This document shows positions 1 through 64,000 of a stretch of DNA of 64,000 nucleotides, in pieces. Origin of the DNA: a virus; IMG/VR virus record IMGVR_UViG_3300030333_002216, positions 1-64,000 of that record; one strand, written 5' to 3'. The translations under genes and the position numbers were made by a program. The notes beneath the pieces were generated by a model, which saw only the letters and a list, made by a program, of their open reading frames with translations, ran no database searches and had not been told where the DNA came from. Positions within the stretch are counted from its first letter, which is position 1. Each line of letters begins with the position of its first letter.

Positions 1-3000
1 TGTGTATGAGTTAGGAGTCCATTGTCTGTTATCATTTCCTCGCAATTCTCCGTGTGAAAATACTTCTTTATCATTTATTGTCATCGTTAGGGCTTGCGAA
101 CCACTTGCGGGGTCATCGGAATAAAGTCTGATTTTACCGCTATGACCGGGTAACAAGTCTATGGTATTCCACATCGAAGTTCCACCTTGACCAATTGTGA
201 TAACCCCGCTATTGTCATGTCCTATGATGTTGCGAAGATAGCCATTAGATTCATGATACCAATTAGCCGCACCTATTGTAGCAATAGCGGCAGTTGTGGA
301 AGTATCAGAACCACCTCCTGTTACTGCTGAGTATGTTCCTGTTGGGTCTATTCTAGTAGTTCCAAGAATTTCTAATTTAGCATTAGGGCTTGTCGTGCCT
401 ATTCCGACACTATCTGTGCTACCATCAATTGTCATTATGGTATCATTAAGATGACCAAAGGAGCGTGAAGAGTCGTGATGGTCTACTTCTTGCCAAACTC
501 TCAAATCGCTTGATGCACCAACATATCCAACTGTAGGGGAAGTGTTGTCAATTGTATATCCCCATCTAGTGCTTGCACCTACCCAATCAGTATTACTAGC
601 AGTATTTCTAACTTGATAGTGTAGTTCGTAGATTTGATTTCCTGTTCCGCCGGACATTTTGTGTCTTCTAAATTCTACCGAATCACCTGCGCTAGTTCCA
701 GAACCAGTTGCATTTACCTGTTGGAATAATGTTCCATCAAATGATAGATACTCTTCTGCATTGAGAACAGTTCCACCGGAAGCAGTTAGTATTCTATTGT
801 TAGTTGCGTTAGTTAGAGTTAGTCCATCTCCAACTGTGCTACCTGCTACTACTAAGTCAATCGTTCCGTCACCATCTTCGTAAGTTGCAGTAATGTTTGT
901 CTCTGTATTACCAGTAAACATTGCTCCGACTGTATCTTGAATAACTTCAGTCAAATCAATGTTAGCAGAACCATCAAAGGAAACACCATGAATGTCTCTT
1001 GCAGTTGCTAATGCAGTAGCAGTAGATGCGTTACCCGATAGTGTTCCTGTGATAGTTCCAGCCTTGAAATCCTCAAAAGATGAACCATGTTTTAGTTCCA
1101 TCCGGTTGTCTGTTGTATTATATTGGAATGTGATGTCATCTCCTGAACCTCCTTCCAATGTTAGACCTGCACCATCTACGACTTCACCTGTTCCATTTCC
1201 ACTACCAAGAACTATGTTATGGTCTTCAACAGTCATCGTTGCGGTATTGACTGTAGTTGTTGAACCACTAACGATTAGGTTTCCACCTACTGTCAAATCA
1301 GAAGCAGTAGTTATTGTTGTGTCTTCTGCAACAGTAAGTGCAGTTGCAAGTGTCGTAGAAGAACCAGCAGGTGTAGTTTGGAATTTCAAGCCACCTGCTT
1401 TGTCGCCACCATCGTTGAAAGCAATAATTTTAGCCGCACTATATGTTCCTGTGTTGCTTCCACTATTGTCATTGTTAGTGAAGGTAATCTGTCCAACTGT
1501 GTTCTCAGCGTTTCTAGCACCATGCAGAACTAGATTCGCTTGTGCGCCACTAGTGCTTGTTGTTTGTAGCGTTAATGTAGGATTACCTGATGCTTGGAAA
1601 GTTCCATCTCCATTTACAGTTAGATTATCTGCAATAGTTACATCATCACTTGAGAGGGTTATTGCAGTAGTTCCATCAGATGCCTTGATGTCATTTCCAC
1701 CTACCTTCAAATCTCCACCAAGAGTAACTAACCCATTTGAAACTACGAGAGAATCATTAGCAGAACCTCCTTGTATCTTGAATGGATATAGGTCTGTCCC
1801 ATCAGTAGAACCTCCTGTATCAAGTTGGTAGTCCTTGATTACGAAGTTTCCACCATCAGTATATGCGAGGAACTTGCCCTCGTTGTTCTGCATTGATACT
1901 CCAATACCACCTGTCGCACCAGTTGCGGCAATTTCAAGTGTGCTTCCATCGAAGGTTAGATTCGCTTCTGCATTCATGGCATCTGTCCCAGTTGCAGTTA
2001 GAATCCTGTTGTTCGCCCCATTTGACATGAAGTCAGATACGTCTACTGCAATAGTAGCAGTCGAGCCTTCTGCCGCAGTATGAGTGACATCTATTCCTGT
2101 TCCAGCAGAAACATCCGTCATGTAGTTTCCAGTTGTGTCTGTTCCTAGTGCTACGCTATTGGCTTGTATTGTTGCCGCACCACCAGCCGCTATTGCGATA
2201 TCTCCACTAACGTTTCCGAAGATGGCATCCTCAAAGTTAGAGGTAGTCATCTTCACAAGATTACCTGAATCAGATGTATCAGATAGAATCACCAAGTCAT
2301 CTTGAGCGAAGTCTGTGATAGCAGTTGCGAGGGAATCCCCATCCAATTTGTCCATGTCAATTGCCGCACCTGAAGCAATCGAAGCATTGACAACTGCGTT
2401 AGCGGCTAGTTCATCTGCACCCACTGCATCATCTGCTAACATTGCATTAGAAATCGCACCAGACGCTATCGAGAAAGTAATAGCATCATTAGTTGCATCA
2501 TTTGCTATTGTGACTCCTGAACCCGCAGTTAGAGTTAGAATATCAGCAGAAGCATCAGCAACTATGTCATCTTGACCACTAACTGAGATTGTCTTGAATG
2601 CCTTGATTCCACCTGCTCCACCATTGTCCACAGCGAAATCTGCTAGATGTGCTAGATTCATGTAAGCCCATTCGCCTTCATTATCATCCCACACAAGTAA
2701 TTGGTCTGCGGTATTAGCGGTTCTTTGTGCTGGGTTACTTGCAGAACCATCTGCACCAGAACTCATCAATGTAATGTTGGTATTCACAGGGTCGTCAATG
2801 CTGAATGCCGTTCCGCTCAATGCTAGTCCTTTATTGGCAGTAACAGAGTAAGTAGTGTCTGTAGATGCAATGGTAATGGTTCCATCACCATTGGTTACTG
2901 TTACGTTTGTGCTTCCCGCGAGAGCCGCATTGTCCCAAACACCAGCAGATGAATCGTAAATGAGAAGTTGACCAGCAGAGAGTGAATCGATATTGGTATC

Positions 3001-6000
3001 ATCTAATTCAGCAAGAGTGTCCTCAGTATCTACTTGAGCATCCACATACGTCTTGATTGCCTTAGCCGTAGCAAGAGTATCATCATTAGCACTGACAGAT
3101 GACAAGTCTGTATCCAATGCCGTGATGTCAGATAGGTCAGTTGTTGCTATCGTGATATTGGCAGAACCGTTGAAAGATTTACCTGCAATTGTTCTAGCAG
3201 TTTCAAGGGTGGTTGCAGTATCCGCATTGCCTGTCACATCTCCTGTCACATCACCTGTCACATCGCCTACGAATGTCCCAGCAACGAATGTCTCAGAACC
3301 TACTGTCCATCTTCCGGGGTCTTCATCCCACAGTAATGTCTTGTTACTTGCGCTCCCTCTTTCTATCTCTATCCCTGCGTCTTGAGAAGGTGTTCCTGTT
3401 TCATCTGAATTCAGAACTATGATGTTGTCACCAATGTTAACGGTGTTTGAATTTACAGTAGTCGTAGTGCCGTTTACTATTAGATTGCCACCAACAGTCA
3501 CTCCACCAGTAAACGTAGCAATATCATCAGATTGGCTACCTATTGTAAAGTCACCCCCAAAGTCTGAGTTTAACTTAGTTTTTAGATTAGCAACACTAAC
3601 ATCAACATCTGTGTTAGTTACCTTGGCATCGTTAAGCGCAACTCTATTCTCTAGTTTACCGAATGCGGCTAGGATTGTGTCTGTAGCCGCAACTGTCCCA
3701 CCACTACTAGTATTCAAATTAGTGAGAGCCTTTCCAGTTATCGCCGTAGCCGCAGTTGCAGTTGTCAAAGCGGTAGTCGTAGTGAAGCCTGAGTTGGTAT
3801 TACTGTAATTCGCTAGGTCGTTGTCTACAGTGAAAGTTAGGTCGTATGGGTCACCGTCTGTTCCATCACTCGTATCTGTCCAATTGATGTCAATCAATGC
3901 GCCTTCAATGAACTTGATTTCCTTGTCGTTGGCAACAGTAACTTCTGTGCCATCTCCGTCTTCTAATACGAATGACATTCCTCCTGTTCCACCGGGAATG
4001 CTATCCACATATGCCTTGACTGCCTTTGCAGTTGCTAATCCAGCATGGTCATCTGTGATACTAGCAAGGTTTGTTTCTAGTTGTGAAATATCAGATAGAC
4101 CTGTGGTTGCTAGAGATGTCAGGTATGTGTTAGTATCAATGTCATATGTCTCAGAACCAGTTCTCTTGATGAAACCAGTATCGCTATCTGGTATGTCTGT
4201 GTGCATTACTGCACCTGCGGCATTCACAGTCGTTGCATCTGTAACGTCTGCACTTGCATCAATTGCATCTAATTTGGCAATCTGTGTCGAAGTGGCTAGA
4301 CCAGTCTGTGAAGCAGTAGCATTTGGTATTGCAGATGTGTATGCTACATTTGGCTTATTGAGAATCTTGGCATCCCCACTAGAGGCATTCCAATCAGATT
4401 GGACATTCACTTCTGCGCCAGTTGCAATGCCACTTAGTTTGGTTCTCTCAGCAGAGGTGATTACAGAACCGCTACCTGCATCTGTAATCCCATCAATCTT
4501 AGCCATTGTAACTGCATCATCGGCAATCTTAGCCGTAGTCACATTCGCATCTGTAATCTTGATTGTGGTTACTGCGTCATCAGCAAGTTTTGCAGTTATT
4601 ACAGAACCCGTTCCTAGTTTTCCAGAAGTGACTGCATTACTGTTTATCTTACCAGTTGTCACACCAAGGTTTGCAATCATATCAGTAGCAACTGTTTGTG
4701 AATCCCCGGTAGTGACTACAGTTCCCGTGATGTCTGGGAGAGATATCACCCTGTCAGCAGTTGGGTCAATGATACGAAGAATGGTTTCGTAGTCATCAGC
4801 AGTCTGCCCTTCAAACTTAATCGCATCTTGAACGTTAATCTCAGTCTGATTTATTGTTGTAGTTGTCCCATCAACAAAGAAATTACCCCTGACCCTAACA
4901 GTAGTATCATTGCCAGCATCACCAAGGTAAAGAGTGTCACTCTCATTAAGAAGTCCAAGAGAAGCCACCACATTTGCCTTATCGGTAACATCTGCTTGTG
5001 CTTCGATTCCTGCTAGTTTATCAAACTGGTCATCAGTCATTAGACCGTGAGCATCTGTTGTGGAATCAGGAAGAGTAGCGGTTGTGGTGCTTCCATCATC
5101 GTGAGTTAGAGTTAGTAGCCCTTGATTGAAAGATGCACTCGCTACTGCACCCTTTCCTGAATCTGAGATAGTCAGTCTCCCAGCATTTACACCCGTTGTT
5201 ATTCTATCCCCACCAGTTACTTGAAGGGTGGATGAGCCTCCAAACTGGTCTGATATTTTAATCAGGGGAATGCTACCTGAGAGTTCTACGCCAATCGTGT
5301 ATGTGTGGTCTTCTACTTGTTGTGAAGTAATGTATTCCTTGACAGCCTTAGCCGTTGGCAATTGAGTATCAGTCGAATTGCTGTTAATACTTGTAGACAA
5401 TGAATTGATGTCAGTTAAGTCGGAGACTGAAACTGAGGATAGTTTGGAGTTTAATTGAGTTTGAATGGAAGAAGTAACCCCATCTAGATAGCCTATCTCG
5501 GTTGCTGATACTCCGGAAACTCCATCGAGTATATTCAACTCTGCCGCAGACGCAGTGATGCTTAAATCGCTTAGAGTCTCAACCTTATCAGAAAGATTGG
5601 AAACTAAGTTTGCTATCTTGCTTTGAGCAATATTAGCACCACTTGCTATTTGAGAGTCAGAAACTCCACCTGCCTTTATCACCACTGCTCCGGATGACAC
5701 ATCGAAGTTAGTGGATGAGAAAGACGCTATACCCTTGTTTGATGTCGTGGCATCTTCTGCGGCTACAGTCAATGTTCCTGCACTATCATCGTATGTGGTG
5801 GTGATTCCCTCTCCATCGGTTATCAGAGTATTGACTCTATCATCTACTCTCTCATCAGTGTAGAACTTGTTGCTACCTTCTGCGAAATCGTCTGTGTCTA
5901 ATGTGAGAGTCCCACCAAGATTCACTGAGTTACTGTTGATAGTAACTCCTGAGTTTGCTAGTTTGGAGTTTGCAATGCTTCCAGCGAGTTGTGCGTTAGT

Positions 6001-8250
6001 CACAGAAATATTAGAAACATTGCTACTCCAGTCAGCACCAACAGTAGCACTAGCGGCAATTCCATCAAGTTTGGTTTTCAGTGTAGCCGTAAATAGTTTG
6101 TTAGTCGTTCCATCAGCAATCTTATCTGCACTAATTGCCGCACTGTTCGATATGTCAGCATTGACAATAGCCGTTCCAGTAGCCCGATAGTTTGCAGATA
6201 TGTCTGGTATATCCGAGGCAATGAGAAGCGCAAACAAGTTCGCTGGATTGATTCTCCTCAACCCATTAGTTGCATCGTCATACATCAGATAATCAGCAGT
6301 TCTATCAATTCCGTTCTCGATAGTAAGACCATCAATGTCAACCTTCAATGTGGCACTGGTTCTATCCAGTCCATCACTTATGGTGAGGCTTGGTTCTTTA
6401 CCACTTAGAGCGGATACTAATCCGTCTATCTTGCTCTGCGCTATTGCCGCATTACTGGCAATGCTTGCGTTTACTACCGCATTAGACCCTAGTTGGTCAG
6501 CACCGACTGCATCGTCTGCTATCTTCGCTGATGTTATGGCATCGTCTGCTATCATTGCCGTAGCGACTTGAACCTCTCCAATCGTTCCAGCAGTAGTCGC
6601 ACCTAGCACTCTGTTGTTAGTGGAGGTGTCTTGCATCTTGGCATAGGTGATTGCATCATCTGCAACGTTACCAGCGACTATTGTTCCATCTGCTATCTTA
6701 GCACTAGTTACTGCGTCATCTGCTATCTTAGCAGTGGCAACCGCATCATCCGCTAGTGTGGTTGATAGGGCTACGTTTGCCGCTCCGGTGAACCCAACGG
6801 CACTTGCGGTGACATCACCAGTGATACTGAAATTTCTAGAGTTCGCTAAGGCAGTTGCAGTAGAGGCATTACCAGTAACAGCCCCTTCCAAGTCGGCTAC
6901 TATTGTTCCAGCAGTTCCAGAGAATACCTCACTGTTGTTGGTAGCATCAGGAATGAAGGTGAATTTCCCTGTATTGTCATCGAATCCGAAGAAGCCTACT
7001 TTTCCAGAGGAACCATTATGCCACTTGAATTCTATTCCTCTATCCTTGTTATCATTGAGTCCTGTGCCATCCCCACCCAATGTGAATACTGGGTCATCAA
7101 CTGTGACAACGGTTGAGTTGATTGTTTGTGTAGCACCATTGACTGTTAGATTGCCTCCCACTGTCAAATGACCAGTGAAGATAGCCGTGTCATTAGACTG
7201 CGAACCTATAGTGAAATCGCTACCAAAGTCAGAATTTAGTTTGGTCTTTAGATTGTCAACTGTTACATTTGTATCAGTATCAGTCTGATGAGTGTCAATC
7301 ATGCTCTTGATATCAGCAGGTGCATATCTCTTGACAGTAGTAGAGTCACCAGCAGTCCTTTCTGCTGAGGATACTTGACTGACTCTATTATTGTAAGCAG
7401 TCTCAATCTCAGTATCAGTTTGGTCAGCAGTAGCACTTGCTTCTATACCAAGCATTGAAACTAAGTTTGCTGGGGTTATTTCCTCTACAACACCTGCCCC
7501 AGAACTATCTCTACCTAGAATTCTATTAGTGGCAGAAACATTCTGCATCTTCGCATATGTCACCGCATCATCGGCTATGTTTGCAGTTGCTACACCACCA
7601 CTAGGAATCAGTCCAGAGTTCCCTTCTGAAATGGCAGATGTGTAAGTTATGTCAGAAGTGAGAGCAACGGTTCCTGTGGATGAGGGGAGCGTAAGTGTCG
7701 CGGAACCCTTAGTTAGAGTCCCATCGGCATTTATCCTCAGTGTCTCTGACCCACTGTTTATCGCACTGAATCCCTTTGTAGTCTGGTCATACCCCAAGAA
7801 TTGGACTAGCCTATCAGTAGCATCGTGGTCACTCCCCGCCGGATACTTGATTATAGCAACAGGGATGTCACCAGCAGTCAATGAGGATACAGAGGCAGTG
7901 CTTAACGAATTAGCACCAGTCCTAATCTGTATGACATTCGATGCGTCAACTACAACAGTGGCATACCAATCATTACCTGCTCTTTCTCCTACACCGGGTT
8001 CTATATCATTCCTAGCGGAGATAGACACTAGAAGACCGTTTCTCATTATCTTACCAGATGCAACGTCATACTTCGTGTATGCACCACCGTCTTCTTGTGT
8101 GATGTTGAATCCACTGAGAACACTATTACCACCAGTGGCAACGTTCAGGGAGTTGATTATACCACTGTGTATGTTGTCTGTTCCGTCTACGATTCTAGTG
8201 CTTGGGCTAGCAGATAGAGTAGTCAAGAAGCCCGGATTGCTGTTAACCAT
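1..8250 (-). CDS. Giant tail fibre protein, C-terminus cut by window edge
   Basis: The minus-strand frame from the ATG at 8250 has no stop codon in the lines I read codon by codon, to the left edge (about 2,750 codons), so the protein continues outside the window. Its start overlaps the stop of the upstream gene (TGATG). The translation is built of fibre modules: repeated IADDAVTxAKI units (about 6490-6760, 4480-4640, 2390-2470), repeated VGGNLTVNGxTTTVNS units (7100-7160, 3440-3500, 1240-1300), a DVTG repeat near 3230-3265, a GNTETNITATYEDGDGT unit near 850-930, and a SVGIGTTSPNAKLEI unit near 370-410 typical of beta-structured distal fibre parts. Such modules are known from marine phage fibres. 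It probably forms the host-binding fibre of the tail tip. Receptor unknown. Confidence 0.85.
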   Translation of the reverse strand, partial: MVNSNPGFLTTLSASPSTRIVDGTDNIHSGIINSLNVATGGNSVLSGFNITQEDGGAYTKYDVASGKIMRNGLLVSISARNDIEPGVGERAGNDWYATVVVDASNVIQIRTGANSLSTASVSSLTAGDIPVAIIKYPAGSDHDATDRLVQFLGYDQTTKGFSAINSGSETLRINADGTLTKGSATLTLPSSTGTVALTSDITYTSAISEGNSGLIPSGGVATANIADDAVTYAKMQNVSATNRILGRDSSGAGVVEEITPANLVSMLGIEASATADQTDTEIETAYNNRVSQVSSAERTAGDSTTVKRYAPADIKSMIDTHQTDTDTNVTVDNLKTKLNSDFGSDFTIGSQSNDTAIFTGHLTVGGNLTVNGATQTINSTVVTVDDPVFTLGGDGTGLNDNKDRGIEFKWHNGSSGKVGFFGFDDNTGKFTFIPDATNNSEVFSGTAGTIVADLEGAVTGNASTATALANSRNFSITGDVTASAVGFTGAANVALSTTLADDAVATAKIADDAVTSAKIADGTIVAGNVADDAITYAKMQDTSTNNRVLGATTAGTIGEVQVATAMIADDAITSAKIADDAVGADQLGSNAVVNASIASNAAIAQSKIDGLVSALSGKEPSLTISDGLDRTSATLKVDIDGLTIENGIDRTADYLMYDDATNGLRRINPANLFALLIASDIPDISANYRATGTAIVNADISNSAAISADKIADGTTNKLFTATLKTKLDGIAASATVGADWSSNVSNISVTNAQLAGSIANSKLANSGVTINSNSVNLGGTLTLDTDDFAEGSNKFYTDERVDDRVNTLITDGEGITTTYDDSAGTLTVAAEDATTSNKGIASFSSTNFDVSSGAVVIKAGGVSDSQIASGANIAQSKIANLVSNLSDKVETLSDLSITASAAELNILDGVSGVSATEIGYLDGVTSSIQTQLNSKLSSVSVSDLTDINSLSTSINSNSTDTQLPTAKAVKEYITSQQVEDHTYTIGVELSGSIPLIKISDQFGGSSTLQVTGGDRITTGVNAGRLTISDSGKGAVASASFNQGLLTLTHDDGSTTTATLPDSTTDAHGLMTDDQFDKLAGIEAQADVTDKANVVASLGLLNESDTLYLGDAGNDTTVRVRGNFFVDGTTTTINQTEINVQDAIKFEGQTADDYETILRIIDPTADRVISLPDITGTVVTTGDSQTVATDMIANLGVTTGKINSNAVTSGKLGTGSVITAKLADDAVTTIKITDANVTTAKIADDAVTMAKIDGITDAGSGSVITSAERTKLSGIATGAEVNVQSDWNASSGDAKILNKPNVAYTSAIPNATASQTGLATSTQIAKLDAIDASADVTDATTVNAAGAVMHTDIPDSDTGFIKRTGSETYDIDTNTYLTSLATTGLSDISQLETNLASITDDHAGLATAKAVKAYVDSIPGGTGGMSFVLEDGDGTEVTVANDKEIKFIEGALIDINWTDTSDGTDGDPYDLTFTVDNDLANYSNTNSGFTTTTALTTATAATAITGKALTNLNTSSGGTVAATDTILAAFGKLENRVALNDAKVTNTDVDVSVANLKTKLNSDFGGDFTIGSQSDDIATFTGGVTVGGNLIVNGTTTTVNSNTVNIGDNIIVLNSDETGTPSQDAGIEIERGSASNKTLLWDEDPGRWTVGSETFVAGTFVGDVTGDVTGDVTGNADTATTLETARTIAGKSFNGSANITIATTDLSDITALDTDLSSVSANDDTLATAKAIKTYVDAQVDTEDTLAELDDTNIDSLSAGQLLIYDSSAGVWDNAALAGSTNVTVTNGDGTITIASTDTTYSVTANKGLALSGTAFSIDDPVNTNITLMSSGADGSASNPAQRTANTADQLLVWDDNEGEWAYMNLAHLADFAVDNGGAGGIKAFKTISVSGQDDIVADASADILTLTAGSGVTIANDATNDAITFSIASGAISNAMLADDAVGADELAANAVVNASIASGAAIDMDKLDGDSLATAITDFAQDDLVILSDTSDSGNLVKMTTSNFEDAIFGNVSGDIAIAAGGAATIQANSVALGTDTTGNYMTDVSAGTGIDVTHTAAEGSTATIAVDVSDFMSNGANNRILTATGTDAMNAEANLTFDGSTLEIAATGATGGIGVSMQNNEGKFLAYTDGGNFVIKDYQLDTGGSTDGTDLYPFKIQGGSANDSLVVSNGLVTLGGDLKVGGNDIKASDGTTAITLSSDDVTIADNLTVNGDGTFQASGNPTLTLQTTSTSGAQANLVLHGARNAENTVGQITFTNNDNSGSNTGTYSAAKIIAFNDGGDKAGGLKFQTTPAGSSTTLATALTVAEDTTITTASDLTVGGNLIVSGSTTTVNTATMTVEDHNIVLGSGNGTGEVVDGAGLTLEGGSGDDITFQYNTTDNRMELKHGSSFEDFKAGTITGTLSGNASTATALATARDIHGVSFDGSANIDLTEVIQDTVGAMFTGNTETNITATYEDGDGTIDLVVAGSTVGDGLTLTNATNNRILTASGGTVLNAEEYLSFDGTLFQQVNATGSGTSAGDSVEFRRHKMSGGTGNQIYELHYQVRNTASNTDWVGASTRWGYTIDNTSPTVGYVGASSDLRVWQEVDHHDSSRSFGHLNDTIMTIDGSTDSVGIGTTSPNAKLEILGTTRIDPTGTYSAVTGGGSDTSTTAAIATIGAANWYHESNGYLRNIIGHDNSGVITIGQGGTSMWNTIDLLPGHSGKIRLYSDDPASGSQALTMTINDKEVFSHGELRGNDNRQWTPNSYT

Positions 8251-8582
8251 CAGTCTACCTCCAATCTAATTGTGAATGTCACTGTATCTGCCGATGGCAC
8301 TACTCCAGTGTTCGTGAAGGTAACTCGGCTCAATAGGGTATCGGCAGAATTGAATATTCCTAGTTCTGATACCCCTTGTGTTCCAATATCCGCACCAGTG
8401 AAAGAAGCAGTCCAAACTAACTGTGACCCTATTCTAGAAGGGGTCACTGTCTTCTCTGCTACGAAGGCATCCAAAGCAGTCTGCGAAGCCGCCGTGTCAT
8501 CTCCGCCATTGCCTATTCTTACCTTCGTAAATGTGCTTGCCACTGTTGATGCTAATGCTTCCTTTCCGCTATCTACTATCAT
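8250..8582 (-). CDS. Small tail fibre-associated protein (110 aa)
   Basis: A 110-residue protein whose start overlaps the stop of the preceding giant tail protein (ATGA) and whose stop overlaps the start of the giant fibre gene. It begins with a short helix-prone segment containing VDSGKEAL. It then carries beta-rich sequence with an SELGIFN / LLSRVTF pattern seen in small phage fibre-collar or fibre-attachment proteins. Position between the hub-like protein and the fibre suggests it links the fibre to the tail tip. The family assignment is tentative; the tail role rests mainly on context. Confidence 0.6.
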   Translation of the reverse strand: MIVDSGKEALASTVASTFTKVRIGNGGDDTAASQTALDAFVAEKTVTPSRIGSQLVWTASFTGADIGTQGVSELGIFNSADTLLSRVTFTNTGVVPSADTVTFTIRLEVD

Positions 8583-11500
8583 GCGTAATCCTCCTGTTGG
8601 TAGAACTTATCTTGGTAACTCTTCTTGGTAACTGTGCTATGCTCAAATCCTACTTCCTCCGTGAACCCAACTAAGTCATCGAAACCCATGTTTGAGTTAT
8701 ATGATAGTGCATTCGATGACCCCGTTATCTTGTAGGAGAAACTGATATTCTTTAGTTTAATTGCATCAAACAGGAATTTTCCAGCCGAAAGAACTACAGC
8801 ATCTCTACCCAATAGCACAGTGCTATCATCTGATTGTCTGGTGGATAATTCACTAAGCCTCTCAGCAATCGTCTTGTCAAATGTCCCTACTTTCAATTTG
8901 AGTGTTCCAGCAAGCACATTCTCTATTTCAAAGACCATGTAATCATCAATTGGAATGTTATGGTTAGGGAAGTTCAATCGAACTATATCTCCGGCTTCAA
9001 GTAACTCTAAGCCTTGTTTTTGTAATTCAACATCTATTTTTCTTGTTCCTTCACTATAGATTTCCATTAACTCTACTGCCTTTGTTTCTGCATCTGTCCT
9101 AGTCTTTATTGTTGGGTCAATTACCTTCACTGCTCTTACTTGTTTCTTAGTAGGCTCTTCTAGTTCGTATTGGACTTTATCTCCGATAACGATTATCTTG
9201 TTCGCTTTATCGAACATGGATTTATTTGCCCCTACTTTGATTAGACGACCAGACTCCTTGTAAGACAAAGCATACTTACGCAGACTATCAGTGTCTTCTA
9301 TGTTCCTTGTGATGAATTCTCCGTTCTTTATTCTGTAGTCTAAACCTCGTTTTATGATTAATGAGTTGAGTGCATTATACATATTGCTATTATCGAATTT
9401 CAAATTAGTAACAAACGTCTTCTTGTTTATCAATACGATTTCATCGTTCTGTGCTGGAGCGTAGTATTTTTTCGTGAGTGTTATCACCGCGCTTGACACG
9501 TTGCTTACCTCTCCAATCAAATGTCCATCATAAGTATAGATGACATCCCCATTACTAATGCCTGTGACATTCTCGGTGCAAGTTATCGTAGTAGAAGAAG
9601 TAGTTCCACTACTAATGATATTGCCCGTTGGTTTGGAGAAACTTCTTGTTGCATTGTAGTCCAGACCAGCAAGTTTGACTATATTCTCCACTTCCTTTTC
9701 CAATTGAGAACCAATGGAGTATGTGGTTCCTATATGGCATTTCTTGATTTCCTTCAACTTAGGCTTCCTTCCTAGTGTGATATCAAAGACCTCTCCAAAA
9801 GACACTACTCCATTACCATTTAATTCTCCATCGAATTCTAGAGTCAACCCTGTTCTAGATGTGTCCTCATCAATCTCTATTGTTTTCTTAACAACTATTT
9901 TCCTTCTGTCATTGTGTTGCCCATCAGTGACATGCATATCTAACACATCACCATCTGCTAAATCAGAAAATGGTGTGAGAGCCAATGCGGGCGTTCTTCG
10001 CTCTATCGTGCTATTGGCATTATCAATATCCAATAGGAGATACATATGATACACGCTTTCTGAATAGGTGGGGTCATCTCCTTCTCTTGCACCACCAGTT
10101 CTCCAGTCCCTTCCCTTGCCATCATCCAGTAATGTATTGAATTTGATTTCCTTTTCTTGATTCTCAAAAGTGACTTCTGATGGGCGCATCAATCTCCATT
10201 TGTTCCCATGTGTAGTAGTGTTTATCACCGTGTCAAATACAATCTGTTGAACTTCAGTCGCGCTTGTTGTTGGAGCCGTGGAAACAGTGTGAGAAGTGAT
10301 TTTCATTATTGCTGATGGCAAGTTATTACCAATGGTGTTTCTAACAGTGGCTTTAGTGCTTCCATTTGGAATATCGTGGTTGTATTGTTCTGAAACCAAA
10401 TAGTATCCTGTGAGGTCAGGCATGTAACTCAACCAAGCGTGTTTGGTGTTGGAGTCTAAGGTGAATGTCGCAGTCTGGGACGAGACACTAGCGTTACTGA
10501 AATCAAACACTGGCTTTACTAGCATCTGTGCTGAAAACACCCCTCCTTTGGTATGAGTCGTGTCAGTTCCACTAGTGCCACCTCCACCCATAGTGACGTT
10601 TCTAAGAGTAGCATTTGTTCCCCTGTATAGTCTAGGGGCTTCATCATCCACATCATAATCACTCAATGTTGGATTTAGCGCAAGAATGCTAGTTTTGGCT
10701 TTGGTTCCTGTCATTGCTAGGCTATCCCTAGATTGCTCTACTACCGTTCCCACTGCATAATCAGCATTCAAATCAGGAACAGTCAGAGTCTTACTACCCT
10801 CGCTCCCCGAAGTCCAAGAGAAGGGAGTCCCGTTAATCCACCCGTTCCCTCCATTAAGACCAAAACCAGTAATATCCGCTAATACAAGGCTGGTTTGACC
10901 ATCTGTGTATGCCGTGGCAACAGTGGTTTTCACTCTTGTATACTGTTGCACCATTGTGTTTCTTGTAGTTTGTTCAAAATCGTGAGTGTTACTTGAAACG
11001 TAAGCAGAGTAATTTGCCTCGGTATCCAATGTCAATTCAGTGCTGAGTGTGATATCATCCACACCTATGATGTCTGCTCCAAATTGGGGAAGATGAACGT
11101 CTGCTCCCTGTTTGAATCCTCTAAACACACCAATGCAACCATCATAGATATGTGCTAATGACCCACTGTAATTGTTGCTTATACCAACACTGTATCTGAA
11201 TGTCCTATTGGCCGTGGTATTACTCAAGTCCCTATGGTAAAGCCCAGCAATGACTCTAGAGATATGCCTATGCCCATTGGCTGAAGTGAAGTGATTGAAG
11301 GCAGATATCCTCCTGTCTTTGAAATCTGGTTCTCTAAGGAAAAGGCCAGAAGAAACGTTACTGTCATCCCATGTTCCCTTGTATTCCTCAGAGATTAAAG
11401 GAATGATGATATCATGTCCATCAAAGCGTTTTGAAACATCTGAAGAATTGACCAACCTTTTAGTCCAATTGAAATTAGTGCTTTGCACTGTGGGTGAGCA

Positions 11501-14500
11501 AATCCAAACATGGCTGAATCTGATATTGTTATTCCCCTTTGCCCTATCTTGCTTATATTCATCTGAACTGTTTGACCCACTGAGATTGTCAATATTGAAA
11601 TCTGTTGTCCCAAACAATCGGAACGGTTGGACACCTGCGTATTCTGTGCTTCCTTCGTATCTCAAAAGCCCTGTTTGTGATGCACCTCCGGGGTTTAACA
11701 CATCATAGAGAACGTTAGGAAGCCATTCGGTTCCTTGAGTGTCAGCACGATGCGAAGCAACAAACCCATTGATGCCCCCAGCATATTGATTGTTGCTATA
11801 CGCACTAGCGGGGTATGCACCTATCTTGTCTTTCTGGTAGAAAACATCCCCATCTGACTCACCTACTGTATCAGAAACATACACACCATCATTGTCTATT
11901 GCAATCCCATTTGTCGAGGTTTCCACTGTTGGGGTGAGGTCTGCCTGAACATAATCGAATGTCTTCACTGTAGGTATGTCTTCTGCTTTCTCAGGAAGCG
12001 ACTCATAGTCTACTGGATTGAAATGCCAATCGAAGGTTGCTTCCACTAATCTCATGACTCCGAATCTTCGTGCTTGATTGGTTGTCTGCGTGGCAGAGGA
12101 CATGGGTGCTTCTTCAAACATGTTAGGTGATTGAAGGGTTTGTTTGGTTTGACCCGTATATTTCTGATGAGAGGTTTTTCCAGTGTTGAAGGATTCAGAC
12201 TCTAGAACCATTGAGAAGTCCTCGTAGTTCTTGGTGTGATAACCTAGATTGTTATGTCTGAGTTTAGATGAGGGGAAGGAATCTCCCACGGCTAGGAGTT
12301 CATATGTCTCTGACTTCGGGTCAATTTGCTCAAAGGAGGAATATTGTATATCCTGTTCAAAGCCATCTGTCTTGTATCCTGACCTACTAGCATATATTGA
12401 ATCGTTTTGACTTTCTATGCTTGGATATGATTGTATTATTGGCGTATCATTTTGGTCACCACAGAAATTAGCAACATATGTCCAACCGTTTATCGTGTTA
12501 CTACCAGCAAGTGGCTTGTTGTCTTGGGTGGCTGTAGGGGTGAATACAGTGCCATTGGTTCTCACCCCATAGCCCACACCGTATCCTTGTATTTTCTGGT
12601 TTCTTCTTCCACCATTGTAGATGCTACTATGCGTTTTACTTATTGTTCCGGCATCGAATTTCTGTAAATCCCAATAGCGTATTGTTTCCTTGGGGCCAAA
12701 ATAACCAGAACCACTGAAGGTGTCTTGCAGTCTATGGATGAATCCACCAGTGTCTATGTTATTGTTCACTAGATATATATTGCAGTTTCCTCTATTATCA
12801 GAACTATTACCATCTAGCCTTCCTAGAACCACTGGGAATATCGGGGCAACAGACAGGGTTGTTTGCCCCTCATCCTTCTCATTAACCTGCACGACATTGA
12901 ATGATTCCTTATTGATAGTTGCAATATCTAACTTATCAACAGTAACGCCATTCTCATTTCCAGCATTGAATGCGAATATGGAGTCATTAGTGGATACTGC
13001 CTTGGGGCTTGAGATATCATATCCTAAAGTCCTGTCTTCCGTGTAGTTACCAGTGTTTGAGGTGGCTTTCAGTTCGTCATATGTGAATGCTGATGAATTC
13101 ACACCGAAAGTTCCACCTAATGATAATCCACTATTGAAGCCCAGCCCCTTTTCACTGATAGATGTGAAACCATTGATACCTGAATCATGCAATTCGTTAC
13201 TGGCTAATGCCTTCGTTCCTGTAATGTAATTGACCCATGTAGAATCATATGGGTGATAATACAACAAAGACGTTGTTGTAGTTGGCGTAGCATAGGTTGT
13301 ATCATAGCAAGTTATCCTATCCGAGGTGCTACTGTAATTCTCCTCATATTGCTTGACTTCACCGATTAACTCCCCTGCTTGATTCATAATCAACCCGTGT
13401 CTCTTAGGGGTTAAATTGGGTGTTCCAGCCCATGTGATATAGGCATTTGACCCAGAGATGCTAAGACTGCTTATCCCAGTTATCGCTGTAGCATTGAGGA
13501 TTGGTGGAATTGAAGTGTGTATCACATCTTCCATGAAGGTAGTGTTCTTGGTGACTGTTTGTGAAAGCAATTTGGAGGTTTCATCCCTACCAACTACACT
13601 GTAAGTGGTCAATCCGTGTTCGGACTTGCTAGACACATCCTCGACAATCCCATTGAATGCTGAGTCGCTTATGGCATACCCACCACGATAGTAGTAGAAC
13701 CTGCTGGCATTCTCATTGCTTCTTTGGTAGAACACCCTATCAGAGTCTTGAATCTTCAGGAACTTGTTATCCTTGTCTCCATAGTCAATCTTGTTGTCAT
13801 GCCCATTATAGATACCATTGACTAATCTAGCATTATACAGTTTGGTATTCTTCTTCTCAATAGTAACATCCGACATGCTGAGTTTACTAGTCGTGTAATT
13901 ATACTCCGTGTCTGGTTCAAGCGTTGTGTTAATCACACCAGTGTAGGGAGGTAGGAATAGTGTCTTCCCAGAGAAGTTCTCTGCTACCGCACTACCACTC
14001 CAAGTATTAGCAGTCTTGAGTTTCTTGTTCTTTATCGTGATATTCTGAGTTCCACCTGATTGAGCCGCTACAGACGCAACGGCATAATGATACCCATCAA
14101 TCTCTATAATGTCATCATTGCCTAGTATATTCCTTAAGTCCGTTTGTTTCCTTATGTCGCTCATTACGATTATAGATGTATTAGAGGAATCTCTAGCCGC
14201 CTTTCCTTCAAATGCAATCAAAGCCAAATTATCATTGTGAATGTTTCTTTCAAGAACCAATGTGTCTTCTTCTTTGATTTTCATATGTTGTATGCCGCTA
14301 TTGTCCAATATATTGAACTGGGCTAATTGGCTCATCTTATTTCTTGGTTGATTTAGTATTGCCTCAGTTATGAGAGGAATCTTGTTATTTTTGAAATTCG
14401 CTTTTTCAAAGGTGATATATTTCCCCGGCCCAGTCATGTTCCCATCAAGGGTATTTGCTGTTACTGAGTCAGAGTTGGCTGTGTGTCTATGCATCTTAGG

Positions 14501-15757
14501 AAAAGCATTCTCCCATTTGTGGAAGTTACTAGAGTTACTATCATCAGAGGTTTTGTTAGCATCTACGAGAGTGGCCTCCATCCTGTCCTTACCTAGACTG
14601 TGAATAGTGTTTCCAAACTTACCTTCAGTTCGGAATGCCACATTGTGAGCAGTCTTCCCTATTTTAATGTCAAAATTGGTGGTAGTGCCACTTATTGCTA
14701 TTCTAGCATAATCTATTCTAAATTTGTTTGTTAATGCTGTAACATTGGTGATGTTGCCTAATAGCACATTACTAGCATTAAACACAGACATGCCTATGGA
14801 GAGTTTCAAGTCATCATTGGCATCGTTTAAAGTAAATTCCTTAGAACTACTACCCGCTTCATATTGGGCATGAGCATCCACTGCCGTCACTACAAGGGTG
14901 GTAGGATAGTTCCACCACCTTAGATGGGTGAGGTTGTATTTGGTCATGTAGTCCAATTGGTCTTTTTCATCCAATCTATCATTGTAGAAATACCAAGTAG
15001 GACGACTGCAATGCGCTACTCTATCGTGCTTTGGCGTGGACGTTGACGTATCACCCCTCAGTCCATAACTGACTGCTACTATATCCGTGGCAGTCTTGGC
15101 TGGCCCCTTGTAAATCTCAAACTTCGTGTTTATTGATACCTCTGTCGGGTATGCTGGGGAGAACTCAAGACCATCTCCGAACTCATCGAATGATATTATC
15201 CTAGTTACCTTTGCAAAATGTGGTCGCAGTGTGTCTGTTCCCATCTGATATGTATCAGGATTCAAGAGGATGAAATAGTCATAGTTCTCTATATCCAAAC
15301 CTACTTCCTCTGTGGCTGGGTAATCAGAGGTAGAGTAAACGAACTTCCTGTTTGTCTCTGAATTAGCAAGTTGGGAATCAAACACCTTGACTTTGAATGA
15401 ATGTGTCTCATCTCTATTAATAGCGTAATCTGTTAAAGTGTTATTACCCGGATACAGCCTATTCCCAATCTTATCGCCATAGTCATTGCTGATTGCGCCG
15501 CCATGTGAGGTGTTTCTTATCTCCATGAAGTTAGCGGAATTAACTAGAGAACTTCCACTGACTGAGTTCTCGTATTGTAGGTTGTTCTGGACAATGGTAG
15601 GATTGACAGAGACAGACAGATATGCTTCGGTGGTTCTAGCAAAGTGGCTACCATAGTCATAGTCTGCTTGGTTTTGAGCCGTTGCTTCTAGAATATCAGT
15701 ATCCCTCTTTCCCGCATTCAACGGGAACACTGCCTTACCGTATACACTCGTTCCCAT
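8579..15757 (-). CDS. Very large tail-tip/baseplate protein with hub-like C-terminus (2392 aa)
   Basis: The largest complete gene in the window, starting immediately after the stop of the LamG protein gene (TAAATG). Most of the chain is rich in Asn, Thr, Ser, Gly and Tyr with alternating hydrophobics, suggesting many beta domains. The last 300 residues look like a tail hub (gpD/gp27/XkdQ-like): a SLIIKRGLDYRIKNGEF stretch, then KANKIIVIG, and a segment ending LLEAGDIVRLNFPN. Small modules of the type isnGDviYtyd..LiGeVsnV...ITL recur and are shared with the neighbouring tail protein. It probably combines hub and long fibre or receptor-binding parts at the tail tip. The hub call is moderate; the other 2,000 residues are unrecognised. 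Confidence 0.65.
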   Translation of the reverse strand: MGTSVYGKAVFPLNAGKRDTDILEATAQNQADYDYGSHFARTTEAYLSVSVNPTIVQNNLQYENSVSGSSLVNSANFMEIRNTSHGGAISNDYGDKIGNRLYPGNNTLTDYAINRDETHSFKVKVFDSQLANSETNRKFVYSTSDYPATEEVGLDIENYDYFILLNPDTYQMGTDTLRPHFAKVTRIISFDEFGDGLEFSPAYPTEVSINTKFEIYKGPAKTATDIVAVSYGLRGDTSTSTPKHDRVAHCSRPTWYFYNDRLDEKDQLDYMTKYNLTHLRWWNYPTTLVVTAVDAHAQYEAGSSSKEFTLNDANDDLKLSIGMSVFNASNVLLGNITNVTALTNKFRIDYARIAISGTTTNFDIKIGKTAHNVAFRTEGKFGNTIHSLGKDRMEATLVDANKTSDDSNSSNFHKWENAFPKMHRHTANSDSVTANTLDGNMTGPGKYITFEKANFKNNKIPLITEAILNQPRNKMSQLAQFNILDNSGIQHMKIKEEDTLVLERNIHNDNLALIAFEGKAARDSSNTSIIVMSDIRKQTDLRNILGNDDIIEIDGYHYAVASVAAQSGGTQNITIKNKKLKTANTWSGSAVAENFSGKTLFLPPYTGVINTTLEPDTEYNYTTSKLSMSDVTIEKKNTKLYNARLVNGIYNGHDNKIDYGDKDNKFLKIQDSDRVFYQRSNENASRFYYYRGGYAISDSAFNGIVEDVSSKSEHGLTTYSVVGRDETSKLLSQTVTKNTTFMEDVIHTSIPPILNATAITGISSLSISGSNAYITWAGTPNLTPKRHGLIMNQAGELIGEVKQYEENYSSTSDRITCYDTTYATPTTTTSLLYYHPYDSTWVNYITGTKALASNELHDSGINGFTSISEKGLGFNSGLSLGGTFGVNSSAFTYDELKATSNTGNYTEDRTLGYDISSPKAVSTNDSIFAFNAGNENGVTVDKLDIATINKESFNVVQVNEKDEGQTTLSVAPIFPVVLGRLDGNSSDNRGNCNIYLVNNNIDTGGFIHRLQDTFSGSGYFGPKETIRYWDLQKFDAGTISKTHSSIYNGGRRNQKIQGYGVGYGVRTNGTVFTPTATQDNKPLAGSNTINGWTYVANFCGDQNDTPIIQSYPSIESQNDSIYASRSGYKTDGFEQDIQYSSFEQIDPKSETYELLAVGDSFPSSKLRHNNLGYHTKNYEDFSMVLESESFNTGKTSHQKYTGQTKQTLQSPNMFEEAPMSSATQTTNQARRFGVMRLVEATFDWHFNPVDYESLPEKAEDIPTVKTFDYVQADLTPTVETSTNGIAIDNDGVYVSDTVGESDGDVFYQKDKIGAYPASAYSNNQYAGGINGFVASHRADTQGTEWLPNVLYDVLNPGGASQTGLLRYEGSTEYAGVQPFRLFGTTDFNIDNLSGSNSSDEYKQDRAKGNNNIRFSHVWICSPTVQSTNFNWTKRLVNSSDVSKRFDGHDIIIPLISEEYKGTWDDSNVSSGLFLREPDFKDRRISAFNHFTSANGHRHISRVIAGLYHRDLSNTTANRTFRYSVGISNNYSGSLAHIYDGCIGVFRGFKQGADVHLPQFGADIIGVDDITLSTELTLDTEANYSAYVSSNTHDFEQTTRNTMVQQYTRVKTTVATAYTDGQTSLVLADITGFGLNGGNGWINGTPFSWTSGSEGSKTLTVPDLNADYAVGTVVEQSRDSLAMTGTKAKTSILALNPTLSDYDVDDEAPRLYRGTNATLRNVTMGGGGTSGTDTTHTKGGVFSAQMLVKPVFDFSNASVSSQTATFTLDSNTKHAWLSYMPDLTGYYLVSEQYNHDIPNGSTKATVRNTIGNNLPSAIMKITSHTVSTAPTTSATEVQQIVFDTVINTTTHGNKWRLMRPSEVTFENQEKEIKFNTLLDDGKGRDWRTGGAREGDDPTYSESVYHMYLLLDIDNANSTIERRTPALALTPFSDLADGDVLDMHVTDGQHNDRRKIVVKKTIEIDEDTSRTGLTLEFDGELNGNGVVSFGEVFDITLGRKPKLKEIKKCHIGTTYSIGSQLEKEVENIVKLAGLDYNATRSFSKPTGNIISSGTTSSTTITCTENVTGISNGDVIYTYDGHLIGEVSNVSSAVITLTKKYYAPAQNDEIVLINKKTFVTNLKFDNSNMYNALNSLIIKRGLDYRIKNGEFITRNIEDTDSLRKYALSYKESGRLIKVGANKSMFDKANKIIVIGDKVQYELEEPTKKQVRAVKVIDPTIKTRTDAETKAVELMEIYSEGTRKIDVELQKQGLELLEAGDIVRLNFPNHNIPIDDYMVFEIENVLAGTLKLKVGTFDKTIAERLSELSTRQSDDSTVLLGRDAVVLSAGKFLFDAIKLKNISFSYKITGSSNALSYNSNMGFDDLVGFTEEVGFEHSTVTKKSYQDKFYQQEDYA

Positions 15758-18736
15758 TTAACCACCAAAAGTATAGTAAAACATGATATCCGAATAACCC
15801 GGAGTTAGAGTCTTTTGTGTGGCACTTGGCCTTTTTCCCTTATGCATCGCAATCTCATAGAGTTCACCGAAGAACTGCTCTGCGTTATTTGCTCCCCTAC
15901 CTATCTTGCAATCGCTAGGGTCAAGTTTGAATGATGTGATAGTGTGACTCTCTTTCTTAATTAACTCGTCATTGAGATACAATTCAAGGGTGTTATTGTT
16001 GTATACCAAGGACACCTTGTATACCTGCTCTAGATACAATGCCTCTCTCAGTTGATTGGTGTATATCGTTGACCCTACAGTGCTACTAGGTGCAGATGCC
16101 AGAGTAATTGTATCTCCTGATACGCTTGATACTGTTCCTAGTAGGTTAGCCGAAGAGTCGTATATCTTGCTACCTGCTCCTAATTCCTCCGCTTCTCCTG
16201 AACCTACATTGATTTGGTCACTATTGCCAGCAGAGAAATTCGTGGCAGTCAAGTCGGTTATGTTATCTGACATGGCGGCACTTCCCATTGCCGCTTGATT
16301 CAACTTGGCAGTCACTACGTTATTCGCCCTAGTTGTGATTATGGTTCCATTGTGACCATTAGCCCCATCGATGGCAGTCTCTAGATTAGTGGCAGTGGTG
16401 TCATTGTTAGTCTCTGCTCTGAAGAAGGTGTATGTCCCATCGGTTGTCCCAGTAACTTCTATTGTAGAAGCCTTGTATTTCTTCAGGGTTCCAGCCGCGT
16501 CTGTGATACTGATGAAATTGTCAGGCGTTGCCCCACCAGTGAAGTTAGATTTGGTAACATTGGAGGTGTTGCTCAGTGTGATAGTGGTGTTACCACCAGT
16601 TCCTACTGTTCCCTGTGTCAAGGAGACTGTCCCTGATGAGTTACTAGCGACTATGCTACCGTTGTGACCATTGGAATGATTTATCGCAGTTGCCAAATTA
16701 GCACCAGTGGCATTAGCATTGGCTCCTTCTTGGAAGGCCACTGCACCTGACACATCCCCTATGGTCTGAGTAGCACTTGTTGCGATAGCATCTCCATTTG
16801 CCACTGGAACATACTTCTTCGTTACTGGTGTTCCAGCACTATCGATAATCTGTATGTATGGTGTGTTAGTGGCATTAGCCTCAGTCACACCACCAGTAAA
16901 ACCAGCAATAGTAACATGAGTATTCGTGATGCCTGTCGTCCTAGTTATGGTATTGTTCCCACCAGCACCAACCGTTGCTTGTGTCAATGTCCGTGTAGTC
17001 CCACTATTGGATACTGTTATCTTACCATTATGACCATTGGAGTGTAGTATTGCAGTTCTCAAAGATGCCGCAGTTTGTGTAGCATCAGCACCTATTTTGA
17101 ATAGGACACATTGATTACTTGCAGAGTCAGTTATCACTTGTCCAGTAGTATGTGCAGGGTCGGTAGATGCCTTGTATTTCTTTACTGTTGAACTTCCATC
17201 ATTTGAGGTTATTGTGATGAACTCAATGTCCTCCACTTCATTGACAGCAGTGACTAAATCATTATCTCCGTTGTTGTTATTAGCCCAACCATAGGGAATG
17301 TAATGTGAGTTAGTCATATTACTTCCTCTAAGGTTTGTGTCATTGTTATGGTTCTCTGGTGTAGAAGCAGTTGAAGTCAGACTGACTGCCGAACCAGAAC
17401 TAGTCGCAGAGCAATCCAAGGAATACTCACTGTTACCTGCCACTGCATTAATCGCGGCGGCTAGATTTGTTGCGACATCAGTGGTGGTTGGCATTCCAAC
17501 TCCTCCACCATCTACGAAACCAAATGCTAATGCGCCGTAAGTTCCACTGTCTAACACAGAACCATTGCTTACTTGACCACCGGAATTGAACTGGAAGAAC
17601 TTGTATACATCACCGCCTGAGTTGAGGACACCTACCCAATCATACGCACCCGGATTCGTGTTGGGTTGTTGAACATACATCACTTTGATTTTAGCCGTGG
17701 CATATACAGGAGGAGTGTTACAAGGTATGCTATTCGCGTTGGCAATGGTGTATGAACCAGTAGCGGCTACGGGTGAGACATAGTTCGCTATGTCATCTGC
17801 TCCTATAGCGACTTGACCAGTAGCCTTCGCGTTCACTTCCAAGTCATTGTAGTCTGATACGGTTATGGTTCCTTGTGGATTGCTACCAGTGGCACTAGAG
17901 GACACTAATTGATAGCCTGTTGTCATATCATCATAGTAGCCAGTAGCATCATAGTATCCTTGTAGAGAATCTACTGCCTTGATTACCGTATCGCTTTGTA
18001 TGGTCTTAGTGGTTCCACCCTTGGTCAGTTCAGCAACGACCTTGTATTCTGCTGGTTGGTTGTATGAACTTGATGTGGTATTCTGCAAGTATAGTTTCAG
18101 GTTCGTATTGTGGAATAACATCATCTTCTGCGTGAGATAAGCAGAAGTTCCGAGGTAATCTACGCTCTCATATGAAGTCCGACTACCCAAGGCATCTGTA
18201 GGATATGGAGGGGTCTTTTGTGAGTCAAGCACCCCATGCTTACCAGAAGCCCTAGAACCCGCTCCATTTACGTCATATGGGGTAATTATGGCCTCTATTA
18301 CGAAGTTGCTATCATGCGCCCATATTCCCCTTTCCCTAAGTTCGGTTGTAGTGGTTATGTTCTTCTTTAGGTTCTCATTGTTGGCTAATTCCTCATCGTT
18401 GTTAGCGGCCAGTGTTATCTGTGTAGCAGTGACGGCACTAACAACACCAACCAGAGCATTGTCTGCATCATACACGTTGTCTCCGACTTCAAACTTAGTA
18501 GTGGCATCTACGGTATCTACTGCTATGTTCGTGGTTGAGTTGTCATTGATAGCCCCATTAACTAGAACGCCAGTAGACTCTAAGGTAACAGGATGTTGTA
18601 TTTCCCCAGAAGCCGCCAATGCTTGTTCCTCTAGTGTGACTACTGCTGGGTCATAATCCAGATTCAGATAGCCTTCGCAGAACAGGGGGAAAACCAGTTT
18701 GTAGGAGTTCTCGATGTAAGCATTGACCATATTCAC
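15758..18736 (-). CDS. Tail protein with split LamG-like domain and internal repeats (992 aa)
   Basis: Residues about 140-155 (FVIEAIITPYD) and 900-992 (YKVSLVYNNNTLELYLND, then KIGRGANN and FFGELYEIAMHKG) look like the two halves of a concanavalin/LamG-like jelly roll. Between them sit three clear repeats of about 110 residues (505-615, 626-735, 741-835). Each has an ITxxDxxGTxKKYK start, an AxxLxTAI helix, then GHNGxI and a GxxGNxTIT end. A more divergent copy lies at 345-480. Two small GDxVYDxxxxLxGxVSxVxxxxITL modules lie at 83-122 and 852-892. Carbohydrate or glycan binding is the usual LamG role, so a receptor-binding or tail-decoration job is likely. Start overlaps the stop of the next upstream gene. 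Confidence 0.6.
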   Translation of the reverse strand: MNMVNAYIENSYKLVFPLFCEGYLNLDYDPAVVTLEEQALAASGEIQHPVTLESTGVLVNGAINDNSTTNIAVDTVDATTKFEVGDNVYDADNALVGVVSAVTATQITLAANNDEELANNENLKKNITTTTELRERGIWAHDSNFVIEAIITPYDVNGAGSRASGKHGVLDSQKTPPYPTDALGSRTSYESVDYLGTSAYLTQKMMLFHNTNLKLYLQNTTSSSYNQPAEYKVVAELTKGGTTKTIQSDTVIKAVDSLQGYYDATGYYDDMTTGYQLVSSSATGSNPQGTITVSDYNDLEVNAKATGQVAIGADDIANYVSPVAATGSYTIANANSIPCNTPPVYATAKIKVMYVQQPNTNPGAYDWVGVLNSGGDVYKFFQFNSGGQVSNGSVLDSGTYGALAFGFVDGGGVGMPTTTDVATNLAAAINAVAGNSEYSLDCSATSSGSAVSLTSTASTPENHNNDTNLRGSNMTNSHYIPYGWANNNNGDNDLVTAVNEVEDIEFITITSNDGSSTVKKYKASTDPAHTTGQVITDSASNQCVLFKIGADATQTAASLRTAILHSNGHNGKITVSNSGTTRTLTQATVGAGGNNTITRTTGITNTHVTIAGFTGGVTEANATNTPYIQIIDSAGTPVTKKYVPVANGDAIATSATQTIGDVSGAVAFQEGANANATGANLATAINHSNGHNGSIVASNSSGTVSLTQGTVGTGGNTTITLSNTSNVTKSNFTGGATPDNFISITDAAGTLKKYKASTIEVTGTTDGTYTFFRAETNNDTTATNLETAIDGANGHNGTIITTRANNVVTAKLNQAAMGSAAMSDNITDLTATNFSAGNSDQINVGSGEAEELGAGSKIYDSSANLLGTVSSVSGDTITLASAPSSTVGSTIYTNQLREALYLEQVYKVSLVYNNNTLELYLNDELIKKESHTITSFKLDPSDCKIGRGANNAEQFFGELYEIAMHKGKRPSATQKTLTPGYSDIMFYYTFGG

Positions 18737-19428
18737 CCATCCAAGAAATTCTCCGCAAGGACATATGCCTCTTCAAAGTCCAATGTGAAACCTATTGCTG
18801 GAAACTCTGCTCCAGTTATCGTAGTGTTGAAAGAGCGGATGAATCCAGTCATTCCCACAGTAACGTCTTCTGCTCCTGTATATGGGGTGAAATACTCTGA
18901 GTTAGACCCAGCACTTGCAAACAGATTGTCATATCCCCTGTTCTTCCATGAGAAGGGTATAGTCTGTAGTTCTGATACGTCCTTTGTGGCAAGTGCGTTG
19001 TCTCCTCCATGATAGGTAAAGGTGTGGTCAACCCTACTTGGCCCCAGCACTATCAGTTTGTTGAAATTCTGGTCATCTTGAAAAGTAGATGCATCCACAT
19101 ATGAGTGTATTAGTTGAGCCATCTCAAATGAAGTTAGGTTGACTTCCTTGGCGGCTTCACCATCTCTCTGTTTCTTTATTTTCTGACCAAGCAACTGCCC
19201 ACTGATATTGACAGTCTTCTGTGCCATGCCCACATCGAAGGCTAGGCTAAGTGACTCCCCTTGGATTGCTCCTGAAAATGGCACTCCCATGTTCATTACT
19301 GTCTTGGAAGTGTTAATGGTCACGCTATCAGCAAAGAGGGGAATACGATTTGTGGTTCCTCCACCATAGTCGTTCCTCCTTTGTAGTTCTAGGAAGACCT
19401 TGAAATTCGCAAAGTTCTCACCAGCCAT
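18733..19428 (-). CDS. Tail protein, unrecognised family (231 aa)
   Basis: It follows the tape measure gene with a TAATG overlap at 19428 and overlaps the next gene by four bases (ATGA). The chain is beta-rich and contains IPFSWKNRGYDN near residue 155 and a closing FTLDFEEAYVLAENF segment. There is no signal peptide or membrane segment. The place directly after the tape measure is where distal-tail or baseplate proteins normally lie, so a distal tail protein is the best guess. No catalytic motif is visible. Confidence 0.5.
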   Translation of the reverse strand: MAGENFANFKVFLELQRRNDYGGGTTNRIPLFADSVTINTSKTVMNMGVPFSGAIQGESLSLAFDVGMAQKTVNISGQLLGQKIKKQRDGEAAKEVNLTSFEMAQLIHSYVDASTFQDDQNFNKLIVLGPSRVDHTFTYHGGDNALATKDVSELQTIPFSWKNRGYDNLFASAGSNSEYFTPYTGAEDVTVGMTGFIRSFNTTITGAEFPAIGFTLDFEEAYVLAENFLDG

Positions 19429-20687
19429 TAGAAACCAGCCCTCGCACTTGTTGTTCTATTCATCTGCAATCCAATCTCTCTGGCTACCTTTCTTGCGATA
19501 TCCCTTATCTCAGCATCAGATGCACCGACTCTACCATTGACATGAACGTGTATTGTATTCCCTCCCATAGCCTTACTCGCGGCATTTGATAGAACCCTTG
19601 CACCTTGTGGTAGTCCTACTAATTCTGGCCCTCTCTCCCCGACCAGTGCCATCCCGCGTTCTAAGACTCTGCCTCCTCTCCACATACCGGGTATCTTACT
19701 CTTTAACCACCCACCAGCCTTCTTTAGTCCACCTCCTTTGATGAAATCAACCATTCCCTTAACGGTGTCAATAATTGTGGCTACTAATGCTTTCAGAATT
19801 GCAAATATCAAATGAGGCAGTTTCTTTGCCGCGCTCCAAATAACCTTACCTATTGGAATAAGAATCCGTTCAACGTATATCTTCAACGCTTCGACTACGT
19901 TTCCCTTGAATATCGCCTTGAATATATCAAATACCGCACTTAGTATGTCCTTTACAAACGTGAGTGCTTTCTTTATGTCATCCATTCCTAGACTCATACC
20001 CATGTCGGCTAATATGCCCTTGAAGTTCTTGAAGAATTTAATCGCTAGAGGCAAGAACAGGATTAGGAGTAACATTCCAAACATGGCTCCAACTAAGAAC
20101 CTAGTTGCCATCTTGAAGAGATTCTTAGTGAACTTCCACATCTTCTGTGCTTTGAAATACGCCTTCTTGTCTAATCTCCATCCTAGTTTTGAATATCGCA
20201 AATCGTCTATGGCTTTGTTTTCTAACTCAGTAACCAATTCATTGTTTATTCCTAGTTGTTCCTTGATGTCTGCTAGAAGTATCTCTTGGTAATCATCCTC
20301 ACCAAACGCCTTCTTGTATGTTGCTTCGGCATCTTGATACTCCTTCGTCTTCATAGTCTCAGCATTAGAGAAGGTAACACCACCATACTCGTCTGCTATC
20401 GGGGCTGGCATGTTGTCTCTTGCTTTCTTCAGTTTAGCCATAGTGTCAGCCATCTCACTCTGGGCTTTTATGGACTCCTTCACGTTCTCGTTGTATGCTG
20501 AAACGGCATCGGCAACTGCACGGAATTTATTCTGCACCTTCCAGAACCCACTACCAGAAGTCATTCTGCTAACTACGTTCCACGCCTTGGATTTACTGGC
20601 GGCTTCCGCCATTCCTCCTCCAAGTTGGCTGAAACTTTCAGAGAGTTCTTTGTTAGCGGCGGCTATGGAATAAATTTCATCTGCCAT
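19428..20687 (-). CDS. Tail tape measure protein (419 aa, short)
   Basis: The C-terminal part carries the pattern typical of tape measure proteins (residues about 337-366: GGRVLERGMALVGERGPELV, then LPQGARVLS). A strongly hydrophobic segment lies at 195-218, followed by amphipathic helices to about 320. The N-terminal 190 residues are helical. The protein sits directly after the frameshifted chaperone pair, the usual arrangement. At 419 residues it is short for the family; by the usual proportionality of tape measure length to tail length this predicts a short tail, roughly 60 nm. It guides tube assembly and may enter the host membrane through the hydrophobic segment. Confidence 0.85.
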   Translation of the reverse strand: MADEIYSIAAANKELSESFSQLGGGMAEAASKSKAWNVVSRMTSGSGFWKVQNKFRAVADAVSAYNENVKESIKAQSEMADTMAKLKKARDNMPAPIADEYGGVTFSNAETMKTKEYQDAEATYKKAFGEDDYQEILLADIKEQLGINNELVTELENKAIDDLRYSKLGWRLDKKAYFKAQKMWKFTKNLFKMATRFLVGAMFGMLLLILFLPLAIKFFKNFKGILADMGMSLGMDDIKKALTFVKDILSAVFDIFKAIFKGNVVEALKIYVERILIPIGKVIWSAAKKLPHLIFAILKALVATIIDTVKGMVDFIKGGGLKKAGGWLKSKIPGMWRGGRVLERGMALVGERGPELVGLPQGARVLSNAASKAMGGNTIHVHVNGRVGASDAEIRDIARKVAREIGLQMNRTTSARAGF

Positions 20688-20691
20688 TCAC

Positions 20692-21251
20692 TCACTTCTT
20701 TATCTGCTTCTGTATTTCTTCTGATTTGTATTTCTCTACTTCCCCATGAATAAGTAACATTTCTACCATTGTCGAAATCGTTGTGTGTTTGGCCTCCATT
20801 GGATTTATGCTGAAAACTTTACAATAGGAATATAGCAATATCTTGTATGCTATTTCCGGCTCTACCTCTCCTCCACTTATTGCTTTTCTAATTAATCGGC
20901 TTTTCCCATATCATCCCCCATCTCCATGAAGGGGTTTGGTAGGACTTCCTTTAGTTGCGCACCAATATATGGACTCAACCGTAGGATATCTAATGGCTCT
21001 AATGGGGGTTCTGTCTTCTCAACGAATTCTGTCACTAGGTATTTGTATAGTTTATTCATGTTTATTTCCATTTCTTGTGTTCTAGAATTAATATCCATTA
21101 ACTGTGAGGTCGCCTTTTCCACTTGCAACCATGTAGGTTCCTTTACCCACACTTTCATTATTTCATCTGAGTCAGGACTTACCTTCAACTCATGGCATTC
21201 TGTTTCTGTCCTTGCGAACAGCATACTCTTATCATTTACTACATTTGTCAT
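20692..21251 (-). CDS. Tail assembly chaperone, long -1 frameshift product (gpGT-like, about 186 aa)
   Basis: The first 117 codons are shared with the short chaperone. A -1 shift at GGGAAAA (20907-20901) moves the ribosome into a frame open for 69 further codons. It begins AGC CGA TTA and ends IQKQIKK with TGA at 20694-20692, five bases before the tape measure ATG. The extension encodes sequence such as SGGEVEPEIAYKILLYSYCK and is otherwise unexplained by any start codon. This is the arrangement of lambda G and G-T, where both products chaperone the tape measure during tail assembly. Expression of the fusion is inferred, not shown. Confidence 0.75.
20892..21251 (-). CDS. Tail assembly chaperone, short product (gpG-like, 119 aa)
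   Basis: A small, mostly helical protein lying between the tail tube and tape measure genes, the expected place for the tail assembly chaperone. It ends at TAA (20894-20892), six bases beyond the slippery heptamer. Residues include LQVEKATSQLMDINSRTQEM and a proline-rich LEPLDILRL stretch. The start at 21251 is preceded by GGTGG, which lies inside a predicted stem (21257-21299), so its translation may be controlled by RNA structure. Function is inferred from position and the overlapping frameshift architecture. Confidence 0.75.
   Translation of the reverse strand: MTNVVNDKSMLFARTETECHELKVSPDSDEIMKVWVKEPTWLQVEKATSQLMDINSRTQEMEINMNKLYKYLVTEFVEKTEPPLEPLDILRLSPYIGAQLKEVLPNPFMEMGDDMGKAD
20901..20907 (-). 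promoter_or_regulatory. -1 ribosomal slippery site GGGAAAA
   Basis: On the minus strand the codons ATG GGA AAA GCC give the heptamer G GGA AAA, a perfect X XXY YYZ site nearly identical to the lambda G-T site GGGAAAG. It lies just before the zero-frame stop, and the -1 frame is open up to the next gene. Confidence 0.75.
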
Positions 21252-21256
21252 TTCTT

Positions 21257-21336
21257 ATTCCACCTTTTCTAACCAACAAACAAACAGTGTTGGTGGAATT
21301 TTTTTTTGAGAGATATCGTTACTCTTGATATCCCTC
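21257..21336 (-). promoter_or_regulatory. Two intercistronic stem-loops between tail tube and chaperone genes
   Basis: Reading the minus strand, the tube stop codon is followed directly by a 10-pair hairpin (21336-21327 with 21317-21308, GATATC core, one G-U pair), then nine A residues. A second stem pairs TTCCACC-type bases at 21299-21292 with 21264-21257. The second stem includes the GGTGG ribosome binding site of the chaperone, so it could dampen chaperone translation relative to the abundant tube protein. No U-tract follows, so a simple intrinsic terminator on this strand is unlikely. Confidence 0.5.
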
Positions 21337-22914
21337 CTAATTCTGTGCCGCCGCATCTGCGTTCTGTATAACCCATCTTCCTTTGTAGTAGGTTCCTGTT
21401 GCTTGACCGGCATTTCCTTCTACTAGGGTTCTTGCGGATAGAGTCACGTTCATTTCTATTGGCCCCTTGTCTTCAGGGAATGGGACATCTACTGATTGAA
21501 CGATGTAATCTGTCAGTTCTATCTGTAGGACATCATTTGCGTTTCCTTCCTTCGTGAATTTCAATCGAAGAGTCTCATCTGTCCCAGAAGAAGTATGCTC
21601 TCCTTGCGCTCTTAGGTTATCCCAAACATCTGTATCTGTGACAAGCATGGTCAAAGACACCTCATATGTCCTCTGACCGGGAATGTGCGTTGTGGTTATG
21701 TCCCTACTGTATGACCCAACGAATCTCTGTGGAGTGATGTTATTGTTGATAGTAAGACTACCAGTCTTGACTCTAGCAACAGTCTGACCGAACACGTTTA
21801 TCTGTCCTCCTGAAAACAGGTATGGTTGATTATCCGAATCGGTGCTACTGTAGTTCTGGAAGGAAGTGTGCGTTCTAACGTTGTTCTTTGGATGATATCC
21901 AAGTGGTGAATCGAATGCTCTTCTAGACACCAAGTCTAGACTTGCCTTGACTTCTTGTCCCTCTTCAAAGTTCAACGTGAGGGTATTCAATTGGCATCCT
22001 GTGTAGATTCTTGAGTAAATGTCCTTGAATGGTCTAGCAGTAGCATCTGTGCTGGTTCCTTCTGAACCCACATAGTAGTGAGCATCAGCAATGTCTCCCT
22101 TCTCCATCGTAACGTCCAAGGCAAAGGATGGTAAGTGGTCAGCATTACTCTCCTTGAAGCCATAGGTGATGGCATTAGTCGCATGAACCACCTTCATATC
22201 CCCATAGGCCTTTACATCTGTAATGCTACTGTCTTCCATAGGTGGATACAGTTTACCAGAAATTGCTCTAACGAAGGTAGTCTGGTCATCACCAGTAGTG
22301 ACGAATCCGCTTCCATCCGAAGCAAGGGTAGCACCAGCAGTGTGTGTTACATTCTTTATCGAACCTAGAGCATAGTAAAGCCACATGCCATTACCAAGGG
22401 ATATATCCATAGAACCACCGCTTACTGTCTCGTTCTTCTTGAATTGATAGCCAAAGTTTCTACCAGACAAGGCCAATGAGACTTGACCTAATTCTATGTC
22501 TACTGATGGAGGAGTAATTGTGTTGACCAGACCTAGCCAATTGTCTGCCAATAGTTTTGGTTTATTATCAGCGACCTTTGGTGAGGGGATAGGTGCGCCA
22601 AATGCGTGAATCCTAACATGCAGAACATTGCCATCAGCCCCAACATCCCTGTCAAATGTAATGGTGTCAGCAGTATTAGCCGTAATCATGCAAACTGTCT
22701 TCGGGTCATTGGCAGTAGTATCGTTAGTGACAGTAGCCATGCATCCAACATACAGGCCGGGAACCAAATCCTGTAGTTCTGTTTCAAATCCATCTGCACC
22801 GTTTGTTCCGTTGCATTCGGCATTTACTAGGTATATGTCCATCTCTGGAATCATTGTTGCCGATGCACCTGCACCTACCCATACTTGATTTGCTAGTGAT
22901 GTTGTTGTTGCCAT
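21337..22914 (-). CDS. Major tail tube protein candidate (525 aa)
   Basis: Lies immediately upstream of the chaperone genes, the standard place of the major tail protein. It is beta-rich and carries a GGSMDISLGNGMWLYYALGS segment (about 165-185) typical of tube-like proteins, followed by strands that include LTLNFEEGQEVKASLDLVSR and a closing IEMNVTLSARTLVEG. At 525 residues it is longer than most tube proteins (usually 150-350), so it probably carries an added surface domain. Ribosome binding site TAGGTGAG lies just before the ATG. No sheath gene is seen next to it, which favours a non-contractile tail. Confidence 0.65.
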   Translation of the reverse strand: MATTTSLANQVWVGAGASATMIPEMDIYLVNAECNGTNGADGFETELQDLVPGLYVGCMATVTNDTTANDPKTVCMITANTADTITFDRDVGADGNVLHVRIHAFGAPIPSPKVADNKPKLLADNWLGLVNTITPPSVDIELGQVSLALSGRNFGYQFKKNETVSGGSMDISLGNGMWLYYALGSIKNVTHTAGATLASDGSGFVTTGDDQTTFVRAISGKLYPPMEDSSITDVKAYGDMKVVHATNAITYGFKESNADHLPSFALDVTMEKGDIADAHYYVGSEGTSTDATARPFKDIYSRIYTGCQLNTLTLNFEEGQEVKASLDLVSRRAFDSPLGYHPKNNVRTHTSFQNYSSTDSDNQPYLFSGGQINVFGQTVARVKTGSLTINNNITPQRFVGSYSRDITTTHIPGQRTYEVSLTMLVTDTDVWDNLRAQGEHTSSGTDETLRLKFTKEGNANDVLQIELTDYIVQSVDVPFPEDKGPIEMNVTLSARTLVEGNAGQATGTYYKGRWVIQNADAAAQN

Positions 22915-22925
22915 TTTACTCTCAC

Positions 22926-23453
22926 CTATACGCTGATAGCCATCCTCTTCATCTCTACCGTCAACTTGTAGCCCAATAACCTTTTGTTCCTATCGTTGGC
23001 TTCACTCCTACTCTGTAGTTTGATTAGTTGCGCACTGTCCTCTACGTTATTGCTACTATTACCGCCAACATATACCTTTGGTTGTAGGCTATTATTCTCA
23101 AGGATATATCTCGCTATCCTATAGAGTGCTTGAAGCCTATCTCTAGAGAACGTGAGTTCGGAGAAATCCCTCCTATGCATAGTTCTAATGTGAACTGTGA
23201 AACCGAATGTCTCGTTTCTTACTGCATAATCAATTGTTGGATACTCAGTAGAGCCACTGTCCTCATAGACGATAACTACTGACTTTGAATCCATGTCGAC
23301 TCTTCTTCCCTCATTAGGAGCAATGGAACGGACATCTATGAAATTAGGAGTCTCATTGTGGTTGGATGTTATATCACCGCTACTAACCAAAGCAGAAGCG
23401 GCTGATGCCCAATTATCACTTAGGAGTCTAATTAGGAAAGTTACCTCATCCAC
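22926..23453 (-). CDS. Tail terminator/completion-like protein (175 aa)
   Basis: A small alpha/beta protein between the head-tail connector genes and the tail tube. It contains SVVIVYEDSGSTEYP, then FGFTVHIRT and a helix SRDRLQALYRIARYIL, a layout like tail terminator proteins (gpU type) that cap the tube at the head end. The start overlaps the end of the small upstream gene by eight bases. The call rests on order and predicted fold. Confidence 0.5.
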   Translation of the reverse strand: MDEVTFLIRLLSDNWASAASALVSSGDITSNHNETPNFIDVRSIAPNEGRRVDMDSKSVVIVYEDSGSTEYPTIDYAVRNETFGFTVHIRTMHRRDFSELTFSRDRLQALYRIARYILENNSLQPKVYVGGNSSNNVEDSAQLIKLQSRSEANDRNKRLLGYKLTVEMKRMAISV

Positions 23454-23646
23454 CTTTCAACACTTCCTTAGTAGCCTTCTTTATTTCATCCATCATTCTT
23501 GCGTGGTATGCCTTCTGTGCCTCTTCTACAACACTCTCATCAGACAATGCGAACTCTGCATAAGCACTATCCTTGAGAAGCGCGTTCCTTTCTTTCTCCC
23601 GTTCTAATATCTCTTCAAGAATTTTAGTTGCATTTATGTTTTCCAT
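23446..23646 (-). CDS. Small helical connector-region protein (66 aa)
   Basis: An almost entirely helical, charged protein (ILEEILEREKERNALLKD and a KKATKEVLKGG end) encoded between the connector and the terminator-like gene. It overlaps the latter by eight bases and lies four bases after the former. Family not recognised; the operon place suggests a neck or head-completion role. Confidence 0.55.
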   Translation of the reverse strand: MENINATKILEEILEREKERNALLKDSAYAEFALSDESVVEEAQKAYHARMMDEIKKATKEVLKGG

Positions 23647-23650
23647 ATTA

Positions 23651-24748
23651 TCACGAAATGAAGTATACCATATTTGCCTTGCCCTTCAAAGTCGCATTAG
23701 CCTCTTCTACTAGGATATCGTGCTTCGTCTTCAAGTCAATATTAGATTGCGTTTCTGCGATTAGGATTGAGTTGTCATCATGTCGTATGACTTCGGCGGC
23801 AACTAGTTTCGTAGCGGCATCATGAATGGTAGCGGGAACCCTGCCTTCACCTGCGACATATGTGACTCTTACTGAGTGTCTCTCCAAGTATGGATAATTC
23901 TGATGGAAGAATATCTTACCCTCATCTCCTATAGTCCAATAATCACCCATCCTACGCTGGTCTTGATTGTCAGTGAAGTTAGTGACTGACCCATATGTCG
24001 AGGAGATTGTGCAATTAGTTCCATCCTCTCCCATTAGCAAGGATGAGATGACAACCGTAGTGCTATCCTCACTGTTAGTGGTGGCATAGAAGAAATCAGA
24101 TATGTTGACTGAGTTTCCAGTATCCTGAAGCGATTTAGCGGCAGTCTCACCAGTGAACTTAGCCGTCTTCATTGGATATACCTCGTTGATTGCATCGACA
24201 ATCTGACTAGCAGTCGTCTTAGCACCGAAGTTGTCATAGAAATCCCTGACAGAGTTATCAGCCAAATTCCTGATATTGAACGTGTATGTCGTAGGAGAAC
24301 CAACGGTGAGGGCTATAGTCCAGTCGTTTGTAGTTGCAGTAGACGGAACCTTCAGAGTAGCAGTAGCAGAAGCCAAGTCTACCCATTCAGTTCCTTGCCA
24401 TACCTCTAACCTAACTATTTTCTGCACTTTAGGATACGATAGTTGAACGAATCCTACATAATCCTTGTATGTTCGTAATGGGTATTGTCCTTGTTGAAAA
24501 CCCTCAAACGAATGGAACTCGTCTTTGTAGATAGTTGGTCGATAAGAGGTCTTCGTCTTGTCATCTATCTTCTCCTCGACTCTCTTGATTATCTTCCCTA
24601 CCTCTGCAATAGTGGGAGTAGTTGAATTGGTAAACGAATTGATTTGAAGGAGATTGGAGACATCAGTATGTGTGGTGTAATACCCAGTCCCATTAGTGTA
24701 GTTGGGATTGATTGCTGTGAAATCACTAGGTGAGGATACCTTGCCCAT
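23651..24748 (-). CDS. Head-tail connector (adaptor) protein with inserted beta module (365 aa)
   Basis: The N-terminal helices (TIAEVGKIIKRVEEKIDDKT) and C-terminal helices (IHDAATKLVAAEVIRHDDN, then IDLKTKHDILVEEANATL) resemble adaptor proteins that bind under the portal. Residues about 130-265 form an insertion with ITV-type strands, an ASQIVDAINEVYP helix and an SSLLMGEDGTNCTISS end. This matches the repeat module found three to four times in the LamG tail protein. The start overlaps the preceding stop at 24748. Confidence 0.6.
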   Translation of the reverse strand: MGKVSSPSDFTAINPNYTNGTGYYTTHTDVSNLLQINSFTNSTTPTIAEVGKIIKRVEEKIDDKTKTSYRPTIYKDEFHSFEGFQQGQYPLRTYKDYVGFVQLSYPKVQKIVRLEVWQGTEWVDLASATATLKVPSTATTNDWTIALTVGSPTTYTFNIRNLADNSVRDFYDNFGAKTTASQIVDAINEVYPMKTAKFTGETAAKSLQDTGNSVNISDFFYATTNSEDSTTVVISSLLMGEDGTNCTISSTYGSVTNFTDNQDQRRMGDYWTIGDEGKIFFHQNYPYLERHSVRVTYVAGEGRVPATIHDAATKLVAAEVIRHDDNSILIAETQSNIDLKTKHDILVEEANATLKGKANMVYFIS

Positions 24749-26742
24749 TAGTTCACCAGCCCCTTCAATCTATTGTATCCCAACTTCAACTCCATTAGGG
24801 TTTTGAAATCCTTCTCCTTATCTGATGCAACATCTCCACCTACGGCTCTAGCAGTTGTTGGCCCCTTTCCGCCAAGAGGCCCACGCTTGTCCTTTCCTGT
24901 TATTGGCTTACCTTCGTAGTCTTGACTTGGGGTGAACATCTCGTATTTCCTAGCACTGACTAGTTTGGTTGGGGTGAATGACACTCGTAGTTGAATCATG
25001 CCTTTCTTCTTTTTACCAGCATCCAATACGGGGAATGCATCTCCACCACCAGAATGTCCTCCTCCTCCACCTACTGAGCCTATTGACCTATCAGATGGCT
25101 TTTCCTCACCTCGTCTATCAGCCGTTGCTGGAACTTTCTTAGTTCTCCAATGTGGCTCCATCCCTTCTTCCTCCTCTTTCTCCGTGGGTTCATACCAGAC
25201 TCTCTGTTCGACTTCCTTCCTATATTTCTCTGCTTTTGGTTTGTCTGTAGGGGTTCCTTGGATGTCTTGTTTTGCTCTGCGACTCTTTATGTCTGCGTTT
25301 ATTGATTCTAGGGCATTCTCGACACCAGAGGCAAATTGACCCTCACGATGATATCCGATTTTTTTACCCTCATCTCCCCTAGCCATGTCTTTTTCCAATG
25401 CATGTCTCCAAATGGCATTAGCCAAATCATCAACTAAATGATAGTCACTACCATCTGGCTTATCATTGTCCTCCCAGATATCATACAGGTCTTCTGTTGT
25501 CAAGTCCTCAAGAACCCCATCTTTCATTGATTGAACTTTCTGCATGTGTTTGGACTCATCAATACTACTGAATGTGCCATCTCTATTGAAAATAGGGAAA
25601 GCATAGTTTAGTAGGTTCTCTATCTTCGTTACTTCTGGATTCGTTTCAGAAACCTTCCCCTCTAATGCTCTAACCCAATTCTTCCAACTCTTATTGCTAA
25701 TTGGTTCCGTCTTACCAAAACCAACCCTACCCTTGTCACCCTGTGATAGTTGGTCAACGTGTATCACCAACTTGCCAACATCCAACATCCTGTCGTCTGG
25801 TTCTACGACTGAATATAGGATATCTGACAATGGGGATTTCTTCTGTGATAGAATGGTATCCTCTATGTGCTTTTCCAGTTTCTCAAGGTCAGTTGCATTT
25901 CGATATACGTCCCATGCTTCATCAATGTTATCAACTGTTCTAGTCTTGTCGAATCCCTCAATGCGATATCTACCATCATTGGTATTGCTAATGCTGAATA
26001 TCTCTACGGTCTTCTCTATCTCGCTGGATTTCCTCGGACTAGCCACCACTAACTCTGAATCATCCAACTTGCCAAAGCCTTCTGCTTCAGAGATTTCAGA
26101 GAGATATTTCTCTGTATCGAACTTAATTTCATGACCGTCTACTTTGATATGGCTTCTTATCTCCTCGTATAGTATTGGTCTTGATTCTAGGAATGCTCCC
26201 ATTAATCCAGCAGATTTTCCCTCTTCTTTAGCACCATGAGGAAGACCGGGTTTGAAGCCCTGCTCTGTGGTCTTAGCATCGAACATTCTCTGTGTTTTGT
26301 TGTTATCCAACAAGTCATTCATAGTGAAGTCCATCTCTTTCATCTTGGATAGAATGTTTCTAGGAATCACCGATGCAGACAGTAAGTCCTCTTGTTCCAA
26401 TGCCGCTATGACTTGTGGTATCGTAGTAGAACCAATGGTCTGAAAGAATGCTCTCTTGTATTCTCTGAACTCCGCTTCATCGAATTCATACTCCGTTTCT
26501 GCATATTCCTCATTGAACTCCTGTTGAGTTAAATCCAACAAGTCTCCCAATCTACCTTGGATTAGTTCCAAGGCGTGTCTTGCCTTCGCCTTATGTGTCC
26601 TTTCTACCCAAGAGAAGGGATATGCTAACATCCATCGAAAGAGTTTGTTCTCCATCAGTTCTTGGAAATTGGCGTTTCTATCTCCCTCTAAAGTGAAGTC
26701 GTAATCATCGACTGAGTATTCTCTAGGTAGAAATATCGCCAT
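24748..26742 (-). CDS. Unrecognised structural-region protein (664 aa)
   Basis: A large charged protein between the adaptor and the Gln/Asn/Met-rich protein. The first 120 residues are helical with aromatic patches (LFRWMLAYPFSWVERTHKAK). The middle is acidic. A glycine-rich SVGGGGGHSGGGD linker near residue 560 precedes a strand MIQLRVSFTPTKLVSARKYEMF and a basic tail. No known domain is visible. Place suggests a minor capsid, neck or ejected protein. The ribosome binding site ATAGGTGA precedes the start. Confidence 0.55.
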   Translation of the reverse strand: MAIFLPREYSVDDYDFTLEGDRNANFQELMENKLFRWMLAYPFSWVERTHKAKARHALELIQGRLGDLLDLTQQEFNEEYAETEYEFDEAEFREYKRAFFQTIGSTTIPQVIAALEQEDLLSASVIPRNILSKMKEMDFTMNDLLDNNKTQRMFDAKTTEQGFKPGLPHGAKEEGKSAGLMGAFLESRPILYEEIRSHIKVDGHEIKFDTEKYLSEISEAEGFGKLDDSELVVASPRKSSEIEKTVEIFSISNTNDGRYRIEGFDKTRTVDNIDEAWDVYRNATDLEKLEKHIEDTILSQKKSPLSDILYSVVEPDDRMLDVGKLVIHVDQLSQGDKGRVGFGKTEPISNKSWKNWVRALEGKVSETNPEVTKIENLLNYAFPIFNRDGTFSSIDESKHMQKVQSMKDGVLEDLTTEDLYDIWEDNDKPDGSDYHLVDDLANAIWRHALEKDMARGDEGKKIGYHREGQFASGVENALESINADIKSRRAKQDIQGTPTDKPKAEKYRKEVEQRVWYEPTEKEEEEGMEPHWRTKKVPATADRRGEEKPSDRSIGSVGGGGGHSGGGDAFPVLDAGKKKKGMIQLRVSFTPTKLVSARKYEMFTPSQDYEGKPITGKDKRGPLGGKGPTTARAVGGDVASDKEKDFKTLMELKLGYNRLKGLVN

Positions 26743-26751
26743 TCAATTCAC

Positions 26752-27462
26752 CTATGCAAGCCACTTAGCCCAAGCAATGCCCTTACTTACGGCATTAGCA
26801 AGACCAAGACCACTTGCAGGTGGTGTATAGGACATCTGCCCTGTGTTAGGGTCAATCCAGTATGGGTTATTCATATTGTCATAGCCAGCAGGTGGGACTG
26901 GATATCCAGATTGGTTGTTGAACGCCATTTGTTGTTGCATCATGGCATTGTTCATTTGGACAGAAGCGTTGCCACCTTGTATCTGTGATGGGTCAACCCC
27001 ACCCGGATTTATCTGTCCCATTCCTCCCATGTTGTTTGCTGGCATTTGTTCCCCTGCTGGCATAGCGAATCCTTGTGATTCTAGATACTGTGCTTTTGCC
27101 ATTCTCCTTTGCATTATTACCTCTGAGTTTATTGCCGAGGCAAGGAGTGCTTGGAGGTCTAAGTTGATGTTAGCCTCAGTGATGTTTCCAAAGGCAGTTG
27201 TAGAATCAGAATGCATGTTCAGAATCCCAGCACTGTCTGTTTGGAATTTCAATTGTGGTAGCATTTGTCCTAGAACCTTCTCCACGGTATCCTCAATCAA
27301 TTGAGCCAATGCCGCTAGGAATGCTTCGCCGTGATACTGGAAGAAATCCTCAACGTGATTCTCTTGAAGAGTCAACAGGTTGTTCATTGTTTTGAACTGA
27401 GCCTGTTGATTGCTCTGCATCGTATTCATCAAATTTGCATTACTTGTCCCGAATAATCCCAT
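26752..27462 (-). CDS. Gln/Asn/Met-rich protein of the neck region (236 aa)
   Basis: Residues 1-120 are helical (QENHVEDFFQYHGEAFLAAL and VEKVLGQMLPQLKF). Residues 135-215 are low complexity, rich in Met, Asn, Gln, Gly and Pro. The C-terminus is a short hydrophobic helix (LANAVSKGIAWAKWLA). The start overlaps the preceding stop. No family is recognised. The disordered middle and amphipathic end could suit membrane contact or virion assembly, but that is conjecture. Confidence 0.5.
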   Translation of the reverse strand: MGLFGTSNANLMNTMQSNQQAQFKTMNNLLTLQENHVEDFFQYHGEAFLAALAQLIEDTVEKVLGQMLPQLKFQTDSAGILNMHSDSTTAFGNITEANINLDLQALLASAINSEVIMQRRMAKAQYLESQGFAMPAGEQMPANNMGGMGQINPGGVDPSQIQGGNASVQMNNAMMQQQMAFNNQSGYPVPPAGYDNMNNPYWIDPNTGQMSYTPPASGLGLANAVSKGIAWAKWLA

Positions 27463-28136
27463 TACTGCTCACTCTCCTCCGGTGCTACCTTAGCCCCCTC
27501 AGTCAATAATGTTTTCACCCTTTCGTTGATTGTGCTGGATTCTATGACAAGTCGGAACAATTCTTCTTCTCTGCTCTCTGTTTCAGAGACAGGTGGTTTT
27601 ATTGTCCACCCCAACGACCCCAATGAGGCAATGTCTGTTGCCTTGAGACTAGTCAAAGGCCCACTTGACAATGGATTGAGGGTTTGCATTGTTGGAGCCT
27701 TTGGAATGTATGCGCTAAAGGAAAGACCGTGTTCATCTGCTAGAATCTGTTGCTCTAGCATCTCATACTGTCTATGAATGCCAGCGTGTTTCTCACAGTA
27801 GGTTCCTCTCATAGGATATCCCTTGCGCACCTTGTGTAGGGGTAGTGGTGGCCTCAGATTATCACTTGCTTCCCAAACCTTGTGGGTTCCACAAACTACA
27901 CATCTATCCTTGATGTTATACTTGAACTTGTATGGTATCTTCAGGAACGTCTTAGTCTCTGGTTTGAGAATCTTGATTATCTCCTTCAGTTGCTTCTTTG
28001 GCTTTGTGTGTTTATACTCATATTGAGTTACTGCACCTGCCGCTCTCGCCGCAGATTGTCTATCCATAAATGCATTATTAGTTACGTTTGTAGAATTAGC
28101 ACCGATGAGGCTAGGTGGCTGAAACTGCATACTCAT
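27462..28136 (-). CDS. Zinc-knuckle protein (224 aa)
   Basis: C79-x2-C82 and C114-x2-H117 lie around a stretch with PPLPLHKVRKGYPMRG, a convincing single zinc-binding site. The N-terminus is Asn/Ser-rich and the basic segment KHTKPKKQLKEIIKILKP precedes the zinc site. The C-terminal half is helical. It is encoded 12 bases after the GTPase gene and overlaps the next start, so it may work with the GTPase. Family not recognised. Confidence 0.5.
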   Translation of the reverse strand: MSMQFQPPSLIGANSTNVTNNAFMDRQSAARAAGAVTQYEYKHTKPKKQLKEIIKILKPETKTFLKIPYKFKYNIKDRCVVCGTHKVWEASDNLRPPLPLHKVRKGYPMRGTYCEKHAGIHRQYEMLEQQILADEHGLSFSAYIPKAPTMQTLNPLSSGPLTSLKATDIASLGSLGWTIKPPVSETESREEELFRLVIESSTINERVKTLLTEGAKVAPEESEQ

Positions 28137-28148
28137 GAGACTTCACCT

Positions 28149-28820
28149 CTAGTAGTCCTTTATCATTGTTAGGACTCCTCTGTATACCATCTCTGAGTCA
28201 GATTTAGCACTTACTATGTATTTATGACATGGTATTCCCTTGTCATTCAACTTCTGCATTCCTGTTCTGAATGCCTCAAATATGGGGTGGTTTTCTATAG
28301 GCCCATCATAGTCATACCTGTCTTTCCATAAGTCGTATTTGTTAGCCCAAATGGAAACTGCAATAGGGTAGTCTATCTCTCGCTTTTTCTTCTTTCTCTT
28401 CCTGTTATGCCAGTATGGGTCGCATATGCTATCCACCAAGAATGTCCAGCACAGTTGTTGCTCTATGTCATAGTGCTTATTCATGTGCCTATCATCTATC
28501 ATGAAGATGATGTATTTCGGTCTTCTATTACGCATGTCCTCTATCCATTCATGCCAATAGACAGTCTGTCCTCCTAAATCAGCAGTCTTCACGGTATGTG
28601 CATCACCGTCTAGTTTGACGTATTTCCTAGTAGCACGTTGCAGTCCTTCTGTCCTATGGCGTATATCAGGAACTTCTCCTCTTGTCCTGAGTTGGTGATT
28701 TAATGTCGTCTTCCCTGCTCTACTAGCACCATAGATGCCGAAGTTAATTGCGTGAACTCTTTGGTATATTTTGTTTAGTCCTTCGACTATCAGTATGGCA
28801 AACCCTGCCATTACTGACAT
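28149..28820 (-). CDS. Arf/SR-beta-like small GTPase (223 aa)
   Basis: All five G-box motifs are visible in order: G1 GASRAGKT (31-38), a G2 threonine in RHRTEGLQRAT (about 57-64), G3 DLGGQ (81-85), G4 NKYD (160-163), G5 SAK (204-206). DxGGQ in G3 is characteristic of the Arf/SR-beta/G-alpha side of the Ras superfamily. A hydrophobic N-terminal stretch (AGFAILIVEGL) before the G1 strand could anchor it to a membrane. A basic loop RKRKKKKREID lies near 140-150. It lies among head genes and is followed, upstream in the operon, by two small membrane proteins. GTP-dependent switching at a membrane is likely; the partner is unknown. Confidence 0.8.
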   Translation of the reverse strand: MSVMAGFAILIVEGLNKIYQRVHAINFGIYGASRAGKTTLNHQLRTRGEVPDIRHRTEGLQRATRKYVKLDGDAHTVKTADLGGQTVYWHEWIEDMRNRRPKYIIFMIDDRHMNKHYDIEQQLCWTFLVDSICDPYWHNRKRKKKKREIDYPIAVSIWANKYDLWKDRYDYDGPIENHPIFEAFRTGMQKLNDKGIPCHKYIVSAKSDSEMVYRGVLTMIKDY

Positions 28821-28824
28821 TCAA

Positions 28825-29049
28825 TCACCACAGATGATTCCAGAAATCCACTAAACTGTTCCAAGCGATTGACAGGGTATTGACACCTGCAATTGCCATT
28901 GCTTGACCTAAGACAAAACTGCAAGCACAGGCCACTGCACCCCAAAACCAGAATCTAGCCCTGAGAAACCAGATGTCAGCAGAATGCGCTCTTTGTAGGT
29001 CATAGGCGAGAGTCGATTCATCCATTCCGAATAAAATTTCGCTGACCAT
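28825..29049 (-). CDS. Small membrane protein (74 aa)
   Basis: After a short charged N-terminus (FGMDESTLAYDLQRAHSAD) there are one or two hydrophobic segments (WFWGAVACACSFVLGQAMAI and a weaker VNTLSIAWNSLVDFW). It ends four bases before the GTPase start. No family is recognised. It may be a membrane anchor or partner for the GTPase. Confidence 0.55.
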   Translation of the reverse strand: MVSEILFGMDESTLAYDLQRAHSADIWFLRARFWFWGAVACACSFVLGQAMAIAGVNTLSIAWNSLVDFWNHLW

Positions 29050-29061
29050 TCATATGCCTCA

Positions 29062-29499
29062 CTACTGCTCAGTCTCCAATGTTAGGAAAGAGCCTACTCC
29101 TTCCTTTGTTGGGTTTAGGTTAGGTAGGTTACTATCCCCATATATGTTAGTTGGGGAAGCGACAGTTGTGTTCCAATTCTGCTGGAATTGCCTGAAGGAT
29201 TCTCTGACTCTCTTGCGGTTCTCCTCTTCCCTAGCCTTTCTAGCCCAATAAGCATCTATTCTTCGCTGTAGTAGGTATTCCTCAATCCAGTCATTAACGA
29301 CCATATCGAACAATGCCTTCATTATCATTATCCCACCAATGGTGCTAATCCCGAAGAGCAATGAATGCTCAACCGCACCGTAAGGGAACGTTATTCCATA
29401 TTGGGAATAAAAGTAGATGTTTATTCCACTGACTGCTCCTACGAACAGTATTGTCATCACTAGTCTTGTGTCTGTATCTATACTTGGCATATTAATCAC
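29062..29499 (-). CDS. Membrane protein with basic cytoplasmic tail (145 aa)
   Basis: Hydrophobic segments lie at about 12-32 (VMTILFVGAVSGINIYFYSQ) and 45-68 (HSLLFGISTIGGIMIMKALF), followed by a highly charged region rich in Arg and Glu (RRIDAYWARKAREEENRKRV) and a Pro/Asn-containing tail. It overlaps the upstream gene by four bases. It is part of the membrane/GTPase group inside the head operon. Holin or membrane-remodelling roles are possible; neither is shown. Confidence 0.55.
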   Translation of the reverse strand: MINMPSIDTDTRLVMTILFVGAVSGINIYFYSQYGITFPYGAVEHSLLFGISTIGGIMIMKALFDMVVNDWIEEYLLQRRIDAYWARKAREEENRKRVRESFRQFQQNWNTTVASPTNIYGDSNLPNLNPTKEGVGSFLTLETEQ

Positions 29500-29804
29500 G
29501 CATATTCTATTGAGTAAGCACCTGTTCCAGTGATATCAACAAAGATACCATTTTGGCATACTACCCCATGCATGTCGTATTCCAATGAGTTCCCTCTGGT
29601 TGCACCAGTGGAGTGTATTTGCATTCGTGCTACTTCTACTTCACCTGCTGAACTTGGGTCGTTATCTGCACTATCGTAGACCTTTACGGTGAATGTTCCA
29701 TCTGTGACTGTAGATGCTCTAATTGAGATTAGTTTACACCTACCCTTGGTAATAATTGCGTCAGCAGTTCTGACACCACTACTGAAGCATGTGCCACTAC
29801 TCAT
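29496..29804 (-). CDS. Small beta-rich virion protein candidate (102 aa)
   Basis: A compact beta-rich sequence (KLISIRASTVTDGTFTVKVY, and FVDITGTGAYSIEYA at the end) of the type common in small phage decoration or fibre-head proteins. It directly follows the SAP-protein gene and overlaps the next gene by four bases. Function is inferred only from fold pattern and neighbours. Confidence 0.5.
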   Translation of the reverse strand: MSSGTCFSSGVRTADAIITKGRCKLISIRASTVTDGTFTVKVYDSADNDPSSAGEVEVARMQIHSTGATRGNSLEYDMHGVVCQNGIFVDITGTGAYSIEYA

Positions 29805-30287
29805 CTAAAGTCCACCCCTTCCTTCTGTTAATCTCTCGATGAGGTCTGCTTTTTTACCTTCTGTGGAAAGTTTCCTCTCTTCTAGGTGTTCCTTCAAGAC
29901 CTTAACAGTGAGTTTGTTTAGGTCAGGAGGAAGAGGAGTTCCCTCTTTCTCTTCTTTCTTTGGTTCTTCCTTTACTTCTTCTTTGACTTCTGGAACCTTG
30001 GTTCTACCCATTATCTTCTCTTTTCTAGAACGAGGATATAGAGAATCCATAACTCCCTTCGCATCAGGCCCACGCAATTTGAGGTGCTTGGCTAGGTGCT
30101 TCACCTTCTTAGGTGAGGTTTCCATTAGTCTTTGTATGGTTGCCTTATCATCAGCAGTGAACTCTACCTTGACGTTTCTATCGCCGTATAGAGTGATTGC
30201 ATCCCTAGTTGAAACTTTAGTTCCGTTACTGTCAAATCTATAGTTCTTCCAAGTCATCTTGCCAATCTTGCTTCTAACTACTGCCAT
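29805..30287 (-). CDS. SAP-domain protein (160 aa)
   Basis: The last 38 residues (about 123-154: LTVKVLKEHLEERKL, then GKKADLIERL) match the SAP helix-extension-helix motif that binds DNA. It is preceded by a Lys/Glu-rich linker. Residues 1-90 hold a separate small domain with YRFDSNGTKVSTRDAI, and KKVKHLAKHLKLRGPDAKGVM, which also looks helical and basic. Phages often use SAP-like tails on internal or neck proteins to touch packaged DNA. The start has a GGTGA ribosome binding site just downstream of a strong RNA hairpin. Confidence 0.65.
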   Translation of the reverse strand: MAVVRSKIGKMTWKNYRFDSNGTKVSTRDAITLYGDRNVKVEFTADDKATIQRLMETSPKKVKHLAKHLKLRGPDAKGVMDSLYPRSRKEKIMGRTKVPEVKEEVKEEPKKEEKEGTPLPPDLNKLTVKVLKEHLEERKLSTEGKKADLIERLTEGRGGL

Positions 30288-30308
30288 AATTTCACCAATT
30301 ATATTGGG

Positions 30309-30350
30309 GTAGTAACCCCTGTCCTGATGCTCTAGGACAGAGGCTACTAC
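30309..30350 (-). promoter_or_regulatory. Strong intercistronic RNA hairpin
   Basis: Positions 30350-30334 pair with 30325-30309 over 17 positions with an 8-base loop. On the minus-strand RNA every position pairs, two of them as G-U; on the plus strand these would be mismatches, so the structure belongs to the leftward transcript. No U-tract follows. It sits between the small capsid-associated gene and the SAP gene and may stabilise or separate the capsid mRNA. Confidence 0.6.
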
Positions 30351-30362
30351 TTTATGTTTTAC

Positions 30363-30719
30363 TCAAATTAGCCCGTAGACTCTGACACGAACCATGCCTA
30401 CATCATCATTCGCAGATGCGGCGGCATTTGTTCCATCGAAGTCCGTTGCAACTATCTGAAAGGTCGAACTGCTCGCTAGGTCACCAGACGTATCTAGTTC
30501 GACTGTTGCGAGAAACCCGGAGGCTCCAACACCCTTCTCTTGTCCAGTAATCATTACTGCGTTGACGGAAGACAGTCCTAGTGAACTAGCACTGATTACC
30601 TCTCCATTAGCAGTGTATGCTGTGATGTTAATCTTCGCATCAACATAATACTCATCACCAGACACATGTGGGGCAGTGTAGCCCTTATGGTCAGCAAGGA
30701 TGGTAACTGTGTGTGTCAC
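30363..30719 (-). CDS. Capsid-associated beta protein, possible decoration protein (118 aa)
   Basis: Encoded 12 bases after the capsid protein gene. It is all-beta in appearance (VTILADHKGYTAPH, DAKINITAYTANGEV, VGMVRVRVYGLI). Small beta proteins in this position often decorate or cement HK97-type capsids. No cysteines or catalytic motifs are present. A strong hairpin follows the gene. Confidence 0.55.
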   Translation of the reverse strand: MTHTVTILADHKGYTAPHVSGDEYYVDAKINITAYTANGEVISASSLGLSSVNAVMITGQEKGVGASGFLATVELDTSGDLASSSTFQIVATDFDGTNAAASANDDVGMVRVRVYGLI

Positions 30720-30731
30720 TCAATCACCCGC

Positions 30732-32102
30732 CTATGCACTCGTTAGGTTCGTTATCTTTCCTTGGCCCTTGAAGAAGGAGCAACCAGTCTCGCCCATTGT
30801 GCGATACATTCCCTGATTCCCTAGAGAACCAACGCCGAATGGGTCACCATTGGTAATACCGTTCTCAAAGTATTGAGTAGGCTTCATGACCGATAGCCAC
30901 AGATGGTCTGTGTCTAGTAGCATGATGTCACTCAACTTGTTAGCCGTTGCGTTACCAGTCTGTTCCATGTCCTTTGCTGGGATAATTGGGATGTCGTAGT
31001 AAGTGGCGACCCTAAAGCCAACCTCTGCACCCTTCACTCCTCTTACACCGTTGTGCGTTGGGACAATCTCTTTCCTGTCCATGAACCTCTCTTGGCTCTG
31101 TAGCAGGTCTGAGATGTGCTGGATAGTATCGTATCCAGTTATCATAACCTTGGGGTTTCCACCGTTCTGCCTGATTCTCCTAATCATGTCGTTTAGAAGA
31201 GTCAGTGTTAGAACTCTTGCGTCACCAGCCGCGTATCCTGCACCGAAGTCAACCTCAGCCGAAAGGAAGTTATCCGTTCCGGTGTAGTCCTCTCCGCTTC
31301 TGGTAACAGTCCTGTCATCTCCGAAAATCCTAACCAGTTGTGTTGGTAGGTCAGATGGCCCTGAACCTGCGGCAACCATATCTGCGTCACCCATTGCGGC
31401 TAGTTCACCAGCAGACGACACTATCTTGTATAGTGACGTATAGTTGTTCTCGATGTCAGCATAAGATGCGTGGTCGTAATGCTCAAGTGGCATTAGTAGC
31501 ATCTTGTTCTGAACCTCTGCGTGGTGCTTACCCATGTCCTCTCTAACGATTGAGCGGATGTCTCCTACTCCATCGTCAATTGCGGCCATCTCCATTCCGA
31601 GTTCTGAGAACTCAAACAGATGTGCAACAGTCTTTGGACTGACGTATAGTTTGGTGTATTCTGGCGACAATGCTCTGAAAGAAGCATCTCCACCAAGTTC
31701 AGCGTTCTCTGCAACACCACCAATCATGTCGGCGGCTATTCCAGATAGGTCAGCCGTGTTTGCACCGGGGTCAGTTGTTCCAATACCGAATGCAGAACCA
31801 CTACCACCAGCAGGTCGGCTCTTTAGAACTCTCCAACCACTGGAAGTGTATGGCCTCTTGGAAATCATTGACAGTGCATTGACTTCCTGATTTAGCATCG
31901 ACCAGACTTTCTGTCCGTATAGCAAGTTGTAAAGGTCACCTAGACCACTTGCCGCACTGAAGGCATTCGATGACGCATCGTGTGGCGTTCCGAATCCTCC
32001 AACTACTCCACTGCTCTTTAGCAGGGCGTTCCCTGTTCCTCCGACCATGCCGTAGGTTGCGGCTTCTAGGTCTGCCATTGTTCTAATATGTCCTGTTGTC
32101 AT
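30732..32102 (-). CDS. Major capsid protein, HK97-fold type (456 aa)
   Basis: It directly follows the protease/scaffold gene, and its ribosome binding site GAGGTGAT is one of the strongest in the window. Features consistent with HK97-type capsid proteins include an N-terminal arm with YNLLYGQKVWSMLNQEVNAL, an E-loop-like region, a spine helix region (LTLLNDMIRRIRQNGGNPKV, then MITGYDTIQHISDLLQ) and a closing beta domain (ILLDTDHLWLSVMKPTQYF). There is no long N-terminal delta domain, which fits scaffold being supplied by the neighbouring protease-scaffold protein. It forms the icosahedral shell. Confidence 0.8.
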   Translation of the reverse strand: MTTGHIRTMADLEAATYGMVGGTGNALLKSSGVVGGFGTPHDASSNAFSAASGLGDLYNLLYGQKVWSMLNQEVNALSMISKRPYTSSGWRVLKSRPAGGSGSAFGIGTTDPGANTADLSGIAADMIGGVAENAELGGDASFRALSPEYTKLYVSPKTVAHLFEFSELGMEMAAIDDGVGDIRSIVREDMGKHHAEVQNKMLLMPLEHYDHASYADIENNYTSLYKIVSSAGELAAMGDADMVAAGSGPSDLPTQLVRIFGDDRTVTRSGEDYTGTDNFLSAEVDFGAGYAAGDARVLTLTLLNDMIRRIRQNGGNPKVMITGYDTIQHISDLLQSQERFMDRKEIVPTHNGVRGVKGAEVGFRVATYYDIPIIPAKDMEQTGNATANKLSDIMLLDTDHLWLSVMKPTQYFENGITNGDPFGVGSLGNQGMYRTMGETGCSFFKGQGKITNLTSA

Positions 32103-32113
32103 ACTTCATCACC

Positions 32114-32785
32114 TCACTGATACCTCTCCACAATACTGTGAATGTCACTCCAAGACATCTCGGATGCATCGGACGTATTGGTTGGAAGTCCCTCTGGAAC
32201 CTCAAATGCAACTTCCTGTGCTTTCCTGATATCTTCGCGTTCTGCCGAAAGGGACTTGCGTAGTTCTGCGAACTCTTCCTTAAGTGCCGCTACGTCTGTG
32301 CGAGCATCATACTCTGCTCTCTCAGCCTCCGACTTCTTTACAGACAGTTCTGCATCTAGACGCGCACTGAACTCCTTGTTAAGGGAATCGTATGCCATTG
32401 CCTCTAACTTCTCGGCCTTGAATGCTTCATATGCCTTCTCGACATTCTCCGCACTTAGGTCAAGAGTAGAGAAATCAGCATTCTCTAATCCCTTAGAAAC
32501 CTTCAGAGGTGCAGGGGTTGCAGTTGGGTTTCCGCCACTAACAACTTCCTCGCCAGCCTCATAGTCTCTTGTTGAGTCCTCATCAAGAGCCTTTTCCTCA
32601 CTGTCGTCTGAAAGTTCTAGGTCGTCTTCGCCGCCTGTTTCTCCCAAATCCTCTTCGGGTTCGGTGTCCATATACTCGTCACCTTTCTCCATTATTTCTT
32701 CGCTTTCTTCTTCCTTTTGGAGCGAATTGACCTGCTTCATCAGGCTATTCAACTCCTCAAGGGCTTTTTCCAGTTTTCCACTCAT
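32114..32785 (-). CDS. Candidate nested scaffold protein (in-frame internal start, 223 aa)
   Basis: Met182 of the protease-scaffold protein (ATG at 32785) is preceded by GGAGGA with a seven-base spacer, a strong internal ribosome binding site exactly at the protease/scaffold boundary. Starting here gives a free scaffold, MSGKLEKALEELNSLMKQ onward. This is the arrangement of lambda C and Nu3. Separate expression is inferred from sequence only. Confidence 0.55.
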   Translation of the reverse strand: MSGKLEKALEELNSLMKQVNSLQKEEESEEIMEKGDEYMDTEPEEDLGETGGEDDLELSDDSEEKALDEDSTRDYEAGEEVVSGGNPTATPAPLKVSKGLENADFSTLDLSAENVEKAYEAFKAEKLEAMAYDSLNKEFSARLDAELSVKKSEAERAEYDARTDVAALKEEFAELRKSLSAEREDIRKAQEVAFEVPEGLPTNTSDASEMSWSDIHSIVERYQ

Positions 32786-33328
32786 TTTCTTTTCCTCCAT
32801 TTTTAAAATGTCGAATTTTGCTTCCGGGTTTATTCCTTTTTCACAGACAGTAACTTCATGCAACTCAAGTTTTTCTATCTCGTTGTATTCCCCAAACTCC
32901 TCAGATTTTCTCTGTTTCTTTGATATCGCCTGTCCACCTATGCTGAAAGACCGTAATGTTCCTTTCCTAATACCTCTTGAGATTTCCTTAGCCTTCTCGA
33001 TGTCATCGCGCATCTTGATTACTACATAGAACCCAACATCGTCTACAGCAGTTTTGTGTAGGACACCGTTGGAATCTCGGTATTTTTCTATTACCTCCCC
33101 GACTTGAACATTTGAATGATTTGACATTACATTTCTGTATTTTTCTTTCGTCATATATTTCTTGACTGCTTCTTCCAATGCTTCTAGTGTTATTAGGTCG
33201 TTTTGCTTGTCTACAATTTCTATAGATGCATACCCTCCAATTACTAAATTATCTGATTTCAGAATGCTAAACTCAGCATTGTTTTCTGCCTTCAATAATA
33301 CTCCTGTTGTTGCTAACACTCCAATCAC
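32114..33328 (-). CDS. Prohead protease fused to scaffold domain (404 aa)
   Basis: Residues 1-175 fit the caudoviral prohead serine protease family (S78/U35): VMSNHS with likely catalytic His71, LRSFSIGG with Ser129, and an LELHEVTVCEKGINPEAKF strand. Residues 180-390 are acidic, coiled and low in aromatics, typical of scaffold. The last residues MSWSDIHSIVERYQ match the short peptide found at the N-terminus of many other proteins here. The listed start is GTG 33328, but GTG 33319 lies better behind AGGTGAT and is preferred. The protease should cleave scaffold and perhaps tagged cargo during head maturation. Confidence 0.8.
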   Translation of the reverse strand: MIGVLATTGVLLKAENNAEFSILKSDNLVIGGYASIEIVDKQNDLITLEALEEAVKKYMTKEKYRNVMSNHSNVQVGEVIEKYRDSNGVLHKTAVDDVGFYVVIKMRDDIEKAKEISRGIRKGTLRSFSIGGQAISKKQRKSEEFGEYNEIEKLELHEVTVCEKGINPEAKFDILKMEEKKMSGKLEKALEELNSLMKQVNSLQKEEESEEIMEKGDEYMDTEPEEDLGETGGEDDLELSDDSEEKALDEDSTRDYEAGEEVVSGGNPTATPAPLKVSKGLENADFSTLDLSAENVEKAYEAFKAEKLEAMAYDSLNKEFSARLDAELSVKKSEAERAEYDARTDVAALKEEFAELRKSLSAEREDIRKAQEVAFEVPEGLPTNTSDASEMSWSDIHSIVERYQ

Positions 33329-33349
33329 CTTTTTTTCTTACTATTTAAT

Positions 33350-35992
33350 CTACTCGCTCTTTTCCTTGGGAAATGGCAAATTAGCCCATTTATCTTCGGT
33401 AATTTTCCATACTCCCTTATCCTCTTTCTTGTCTAGCATTTCTTGTTTCTTTCCTGTCCAAGCCAACCATGCCTTCTGCTCATCTAATGGCACTACGCGA
33501 AGATGCATTCTAGTCTGGAACTTGTCACCATCCAAACGATACTCATGATAGCCATCCTTCTGAACTCCTAGTTCTAATTCACCAGCGTCCAATAGTTTGT
33601 TCTCATTAACGGAATCAGCAACTATAGCGGGGAATTTACCTGATTTCCCAAATAGATTGAATACGTCTTCCGTATCTTCTATGTCTATAGTCCAAACCAT
33701 CTTCTCTTCGCCAGCAGAAATAACGAAGTCTATGTTTCCGTCTTCTCGTTGATAGAGTTGAAATTCGCCATTTTTAGGAGTGTCTTTTTTTTTCACTTCT
33801 TCTATGTCCTTCTCTAGAACATCATCCATCGCTTGGAACTTGTTAGGATGGACGTATTGGATATCTCCCTGCTTCTTCATCCAAGACATTAGCCTTTCTG
33901 GTTCACTCTCAAACAGTTCTTCAAAGACCTCACTGTAATATTTCCCTACGAACTCAACTATCTTGTCGAAAGGTTTTGGCTTGTCTCCGTATTCGATAAT
34001 GTCATTCCTGATTCCCATTCTGAGTTCAGACCTCTTGGTCTTCAATATCTTGCTGAGTTCTTCCTTCCACTCATCTATGTTGTAGAGGGCGTTCTTCTGC
34101 ATCAACTCATCTCCCTCAAAACCGTAAATGGTAAATCCATCCAAGTCACTCTTCAGGATAATCTCAGCAGTTCCGTGTATACCATCAGTGATGTAGAAGC
34201 CCTTCTTCACCTTCTTCTTCTTTTTATCTCTGGCTATATCACCAGCAGTCTTTACCTTGGCCGCAGTTTGAACCCCGCTCATAACCTTGAACCTATCACC
34301 CATTGCCTTACCAGCAACATACTCTATTGCAGACTCAAGGGACTTCTTCGTCTTAGTAGAGAGTTGTTCTAGAGTATCCACCTTGTCGGATTCTGTTACT
34401 TCTGGTATCTCAATGACCTTGGCTGAATAGAGACTGAACCCATTCTTTGTCTTCTTAACCTCATCAACCTTGACTCTGACGATATCACCGACACTAACCT
34501 TCTCCTTGGTATTCAGAGCCTTCCCCACAGGGAGGTATGCCTTATCTCCCATCTCAATAGTCTTGTAGTTCCTTGCGGTTTCAGCATTGACTGGCCCTAT
34601 TCCCATGCTATAGGAATGTAGTCCCTTCTTCGTCTTCTTGTCATCCAATACAACTACATCCAAGTCAACGAACTTCTTCCACTTAATCCACTTGGGGTTC
34701 TTCTGCTTACCCATGATATATGTCGATTCTATGTCCTTGATGACGACTCCTTCAGAAGCAGGTAGGGACATTATTTCCTTTGAATAGTCCTCTACCTCCT
34801 TGATTGAATCAGCAATCCTAGTGTCCTTCTTCGATGGAAAGGCTAGGTTCTCAGTGGAGTGGGAACTGTATTGGTAGAAGAGTATGTTGATTCTCTCCCT
34901 CAATGGCTCATCTGCAACCATCTTGCCCTCATGCTTCATTATGTCGAAAACGTGAGCAGATAGCCTACCCTTGGTTTCCTTCTTGAATACATGAGATACG
35001 GTGTCTGCCCTATGTAATGGCTCATCATCAAGGAACAACGTCAATTCGGCATCCAAGATGCAATCCCCGAAGTTCTTCTTCTCCATCTCCTTTACCTGCA
35101 AGGGACATTTCTCGGTAATGTCCTTCTTGTTGTAGGAGTAGATTTTGATGTCATCCTTGTCCTTGTGTATCTGAATCCTCATTCCATCATACTTCTCTTG
35201 AACTAGCCAATCACCGCTAAATCCCTTGAGTTGCTTCAAATCATCTGTTTCAAATATGCGATACATGGGCTTGTTAGGAACCAGAAAATCTACCTCTTGC
35301 TTCTCCTCTTCACTCTTCTCTGCCTTGACGACATCCAAATCCACCAATGCATCCCATTTGTCTTCAGGATATGTATCATTATACATCTCCTTCAATCTAG
35401 CAAATGCTCCCTTGAATTTCGATTTCACCCTACGAGTGTCTTTACCCTCGGCCCCATAATGCTCTATGATGTATAGGGGAATATCCTCGACTTTCAAATC
35501 CAACCCCATTGTTCCTTGTGTAATCTCATCGGGTTTCAGGTCGTGCTTCTCCCAAATCTTGTCAGGTAGCGTATTAGGATGTGACCGCATAGCATAGTGA
35601 ATGAATGATATGAATACGTCTGGTTTCTGCATGAAGGTATCAATCACATCATCCCCTAGTAATTTTGAAAATGGGTCGCTTATCTTCTCTGACTTGAATC
35701 TCATCTCCTTCACTTGTGAGAACAGTGTCTCAGCAGTTCTGGACTTTGGGTCATAGACATCATCATCGAAGAGTTCCTTCTCTTGGACGTATTTCTTCAA
35801 CTCTCTAGCGAAGTTGCTTATCTGGTCGAAGTCCTCTCTGAGTTTCTTGATAATCTTCTTCCACTTAGGGCCATACTCAGATGGGTCTTCCCTAGCAGAA
35901 AGATAGGCGAATCTGGTTCGCTCAAAGAAATCTAGAACTCTTTTCGTGAGTCCGTCTTCTTCCTTCTCAAACGCTAGACCAGAGTGAGGCAT
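33350..35992 (-). CDS. ATP-dependent DNA ligase with extra C-terminal region (880 aa)
   Basis: Nucleotidyl-transfer motifs are in order: I KYDGMR with adenylated Lys267, Ia YSYNKKDI, III DAELTLF (314-320), IIIa HVFDIMK, IV EGVVIKD (414-420), V WIKWKK (435-440). An OB fold follows to about 540. Residues 1-240 form a helical N-terminal extension that is not a clear archaeal ligase DNA-binding domain. About 330 C-terminal residues are additional, including a beta-rich end (YHEYRLDGDKFQTRMHLRVV), and are unrecognised. It seals nicks using ATP. The place between scaffold and small head genes is odd for a replication enzyme and suggests late expression or packaging. Confidence 0.85.
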   Translation of the reverse strand: MPHSGLAFEKEEDGLTKRVLDFFERTRFAYLSAREDPSEYGPKWKKIIKKLREDFDQISNFARELKKYVQEKELFDDDVYDPKSRTAETLFSQVKEMRFKSEKISDPFSKLLGDDVIDTFMQKPDVFISFIHYAMRSHPNTLPDKIWEKHDLKPDEITQGTMGLDLKVEDIPLYIIEHYGAEGKDTRRVKSKFKGAFARLKEMYNDTYPEDKWDALVDLDVVKAEKSEEEKQEVDFLVPNKPMYRIFETDDLKQLKGFSGDWLVQEKYDGMRIQIHKDKDDIKIYSYNKKDITEKCPLQVKEMEKKNFGDCILDAELTLFLDDEPLHRADTVSHVFKKETKGRLSAHVFDIMKHEGKMVADEPLRERINILFYQYSSHSTENLAFPSKKDTRIADSIKEVEDYSKEIMSLPASEGVVIKDIESTYIMGKQKNPKWIKWKKFVDLDVVVLDDKKTKKGLHSYSMGIGPVNAETARNYKTIEMGDKAYLPVGKALNTKEKVSVGDIVRVKVDEVKKTKNGFSLYSAKVIEIPEVTESDKVDTLEQLSTKTKKSLESAIEYVAGKAMGDRFKVMSGVQTAAKVKTAGDIARDKKKKKVKKGFYITDGIHGTAEIILKSDLDGFTIYGFEGDELMQKNALYNIDEWKEELSKILKTKRSELRMGIRNDIIEYGDKPKPFDKIVEFVGKYYSEVFEELFESEPERLMSWMKKQGDIQYVHPNKFQAMDDVLEKDIEEVKKKDTPKNGEFQLYQREDGNIDFVISAGEEKMVWTIDIEDTEDVFNLFGKSGKFPAIVADSVNENKLLDAGELELGVQKDGYHEYRLDGDKFQTRMHLRVVPLDEQKAWLAWTGKKQEMLDKKEDKGVWKITEDKWANLPFPKEKSE

Positions 35993-36004
35993 TCATCCCC
36001 ACAC

Positions 36005-36247
36005 CTAATTATCCGTCTTACCAATGTAATGCTTGTCACCAACGTGACCATAGCCAGATGACGTATCATCCTTGGCAGTAGGATTCTTTATCTTCTCCTC
36101 TGCTGGATTCTTCTTGGGCTTCTTGACCTTCACTTCCTCGCCCTTCAAGTCATCCTTGTTCTCAATGATGCCTAGATGCTCGGCTTCTTGTAGGATTGCC
36201 TTGGCCTTTGCTATAGCCTTGTTTACATTCTGTAGATTCGTTGCCAT
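36005..36247 (-). CDS. Small basic protein (80 aa)
   Basis: It starts with a helix (ATNLQNVNKAIAKAKAIL) followed by a Lys-rich, low-complexity tail containing VKVKKPKKNPAEEKIK and ending GYGHVGDKHYIGKTDN. It sits 12 bases before the ligase gene. Not recognised. The KKPKK run resembles the basic linker of the four tandem paralogues at 56-58.7 kb, but the similarity is too short to prove relation. Confidence 0.5.
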   Translation of the reverse strand: MATNLQNVNKAIAKAKAILQEAEHLGIIENKDDLKGEEVKVKKPKKNPAEEKIKNPTAKDDTSSGYGHVGDKHYIGKTDN

Positions 36248-36253
36248 TGTTCA

Positions 36254-36445
36254 TCACTGCTCTTTGTTTTGTTGATATTTATCCTTTGCATAATTAGCAC
36301 CCATCTGTGCGCCTTGTGCTATTACTTTCTTTCCTGTAGGTGAAGAGGCGGCGGCTCTTGCTCCTGCCGCCACTGCGGGTAGTATCTTCTCAAGTTCTTC
36401 CTCTTCTTCATCGAGGTTTTTCTTCAGAAGTTCTCTCCATGCCAT
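36254..36445 (-). CDS. Small protein with N-terminal MAWRELLK tag (63 aa)
   Basis: The start chosen is ATG 36445, behind GAGGGATAGT, rather than the TTG four codons earlier. The protein begins MAWRELLKKNLDEE, a variant of the tag shared by many genes here. It continues with an Ala/Gly-rich helix (ILPAVAAGARAAASSPTGKK) and ends NYAKDKYQQNKEQ. The Ala-rich helix may insert in or lie on membrane or capsid. No known family. Confidence 0.55.
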   Translation of the reverse strand: MAWRELLKKNLDEEEEELEKILPAVAAGARAAASSPTGKKVIAQGAQMGANYAKDKYQQNKEQ

Positions 36446-36446
36446 A

Positions 36447-36680
36447 CTATCCCTCAATTGTCTCTATTATCTGATTGATTTCTGACCAGTCCATCTTCGC
36501 TATTGTGTCTCCTGTTACTGCCGTTGCTTCACTGCTTATTGATGGGGTCGGACTATCAACTACTACGAGTCCACTTTTCATCAGTAGATTATCTTTCTGA
36601 TAGACAACCTCCTCAAGTGACTTCACTTTGTCGACCAATTCCTTCAGTAGTAATATCATCTCATTCTTTTCTTCACTCAT
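36447..36680 (-). CDS. Mini-scaffold-like protein with C-terminal tag (77 aa)
   Basis: An N-terminal coiled coil (MILLLKELVDKVKSLEEVVY) is followed by a Ser/Thr/Pro linker and a C-terminal MDWSEINQIIETIEG. The layout and end closely match the scaffold C-terminus (ASEMSWSDIHSIVERYQ), so it may be a second scaffold component or an assembly regulator. It overlaps the upstream gene by four bases. Confidence 0.55.
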   Translation of the reverse strand: MSEEKNEMILLLKELVDKVKSLEEVVYQKDNLLMKSGLVVVDSPTPSISSEATAVTGDTIAKMDWSEINQIIETIEG

Positions 36681-37084
36681 CTTAATTCCTCCAAATGTTC
36701 CTTTAGGGCCAGTAGTGCTTCTCTATCTTCCTCGCCCCAATCTTCCATTGCTATGTAATAGCCACTATCACCTGTATATGAACCTAGTCTAAGTTGATGT
36801 TTGTAGTCCCAGAAGTTCAAATCGAACTCGACTGTTACCTCATCATCCTCCTCATGTTCCATAGTTGGCTCTAATGAGATGTAGTCCGTGACATATGTTT
36901 CGCCACTGTCCCTGTATCCATCGAGCATGTCATCATAGTCACCATCAGGTGTCACACCCATAATGGCCTCGTTGTTGTCCAGCATGTCAGCAACCTCACC
37001 TGCTAGGTCGTTAATGTCTTGCTTGATGATACTGAACCACTTCTGCTTGCGAAGGTTGTCCTTTAGTATTCCTCTCATGTTCAT
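36677..37084 (-). CDS. Acidic alpha/beta protein with tag variant (135 aa)
   Basis: The start is probably ATG 37084 (MNMRGILKDNLRKQ) behind TGATTGAA. A second tag-like KWFSIIKQD follows at about 15-22. The rest is acidic (GYRDSGETYVTDYISLEPTM, EHEEDDEVTVEFDLNFWDYK) and probably a small beta sheet with a C-terminal helix. Not recognised. Overlaps its neighbours by a few bases, as usual in this operon. Confidence 0.5.
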   Translation of the reverse strand: MNMRGILKDNLRKQKWFSIIKQDINDLAGEVADMLDNNEAIMGVTPDGDYDDMLDGYRDSGETYVTDYISLEPTMEHEEDDEVTVEFDLNFWDYKHQLRLGSYTGDSGYYIAMEDWGEEDREALLALKEHLEELR

Positions 37085-37089
37085 TTCAA

Positions 37090-37275
37090 TCAATCCATTG
37101 GAGGAATCCCTTGTTCCTCATCTTCCTTTCTTCTTTCTTCCATTTCCCTTTCTATGTCTTCGGGTGTGATTTTAGTGCCGTATCTGCCTTCGGCAGTAGC
37201 AGGTTCTTTTCCTCTGTAATCACCTTCAGTTTCTTTAGGGATTGGAATCTTCTTCAATATATCTTGCCAATTCAT
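37090..37275 (-). CDS. Small tagged protein MNWQDILKK (61 aa)
   Basis: ATG 37275, behind GTGATTGAA, gives MNWQDILKKIPIPKETEGD. The rest is charged and probably disordered, ending EEQGIPPMD. The whole protein is little more than tag plus linker. Not recognised. Confidence 0.55.
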   Translation of the reverse strand: MNWQDILKKIPIPKETEGDYRGKEPATAEGRYGTKITPEDIEREMEERRKEDEEQGIPPMD

Positions 37276-37280
37276 TTCAA

Positions 37281-37829
37281 TCACTCTAAATCGTTTAGTA
37301 GTCCGGCTTCATTGAAGATAAGGTATGCTTCAGGGAAATCCCTTTCCAGATTATCAGTATCGCCACGACTTACTGCCGCCATGAATGCAGACAATTCCCT
37401 GTTTGTTCGATAATCAGTCCATTCATTTTCATAATGCTGACCTTGGAAATCTTCTAAGGCTTCTACTGTTTTTTGGTTTTTATCACCATACTCAAGTTGA
37501 GGGGCTGGGTCTTCCTCGTCCTCTGCATCCCTGTTCCTAGTAAAGTATTCACTTGTGATTGCTTCATATAAATCATCAAAGTGTTCACTGCCAGTTACAT
37601 TCGTGTTCATAAACTTGTCAATGGCTTTCGTAGCCCAATCATCGAGATTATCCTCCTGTGCTACCTTAGCCATTCGTTCTCCTAGTTGATATGTTTCCCA
37701 GTTGAGTTCTTCCATGAAGTTATCATATTTCCATTGTAGCGACTCGCTCTCCTCAAGTAACTCAAGCATTTCTTTAGGCATATACTCGTCTTCATTACCA
37801 TACAACTTTAGTATGTTAAACCAACTCAT
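37281..37829 (-). CDS. Tagged acidic helical protein MSWFNILK (182 aa)
   Basis: N-terminal MSWFNILKLYGNEDEY, then helical acidic sequence (KEMLELLEESESLQWKYDNF) with DDWATKAIDKFMN and a C-terminal EAYLIFNEAGLLNDLE. No catalytic motif is visible. It overlaps the upstream gene by four bases. Confidence 0.55.
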   Translation of the reverse strand: MSWFNILKLYGNEDEYMPKEMLELLEESESLQWKYDNFMEELNWETYQLGERMAKVAQEDNLDDWATKAIDKFMNTNVTGSEHFDDLYEAITSEYFTRNRDAEDEEDPAPQLEYGDKNQKTVEALEDFQGQHYENEWTDYRTNRELSAFMAAVSRGDTDNLERDFPEAYLIFNEAGLLNDLE

Positions 37830-38149
37830 TTCTTCCTCTCCTTCTTAGGGTAAATCTCTTTTCTCAACTGATTGTAGAGTGTCTCGTAATCCTTCCGTAG
37901 TTCGGAGGCTGTGGCAACTAGGTCTAAGTTGTTTTCATCGAACTTCTCAAACTTCTTCTGCATGTTCTTATCGTTCTTCACTAAGTCAAGACCCTTCATC
38001 TCTTCCAACAAATCAGACAATTGCGCTATCTCCTGACCCATGAACTCTGTTGGTTGAGCCGCCTGTAGGAGTTTCTTTATTCTCTTCTTCTGTTTAGGCT
38101 CTAGTTTCTCTACTAGACCATTGGCTTTGAGGATAGATTGCCAACTCAT
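37826..38149 (-). CDS. Tagged helical protein MSWQSILK (107 aa)
   Basis: Starts MSWQSILKANGLVEKLEPKQ and continues as a Lys/Glu-rich helical protein likely to form a coiled coil (LLEEMKGLDLVKNDKNMQKK), ending in a basic IYPKKERKK. Overlaps both neighbours by four bases. Not recognised. Confidence 0.55.
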   Translation of the reverse strand: MSWQSILKANGLVEKLEPKQKKRIKKLLQAAQPTEFMGQEIAQLSDLLEEMKGLDLVKNDKNMQKKFEKFDENNLDLVATASELRKDYETLYNQLRKEIYPKKERKK

Positions 38150-39324
38150 TCAGACTCCTCCTCTTTATCCCACACATCATGTGCGTCTATTATATTTCTG
38201 AATTCTCTATGATGTTGGAATGGTCTTGGACTCTCTATCTCTTCTAGTTCCTTCAATACTTTCTCATTAACCCAATCATCCGTCTTTGTTATCTCAAAGA
38301 CATGCATCAGGAACTCTATTGCTGTTAGATACTTCTCGATGTTATCTTCTGTCTTCTCATCGGGTTCTTCAGCATCCAGATAGTCATCATGCATCTCCAT
38401 GACATCTTCTATTAGAATGTAGAGCGCACTCTCTAACTCATCGAATGAGTCCTCTTCAAACAATACTGGGAATTTCTCTAGTAGGTTGTCCTCTGGTATC
38501 AAGTGGAAAATCTGGTCAAGGTTCTTCTCATCGAATTGTATGTGTTGTTCTAATCTTCCTCTAGAAATATCCTTATCAGAGCCACGCATTATTTCTAAGC
38601 CTAAGAAGTTCATCAAGTCCTCCCAGACCTCTTTGGAGGGTTTGCCATTATACTTCTTGTATGCTGGTTCCTCTCCTTCCATCCACTCAAAGGACTCCTT
38701 ATCGAATCTAGAAGCATTCGGGGATTCAAGGAACATCTCTCTGACCGCACCTGCTACTGGCTCACCGTAATACAGGAAGGCATCTATCTTGTCCTTGTAG
38801 GAAGCGAAGTCAGTTCCCCAATCCTTGATGAACTTCTCTTTCTGTGGGAACTTCTCCTCTAACATGGCTGGGTTATCGAACTTGGCCGTCATCCGGAGTA
38901 TCTCTTCCATTGCGTCTACATCGAAGACCCGTTGTTTGAATTGCTCTTTTTGCTTGACTCTGCGTTCCATCTCCTTTACATAGCCTTCTTGCAAGCCTTC
39001 TAGGATTTCTTCTATCTCGCCTCTCAAGGAGTATTCTGCACTCATCATCTCTTCGGGAGTAGTAGCGGATGGCATTGCCTCTATTCTATCTAGAACCTTA
39101 CTTGAATTAGCCATGAAGCCGGGATTGGTTTTCCAATCTCCATCCGCTCTCGCTCTTCTGTCTTTTAGCGGCGCAGGTTGTGCTAGTAGGTTAGGGCCGA
39201 ATTGTTCCTCATCCCATTTGCTAGATGCAGTCCTCAATTGCTTTGGGGTGAGATTCCCCTTGATGTCATAGATGTCATCATGGACTTCCCCACCCTGCTT
39301 TCTGAGGATATCCATGAATGACAA
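38146..39324 (-). CDS. Tagged acidic helical protein MSFMDILR (392 aa)
   Basis: The tag variant MSFMDILRKQGGEVHD replaces Trp by Phe. The rest is acidic, mostly helical, with regularly spaced aromatics (FKDNPAM-like turns, ESFEWMEGEEPAYKKYNG) and a C-terminal FRNIIDAHDVWDKEEE. Resembles in general character the larger tagged proteins at 45.6-50 kb, but no detailed similarity is clear by eye. Confidence 0.55.
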   Translation of the reverse strand: MSFMDILRKQGGEVHDDIYDIKGNLTPKQLRTASSKWDEEQFGPNLLAQPAPLKDRRARADGDWKTNPGFMANSSKVLDRIEAMPSATTPEEMMSAEYSLRGEIEEILEGLQEGYVKEMERRVKQKEQFKQRVFDVDAMEEILRMTAKFDNPAMLEEKFPQKEKFIKDWGTDFASYKDKIDAFLYYGEPVAGAVREMFLESPNASRFDKESFEWMEGEEPAYKKYNGKPSKEVWEDLMNFLGLEIMRGSDKDISRGRLEQHIQFDEKNLDQIFHLIPEDNLLEKFPVLFEEDSFDELESALYILIEDVMEMHDDYLDAEEPDEKTEDNIEKYLTAIEFLMHVFEITKTDDWVNEKVLKELEEIESPRPFQHHREFRNIIDAHDVWDKEEESE

Positions 39325-39336
39325 CTAATCAGCCCC

Positions 39337-39561
39337 CTAGAATGGTATGTTCTCTTTCCTTGGTTTCTTTTTCTTTGGTAGTAAGATTGCATTTGGGATG
39401 TCTGCTGAATCAGGCTTCTCCTTTTTCTTCGTGTTAGGGTCTACCCCGCCCACAGAGAAGTCACGGGTTTTCGTGACCTTATTCTCATGCTCCGCTCTTT
39501 GTCTGTTCCTCGCGGCTTTCAGTTCTCGTTCCAATTGTCTTACTCCTTTTTCTTCGCTCAT
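39337..39561 (-). CDS. Small basic protein (74 aa)
   Basis: Begins MSEEKGVRQLERELKAARNR and is Lys/Arg-rich with a DFSVGGVDPNTKKKEKPD linker and a final LLPKKKKPRKENIPF. It lacks the Trp tag. A strong GGAGGAG ribosome binding site lies in the end of the overlapping 35-residue gene. A nucleic-acid-binding or disordered role is possible. Confidence 0.5.
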   Translation of the reverse strand: MSEEKGVRQLERELKAARNRQRAEHENKVTKTRDFSVGGVDPNTKKKEKPDSADIPNAILLPKKKKPRKENIPF

Positions 39562-39665
39562 TTTTTCAACTCCTCCAAATTCTTTTTGATTCTTTCATCT
39601 GTTTCCGCATTTAACTTGTCAATTTCTTCTTTCCATCTTTTGGCTATCTCAAGCAAATCGCTCAA
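39558..39665 (-). CDS. 35-residue coiled-coil microprotein (TTG start)
   Basis: Between the portal stop and the next gene the minus strand is open from TTG 39665 to TGA 39560-39558. It overlaps the portal stop (TTGA) and the next start (ATGA) at its two ends. The product reads MSDLLEIAKRWKEEIDKL onward and is wholly helical and charged. Precise overlap at both ends and the lack of other content argue for a real gene. The upstream ribosome binding site (AGGCGAG) is only moderate. Confidence 0.5.
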   Translation of the reverse strand: MSDLLEIAKRWKEEIDKLNAETDERIKKNLEELKK

Positions 39666-41299
39666 CCGACTCGCCTCTCTGTTCGCTTATCCACGTTTTC
39701 ATTACCTGCGTCTTTCGGCAATCCACTGAATCTCTTATCAGGCCCAACGCTCATACTAGGCTTATTCCTAGATTTTACCTCTGCTGGTTTACCCGCATCT
39801 GCCATTGAGGGTTTATTACCCGCTTCCATCATCTGCCCTAAATGACCAGCATCGATATTGGTTCCAGCGTATGGGTCTAGTTCTATTTCTTCTTGTTCCT
39901 GTTGGTCTTCTGGTTGTGGTGGCTTCACATAGGTGAAACGTCCTTCGTCATCCATATTGACCTCAAATCCAAGGTTCTTGATAGCGGATGCAACGTTGAC
40001 TTCAATCTCCCTCTTACGGAGTTTGGCTATCTCATCCTCTTCCTCGGAAGGTGGGAGTTTCAGTTCCCAATCCAAGATTCCGAATTCCTTCGTGACGAAT
40101 GGGAAGACGTAGTTGTTCCAGATTGTCTGAGCCATCTCAACCGCTCTGTTCGTAACTAGAATCTGCATACCCTCGTTGTTCAGACCACCACTTGCAGAGT
40201 TATCTGCCATGAAGACCTTGCTCACTCCATAGAAACCCGATATCCTATCTCTCAAGTCATCCTTGACAGAGATGTAATCCATCTCCTTGAGGCTATCCAT
40301 GAACTTCACCCACTCAATCGAACCCTTACCGTTCTCTGCCTCGATTCCCATTACAGGAATGAAGTGTGGGTCAGTCTCCATCTTCTCCTTGACGCTTCGC
40401 CAGAAGGACTTCATGGAGTCAATGTTTCTAGTCTGAACTGCGAGCAATCCCTTCGGCATTCTCGCTTTGGTGTATGATGAGTTAACGTAGTTCTCCATTG
40501 CGATTAGCGTAGTCACATGGTTCCATAGTGTGATTATTGGGGATAGCCCATACATCCTACCGGGAGAGTATTTGCTGAAATGCAACACCTCTCCCTTCGT
40601 GAAGTATTGCTCCTCTCCCTTCACTCTATTGACATAGTGAACTGGATGAAGTTCTGAGTTGCATTCCTCACAGAGTCCAGTCGCACTAGTTTCTATTCTA
40701 TCTCTGTGCTTTACGCAGACATAGCCACCTTTGCCCCTCTCTCCTAGTTCGTTAGAGTAGATGTGCATAGTAACAGGGTCACCGCGATAGACCTCCTTGA
40801 TTCTATGCATACGAATCTGATTGTTATTATCCATGAAGTATTCCTTGACTAGAACCAAATAAGCATCATCCATGATGTTCAAGTCATCTTCCAATTCCTT
40901 CAATACGTCAATGAACAGTTGTTCGGATTTGTTGACATAGCCCTCTAGGAACTTCTGCGCATACTTCAATTGCTCAGGATTGGGCTTCTCTAGATTGGGG
41001 GATTCACACTCAGAACACTGCTCTACTGGTGATTGGTGTTCCTTACCGCAATCCATGCACTTCTTGACGAACTTCTCTTCCCAGAGATACCCTCTTCGGA
41101 ATACCTCGTTCTTCAATTGGGTTACACATGTCCTGACAATCACTGACTGTTGGGCAATGTGATAGATAACAGGTGAAGTCAATAGGTATGATGTGTCCTT
41201 CTCTTGAATCCCCGGATTGTATACAGTCCTATCTGCTGGCTTAGGGGTAGTTCTCCTAAACAAATTTCCAATGCTGAATCTCCTTTTCTCGTCTGCCAT
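39662..41299 (-). CDS. Portal protein with two zinc knuckles (545 aa)
   Basis: It lies in the terminase-portal-protease order and shows portal-like helices and strands (YLLTSPVIYHIAQQSVIVRT, YVNSSYTKARMPKGLLAVQT, DLRDRISGFYGVSKVFM, NEGMQILVTNRAVEMAQTIW). It forms the dodecameric channel through which DNA is packaged. Unusual are two zinc sites: C81, C84, C95, C98 and C195, H198, C210, C213. These would sit in the wing or clip region. The C-terminus after 470 is low complexity. Start ATG two bases after the preceding stop. Confidence 0.8.
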   Translation of the reverse strand: MADEKRRFSIGNLFRRTTPKPADRTVYNPGIQEKDTSYLLTSPVIYHIAQQSVIVRTCVTQLKNEVFRRGYLWEEKFVKKCMDCGKEHQSPVEQCSECESPNLEKPNPEQLKYAQKFLEGYVNKSEQLFIDVLKELEDDLNIMDDAYLVLVKEYFMDNNNQIRMHRIKEVYRGDPVTMHIYSNELGERGKGGYVCVKHRDRIETSATGLCEECNSELHPVHYVNRVKGEEQYFTKGEVLHFSKYSPGRMYGLSPIITLWNHVTTLIAMENYVNSSYTKARMPKGLLAVQTRNIDSMKSFWRSVKEKMETDPHFIPVMGIEAENGKGSIEWVKFMDSLKEMDYISVKDDLRDRISGFYGVSKVFMADNSASGGLNNEGMQILVTNRAVEMAQTIWNNYVFPFVTKEFGILDWELKLPPSEEEDEIAKLRKREIEVNVASAIKNLGFEVNMDDEGRFTYVKPPQPEDQQEQEEIELDPYAGTNIDAGHLGQMMEAGNKPSMADAGKPAEVKSRNKPSMSVGPDKRFSGLPKDAGNENVDKRTERRVG

Positions 41300-41301
41300 G
41301 C

Positions 41302-42753
41302 CTATTCATCCTCCAATACCTTATGCTCAAAAAGATAGTCAGACGCATCATCCACTGAACTCCACTCGTCTTCTGACAAATCGTGTTCCTCTGCAATTTC
41401 CTCTAAGTCATCAATGGCCTCATCTGCACCCTTGATGACTCCCTCGATTACATCCATCTCTGTCATCTTAGAGTTATCATGAAACTTGGAAACTGTCTCT
41501 ATGTCTATCCCATATTTAGCGAAGTCATAATTCGTGTTATCCTTGTGGTTCTCATACTTCATCAGTTGGAAGAGTTCTTCTCTTCTAGGCTTATACCAAT
41601 CGGCCTTCTTATGGGATTTCTTCATTCTCAGCAACTCAAGGAGAATGTCAGCATTAGTTCCCTTCATCTTGAGGAATGGTCGGCACTTGGTCAATATCTC
41701 ATTAACATCTGCCGCAGAGTAAAAGTTCAGTCTATTCACAGGCTTCGTGTCTTGTGGGGATTTTTGGTCTAAGTGCAGTCTACCACAACCTAGCGACTTG
41801 TGCATCTCTAGCATGAATGCCTTCCCCCTATCGCCAGTGGCAACGAGTCCAACTCTTGGATTAAAATTTTTGTCCATTGTAATGTATCCATCTGAGTCAA
41901 TGAAAGCGGCAGTGTATGCATAGATGTCCTTCTTAATGTCATCACTGAACTTGTAGAACGCACCATCAACCGTGGTGATATTCTGAGTCCTAGCCATCTT
42001 AGAGATAATGCTAGGTGACGTTTTCTTGAAGAGGTTCTTCGGTAGTCTCTCATGTATCTGCCTAGCAGATATTCCCGGTTCCTCACATACCGCATGTAGA
42101 ATCTCTTGCTTGATGATATCCTTCGGGCCAATGCTTGGCATGTGTTCCTTGATTATCTTCTTGAACTCCTTCTTGCTATTGGTCATCTCCTTGGTTAGTG
42201 AAGAGTATCTAGAGTTGTATGGGCTTTCCTCTCTATCCAATCTCGCTTCCCAATATTTGCAGAGGGAGTCCAATGCTTCTCTACGAGTGTTCTCATCGTG
42301 GATGTATGAGAGTTTGATTAGTTGCTCCTCGGAACAAACCATCTCCTTGACCACAGGTTTGTATTTGGCAAGCCAGTATATCTTCTCTATTGTCTCATCC
42401 AAATGGGATGCATAGCCCTTGATGAGATTGTCAATGGATTGTGTAATCTTGACTTTCTCCTCGCCCTTCAGAGTCCTACGGTAGTTCTTGAGTTCCTTGA
42501 TTAACGATGGGATGTCTTTTCCCTCTACCTCGTATTTCTTGAAATCCTCATTTAGTTGCTTCTTAGCATCGGATAGGGAAACCTTGTTCTCTACTGCGAA
42601 TTTCTTCTCAATGTCAAAATGGTTTGATACGGGTTGGTCAGACAACCAAGAACGTTTTAATTCCTCAGTTAGTCTCTGTTGCTCTTCTATGAGTGTTGCT
42701 TCTTCATCAGCAAGAGCGGCAACTTCCCTTAGTTTGTCTCCCTTCTCACTCAT
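41302..42753 (-). CDS. LAGLIDADG-like endonuclease-fold protein with helical N-terminus (483 aa)
   Basis: Residues 278-292 (YAYTAAFIDSDGYIT) match a LAGLIDADG helix and the strand after it. A GLVATGDRGKAFMLEMHKSL, GCGRL and RLNFYSAADVNEIL pattern follows, ending FLKMKGTNADILLELLRM, all characteristic of a single LAGLIDADG domain. A winged-helix-like segment lies at 210-270 (KQEILHAVCEEPGISARQIH). Residues 1-205 are helical and charged. It stands between terminase and portal rather than inside either. It may be a free-standing homing endonuclease, or a domesticated DNA-binding packaging factor; the first catalytic acid appears present. Confidence 0.65.
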   Translation of the reverse strand: MSEKGDKLREVAALADEEATLIEEQQRLTEELKRSWLSDQPVSNHFDIEKKFAVENKVSLSDAKKQLNEDFKKYEVEGKDIPSLIKELKNYRRTLKGEEKVKITQSIDNLIKGYASHLDETIEKIYWLAKYKPVVKEMVCSEEQLIKLSYIHDENTRREALDSLCKYWEARLDREESPYNSRYSSLTKEMTNSKKEFKKIIKEHMPSIGPKDIIKQEILHAVCEEPGISARQIHERLPKNLFKKTSPSIISKMARTQNITTVDGAFYKFSDDIKKDIYAYTAAFIDSDGYITMDKNFNPRVGLVATGDRGKAFMLEMHKSLGCGRLHLDQKSPQDTKPVNRLNFYSAADVNEILTKCRPFLKMKGTNADILLELLRMKKSHKKADWYKPRREELFQLMKYENHKDNTNYDFAKYGIDIETVSKFHDNSKMTEMDVIEGVIKGADEAIDDLEEIAEEHDLSEDEWSSVDDASDYLFEHKVLEDE

Positions 42754-42761
42754 AGTATCAC

Positions 42762-44204
42762 CTAGATATTCAACCCCATTATTCCTCCGGGCATAACGTT
42801 GCCCATAGGCCTTACAGGAGTCGTATCAAACAAGTCCATATCATCTAGGAGGATAAAGTTCTCGCTTGGTGATTGGGTGGCGGCATTGGCTAGAGCGAGG
42901 CTCATAACCAAGTCGTCATGTGCGCCAACTCCTTCAAAGCGACCAGACTCCGTGATGCTGAACATGGATAGTTCCTCAATCAACAGGTTAGTCAACCTTC
43001 TGCTGGCATTATCGCCATAGGGGAAATTCAATTTTCCATTCTCTATGTTCATTTGTAGGTTGAGTATTATCTCTTGCTTCTTCTTACGAGTGGTGTCGAA
43101 GTCCTTAATGTTCAAGTCAGAAATGCTTCTCAACTCCTGAGTGAATGCCTTGGCGAAAGTGTTAGTCTCATAGAGAACCACTTCCGGTTGGAATATCTTA
43201 CCAATCAGTCTAATCTTCTCTATGTTCTCCCTGAACTCAACGTTCTTTGCTCGGTCTACATGGACAATGGTTTTGTTTGCCTCATCATCCACTTCCAAGA
43301 CTGTTATCACATTGTAGTCACCATCAGTGGATATCGCTGGGTCAACCCCAACGTAATACTTGTATCCCTTATCTTTCCTATTTCCTAGTTTCAAAACGTA
43401 TTCCTTATTCTTACAATTCTGTATGAATTCTGGATTGAACAGTGAGGTTCCAGTTGATATGGGAACACACAGATACTCACGGGTAAACTTGAGGGAGCCA
43501 ATCTCAGCCTTCCTCTGTAGCAGAGCATCGGCATCCCATCTCTCAGGCCATAATGGTTCATTCAATGCATTGAAGCAAGGATACTTGGTTACGGTATATG
43601 CTGGGTTCTCCTCAAGTTGAGCGAATATGTCAGTGTATGTGAATGGAGTGCCAATCATTCGTAGGTTGGATGTATGGTGAAGAGTGGGTATCATGTCACC
43701 AAAGAACCAGTCAGTCACTCTTTGGATAGCGGCTAGGCTGAACTCCTTCAACGGGTCGTCAATGATAATTTCCTGTGGGTGGAGTCCTCTAATCTGAGAG
43801 CCAACTGACCTCTCTAGGATTGCATTGCCATTGGTTAGTTGTATGTTACCAATTGCCCAGTTCCTACTGGGGCGGAACTTCTTCAATGCCGGATGATTGA
43901 ACATCCTGTCTATCTCACGCATGTGAACAAGAGTCTGCTTCTGGTTCGATGAGATGTATAGCATCTGAAACGGAGGCTCTTGGAAGATTAGATTCCAAAC
44001 AACCCAACTGTGCATGAAGACGGACTTGCCGTGGTCACGACTACAGATGATGACAGTCCTATCAGTTGTCTGCATTGACTCAAGCCATTCCTCCATGTAT
44101 GGTGGGAACATCATACCGAGGACGTTCTGGAAGAAGTATGGGAAGGATGTCTTGGACATCTCCATGTCCATTGCAGAAACGAAGTCCATGTCATCTAGTT
44201 CCAT
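42762..44204 (-). CDS. terL: Terminase large subunit (480 aa)
   Basis: ATPase: Walker A variant CSRDHGKS (54-61), Walker B EIIIDD (145-150), coupling region LRMIGTPFTYTD (181-192). Nuclease (RNase H fold): VGVDPA with Asp288, LYETNTF with Glu346, and GAHDDL with Asp430/431. Full length for the family with no inserted intein or intron. It packages DNA through the portal and cuts the concatemer. The start overlaps the preceding stop. Confidence 0.93.
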   Translation of the reverse strand: MELDDMDFVSAMDMEMSKTSFPYFFQNVLGMMFPPYMEEWLESMQTTDRTVIICSRDHGKSVFMHSWVVWNLIFQEPPFQMLYISSNQKQTLVHMREIDRMFNHPALKKFRPSRNWAIGNIQLTNGNAILERSVGSQIRGLHPQEIIIDDPLKEFSLAAIQRVTDWFFGDMIPTLHHTSNLRMIGTPFTYTDIFAQLEENPAYTVTKYPCFNALNEPLWPERWDADALLQRKAEIGSLKFTREYLCVPISTGTSLFNPEFIQNCKNKEYVLKLGNRKDKGYKYYVGVDPAISTDGDYNVITVLEVDDEANKTIVHVDRAKNVEFRENIEKIRLIGKIFQPEVVLYETNTFAKAFTQELRSISDLNIKDFDTTRKKKQEIILNLQMNIENGKLNFPYGDNASRRLTNLLIEELSMFSITESGRFEGVGAHDDLVMSLALANAATQSPSENFILLDDMDLFDTTPVRPMGNVMPGGIMGLNI

Positions 44205-45025
44205 CAGGTCTTACCTCCAAATGGATTAGGTGGCCCTCCTCCTCCTTTTCGCCTTCTCTTGTTATCGATTTGCTTCTTATCTCCACCCAGTGCCTTTGTT
44301 CTTTTCTGTTCTAGCCGTTCTATCTCAGTCCTTCGGAATTCATACTGACCATCGCCTTTGTATTTGTTCCCTAACTCTCGTTTTTTCTTTTTGTATTTCC
44401 TTTGTTTCTTTTTATATGACTCCAAGTCTTCCTCATCTTGCTCTGTCCAAGTAACTTCAGGCTCTTCCTCTTCTTGTCCCTTGATGTTCTCCCATCTCTC
44501 GGTATCATTCGGCCAAAGAGGGAAAATATCAGTGACCTCATTAGCCTCCATCTTTGCTTCTATGTTGCCTATTGGGTCATCATATGCATTAACGTCTGTG
44601 GGATATACACTATCGAAAACAACTATCCCTCTGGGTGCATCATTATGTCCGAATCCTGTAGGTTTAGGTCGCGCTTCTCCTCCTCTTACTTGAAAAAGGC
44701 CACTACCGGGTAATTCCCTGTTCAAGGGAACCCTTCTCCATGTGACGATATAATCCTCGTTATCAGGAGCGGCGAATGAGAAATTCAAATCCCACTCCTC
44801 ACCTTTGGCCCCTATTTGCCTCCTGACTACTTGGAGGTCATCCTTGTCTAGTGCGCCTACTGATTCTGATTTTCCCTCAAAATGCGGTCTGGTCATCGTG
44901 GTGTTTCTCACACTGTAGCCGTGGTCACTCTTTGGGGTCTGTTTGTCTTTGTAATGGGTATCGCTGAATTCTACAGCATTGAGCAGTTCCTTGCCACTGA
45001 TTTTGAGAATATCGAACCAACTCAT
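44204..45025 (-). CDS. Tagged protein MSWFDILK with basic tail (273 aa)
   Basis: N-terminal MSWFDILKISGKELLNAVEF. The middle looks like a small beta-containing domain (YIVTWRRVPLNRELPGSGLF, FDSVYPTDVNAYDDP). The last 90 residues are very basic and helical (YKKKQRKYKKKKRELGNKYK), suited to contact DNA in the head. It lies directly upstream of the terminase. Not recognised. Confidence 0.55.
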   Translation of the reverse strand: MSWFDILKISGKELLNAVEFSDTHYKDKQTPKSDHGYSVRNTTMTRPHFEGKSESVGALDKDDLQVVRRQIGAKGEEWDLNFSFAAPDNEDYIVTWRRVPLNRELPGSGLFQVRGGEARPKPTGFGHNDAPRGIVVFDSVYPTDVNAYDDPIGNIEAKMEANEVTDIFPLWPNDTERWENIKGQEEEEPEVTWTEQDEEDLESYKKKQRKYKKKKRELGNKYKGDGQYEFRRTEIERLEQKRTKALGGDKKQIDNKRRRKGGGGPPNPFGGKT

Positions 45026-45034
45026 ACTAACACC

Positions 45035-45598
45035 TCATGCCGACTTCTTGATTTTGTAGAACCACTTGGCAACAGGCTTGTAGTAGAGTTTCCTAATTGC
45101 GGTTGTCTCACTTTCTTCGTTCTCCAACATTGTGAAGACCTCCCTTATGTCATCAGGAATGTCATCTTGGTTAATGACGTTGTTATTTGAGTCGAATTGT
45201 ATCGGCTGGAATCCTTGTCTCTCAAACACACCAAGACCTCTTTTTTTAGCCGCTCCTACTATTGGCCTGTTGCTGTGCATGTCAATGACTTTGTTTGATA
45301 TCCAACTACCAGCACCTTTTGTCTCTTCCTCGCTAAGACCAGATTCCGCCGCGTGGCTTACCAGCCCAGTTAGAAGATAGATATCCTTGTATCCTCCGAT
45401 GCCTTGAACAGCCAATGGCTTGCCCTCTTCCACTGTTGGATAATATGCTATCCAATAGTTCGGGTTTATCGTAGCAAAAGGAGTGTTGTTGAGTTTCTCG
45501 TATCTCTCTGCTCTCGTTTTGTAATCTATGCCATGTTCTGCAAAACGTGCTTTGACTTCATCTTCTGATATTGGCCCTGCCATTTGGAATTCTGTCAT
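45035..45598 (-). CDS. GNAT-acetyltransferase-like protein (187 aa)
   Basis: The order of elements suggests a GNAT fold: strand YWIAYYP, strands around LAVQGIGGYKDIYLLTGLVS, a helix with KGAGSWISNKVIDMH, then GAAKKRGLGVFERQGFQPI, which resembles the closing strand pair of GNAT enzymes. The usual Q/RxxGxG/A acetyl-CoA loop is not obvious, so activity is uncertain. The C-terminus KWFYKIKKSA resembles the shared tag placed at the end. If packaged, it could modify host or virion proteins. Confidence 0.45.
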   Translation of the reverse strand: MTEFQMAGPISEDEVKARFAEHGIDYKTRAERYEKLNNTPFATINPNYWIAYYPTVEEGKPLAVQGIGGYKDIYLLTGLVSHAAESGLSEEETKGAGSWISNKVIDMHSNRPIVGAAKKRGLGVFERQGFQPIQFDSNNNVINQDDIPDDIREVFTMLENEESETTAIRKLYYKPVAKWFYKIKKSA

Positions 45599-45602
45599 TT
45601 AA

Positions 45603-48404
45603 TCACCTGAAAGTCGCCTTTAGGAAATAGACGCTTTCAGATGGAATGCCGTGTCTCTTGCTTAGACTTTCCATAGAGTCAACATCCTTGACTATGTTCT
45701 CTATCTCACTAGCCGTAACTTCAACGTTGTATTCCTTCTCCATGATATCTATAGCAGATTCCATGTGGTTGAAGTTATCGAGTTTTGAAGTATTGTGATA
45801 GACAGGCTTGCCCATCATCTTACGAATGGTATCATGAACCTCTATCACTGGGACATCATTCGATTTGACTATGTTCATGTCATCTATTGCGGAATTGAAT
45901 GCATTGACTTCATCACTCATACCAGCCTTATCATAGACTGATTGGCTTCTCTCCAAGTATAGTTGAACTGCTTCGATTGGGTATATCTCGCTCTTCTCCC
46001 ATCTACCTGCCAACTCAGCCACGCTAGTCCCTCTAGGGAACTGCACATCTGGTTTGTTGTTTCGCTGGAGGAAGTCATGGAACCACTTCCCTATTTCAAT
46101 GTCCAATGCGTCATTGAATGATTGACCACCGACTGCCATGATTTGATTAGTGACCTTCTTCAATTCTCTCAAGGCGGTTTTCAACCGCTCCATATCCTTG
46201 AACTTAGATGGGGTGCTTAGTTCCTTCAAAGCAGTAGTCATCCTCTGCAATTGCTTTGGTGCTATTATTCCGCCTTGTCCTATGCTCTCAGCCCATAGTA
46301 GCATGAAGAAGGCATTTGCGTTTCGATTGTCTTGTGCAAGGGTCTTGAACAAATCAATAGCAGAGCCTAATTCCCCTCTGTCACCGAAGGCGATTGGGTC
46401 ATCGAATGGCCTGTATCTGCTATTGACGGGCTTAACGTAATACTCAAAGATAGCATCCAGCATCTTATTGAAGTCATCCTTTAGAGTGCCGAGTTCGTCT
46501 ACGAATGATTCCGTTCTAGATGAGCCGAAATGAGTCGTTGATATGGTTGGGGCAATGGTTTTCCCATCCTTGTCCTTCTCACTGCTCACAGTAGTGCTAA
46601 CCGGACTCGATAGTCTCTCCATTTCATTCTCACTACTGTCTATTATCCTACCAACAGTCTCTAGGAAATCAGTGATGTTTTCGACATTGCTACTGTAGTC
46701 CTTCAGCATCTTCCTTGAGTCCTCATCGAGTTCGTTCCACAACTCCCTATCCTCAATCATCATAATCAGTTTGTTTGAGACAGGAAGATGATACTCCTTC
46801 CTAGTAGTAGCGGCCTGTTGCATTAGCCTATCAATGTGGTTCGACAACTCGGAACCTATGTCGACTGTGTATTTGGCTCCGGCAATTGCGAAGTTCCTTG
46901 TGAGCCTCCTCATCTCCTTCAGGAAAACAGGTGTGTCCAACCATGCCTCGTATTTGTTCTCCTTGTTCTGTTGGGGTGCGAAGACATAGTAGAACAATGG
47001 GTCTACTTCGACATCTTGCATTAGGTTCTTGAGTTTCCTACCGAGTCTGCTTCTCTCTTGCATGTTGCTTCTTGCTTCTTCAGAAATCTTAGTGGGTGGC
47101 GAAATCTCAGTGTCATACTTCCCCTTCCCTTCTATGCCTCCCTCGTCAGCAATTAACACATCTTCTGCCTCTTCCTCATCCATACCTAAATCGTCACTAG
47201 CATTGTCTCCTCGTATGGGGTTACCTTCCTCGTCTAGTCTGAAGGCCGCGCTTCCTACTCCAAGTGGCCCTAGTTCATCCTTTAATTCCTCTACCAGTTT
47301 CTTCTGTGAATACCTACCACTTCCGAGGTTCTGAGATATGGTCATCCAACGCTCAAAGAGTATGGTGTATTTGTCCCTCTTATCCACATGGTCTTGCATC
47401 TTGAATGGCTTCATCTGGAATGTGTATTGCATACTGTGTGGGAACTGGTCGAACTCCTTTGCATATTTCTGTATCTTCTTGATGAGGTTATTGAGTCTCT
47501 CGTTGTTAGAATCGAATCCTTCCAATGCGTCAGTAAAATCCTTGACTGCGGTTTGTAGTTCTCCGAATTCGTTCTCATGGATTCCCTGCCAGTAGTCGTA
47601 TATCTCCTCTCTACGCGATAGGAATTTCAAGTCCAACTTACCGATTAACTTGTCAGCATCCAACTTATCAGCATCGTAATACGGCATCTCGCCCTGAATG
47701 TAATTAGACAAATAGGATACCAGAGGAGCCATGCGATTCCTCAACTTACTGTCCTTCTCAGACTCTAGGACTCTCTTGTATGTCTTCAGTTTGCTAGGGC
47801 TAGTATCACCGACAATCTGTAGGTTCCTCAGAGATGGGACTTCACCAGATAGGAACATGTGAAGATTGAGCCTCTTCCCCTCTGCCTTGAAGTTCCTCAG
47901 AACCTTCTCCGTCTTGGTGGTTGCTTCAGTGACGACTTCACTAGCCTTGCCCTTAGTAGAAAGTCTCTTCAATTTAGACAGAACGAACATGATGTATTTG
48001 TTTTCGTTTCTGAGTCTGCCTAATGATGGGTATTTCTCTCTGAGTTGTTGAGCCACTACATCCGCTTGAGCCTCTGTCTCTTGCTCCTTCTCGGAATCAG
48101 CGAGTAACTCAAACATCCATCCCTGTAGTGTGATGTCACCTTCTCTCATCAAGAACATCCTATTGGTAGACACCTCACTAGTTACTTGGTCATCCTCCAC
48201 TATTTCCCAGAACTCTTCAGGTGTAATCTCCTTGCGGAATGCTCTCACGATTTTACCAGAGGTTTCCCTAGTATGTTCGGCCTCCTTTTCCGGGTCAACC
48301 TGATTCAGGTAATCTACCACGTTATTCAGGAAGGTTGGCCTATCCTCTAAGAGGAACTTCCTAACCCATTTGGGCTTCTCCTTGAGTAGTAGTTCTAATG
48401 TCAT
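45603..48404 (-). CDS. Large helical protein (933 aa), unrecognised
   Basis: ATG 48404 (MTLELLLKEKPKW) behind GGGAGAG is preferred over the longer start; it overlaps the previous stop as ATGA. The protein is almost entirely helical and charged, with coiled-coil stretches (LNNLIKKIQKYAKEFDQFPH, ELKDELGPLGVGSAAFRLDE) and an acidic low-complexity part near 420. No signal peptide, membrane segment or enzyme motif. MTLELLLKE may be a Trp-less relative of the shared tag. Size and place suggest a large internal head or ejected protein. Confidence 0.55.
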   Translation of the reverse strand: MTLELLLKEKPKWVRKFLLEDRPTFLNNVVDYLNQVDPEKEAEHTRETSGKIVRAFRKEITPEEFWEIVEDDQVTSEVSTNRMFLMREGDITLQGWMFELLADSEKEQETEAQADVVAQQLREKYPSLGRLRNENKYIMFVLSKLKRLSTKGKASEVVTEATTKTEKVLRNFKAEGKRLNLHMFLSGEVPSLRNLQIVGDTSPSKLKTYKRVLESEKDSKLRNRMAPLVSYLSNYIQGEMPYYDADKLDADKLIGKLDLKFLSRREEIYDYWQGIHENEFGELQTAVKDFTDALEGFDSNNERLNNLIKKIQKYAKEFDQFPHSMQYTFQMKPFKMQDHVDKRDKYTILFERWMTISQNLGSGRYSQKKLVEELKDELGPLGVGSAAFRLDEEGNPIRGDNASDDLGMDEEEAEDVLIADEGGIEGKGKYDTEISPPTKISEEARSNMQERSRLGRKLKNLMQDVEVDPLFYYVFAPQQNKENKYEAWLDTPVFLKEMRRLTRNFAIAGAKYTVDIGSELSNHIDRLMQQAATTRKEYHLPVSNKLIMMIEDRELWNELDEDSRKMLKDYSSNVENITDFLETVGRIIDSSENEMERLSSPVSTTVSSEKDKDGKTIAPTISTTHFGSSRTESFVDELGTLKDDFNKMLDAIFEYYVKPVNSRYRPFDDPIAFGDRGELGSAIDLFKTLAQDNRNANAFFMLLWAESIGQGGIIAPKQLQRMTTALKELSTPSKFKDMERLKTALRELKKVTNQIMAVGGQSFNDALDIEIGKWFHDFLQRNNKPDVQFPRGTSVAELAGRWEKSEIYPIEAVQLYLERSQSVYDKAGMSDEVNAFNSAIDDMNIVKSNDVPVIEVHDTIRKMMGKPVYHNTSKLDNFNHMESAIDIMEKEYNVEVTASEIENIVKDVDSMESLSKRHGIPSESVYFLKATFR

Positions 48405-50047
48405 GTTCTCTCCCACAACCACTCCAACGGCTCTACCGTGTTCTTCTCATGTAGATAATTACTGTTGTAATCACTTAGCAACTCTGACATCTTTTTCTTT
48501 ATCGCATCAAGGAAGGCAGTTCTAATGTTACCATACTGAGTAGAGGACAATGCTTCGGTTAGTCTCTCTTTATTCTCTTCACTTTGCTCTACCGTGTATT
48601 GGTAAACTGCTTCCTTTACCTCACTGTCTCTATCCTCATACACTTGTTCTATCCTAACCATGTATAAGACGAAATCTCCTATCATCACTTGGTTCTTATT
48701 TCCCTCTGCCGCTTCTAGGATTATCTTGTTCGGACTCTCCGCCTCTGCGAGGGTTTGCAGATATTGTGGGAATGCCTTACCGCTTGCCACGCTAGAAGAT
48801 AATTCCTTCAAGCGTCCTTCAGAATCCCATAGTTCTATACCTTCATCTTTTAGGACTTCAGAATTCTCTAGCCTGTTCTTTGTTTCTCCGTCAACTGGCC
48901 TATAGAAACCAGACACCTTCTCCTTGAAACTAGCGAGGTCTTCCCTATGTTCATCCATCATCTCCTCAAGAGCATCCTTGGAATTAATGCCGTATACCTT
49001 CAATGAGTCATCATAATCTTCTGCCATCATCTTCTCATAGGCTTGTGCGGGAATGGAGAACTTAACCTCTGTAGTGATATCCTCTACTTTCATCTCACTT
49101 CCAAGGGCTTCCATTAGTTCTTTGAAGTCCTTAGTGAGATTCCTATCTGCGGCAACTGTGTTCTCAAACCCACTGAGTGTTTCGCTATTGTCCCATGCAT
49201 CCTGTATGGCTCCACCTACTTTGCTACTTCTCAAGCGATTCAATATGATTTCTTTCTTCGTGCTTGTCTTAGTATCTGCAACTGCGAGGAACTGCTCAAG
49301 GTCTACATCCTCGTTCTTCAGGATGTATGCAGTAGCAGGTGGTAAATTCCCACTTTGGTTAGAGGCTAGTCCATAGACCTTTATCGCAAGGTTTGGTTGT
49401 GAGTGGGTGATAGGCAAATAGGATGTTTTGCCTAGTCTAATCTCATCTCCTTTACTTGGTAACTTCAGGTCATTCACTACCATCTTCACATAGTCGTATA
49501 CCAAGTCATCTCCGATGGCATCTGGTGATACCTGCTTCTTCTTCTCCTCTATGGGTTCTAATCTCTTGAAGACCTGCTTGAATTTCTCAGCAAGGTCGGG
49601 CTTGTCCTTCAGATACTCGCGTAATTCATCCCCGTTTTTCTTATTCCATTGTTGAATCAGATGAGCCATTGCTCTATTCTTAGTATTCTCTACTAGTTCT
49701 AATAGAGCATCATGGTTACCATCCAAGAACGCTCTAATCTTATCAGCAATGTGAGGTTGAGTCTCCTTGGTTGGCTGGGACAACCCATCCCTTGTGTCCT
49801 TCAACAATTGTAGAATCTCTTCTCTATCAGATGCATCCCAACCCGTTTGTTGGAATTTCTCCTCAAACTCCTCACCCTCATACCTCTGTATCTTGTTGAT
49901 TAGTCTAGTCAGTTGCTTCTTGCTCTTGATGCTATCTTCAATCTCCATTGGGATAGAAGCCATTTGAGCGGCTGTCGCCTGTCCAGCAAATTTAACCTCG
50001 TCTTCAGTCAAGAAGGGTCTTCCTTTGAGAACAGTATGCCATGTCAT
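48401..50047 (-). CDS. Tagged large helical protein MTWHTVLK (548 aa)
   Basis: Starts MTWHTVLKGRPFLTEDEVKF behind GAGGTGAT. Helical and charged throughout, with a possible beta segment near 210-245 (RLGKTSYLPITHSQPNLAIK). Overlaps the next gene by four bases. Not recognised. With the 933-residue neighbour it may form a pair of internal virion proteins. Confidence 0.55.
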   Translation of the reverse strand: MTWHTVLKGRPFLTEDEVKFAGQATAAQMASIPMEIEDSIKSKKQLTRLINKIQRYEGEEFEEKFQQTGWDASDREEILQLLKDTRDGLSQPTKETQPHIADKIRAFLDGNHDALLELVENTKNRAMAHLIQQWNKKNGDELREYLKDKPDLAEKFKQVFKRLEPIEEKKKQVSPDAIGDDLVYDYVKMVVNDLKLPSKGDEIRLGKTSYLPITHSQPNLAIKVYGLASNQSGNLPPATAYILKNEDVDLEQFLAVADTKTSTKKEIILNRLRSSKVGGAIQDAWDNSETLSGFENTVAADRNLTKDFKELMEALGSEMKVEDITTEVKFSIPAQAYEKMMAEDYDDSLKVYGINSKDALEEMMDEHREDLASFKEKVSGFYRPVDGETKNRLENSEVLKDEGIELWDSEGRLKELSSSVASGKAFPQYLQTLAEAESPNKIILEAAEGNKNQVMIGDFVLYMVRIEQVYEDRDSEVKEAVYQYTVEQSEENKERLTEALSSTQYGNIRTAFLDAIKKKMSELLSDYNSNYLHEKNTVEPLEWLWERT

Positions 50048-50051
50048 TGTA

Positions 50052-50921
50052 TCACCTCAATTTATCCTCAATGAATGCTATCACATCTGGTTCAGCATTG
50101 TTCTGTCTCAGGATGGCTAGGTTCTGTGCGCTGAACTTGAAGCCCTTGTTATCGAAGGCTCTTACCTTGTTTCTTACTTGTTGAGTAACCCAATCCTTGT
50201 CTTGTGCCATTCTGTCGTTGAAGATTTGTCTCAGGTCTTTGCTCAGAGATATAGCAGGGAATACCTTGTCCTTATTCTTACCCATCTCCAATGCACGAAG
50301 ACGACCCATGACTCCTCTCAGCGTCTTCATGTCCTTTGCATTACTAGGGTCATATCCTTCTAATCTAAGACCACCCTTCCCTACCTCATGTTTGTTAGTT
50401 GTAGCCCATACCCTGCGTTGCTTCATCTCTTCTGGAAGTTCGTTCTGTTCCCAATACGCATCCACTTGTTTCTTTGTCACTGGTTGTAGTTCATCATAGT
50501 AGTATCCCAATTTATTCTCCCAAGGCTTGGGGAATGGTGGTGGGCTTTTCAACACACTAAACCAACCGTTTCTTTCTTTGTCTTCGCTTGCCAATTTGTA
50601 GCCTCCTTGATTTCTGAATCGACTTCTCATTTGTCCCTCAACACCAATGCCTGTTGCATTGCTTTCCAATGCATCTGCTAACTGTTGTCTCATCCAAGCC
50701 TTCCATTTGACTCTAGGACTGCTTGGCAGACTAATCTGATGTGGCTCGTTTGAAGGGTCATGTTGCTCGGATGGATTCGCTTCAGTATATCTGATTATAC
50801 CCCCATGCGCTCTATCCGGTTCTGCGCTTACAACTTTCCATTTGGGGAGATTCCTCTTGATGAACGCAACTGCTTGGGCAAGTTTACCCTGCTTCTTGTG
50901 TAGCGTTTCTCCCCAATTCAT
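50052..50921 (-). CDS. Tagged protein MNWGETLHK with second internal tag (289 aa)
   Basis: ATG 50921 gives MNWGETLHKKQGKLAQAVAF; upstream in-frame ATGs at 50924 and 50936 are alternatives. The N-terminal part includes a beta-like KWKVVSAEPDRAHGGIIRYT. A second tag-like NGWFSVLKSPPPFPKPWEN lies near the middle, followed by a helical C-terminal part (QVDAYWEQNELPEEMKQRRV). This looks like two modules joined at the internal tag. Confidence 0.55.
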   Translation of the reverse strand: MNWGETLHKKQGKLAQAVAFIKRNLPKWKVVSAEPDRAHGGIIRYTEANPSEQHDPSNEPHQISLPSSPRVKWKAWMRQQLADALESNATGIGVEGQMRSRFRNQGGYKLASEDKERNGWFSVLKSPPPFPKPWENKLGYYYDELQPVTKKQVDAYWEQNELPEEMKQRRVWATTNKHEVGKGGLRLEGYDPSNAKDMKTLRGVMGRLRALEMGKNKDKVFPAISLSKDLRQIFNDRMAQDKDWVTQQVRNKVRAFDNKGFKFSAQNLAILRQNNAEPDVIAFIEDKLR

Positions 50922-50925
50922 CATA

Positions 50926-51222
50926 TCACTTTCCATACATTAGAGTTTGAGCATCATCCTTGGCTTTCTCATGAAGTTTCTTTGGAACCCAAGGGGGATT
51001 CCATCCGAGTTTTGCCTCCTTGTGTTCCTTCGGTGGCTCCTTGTCGAACTTGAATCCCTTTGGTGGTGGAATCTGATAATCAAAGTTATCACCACACCAT
51101 GCACAGTATTCTTGACCCTCTTCTACAGGCCTTATGCAGTTATTCCTACAAAGCAGATATCCTAACTTGTATTTCCTATCGGCATATACCTTCTTCGCTT
51201 TCACTATATCCTTCCAACTCAT
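50926..51222 (-). CDS. Tagged zinc-ribbon protein MSWKDIVK (98 aa)
   Basis: ATG 51222 is the likely start: it overlaps the upstream stop (ATGA) and lies behind GGAGGAG. After MSWKDIVKAKKVYAD come C25, C29, C40 and C43 in a compact zinc-ribbon layout (CRNNC ... CAWCGD). The rest is Lys/Pro-rich. A nucleic-acid or protein-binding adapter is likely; the partner is unknown. Confidence 0.6.
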   Translation of the reverse strand: MSWKDIVKAKKVYADRKYKLGYLLCRNNCIRPVEEGQEYCAWCGDNFDYQIPPPKGFKFDKEPPKEHKEAKLGWNPPWVPKKLHEKAKDDAQTLMYGK

Positions 51223-51875
51223 TGCATCTTCTCCTCCATTTGCTTTCTTACATCTAGCCACACTTCAGGGTGGTTCTGTGCTAGAACCTCCTTGATTACT
51301 TGCATTTGATGAACGATAATAGTGTCTTGTCTCTTGTGAACCAACTTGCCCTTGAACTCCATGAGATACTTCAGGCTCTCACGAATCTCCTTTGCCAACT
51401 TGGTTAGTGAATCGATATACTTGGGGTCAACACCATCCTGTGCAAACAACTCATCCACCTTTGTCTCAAGCCTACCGATGTTATTACTGAGGACTCCAAT
51501 CTCGTCAACGTCCTTCTGTGCGATTAGTTGAGCGGCTGACTGTTGGACTAGTGGTTGCAGGTGGTGCTTCATGTGCCTCATTATCTGGTCTTCCGAACAA
51601 CCGACAACCTCAGCCGCAACCGTTGGTGTCATCACCCCATCGTGAACCTGCTTCTCAATCTCGCTTCTGATTGGGTGTATGCAAATCTTGCATCGTGGGT
51701 TAGACGCATTGGTGTAGCCAGCCATGTGATTCCTCTGATGTCTTGAGGATGTGCCACTAGGCCAATTCATCCTATTGTCCAACTCATCGGGAGATATGGC
51801 AATGCTCTCCAAGTCATGCTCTAGTTGCTCACGGTCTTCGTGATTGCAAAGTGCGCATCTCTTTCTTGTAATCAT
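51219..51875 (-). CDS. Terminase small subunit candidate with two zinc fingers (218 aa)
   Basis: Two CxxC...HxxxH-type fingers: C7, C10, H46, H50 and C62, C65, H101, H105. The second is fused with an HTH-like GVMTPTVAAEVVGCSEDQIM segment, a pattern known in phage small terminases (zinc plus helix-turn-helix ending RHxxHL). A coiled coil (NNIGRLETKVDELF onward) and a helical C-terminus would allow oligomerisation. It would bind viral DNA and recruit the large terminase, which lies 7 kb further along the operon. Confidence 0.6.
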   Translation of the reverse strand: MITRKRCALCNHEDREQLEHDLESIAISPDELDNRMNWPSGTSSRHQRNHMAGYTNASNPRCKICIHPIRSEIEKQVHDGVMTPTVAAEVVGCSEDQIMRHMKHHLQPLVQQSAAQLIAQKDVDEIGVLSNNIGRLETKVDELFAQDGVDPKYIDSLTKLAKEIRESLKYLMEFKGKLVHKRQDTIIVHQMQVIKEVLAQNHPEVWLDVRKQMEEKMQ

Positions 51876-53260
51876 TATTTCACATCCAATGTTGTTTGCT
51901 CACCAGTTAGGTGTTCTTTCTCTTTCTTTCTTTTATTAGCAAGTTCTTCTCTGAATTGTTTTGTTCTCTCTAAGTTATTAACTGCGGCTACATTCTTCCT
52001 ACCGCCATAACCCGGCAAAAACTGTCCTTTCACATCCCTACCTAGTTTAGTTTGAACGGTCTTGTCTTTAGGTTTCTTCGCGTTTTCCGCATCCTTCTTC
52101 TCCTTGGCTTCTCTCGCCGCTTTAGCGGCCCCAGATTCCTGTGAGCCATCTGACATTATATTACCAAACGTAGTCTGTCCGTCATCCTTCACTTCACCCA
52201 TCCAACTACCCGCATCCCATTGCTCGGCACTGCTCAATTGGTCTTTCACATTCTGTGATAGTCCTTCTTTTTCCTTTGGTGGTGCTTTCTCGTATGGGTG
52301 TAGTCTCTCTCTTTCGGCTTCAACTTCTGCACTTGTCGCAGTAGCGGTTCCAGTTATCTTCTTGCGATTCAGTTCTGCTAATGCGTTGTTCTTCTCACGT
52401 TGGATGTCTATTCTGTCCTCAGCACTAGCATCTCTTAGGCGAGTCTCAAACTTCTCTTCTACCTCTTTTATTTGCCTATCAATTCCTTCTAATGTAGCAG
52501 GGTCAGTTACCTCTTGTGTTCTACTCATTCGCCACTGCGGATTACCAGTCTGCTCTTGCATATGTGCCTCGTATTCCGCTAGGTGTTCTTTCCTCTGTGA
52601 TTCAGTGGGTTTCTTAGTTCCACCAAATCCAGTCCAGTCCCTTATGAAATTCTTTGCCTTTGCCTTCCCAGCAGTGTCAGCATATCCCTTCTCTCTAAGC
52701 CACTGCTGATAGTTGGCCCCTTCTTCGTTGAGTATTGGTTGATTTCTACCTTGCATTTGTGATACCCTCTCTTGAAATTGTTCCTCTGACTCACCAACGT
52801 TTCTAGTTGCCCCTCTTTTACTCTTGACGGGTGATGCGGATTGGTGATAACTCGCAATGTTAGTAGGGGTCGGAGCCATACTCCTAGCACCTTGCACGAT
52901 GTTTTGTGGTATATTCCGAACACCTCTGTCAATTTGACTTGCCGTTCCTCTGACCCCTGTTGTTACATCATGCAGGATGTTCTTACCAGTTTGCACTGCC
53001 GCATCTTTTCCTTGTTGCAAGGTCTGCCTAACATTCGCACTAAGCGGAGCCGTCTTGTCTGCAATATATTGCCCTGCTCTTTGCATTCTTCCCGGCACTT
53101 GGTTACCAACACTTGTAGTAGGAGGTGTATTGGCTTGAGCATAGGCCTGTTCGTCTGCTATTCTTGCATCTCTTATTGCGGCGGGATTACTTGTGTCTAC
53201 TACTCTAGTGGCTTGCTCAAGGTCTTCCCTCATATCCTTGAGAATGTCAAACCAACTCAT
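51875..53260 (-). CDS. Tagged Ala/Gln/Arg-rich protein MSWFDILK (461 aa)
   Basis: ATG 53260 behind AGGTGG is preferred to the GTG three codons earlier. MSWFDILKDMREDLEQATRV is followed by low-complexity, probably disordered or helical sequence. This includes a segment resembling desiccation-protein helices (QYIADKTAPLSANVRQTLQQ, GKDAAVQTGKNILHDVTTGV) and coiled-coil near 250-300. Not recognised. Highly charged helices suggest condensation with DNA or packing inside the head. Confidence 0.55.
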   Translation of the reverse strand: MSWFDILKDMREDLEQATRVVDTSNPAAIRDARIADEQAYAQANTPPTTSVGNQVPGRMQRAGQYIADKTAPLSANVRQTLQQGKDAAVQTGKNILHDVTTGVRGTASQIDRGVRNIPQNIVQGARSMAPTPTNIASYHQSASPVKSKRGATRNVGESEEQFQERVSQMQGRNQPILNEEGANYQQWLREKGYADTAGKAKAKNFIRDWTGFGGTKKPTESQRKEHLAEYEAHMQEQTGNPQWRMSRTQEVTDPATLEGIDRQIKEVEEKFETRLRDASAEDRIDIQREKNNALAELNRKKITGTATATSAEVEAERERLHPYEKAPPKEKEGLSQNVKDQLSSAEQWDAGSWMGEVKDDGQTTFGNIMSDGSQESGAAKAAREAKEKKDAENAKKPKDKTVQTKLGRDVKGQFLPGYGGRKNVAAVNNLERTKQFREELANKRKKEKEHLTGEQTTLDVK

Positions 53261-53269
53261 TTTATCCAC

Positions 53270-53896
53270 CTACTGTTGTAAATCTTGTTGCCATTGTGGT
53301 TGGGGGTCAGGATGCATTTCATCGAGTCTTCTATCCACCCCAGCATAACCACCTTGTCTACCCCATGCACCTTCTAGCATAGCATGTCTACCTGCTTGCA
53401 TTTCATTGCGGTGGTATTCATCTATCTCGGAGCCATCTGGAAATGAATCTGGGTTTGATGCCATCCATTCTTGGAACATCTCATCACTAGTCCCGTATCT
53501 GGCCTTCTCTCTCAAATCCTGAGCATCCATCAGTGCTTGGTTATGCTCTCTCTTTTTTCTCTCTTCGACTCTAGATGGCATCATCCTATCTGCGAAATCA
53601 GAGAGCCTACCCTTCTCGACCTCACTGAACCAATCCTCTTTATTGATTCTAAAACCAGTCTTCTGCTCCTCATCATCATCCTCTTCAGGGTCTACTGAAA
53701 ACTCAGGCTCATCAGTGGGATTCACTGTTGGTGGCTCCGGTGGTGGAGCAGGTGGCATTCCCATTGGTGGTGGTGGCATTCCCATACCATCCATCGGTGG
53801 GGGCGGGGGCATAGGGCCACCCATAGGCGGAGCGGGTGGTGGCGGCGGTGGAGGCATCTCTTCAGGTGGTTGTTTCAATACATCTTCCCAACTCAT
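53270..53896 (-). CDS. Tagged polyproline protein MSWEDVLK (208 aa)
   Basis: After MSWEDVLKQPPEE comes a striking run of Pro with Met, Gly and Ala (about residues 14-58, including seven consecutive prolines). An acidic segment with DPEEDDDEE follows, then KEDWFSEVEKGRL (a further tag-like piece) and a helical charged C-terminus. Polyproline of this kind can bind profilin, SH3 or WW partners, or act as a spacer. Codon use and overlaps match the neighbours. The ribosome binding site GAGGAG lies in the preceding microprotein gene. Confidence 0.6.
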   Translation of the reverse strand: MSWEDVLKQPPEEMPPPPPPPAPPMGGPMPPPPPMDGMGMPPPPMGMPPAPPPEPPTVNPTDEPEFSVDPEEDDDEEQKTGFRINKEDWFSEVEKGRLSDFADRMMPSRVEERKKREHNQALMDAQDLREKARYGTSDEMFQEWMASNPDSFPDGSEIDEYHRNEMQAGRHAMLEGAWGRQGGYAGVDRRLDEMHPDPQPQWQQDLQQ

Positions 53897-53977
53897 CTAG
53901 TTCAACTCCTCAAAGCAATATGGACAACAGACTGTAATCGCAGTGTTAATTCCCAATTTCAAACAATCGCACTTCAT
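53897..53977 (-). CDS. 26-residue cysteine-rich microprotein
   Basis: ATG 53977 overlaps the preceding stop (ATGA) and the frame closes at TAG 53899-53897, directly before the next ATG (TAGATG). The product begins MKCDCLKLGINTA and contains CxC and CCxxC, a zinc-knuckle-like arrangement. It fills the only gap between two genes exactly, which argues for a true gene. No role can be assigned. Confidence 0.5.
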   Translation of the reverse strand: MKCDCLKLGINTAITVCCPYCFEELN

Positions 53978-55134
53978 GCATTCACCTTCATTATGTTTCT
54001 CCAATCCCTGACTTCTACATCTGCACTTGTCTTCACTTCATCATCTCCCTCTTTCTTTTCTTGAGCCTCTGCTTGTTGGGCTTCTTCCTCTTCTCGCTTC
54101 TTCCTCTTCATGTAGACCGAATCCTCATGTGGTTTCCAACCTGCTAGTTTAGCCATATGAGCCATCTGCCTCCTTGACATTGTAATGTATATCTTCTCGA
54201 TGTCATTGGGTATTCCACCTAAGTCCTTCTCTATTCGCTTAATCAGATTGACTTCCCTCTGATTGCGAATCATGATTGGAACGTTCTTGATTTGACTTGC
54301 GGCTCTGGTGGTAGCGAAGTTACCGCTAGGTGTAGTGTATTCCTCATGGTCTACCATCAACTTGAACATCCTTGCAATCTCAGCAATCTCCAATGCCAGT
54401 TTAGCAGAACCCTGCCCATGAATGGGAATAGGGGTATCAGCATCTAGTTCAAAGTCAAGGCTCTCCAAGTCCTTAATCGCATTCTTGATTATCTGATGTA
54501 GGCTCAGAGAATTCCGACCAACGATGTTTCCCTCTCCATACATCGCTTGCCACATAGGGGGCTTTGCCTCTCCCTTGCTATAGGAATACCACGAACTGTC
54601 AACTGGTTTCAAATCGGCATCCTTCCAAGAATTCCGATAACGACAATACTTCTCCGTCATGTAATGACCATAGACTTCCTGATAATCACCAATAGTCCCA
54701 TCCTCGTCATCCCAATTCCTCGGCTCAGTGAATAGGATGTTAGCCGCATTGCCATTACCTGCTTCGGTGTTGACGCTCCACTCATCCATCTGCTTATCGA
54801 GTGCTTTCAATTTGTCAAGGTGGCTCTCCTCATAGTCCTGTGTCCTGAACAATTCACCAATGTCATCCATCGCATCCATCGCCTCCCTAGACCAAGGTTC
54901 AGCATTAGGGCCACTGTTCTGTGCTTGCCGTCCCTTGAAGCCCTGATTCCGAACCATGTCATACAGGCTCTCACTCAGTTTGTAGTTACCAATAGTCGCA
55001 CCCTTCAATCCCTTCGTGGCTCTCTTCCACTCAACCCAATCCTTGGTGAACAGTTTGTAGTTACGCCGACTGTGCAACTTATACTTCCCCAGAGCCAATG
55101 TGACTCTATCCTTCTTGAGTTTCTTCTTAGCCAT
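53974..55134 (-). CDS. Protein with C-terminal tag DWRNIMK (386 aa)
   Basis: The start is taken at ATG 55134 (MAKKKLKKDRVT), overlapping the preceding stop as TAATG. The N-terminus is very basic. The middle is mixed helical with many aromatic residues (SSWYSYSKGEAKPPMWQAMY, RMFKLMVDHEEYTTPSGNFA). The C-terminus is charged and ends VRDWRNIMKVNA, a C-terminal version of the shared tag. Not recognised. Confidence 0.55.
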   Translation of the reverse strand: MAKKKLKKDRVTLALGKYKLHSRRNYKLFTKDWVEWKRATKGLKGATIGNYKLSESLYDMVRNQGFKGRQAQNSGPNAEPWSREAMDAMDDIGELFRTQDYEESHLDKLKALDKQMDEWSVNTEAGNGNAANILFTEPRNWDDEDGTIGDYQEVYGHYMTEKYCRYRNSWKDADLKPVDSSWYSYSKGEAKPPMWQAMYGEGNIVGRNSLSLHQIIKNAIKDLESLDFELDADTPIPIHGQGSAKLALEIAEIARMFKLMVDHEEYTTPSGNFATTRAASQIKNVPIMIRNQREVNLIKRIEKDLGGIPNDIEKIYITMSRRQMAHMAKLAGWKPHEDSVYMKRKKREEEEAQQAEAQEKKEGDDEVKTSADVEVRDWRNIMKVNA

Positions 55135-56102
55135 TAACAATCACACCCATCGGAACACCCGCACTTCTTACACTTCGTCTTTCCATTGTCCCATAGAGTC
55201 CCTTCATCGAAGGGCTTCTTCTTGGGCTTGATTATGTGAATACCAAAACTAGTATTGAACAAATCACCCGTAGCACCACCAGAACTCATCACTGCCCCAC
55301 TGCTTCTTAGAACCGTGAACCACCCATCTCCCTTGTCGCTCCTCTCAAGTTTGTCTTGCCAAGACTCGTCATGCAAATTCACATGCTCTGTCACATCCTC
55401 CTGTGGCTCTATCTCCTCCTCAGCCATCATCTCATCTACTCCACCCATTGAGAACAACTGCTCGGCATCCATAGCAGATAAGGTAGACAGGAACGCATGT
55501 GCGATATACGCCTTGCCGATGGGACTCTCCAACAGTTTCTTGTAAGTCGCTCTGAATGCGTTCTTCTCCTCTGGCTCTAGATTCTCTATCAACTCTTCTG
55601 GAATGTTTTCGGCGGCATTGTGAGCAACTGCATCAAACAAGTCCATCTCCTCCAATTGGCCCATAAGACCCGAATCGATGTTCTTGTTCTTAGGGTCATA
55701 CTTGTTCAAGTCCAGATGGAAGTCCTCCTCCTCTTCTATCTCCTCCATATATTCGTGAACCTGTTGCATTGCCAAACTAAGAGGCTCCTTGAGAATAGCA
55801 TTGGTGGCAACCTCCTGTTCATCTATCGACATGCCTTGATGCTCTGTTGGGTCAAACTCGTCAGACTCCACATCTTCAGGAGCATGTGGGTTATCCGAAT
55901 ATGGCTTGGTCATCCTCTGACTCTTCGCCTTGATTTCCGACAACGCCGTGATGTTCTCATGTGCGAAGTCAACGGCAGAATCCATCAAACCCTTATCGCC
56001 AATCTTGGAGAAGATATCGCTATACTTCGTCCCTTCGACAATCTGCAAGATATCTAAATTCCTAATAACATTAGGCATCTTGTCTTTAGAATCCTCTACC
56101 AT
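55134..56102 (-). CDS. Acidic protein with internal tag and cysteine-rich end (322 aa)
   Basis: ATG 56102 behind GGAGGTCGGTGAG is preferred over the upstream TTG. It is helical and strongly acidic to about 240. Then GDGWFTVLRSSGAV, an internal tag, precedes a Gly/Ser linker and a short region ending CKKCGCSDGCDC. The layout (large acidic part, tag, small Cys-rich part) suggests cleavage near the tag could release two pieces. Not recognised. Confidence 0.55.
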   Translation of the reverse strand: MVEDSKDKMPNVIRNLDILQIVEGTKYSDIFSKIGDKGLMDSAVDFAHENITALSEIKAKSQRMTKPYSDNPHAPEDVESDEFDPTEHQGMSIDEQEVATNAILKEPLSLAMQQVHEYMEEIEEEEDFHLDLNKYDPKNKNIDSGLMGQLEEMDLFDAVAHNAAENIPEELIENLEPEEKNAFRATYKKLLESPIGKAYIAHAFLSTLSAMDAEQLFSMGGVDEMMAEEEIEPQEDVTEHVNLHDESWQDKLERSDKGDGWFTVLRSSGAVMSSGGATGDLFNTSFGIHIIKPKKKPFDEGTLWDNGKTKCKKCGCSDGCDC

Positions 56103-56144
56103 CTCACCGACCTCCAATTACAGACAACACTTTATTCTTCTGAA

Positions 56145-56882
56145 TCATATCATTGACCTCACCTTGTTGTTTATCTGTTGCCATGCTTCCTTCAACAATT
56201 TAACTAATTCAGCATCTACGTCACTAACATAGGCCTCGTCCACATCCGGATATCCTTGGAGATAATACGGGTCTAATTCAAACAAGTAACTCATCTCATA
56301 CCAAGACTCGCCTATGTCGGTGGCAATCACTGTAAAACCAAACCGATTCATCTGAGGGACATACCTAGTAAAACCAAGTAAGTCCCACCCCTCCAAGTCA
56401 TTAACGACTTGTTCCCATGTTGCTTCTGTCTTACCAGATACAATGTTGAGTAGTTCTAGGAATTTACATGCGACTGGTTCTGGAACTTCCTCCATGAGTC
56501 TTTCTGTTTCACTGCCTTCAAACTGCGCACTACCAATTCTTTCATCTACAATGTGACGATTAGTCAGGTTGATGTCAAAAACCCCTCCCCTGCCTTTGTG
56601 TTTTATCTTCTTCGGAATAGGCTTGCCCCCTGTCCCAGAATCCCATATTGTGATGTAACTATCTTCTATGGTAATTTTATCAGCCGGAAAGTCCCAAACC
56701 AACTTAGCCACATCCAGTGTTTCTGATGCAATGTCCTCCTTACCATTTCCCCATGTATCCAAGACACGCTTCATTTTCTCACGACAACCAGTCTTCTCCT
56801 CCTCTATCTTCTTGGGCTTCTTTATCCTAACCTTCTGCTTAGGGATGTTGATTTGCAACTTTAGAACATCGAACCAATTCAT
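56145..56882 (-). CDS. Tagged paralogue D, MNWFDVLK (245 aa)
   Basis: One of four tandem related genes. N-terminus MNWFDVLKLQINIPK, then the shared basic VRIKKPKKIE and a Cys-containing helix. A beta region (KITIEDSYITIWDSGTGGKP) and the shared VACKFLELLN helix follow. The C-terminal part is individual (YEMSYLFELDPYYLQGYPDV). It overlaps the next paralogue by four bases. Function unknown; see the finding on the family. Confidence 0.6.
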   Translation of the reverse strand: MNWFDVLKLQINIPKQKVRIKKPKKIEEEKTGCREKMKRVLDTWGNGKEDIASETLDVAKLVWDFPADKITIEDSYITIWDSGTGGKPIPKKIKHKGRGGVFDINLTNRHIVDERIGSAQFEGSETERLMEEVPEPVACKFLELLNIVSGKTEATWEQVVNDLEGWDLLGFTRYVPQMNRFGFTVIATDIGESWYEMSYLFELDPYYLQGYPDVDEAYVSDVDAELVKLLKEAWQQINNKVRSMI

Positions 56883-57448
56883 GCTGATTTCATCAACTCC
56901 AATAACTTCCGGGTATACTCATCCCTCATAGCGAAACTTTCTTTCTCAGGCCTACGTTTCCATGAGTCAGGTTCTACGTTTGGTTCGGGGATAGTGTGGA
57001 ATCTAATGGTAAAGACTATTCCTTCTAAATCAGCCATAGCCACATGCCGAGGTTGTGGGGAAAACATAAATGACGGTAGATTTCGCATTACGAATGACAT
57101 ATCAGCACTACTATACGTCTTATCTGCCCAGACTTTAACAACATCATTTACTGAATCACCTATTTTCTTTACTTCTATGGCTCTTATTTCTTCTAGAACT
57201 TTACAGGCATCCTCTTCTTCTAAGCCATCGACAGTTTCCTTCATATTGGCTATCTCTGTATAGACGTTTGCCGATTCTACCAAAGCCACTTTCTCTGCCT
57301 CGTCACAAAAGACATCCAATCGGTTTAGAAATGCCTTGATTCTTTCCTTACAATCCTCCCTAGTCTCTATCTTCTTAGGCTTCTTCATGCTAACTATGCT
57401 CTTAGGCACAGAGATAAGCGGCTCCTTCAGAATGTCAAACCAACTCAT
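56879..57448 (-). CDS. Tagged paralogue C, MSWFDILK (189 aa)
   Basis: N-terminus MSWFDILKEPLISVPK followed by MKKPKKIE and CKERIKAFLNRL. The ACKVLEEIR helix lies near residue 82. The C-terminal half is beta-rich (FVMRNLPSFMFSPQPRHVAM, DLEGIVFTIRFHTIPEPNV) and ends TRKLLELMKSA, like paralogue B (QKISELMKSV). Closest to paralogue B. Confidence 0.6.
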   Translation of the reverse strand: MSWFDILKEPLISVPKSIVSMKKPKKIETREDCKERIKAFLNRLDVFCDEAEKVALVESANVYTEIANMKETVDGLEEEDACKVLEEIRAIEVKKIGDSVNDVVKVWADKTYSSADMSFVMRNLPSFMFSPQPRHVAMADLEGIVFTIRFHTIPEPNVEPDSWKRRPEKESFAMRDEYTRKLLELMKSA

Positions 57449-57996
57449 ACTGATTTCATCAACTCCGATATTTTCTGTGCATACTCAGTCCTCTGTTCCA
57501 TTGTATCAAATATCAATGTGATGTCAAACGAAGTGCTGACCCAGTTCCCTTGTTCAGGCCATGTATGACTGTTGTAGTCCCAATGCTCAACCTTCATCAG
57601 TAAAGCCAGACGGGGCTGAGACTGGTATTCATCCAACCCCAGCATAACAATATTTCCTTCAGGACTCTCCCATCTCTCCTCCCTAGATTGGATTGCTTTT
57701 CTTATCTCTTCTAGAAGTTTACAGGCCGCTTCTTCCTCTATAGTATCAATAGCACCCTCCATGTCATCTATCTCCCACTCTACCCAGTAAATTTTGGCAT
57801 AGCCCTCCGAATAGATAGGTTGCTGAAATTCATCCTTATTCGATGTCTCTTTACAAAAGTCTCTCAATCGACCTAGAAAGGCCTTGATTCTTTCCTTACA
57901 TTCTTTCTTAGTCTCTATCTTCTTAGGCTTCTTGATTCTAACACTGCCTTTGGGAATAGATATCAACGGCTCCTTGATAATGTCAAACCAACTCAA
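57445..57996 (-). CDS. Tagged paralogue B, MSWFDIIK (183 aa)
   Basis: N-terminus MSWFDIIKEPLISIPK, then VRIKKPKKIE and CKERIKAFLGRL. ACKLLEEIRKAI and EERWESPEG follow, and strands ending STSFDITLIFDTMEQRTE. Shares the C-terminal ELMKS with paralogue C and EERW with paralogue A. Stops and starts overlap both neighbours by four bases. Confidence 0.6.
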   Translation of the reverse strand: MSWFDIIKEPLISIPKGSVRIKKPKKIETKKECKERIKAFLGRLRDFCKETSNKDEFQQPIYSEGYAKIYWVEWEIDDMEGAIDTIEEEAACKLLEEIRKAIQSREERWESPEGNIVMLGLDEYQSQPRLALLMKVEHWDYNSHTWPEQGNWVSTSFDITLIFDTMEQRTEYAQKISELMKSV

Positions 57997-58685
57997 CCTA
58001 CCGCCTCCTTGAACATCCTTTCACATTCCTTGAAGGCTCTATCGATTTCATCACTCCAACCATCCCATGCAGTGTCAGAAGGGTGCATGTCTTCAGTCAA
58101 GTAAAACTTCAGAGAAATACCAATCGTCAGTTTTGACAGTATTGAGGAATAGTCAGCACTTGGTTTCTTGATGTAGACCTCCCTATTCCATAGATGGACT
58201 ACAGGGTTTTTCCCACGACCTCGGAGTCCTGTTTTTATGACATGCGAGCCAATCTGCAAACCATCGATTGTTTCCATCCAACGCTCTTCTCCATTAGAAA
58301 CCGCCTTCAGATGCTCCAACGCCTTACAACATACCTTTTCTGACAACTCATTGAAATGCTCATCGGAACGCGCCCCAGCAACATAGCCTATCGCACCAAT
58401 ACTTTTTCCTTCCAAGGCCCATATATCTTCATCCTTTTCTGGAAGCCATGTTGCTACCTTGTGAATACTCGGTTTTTCCGTTGCTGACATCTCTGATACC
58501 CAATCTGCACCGTTAATTTTGAATTTCATGTCAAATAATGGAGTATTATACATTCTCTGGGCGATTTCCACTAATTTCCTCTTACAATCGTCCTCTTGCT
58601 CTATTTTTTTCGGCTTTTTAATGCGAATCTTCTGTTTTGGGATGGAAATTAGCGGTTTCTTGAGAATTTCCGTCCAATCTGCCAT
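57993..58685 (-). CDS. Tagged paralogue A, MADWTEILK (230 aa)
   Basis: N-terminus MADWTEILKKPLISIPK, then IRIKKPKKIE and a CKRKLVEIAQRM helix. Middle CCKALEHLKAV and EERWMETIDG match paralogue B. The C-terminal sheet includes YSSILSKLTIGISLKFYLTE and ends in a helix (RAFKECERMFKEAVG). First of the tandem set in transcription order. Confidence 0.6.
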   Translation of the reverse strand: MADWTEILKKPLISIPKQKIRIKKPKKIEQEDDCKRKLVEIAQRMYNTPLFDMKFKINGADWVSEMSATEKPSIHKVATWLPEKDEDIWALEGKSIGAIGYVAGARSDEHFNELSEKVCCKALEHLKAVSNGEERWMETIDGLQIGSHVIKTGLRGRGKNPVVHLWNREVYIKKPSADYSSILSKLTIGISLKFYLTEDMHPSDTAWDGWSDEIDRAFKECERMFKEAVG

Positions 58686-58693
58686 ATTCCCAC

Positions 58694-58894
58694 CTATTTT
58701 TCGGAATATTGGCTACATCCGCCCTTCGCATTGACGGTAATACTGTCCAAAGTGCAATTTCCGCCCACATTATGCTCACAATCCCTAGCAACACATAGCG
58801 AAACCTTGCATTTCCCCAACTTTGGCTTATCGGACTCATAGTCAAGCCACTCTTTGCCCTGTTTCTCAGTTTTCAACTTCTTCTGCCAATCCAT
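58694..58894 (-). CDS. Tagged DUF1540-like cysteine protein MDWQKKLK (66 aa)
   Basis: First gene of the long leftward operon, with an AAGGAG ribosome binding site. After MDWQKKLKTEKQG come five cysteines in a CxxxxCxxxxC ... NCTLDSITV ... GC pattern, as in the small zinc/metal-binding DUF1540 family. Family role is poorly known. The N-terminal tag makes it a candidate packaged protein. Confidence 0.6.
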   Translation of the reverse strand: MDWQKKLKTEKQGKEWLDYESDKPKLGKCKVSLCVARDCEHNVGGNCTLDSITVNAKGGCSQYSEK

Positions 58895-59217
58895 CTAGAA
58901 TACAACTCCTTGGTTAAACATATTTTACCACTCTTTTTCAGAAAATGTCACGGAATTTTTTTAGCACTTGCGATTTTTTTTTTCGTTAATTTGTTCTATT
59001 CCCAGAATAAGAATGTAATAACATTTTATTCCATTTGTTTTAATCCGTGTTTAATCCTCCGTCTAATTATCATAGCGGATAACTATAAATCACATTATAT
59101 TATTGTATGATAAGCCTTTTTTTCACAGTTTGAATGCAGTCTACATTCATCAAGGAAAAAAATTTCACATTGCAAAGCCATATGGTTGTGAACTTTGTGG
59201 AAACCCCGTTGAGGTCG
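58895..59217. other. AT-rich leader of the late operon
   Basis: No gene is supported here; a 66-codon plus-strand frame is Phe/Ile-rich junk. On the minus strand it contains one palindromic element (59173-59197), an A/T-rich stretch with TTTATAG-like sequences near 59075-59095 that could serve as a TATA box, several A or T tracts, and the AAGGAG ribosome binding site of the first late gene. It probably carries the late promoter; its exact place is unclear. Confidence 0.5.
59173..59197 (-). repeat. Palindromic element copy 1 (divergent)
   Basis: CAAAGCCATATGG...ACTTTG, shorter left arm than the other copies and without the CTTATGAGG flank. It lies 280 bases upstream of the first late gene and 20 bases after the stop of the 66-residue gene. 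Confidence 0.55.
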
Positions 59218-59418
59218 TCACTCCTCCTCGTCAACGAGTGGGTTCAACCACTCCTTGATGAGTCTCTCGTCCCACTTCTTGGTTCGACTGTTTAGGAAGC
59301 GTTGCTTCCATAGGTCATACCTTCGCCAGTGGGCCTTTTGCATTCCGCTTCTGTCGATAGCGTCACCGTTAACCCCGGTGATGGTTGTCGCGTGTCTCTT
59401 GTTCCAACTCGTTCCCAT
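59218..59418 (-). CDS. Small basic protein (66 aa)
   Basis: A basic, aromatic-rich small protein (HWRRYDLWKQRFLNSRTKKW) ending LNPLVDEEE. Encoded one base after the 60-residue gene and probably transcribed with it from element copy 2. Not recognised; small early-type proteins of this sort often bind host factors. Confidence 0.5.
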   Translation of the reverse strand: MGTSWNKRHATTITGVNGDAIDRSGMQKAHWRRYDLWKQRFLNSRTKKWDERLIKEWLNPLVDEEE

Positions 59419-59419
59419 T

Positions 59420-59602
59420 TTATATTCCTCTCATGTTCATCGCTTCACTCAATGCGCTTCTAAATCGAGCCTCATTGAAATTGGCATTAGTCTCCGATAG
59501 CCTCTGTATCATCCAATCTGTTTGCACCCTTGTCAAGTCCATTTCTGCCATAAGGCCAACGAACCAGTTGAAATGCCTCCTCTGAAATTCCACGTTCTTC
59601 AT
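59420..59602 (-). CDS. Small helical protein (60 aa)
   Basis: Helical with NWFVGLMAEMDLTRVQTDWM and RFRSALSEAMNM. Its start lies 40 bases downstream of element copy 2. The GGTGAG closest to it is 20 bases away, so start choice is uncertain or the message is leaderless. Not recognised. Confidence 0.5.
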   Translation of the reverse strand: MKNVEFQRRHFNWFVGLMAEMDLTRVQTDWMIQRLSETNANFNEARFRSALSEAMNMRGI

Positions 59603-59641
59603 GATATATGCCAGACAGTCTCACCTATGAGGTGCGTGATT

Positions 59642-59672
59642 CAAAGTATCCTTACCATATGGTTGCACTTTG
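59642..59672 (-). repeat. Palindromic element copy 2
   Basis: CAAAGTATC, then ACCATATGGT, then CACTTTG; flanked on the low-coordinate side by CTATGAGGTGCG. It precedes the 59420-59602 / 59218-59418 gene pair and probably acts as promoter or operator for it. Confidence 0.7.
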
Positions 59673-59862
59673 GGCTACCCTATAGTGTGACTATTCGCAG
59701 AAGGTAGGTAGTGGTGGAGTTAATGTGCGTTATCACATCATTGACCCTTAACGGTAACGATTCTTGTCACTAATTTACTGGACTCCTCAAGTTCATTCTA
59801 GAAAATCTCTCCTGAGTCCTCACACTTCTGTCGAATAGTATGTGTCCCGAAAGGTCACTTAC

Positions 59863-60387
59863 TCAATTGTCCTCCTTGGGAGGAATCTGGCATACAAGTC
59901 CCTTGTCGGAACCGTCCCAGATATAATCGGCTTTGTCGTCACTCTTTAGGTGAGCATTGAATGCCGCATTCATACGAAGTCTCGCCGCGTCAACCATAGT
60001 CTGTGCGAAATCCGCACCATCGGTGAATAGACCGCCGCCACTTCTCTTGTTGCGCACTAGATACCTTGACATCTGCTCACAACTATCGAAGCAAGACTCT
60101 AGAGCCTTCTTGATAGCATCGAGTTCTCCGTCACGGAATGACTGAGTTTCGTCAGGCATTGCGCTCTTCTTTCCGGTAGTGAAAGGCTTGTCGGGTATGT
60201 CCGAGAAGCATGTTCGGATTGCACTGTATAGTGCAGTCCTCTTGCTAGGCTTTGCATCGCCAGCCTTCACCAGATTGGGAACTGATAGCAACTCAAGGTG
60301 CGTATCCTCCCAATCTTCGTGGTTAGTAAACCACAGTTCAACTTTCGTCTTTATTGCATTCCATTTGTCATCTGTCATTTCTGCCAT
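59863..60387 (-). CDS. MAEM-type unknown protein, copy 1 (174 aa)
   Basis: Starts MAEMTDDKWNAIKTKVELWF behind AGGAGAG. It appears related to the 154-residue protein at 62413-62877. Both begin MAEM, carry an SAIRT/SAIKT helix, an F(T/D)DG(A/N) turn before a long helix with RMNAAF/RRNAIS, and end with a WDGSD/WDGSP turn. Four cysteines are not in a zinc pattern. Function unknown. It has its own copy of the palindromic element upstream. Confidence 0.55.
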   Translation of the reverse strand: MAEMTDDKWNAIKTKVELWFTNHEDWEDTHLELLSVPNLVKAGDAKPSKRTALYSAIRTCFSDIPDKPFTTGKKSAMPDETQSFRDGELDAIKKALESCFDSCEQMSRYLVRNKRSGGGLFTDGADFAQTMVDAARLRMNAAFNAHLKSDDKADYIWDGSDKGLVCQIPPKEDN

Positions 60388-60461
60388 ATGTCTCTCTCCT
60401 GTTAGAGTGTGTCTTTCGGGACAACTATTACTGACAAACCACCCTTATGAGGGTATGTTGA

Positions 60462-60495
60462 CAAAGTATCCTACCATATGGTAAGCACAACTTTG
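60462..60495 (-). repeat. Palindromic element copy 3, with outer arms
   Basis: CAAAGTATC, ACCATATGGT, ACTTTG core, flanked by CTTATGAGG on one side (from 60444) and CCTCATAAG on the other (to 60512), making a larger nested palindrome. It lies 75 bases before the start of the 174-residue gene. Confidence 0.7.
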
Positions 60496-60499
60496 TAGT

Positions 60500-60960
60500 G
60501 ACACCTCATAAGTCATGTTGACTACCATACTATTGTCCCCCTTGGCCGGGGGGACACGGTAGTGGCTGAATGTGACCTTCGCAAGGGGTCAAAGGCACTC
60601 AACCTCCCTGTAGTGGGGCAATCGCACCTAGAGATAGGAGCCGTTGAAAGTCGGGATAACTCCTGATAGGTTATGAGGTATCGGCGGGTTAAGATTTGCA
60701 ATTACAAAACTGTGAACCTTGCGCCCATGCGGATTAGTGGCTCTGGGAAACCAATCCACTCTACCACCTTCAATTCCATTGGAACTGATAGGAGTGCCAA
60801 GAAACTAGCAAGACGAATGCTCTGTAGACTGAGAAGTGCGCAATCAGACTAGGGTGAAGCCGGAATACATCCCTAGCAATGAGCCGGAACTAAGACTTAG
60901 CAACTTGCCATGATGCTTTCCTCTCCTCCTTGACGGTTCCAATCCAATTGAATAAGGTGT
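60500..60960 (-). ncRNA. Candidate structured non-coding RNA
   Basis: No reading frame is supported over about 460 bases, although the surrounding DNA is gene-dense. The stretch is richer in G and C than its AT-rich intergenic neighbours and holds several inverted repeats. These include the hairpin at 60521-60563, TGACC/GGTCA at 60573-60591, a GGATTAGTGG...CCAATCCAC pair near 60730-60760, and CTAGGG/CCCTAG around 60853-60880. It is bounded on the right by element copy 4, which in all other well-preserved cases precedes a leftward transcript. I found no match by eye to tRNA, RNase P, 7S or group I intron cores. Confidence 0.45.
60521..60563. terminator. GC-rich hairpin, possible end of the non-coding transcript
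   Basis: An eight-pair stem (TGTCCCCC with GGGGGACA, seven-base loop at 60542-60548) is extended by ACTACC/GGTAGT across an internal loop. It is the most stable-looking hairpin of the region. No long T-tract adjoins, so terminator function is uncertain; it may be part of the RNA fold. Confidence 0.45.
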
Positions 60961-60963
60961 CCA

Positions 60964-60995
60964 CAAAGTTTACCACCATATGGTATGGCACTTTG
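60964..60995 (-). repeat. Palindromic element copy 4
   Basis: CAAAGTTTACC, CATATGGT, GGCACTTTG. It lies after the stop of the 121-residue gene and before the structured non-coding stretch, so its leftward target would be a non-coding RNA rather than a gene. Confidence 0.65.
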
Positions 60996-61022
60996 TCGCC
61001 CATACCTTGAGAAGTGGAAGGA

Positions 61023-61388
61023 TTACTCCTCCTCACAACTCTTTTCGTATTTGTCTCGTTTCTCGTAGTCTCTAAGTTCAGTATCCCACAACTGTTTCTT
61101 CATTTTGTTCTTCCAAATCGTATGGGACTCTGTGGAGACATTACATGACCAATCTGCTTCCTGTAGCCTACCACAGAATTCAACTGTGAACCAACTAGGT
61201 AGGAAGTTGAATATCCCCGTTACTTGGTTAGTCAGCCACATCCTCTTGTGGAACTCTTCTGGGTCATCTATTCTACCCACACAAGCCGCCATCGCTAGGA
61301 CACCTATGCCGAAACTGTTGATGAAACTAATCTCCTCACTAGAGAACCCCTTGTCAGGCCCATTTACTATTCCAACTATCAGTGGCAT
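61023..61388 (-). CDS. Unknown protein (121 aa), third gene of a small operon
   Basis: Begins MPLIVGIVNGPDKGFSSEEI with a hydrophobic middle (FGIGVLAMAACVGRI) that may be buried rather than transmembrane. The C-terminus is basic and charged (WKNKMKKQLWDTELRDYEKR). Start and previous stop overlap. Not recognised. Confidence 0.5.
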   Translation of the reverse strand: MPLIVGIVNGPDKGFSSEEISFINSFGIGVLAMAACVGRIDDPEEFHKRMWLTNQVTGIFNFLPSWFTVEFCGRLQEADWSCNVSTESHTIWKNKMKKQLWDTELRDYEKRDKYEKSCEEE

Positions 61389-61576
61389 TAGAGATTCATC
61401 TCCCTGAATGCTCGTAGAGCCGCTTTCAACTCAGCAAGTGATTCAGCCAAGTCATCGCCACGAACCTTTAGGCTCTTGATGACGATAACATGGTCTGAAC
61501 CACTCTTAGAGTGTCCAACTTCCAGTTCATACTTGTATGGCTTCACTTCTTCCCTTGCTTCTTGTATCATATTCAC
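61388..61576 (-). CDS. Small protein (62 aa), second gene of a small operon
   Basis: A compact beta-alpha protein (YKYELEVGHSKSGSDHVIVI, then ESLAELKAALRAFREM). The start overlaps the end of the first gene and the stop overlaps the next start. Not recognised; the DHVIVIKSLKVRG strands suggest a small folded domain. Confidence 0.5.
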   Translation of the reverse strand: MNMIQEAREEVKPYKYELEVGHSKSGSDHVIVIKSLKVRGDDLAESLAELKAALRAFREMNL

Positions 61577-62301
61577 TCTTCCTCCTCGTTTTTCCTCTTC
61601 TCGGCTCTAACTCTCTCGATAATATCAGGAGTGCATTCACTTCTGCTCTCACTAATGACATCGAAGTGGCAACCAATCTCCGCATTGTCGAAAACTTCGG
61701 TTTCCCAATCATTGAGTTCCTTCAAAGCCTTCTCAACAACGTGTTGTATCTTCCCCATTATCGCTAGTGGGGCATCTACGCACTTCTGCTCAATCTTAGC
61801 CTTCCTTGCGACCTTCTCTGATTGCCATGTGATGACGAATTTGAGTTTTGTTTCATTGTAAGTGGTGTGTAGTTTGGTAACTACTTGCACATCCTCATCA
61901 ACTGTCTGATTTGGATTGTAGTATTTCAGGCAGTAGTCATAATCCGTGTGGATTAGGAATTCTCCTCTTGGCCCCATCTCTCTCTCACCACTCTTGACCT
62001 TGGATTCCTCATACATGTGAATATCCTCGTATGGGAATGCCTCCTGTAGTTGCTCCTCTGCTTTCCGAGCATCGCTCCTATACAGGAAATCCATGACACC
62101 TTCCTTACCCATCATGTCAATCATGTAGATAGTTTCCCTATCCTCGTATTCTTGCATTCCGTAGTGGTGGTCATCTATGTCACTGCTGTATTTGTTGGCA
62201 GTTCTGACACCATTGTTGAACAGTATAGTGTTCAATTGTGGCATCTTCTCACTTGTCGTTCTGTCGTAGGTTATCTCGTATGTTCTGACGTATGTCAACA
62301 T
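61573..62301 (-). CDS. Unknown alpha/beta protein (242 aa), first gene of a small operon
   Basis: ATG 62301 (MLTYVRTYEITYD) is chosen. The longer frame begins inside palindromic element copy 5, and 62301 keeps the same 40-base spacing seen at copy 2. The sequence includes an acidic YEDRETIYMIDMMGKEGVMD helix region and a strand-rich FLIHTDYDYCLKYYNPNQTV, then KLKFVITWQSEKVARKAKIE. The C-terminus is charged. Not recognised. Confidence 0.55.
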   Translation of the reverse strand: MLTYVRTYEITYDRTTSEKMPQLNTILFNNGVRTANKYSSDIDDHHYGMQEYEDRETIYMIDMMGKEGVMDFLYRSDARKAEEQLQEAFPYEDIHMYEESKVKSGEREMGPRGEFLIHTDYDYCLKYYNPNQTVDEDVQVVTKLHTTYNETKLKFVITWQSEKVARKAKIEQKCVDAPLAIMGKIQHVVEKALKELNDWETEVFDNAEIGCHFDVISESRSECTPDIIERVRAEKRKNEEEE

Positions 62302-62340
62302 GGTAGTAGTTACCCTTGCAGACTTATGAGGTATGCTGAG

Positions 62341-62372
62341 CAAAGTATCATACCATATGGTTCGGAACTTTG
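62341..62372 (-). repeat. Palindromic element copy 5
   Basis: CAAAGTATC, ACCATATGGT, GAACTTTG with flank CTTATGAGGTATG on the low-coordinate side. It lies 40 bases before the start of the three-gene unit 62301-61023. Confidence 0.7.
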
Positions 62373-62412
62373 TGGGAACCTTGATGTGTCCGGAGGAGAC
62401 AACATCACCGAC

Positions 62413-62877
62413 TCAGTTTCCCTCCTGTAGGAAGGACACTAGAGTGTCCGGTGAACCATCCCAGCCAGCCTTGCTTGCTGAGATAGCGTTTCGGCGCATC
62501 TGTGCGACTATGAAAGCCACCCATGCGTTACCGTCATCGAAGACGGCTTCCTTGCTCCTTCCGTGTGGAAGGATAAGTCCTCTAATCGAGGGGTGCGCAT
62601 CGAAGATGTCAGCAATTGCCTCAATCTCCTTGCTTGCACCAGTGAAGGAAGTCAGCGCATCGCCAGTTAGAGCGGATGCCCTACCGACTGGTGCGCCATC
62701 GAAGTCCTCTAGCATGGTCTTGATTGCTGAGGACACCTTCGTCTGTGCCGTTACGTTGTTGTCTCCTTTTCCGAGCAGTGTCCTGCAAGTCGAGGCAGTC
62801 ATCTTGTCGACTGACCCGGCATCCAAGAAACTGTTCACGGTTGTGCTGAACTCATTCCAATTCTTCATTTCTGCCAT
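62413..62877 (-). CDS. MAEM-type unknown protein, copy 2 (154 aa)
   Basis: Starts MAEMKNWNEFSTTVNSFLDA behind AGGAGAG. Resembles the 174-residue protein at 59863-60387 along most of its length (SAIKT helix, FDDGNAWVAFIVAQMRRNA, GWDGSPDTLVSFL). The MAEMKNW start also recalls the Trp tag of the late proteins, but lacks ILK. Function unknown. Base composition is higher in G and C than in most late genes. Confidence 0.55.
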   Translation of the reverse strand: MAEMKNWNEFSTTVNSFLDAGSVDKMTASTCRTLLGKGDNNVTAQTKVSSAIKTMLEDFDGAPVGRASALTGDALTSFTGASKEIEAIADIFDAHPSIRGLILPHGRSKEAVFDDGNAWVAFIVAQMRRNAISASKAGWDGSPDTLVSFLQEGN

Positions 62878-62953
62878 ATTATTTCTCTCCTGTGTGGTTG
62901 TGTCTCCTCCGAGACAGTAGTATGGGGGTTGCGAGTCTTATGAGGTGTGTCCT

Positions 62954-62986
62954 CAAAGTGTCCCTTACCATATGGTAGCATTCTTC
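62954..62986 (-). repeat. Palindromic element copy 6
   Basis: CAAAGTGTCCC, ACCATATGGT, then a degenerate right arm (CTTCG). The CTTATGAGGTGTG flank is kept. It lies 77 bases before the 154-residue gene. Confidence 0.6.
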
Positions 62987-62989
62987 GCA

Positions 62990-63530
<541 letters not shown>

Positions 63531-63540
63531 TGTGAGAAAC

Positions 63541-63981
63541 ATGGCATGGAAGAAAGTAGAAAAAGATGTGAAAAAGACAATTGACGAATATCATGAGATG
63601 GCGAAGGACAACCATCTTGAGCCGTATGTCCCTAACACTCTAGGGAACAAGGCTCATGTGGGTGACAACCCATTTGAGGGATTGGCAAAGAGCAGTAGGA
63701 AGTGGAAGAAAATGGCAAATAGTCAGGAAGAAATAGAAGCAGTATTAGAGGAAGTCAAGAAGTTGCTATTGGCGAAGAATGAGCAGTATGGAGACTCGGC
63801 TTTGAGTCCCAATCGTATCTTCTCCAAGGCATCTACGAATGAGCAAATCAAGGTCAGGATTGACGACAAGTTGAATCGCCTAATGTTGGGTAATGATTCA
63901 ATGGAAAGTGACGATGATATCATCAAGGATTTGATTGGATATCTCGTATTACTCCTAGTCTCCCAAGGGAGGCAGGACTAG
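63541..63981 (+). CDS. MazG-like DUF1599 (Nmad1-type) protein (147 aa)
   Basis: The only supported rightward gene. ATG 63541 lies behind AAAGGTGTGAG; the GTG at 63532 overlaps that ribosome binding site and is rejected. The C-terminal 80 residues show the family pattern LLLAKNEQYGDSALSPNRIF, then KVRIDDKLNRL and DLIGYLVLLL, as in the DUF1599/nucleotide modification-associated domain 1 family, related in fold to MazG pyrophosphatases. Acidic residues (E and D of KNEQYGD and RIDDKL) would bind metal. It may act on nucleotides during replication or DNA modification. The N-terminal 65 residues are a charged extension. Confidence 0.7.
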   Translation: MAWKKVEKDVKKTIDEYHEMAKDNHLEPYVPNTLGNKAHVGDNPFEGLAKSSRKWKKMANSQEEIEAVLEEVKKLLLAKNEQYGDSALSPNRIFSKASTNEQIKVRIDDKLNRLMLGNDSMESDDDIIKDLIGYLVLLLVSQGRQD

Positions 63982-63992
63982 CACTTCGGTGC
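63981..63992 (+). terminator. UUCG tetraloop hairpin after the rightward gene
   Basis: GCAC-TTCG-GTGC begins at the last base of the stop codon. A UUCG tetraloop closing a GC stem is very stable. No T-tract is visible before the window ends, so it may be a terminator or a transcript-stabilising hairpin. Confidence 0.45.
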
Positions 63993-64000
63993 GACTCAGG

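Follow-up and report, generated by a model that had tools for sequence, protein, structure and literature searches.

The Arf-like GTPase ArvA (also OapA; HVO_3014 of Haloferax volcanii) is needed for vesicle formation in archaea, and a release of its N-terminal helix towards the membrane has been predicted (PMC10927574). Its operon includes two partners, one of which is a Zn-ribbon protein (PMC10927574). These are ArvB, a DUF2073 protein, and ArvC, the DUF2072 Zn-ribbon. Virus-encoded small GTPases have been described chiefly in giant viruses of eukaryotes, as exemplified by the Rab protein R214 of Mimivirus, for which the acquisition of a host Rab5-type gene has been proposed and whose hosts are eukaryotic (PMC4569851). 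Magroviruses are viruses of marine Poseidoniales (PMC10768690, PMC12999244). The DNA stretch analysed here ("the window", 64,000 nucleotides) harbors a small GTPase, of a protein type that governs membranes in human cells, as a fixed, highly conserved and probably late gene of tailed viruses, the probable hosts of which are abundant ocean archaea.

The GTPase gene, its motifs and its family

A preliminary description of the window had placed a small GTPase at 28149-28820. These coordinates are exact, but the strand is corrected to minus; the plus strand is closed over this interval, being full of stops. The ORF has an ATG start and displays the following features:

28149..28820, minus strand: small GTPase of 223 aa, supported by motif, profile, alignment and model evidence
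28730-28707, minus strand: G1, 31-GASRAGKT-38
28652-28650, minus strand: codon of T57, in G2 (R56-T57)
28580-28566, minus strand: G3, 81-DLGGQ-85
28343-28332, minus strand: G4, 160-NKYD-163
28211-28203, minus strand: G5, 204-SAK-206

This motif set is far above chance in the window protein. IMG/VR scans returned 144, 155, 88 and 189 confirmed matches, varying with the query, and the alignment of relatives comprises 114 distinct full-length sequences that are 57-98% identical to the window protein. The protein is certainly a small GTPase of the Ras superfamily. The G1 (GxxxxGK[ST]), G3 (DxxG) and G4 (NKxD) motifs of this superfamily (TRAFAC), its switch-I Thr (T57) and a [SC]A[KL] G5 (S204-A205-K206) are present and invariant in the 114 sequences. 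Residue by residue, G36, K37, T38, T39, T57, D81, G83, G84, N160, K161, D163, S204, A205 and K206 never vary, nor do W89, W92 and R111, and the G motifs have thus been retained throughout the relatives. They had been described as five intact motifs, which holds for the window protein and its relatives except at one position: residue 85, the catalytic Gln of DxGGQ, is Q in 43 sequences and E in 71, having switched at least four times along the gene tree. Since most relatives carry Glu in place of this Gln, hydrolysis may be slow or different. Residue 85 co-varies with residue 35 (A or V), just before the GK of the P-loop; the pairs observed are A35-Q85 (42), V35-E85 (54), A-E (17) and V-Q (1).

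With a median pairwise dN/dS of 0.046 (168 pairs), the gene is, by sequence comparison, under strong purifying selection. Mean pairwise identity is about equal for the GTPase (0.737) and the major capsid protein (MCP, 0.723), and the divergences of the two proteins are correlated (r=0.72).

Profile matches are spread over several families. TIGR00231 small_GTP (NCBIfam) is matched by all 35 members of a 35-sequence alignment (best 2.3e-6), as is Pfam SRPRB, at best with 7.7e-5; MMR_HSR1, Roc, Arf, G-alpha and Ras score about as well as SRPRB in these members, and MMR_HSR1 leads in a more diverse set (18/18). The window protein itself lies below every Pfam cut-off, with 16.6 bits against 22.3 for PF00025 (Arf; best member E 2e-4) and 16.6 bits against 25 for PF09439 (SR-beta). 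An unrelated P-loop family as the best match is excluded. PDB sequence searches gave no match below E 0.07, so the subfamily cannot be fixed by sequence. Among the first matches of the PDB profile search, at E of only 0.07-0.13, is 8OUN ("GTP-binding protein"), whose neighbouring entry 8OUM bears the description of an Asgard archaeal Arf GTPase; in the profile alignment, at the same E-values, W92 aligns to a tryptophan of the Arf protein.

The motifs GKTT, T[VI]G, DxGG[QE]x6W and ANKxD are ones that we take to belong to the Arf side of the superfamily. Throughout the viral family, GKTT, ANKxD and W92, located seven residues past residue 85, are invariant, TVG is found in most members, and Q85 is replaced by E as counted above. 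From these motifs, a place on the Arf side is plausible. Of the earlier label "Arf/SR-beta-like", the Arf-leaning switch motifs stand, but the profile matches are scattered and below the Pfam cut-offs, the G5 (SAK) is Ras-like, and the Gly2 of Arf-type myristoylation is absent, residue 2 being Ser (or the start being shorter).

An AlphaFold2 (AF2) model built from 35 sequences is of moderate confidence (pLDDT 69, pTM 0.71), lowest in the P-loop/switch region. It predicts a six-stranded Ras fold with the order of strands and helices of that fold, to which are added a helix at the N-terminus and, ahead of beta-5, a K-rich hairpin. At E<=1e-3, Foldseek returned 1,133 matches in the PDB, headed by hits that are all Ras/Rab-type GTPases (E 1e-7, TM on the target about 0.45-0.58), and 43 matches in BFVD, to giant viruses of eukaryotes. 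A model built from only 12 sequences had G-alpha proteins as its top matches, with a TM of 0.38 and an rmsd of 12; as the top matches of the 35-sequence model are of the Ras/Rab type, a G-alpha origin is not supported. The N-terminal helix predicted in the AF2 model is hydrophobic and spans residues 2-22. Its presence only suggests membrane attachment: the best 19-residue hydropathy window of the protein averages 1.36, which is lower than in a typical transmembrane (TM) helix.

A five-gene cassette in the head-gene block

The GTPase had been reported to lie inside a head-gene operon and to adjoin two membrane proteins. Its position in the head-gene block is confirmed, and the two neighbours do possess hydrophobic segments, two in TM145 and one in TM74. 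The block is organised as follows:

33350-35992: protein of 880 aa opening the head-gene block, with residues 254-439 forming an ATP-dependent DNA ligase domain beside long extensions of uncharacterised sequence
32114..33328, minus strand: prohead maturation protease, Peptidase_S78 by Pfam/profile match
30732..32102, minus strand: MCP, SU10_MCP Pfam match, nearest named relatives in archaeal tailed viruses
29805-30287: SAP-domain protein, between the capsid gene and the cassette
29496..29804, minus strand: g102, left cassette boundary, to which a similar small gene, read by eye, corresponds in position in the sister clade
29062..29499, minus strand: TM145, two hydrophobic (TM) segments, charged tail at the C-terminus, in 171/171 loci
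28825..29049, minus strand: TM74, 74 aa, one hydrophobic (TM) segment and a conserved RAHSAD motif, in 171/171 loci
27462..28136, minus strand: g224, 224 aa, putative zinc-binding protein, in 171/171 loci
26752..27462, minus strand: g236, 236 aa, rich in Gln/Asn/Pro/Gly, last cassette gene, in 171/171 loci
24748..26742, minus strand: g664, right cassette boundary, whose sister-clade counterpart, read by eye, is an ORF of 600-890 aa
23651..24748, minus strand: g365, probable head-tail connector, matching the head region of HVTV-1-type haloviruses

TM145, TM74, the GTPase, g224 and g236 form a cassette that is found complete and in the same order in each of the 171 loci with adequate flanking sequence coverage. 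The genes are tightly packed, with gaps of 4-12 nt from TM145 to g224 (4 nt between TM74 and the GTPase directly downstream of it, 12 nt between the GTPase and g224) and a 4-nt overlap of g102 with TM145. Scans for bacterial-type promoters and terminators gave counts no higher than in shuffled sequences.

The g224 family displays the invariant pattern CxxCG ... W...D..RP ... GTYCxKH and has no family match; nor has g236, at E<=1. By eye, the stretch CVVCG..W.ASDNL...YCEKHAGIHR of g224 recalls the ArfGAP zinc finger. This candidate was rejected: the family has no match to PF01412 (ArfGAP) at E<=5, its spacer is of 31 residues instead of the 16-17 of the ArfGAP C4 finger (CxxC-x16-17-CxxC, with a conserved Arg), its second pair is CxxH, and relatives do not conserve the S/N/IHR letters that recall ArfGAP.

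At the right boundary, g664 is highly variable: of 116 related loci, just 40 have a significant match, with identities down to 20%; its neighbours hold about 50-99% identity in related loci. Elsewhere in the window, a 2392-aa ORF downstream of the tail genes (8579-15757) has no Pfam match, and a 939-aa ORF (45603-48422) gives weak matches, below cut-off, to HAMP and to the Sey1 three-helix bundle.

Probable hosts and distribution of the cassette

Among named phages, the MCP matches only archaeal tailed viruses, namely Druskaviridae haloviruses and viruses of methanogenic archaea. The relatives are 82-103 kb long, a family-B polymerase is found in 14 of 15, mostly as two separate ORFs, and an ATP-dependent DNA ligase is encoded beside the head genes. 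These traits fit those of Magrovirales: a head-tail morphology, a genome of about 90-110 kb, a PolB that is split in some members, an ATP-dependent ligase and a Druskaviridae-related MCP. Set against published descriptions, the viruses therefore resemble magroviruses, which are tailed and infect marine archaea, and the hosts of the cassette-bearing viruses are probably archaea.

Small GTPases of this class had been described as rare in viruses. No homologue was detected in other collections of prokaryotic viruses, by tblastn in 50,697 INPHARED phage records and in PHROGs, nor by tblastn in the 72,556 plasmids of PLSDB. The only match of a single GTDB scan is a contig (L081; NZMJ01000101.1, 28,935 bp) in a Maricaulis MAG. 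It carries the order ligase-protease-MCP-cassette, as in this virus group, and the match was rejected as a sign of a cellular source, the contig being a misbinned viral one.

Cassette-free relatives were sought by a scan with a capsid alignment led by halovirus HVTV-1. In viruses with an MCP at least 58% identical to that of the window, the cassette is present wherever the contig reaches far enough. A sister clade of magrovirus-like viruses (e.g. L234, L247 and L266), with MCPs 45-48% identical, shares the order protease, MCP, g118, SAP-type gene, g102-place gene, g664-place ORF and g365, and, unlike the window's group, is devoid of all five cassette genes. Nothing lies between its g102-like gene and its 600-890-aa ORF, the whole cassette being missing. 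The counterparts of g102 and g664 were identified from ORFs by eye, with no significant BLAST match between g102 and the sister-clade small gene. At the position of the SAP gene, the sister clade has a smaller gene with a SAP-like C-terminus. Whole-record searches found the GTPase in 18 of 18 carriers, one copy each, and in none of 21 records that came from the sister clade, from haloviruses or from other viruses of archaea; the records counted as cassette-free are mostly incomplete contigs, the gap itself being visible between the flanking genes.

On a tree of 91 capsid proteins, cassette presence and absence are separated by one change, on a branch with a support of 99. A single gain is the simplest reading because more distant lineages are also without the cassette. 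Two other traits were noted along this divide. Most cassette carriers (G001-G015) encode the family-B polymerase as two ORFs, the sister clade (G016-G019) as one, and a Cpn60-type chaperonin is encoded in the same sister-clade records and absent from the 15 cassette-bearing records searched.

Proposed function and comparison with known systems

The invariant GTP-binding motifs, the purifying selection, the N-terminal helix and the linkage to TM proteins are together best explained by a GTP switch located at the membrane, and the place in the head-gene block suggests an action in assembly or release. We give a probability of about one half to a membrane-bound, Arf-like GTP switch that acts, with two TM and two soluble partners, in virion assembly or release. 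The predicted nucleotide-binding GTPase would sit on the host membrane through its N-terminal hydrophobic helix, with TM145 and TM74, encoded just upstream, as membrane partners and g224 and g236, encoded just downstream, as soluble ones. These five genes would be one functional module, gained once in the magrovirus-like clade and put in the late head-gene operon, and their products may form a physical complex late in infection. On binding GTP, the GTPase would adopt a form that engages the membrane and that, together with the TM proteins, would organise or deform the host membrane during virion assembly or release. A role at the host membrane, already put forward in the preliminary description, we still infer, on grounds much strengthened by the strict five-gene cassette. 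No GAP or GEF for the GTPase was identified. Sister viruses do without the module, which is thus not a universal requirement for egress.

The head-operon position also fits a virion component. In an entry role, the GTPase and TM proteins would be packaged, delivered with the DNA and form a GTP-gated passage through the archaeal membrane. Genes located between capsid and head-tail connector genes are a frequent site of internal virion proteins, and here TM proteins are encoded in a head operon; however, no tail or injection-protein signature is present, and entry proceeds without the cassette in the sister viruses, whose head and tail genes are homologous, leaving this role unlikely. Archaeal Arf-like vesiculating GTPases exist and could be hijacked by a virus (PMC10927574), so that the viral protein might be a mimic of a host small GTPase, blocking or redirecting host membrane or vesicle physiology or defence instead of serving virion production. 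The late structural location, the MCP-like conservation, a dN/dS of 0.046 with no sign of arms-race divergence and the failure of the GTDB scan to find a close cellular homologue make such interference quite improbable. A GTP-fuelled chaperone or size switch for heads, not primarily a membrane protein, would accord with a gene that lies within the head operon, matches the MCP in conservation and diverges in correlation with it (r=0.72), but the strict coupling to two TM proteins (171/171) and the homologous capsid built by the sister clade without the GTPase render it very doubtful. Least probable is an SR-beta-like receptor recruiting ribosomes, SRP or chaperones to the membrane for the insertion of viral membrane proteins: more members match SRPRB than any other Pfam family (35/35, best 7.7e-5) and SR-beta has an N-terminal hydrophobic helix, which that of the viral protein resembles, but the window protein is under the cut-off, other GTPase families score equally, and to our knowledge archaeal SRP receptors lack SR-beta, so no partner would be expected.

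The preferred reading, a membrane-bound switch acting in assembly or release, can tentatively be extended. The GTPase, two TM and two accessory proteins might be machinery dedicated to the GTP-driven remodelling of membranes, serving to release virions or to pass a membrane. Such a mechanism would differ from lysis by holin and endolysin and from any known in tailed viruses, and would parallel ArvA vesiculation in archaea. Little is known about the passage of such viruses through the archaeal envelope or their exit from it; the cassette gives a lead, and the contrast between sister clades with and without it makes its role testable.

Among known systems, the Rab/Ras GTPases of giant viruses are likewise virus-encoded small GTPases proposed to act on membranes during assembly (PMC4569851); they differ by their eukaryotic hosts and their low identity (9-20% in structure matches). 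SR-beta (PF09439) shares a weak profile match in 35/35 members and a hydrophobic N-terminus, in contrast with a score of the window protein under the curated cut-off and no SRP-receptor partner in sight. The likeness to Arf/Arl/Sar1 proteins (PF00025; Asgard 8OUM/8OUN) extends to the GKTT P-loop, the T[VI]G of switch I, DxGG[QE] with W at +7, ANKxD and an N-terminal helix before beta-1. The viral GTPase departs from them by its sub-threshold scores, the lack of Gly2, a Gln that is often Glu, SAK instead of the Arf G5, and an extra K-rich segment between alpha-3 and beta-5. ArvA is, like the viral protein, a small GTPase, and one from an archaeon; by HMM it is itself closest to Arf, and it has a predicted N-terminal membrane-associating helix. 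Its Zn-ribbon operon partner, compared by description, recalls g224 with its CxxC...CxxH, although the g224 family has no Pfam match to DUF2072 or DUF2073 (E<=5), and the viral cassette has two TM proteins besides. ArvA is the nearest working model, which the viral system resembles by analogy at best; the cassette would add a virus-borne branch to the archaeal Arf-like GTPases and bears on the spread of membrane-trafficking switches.
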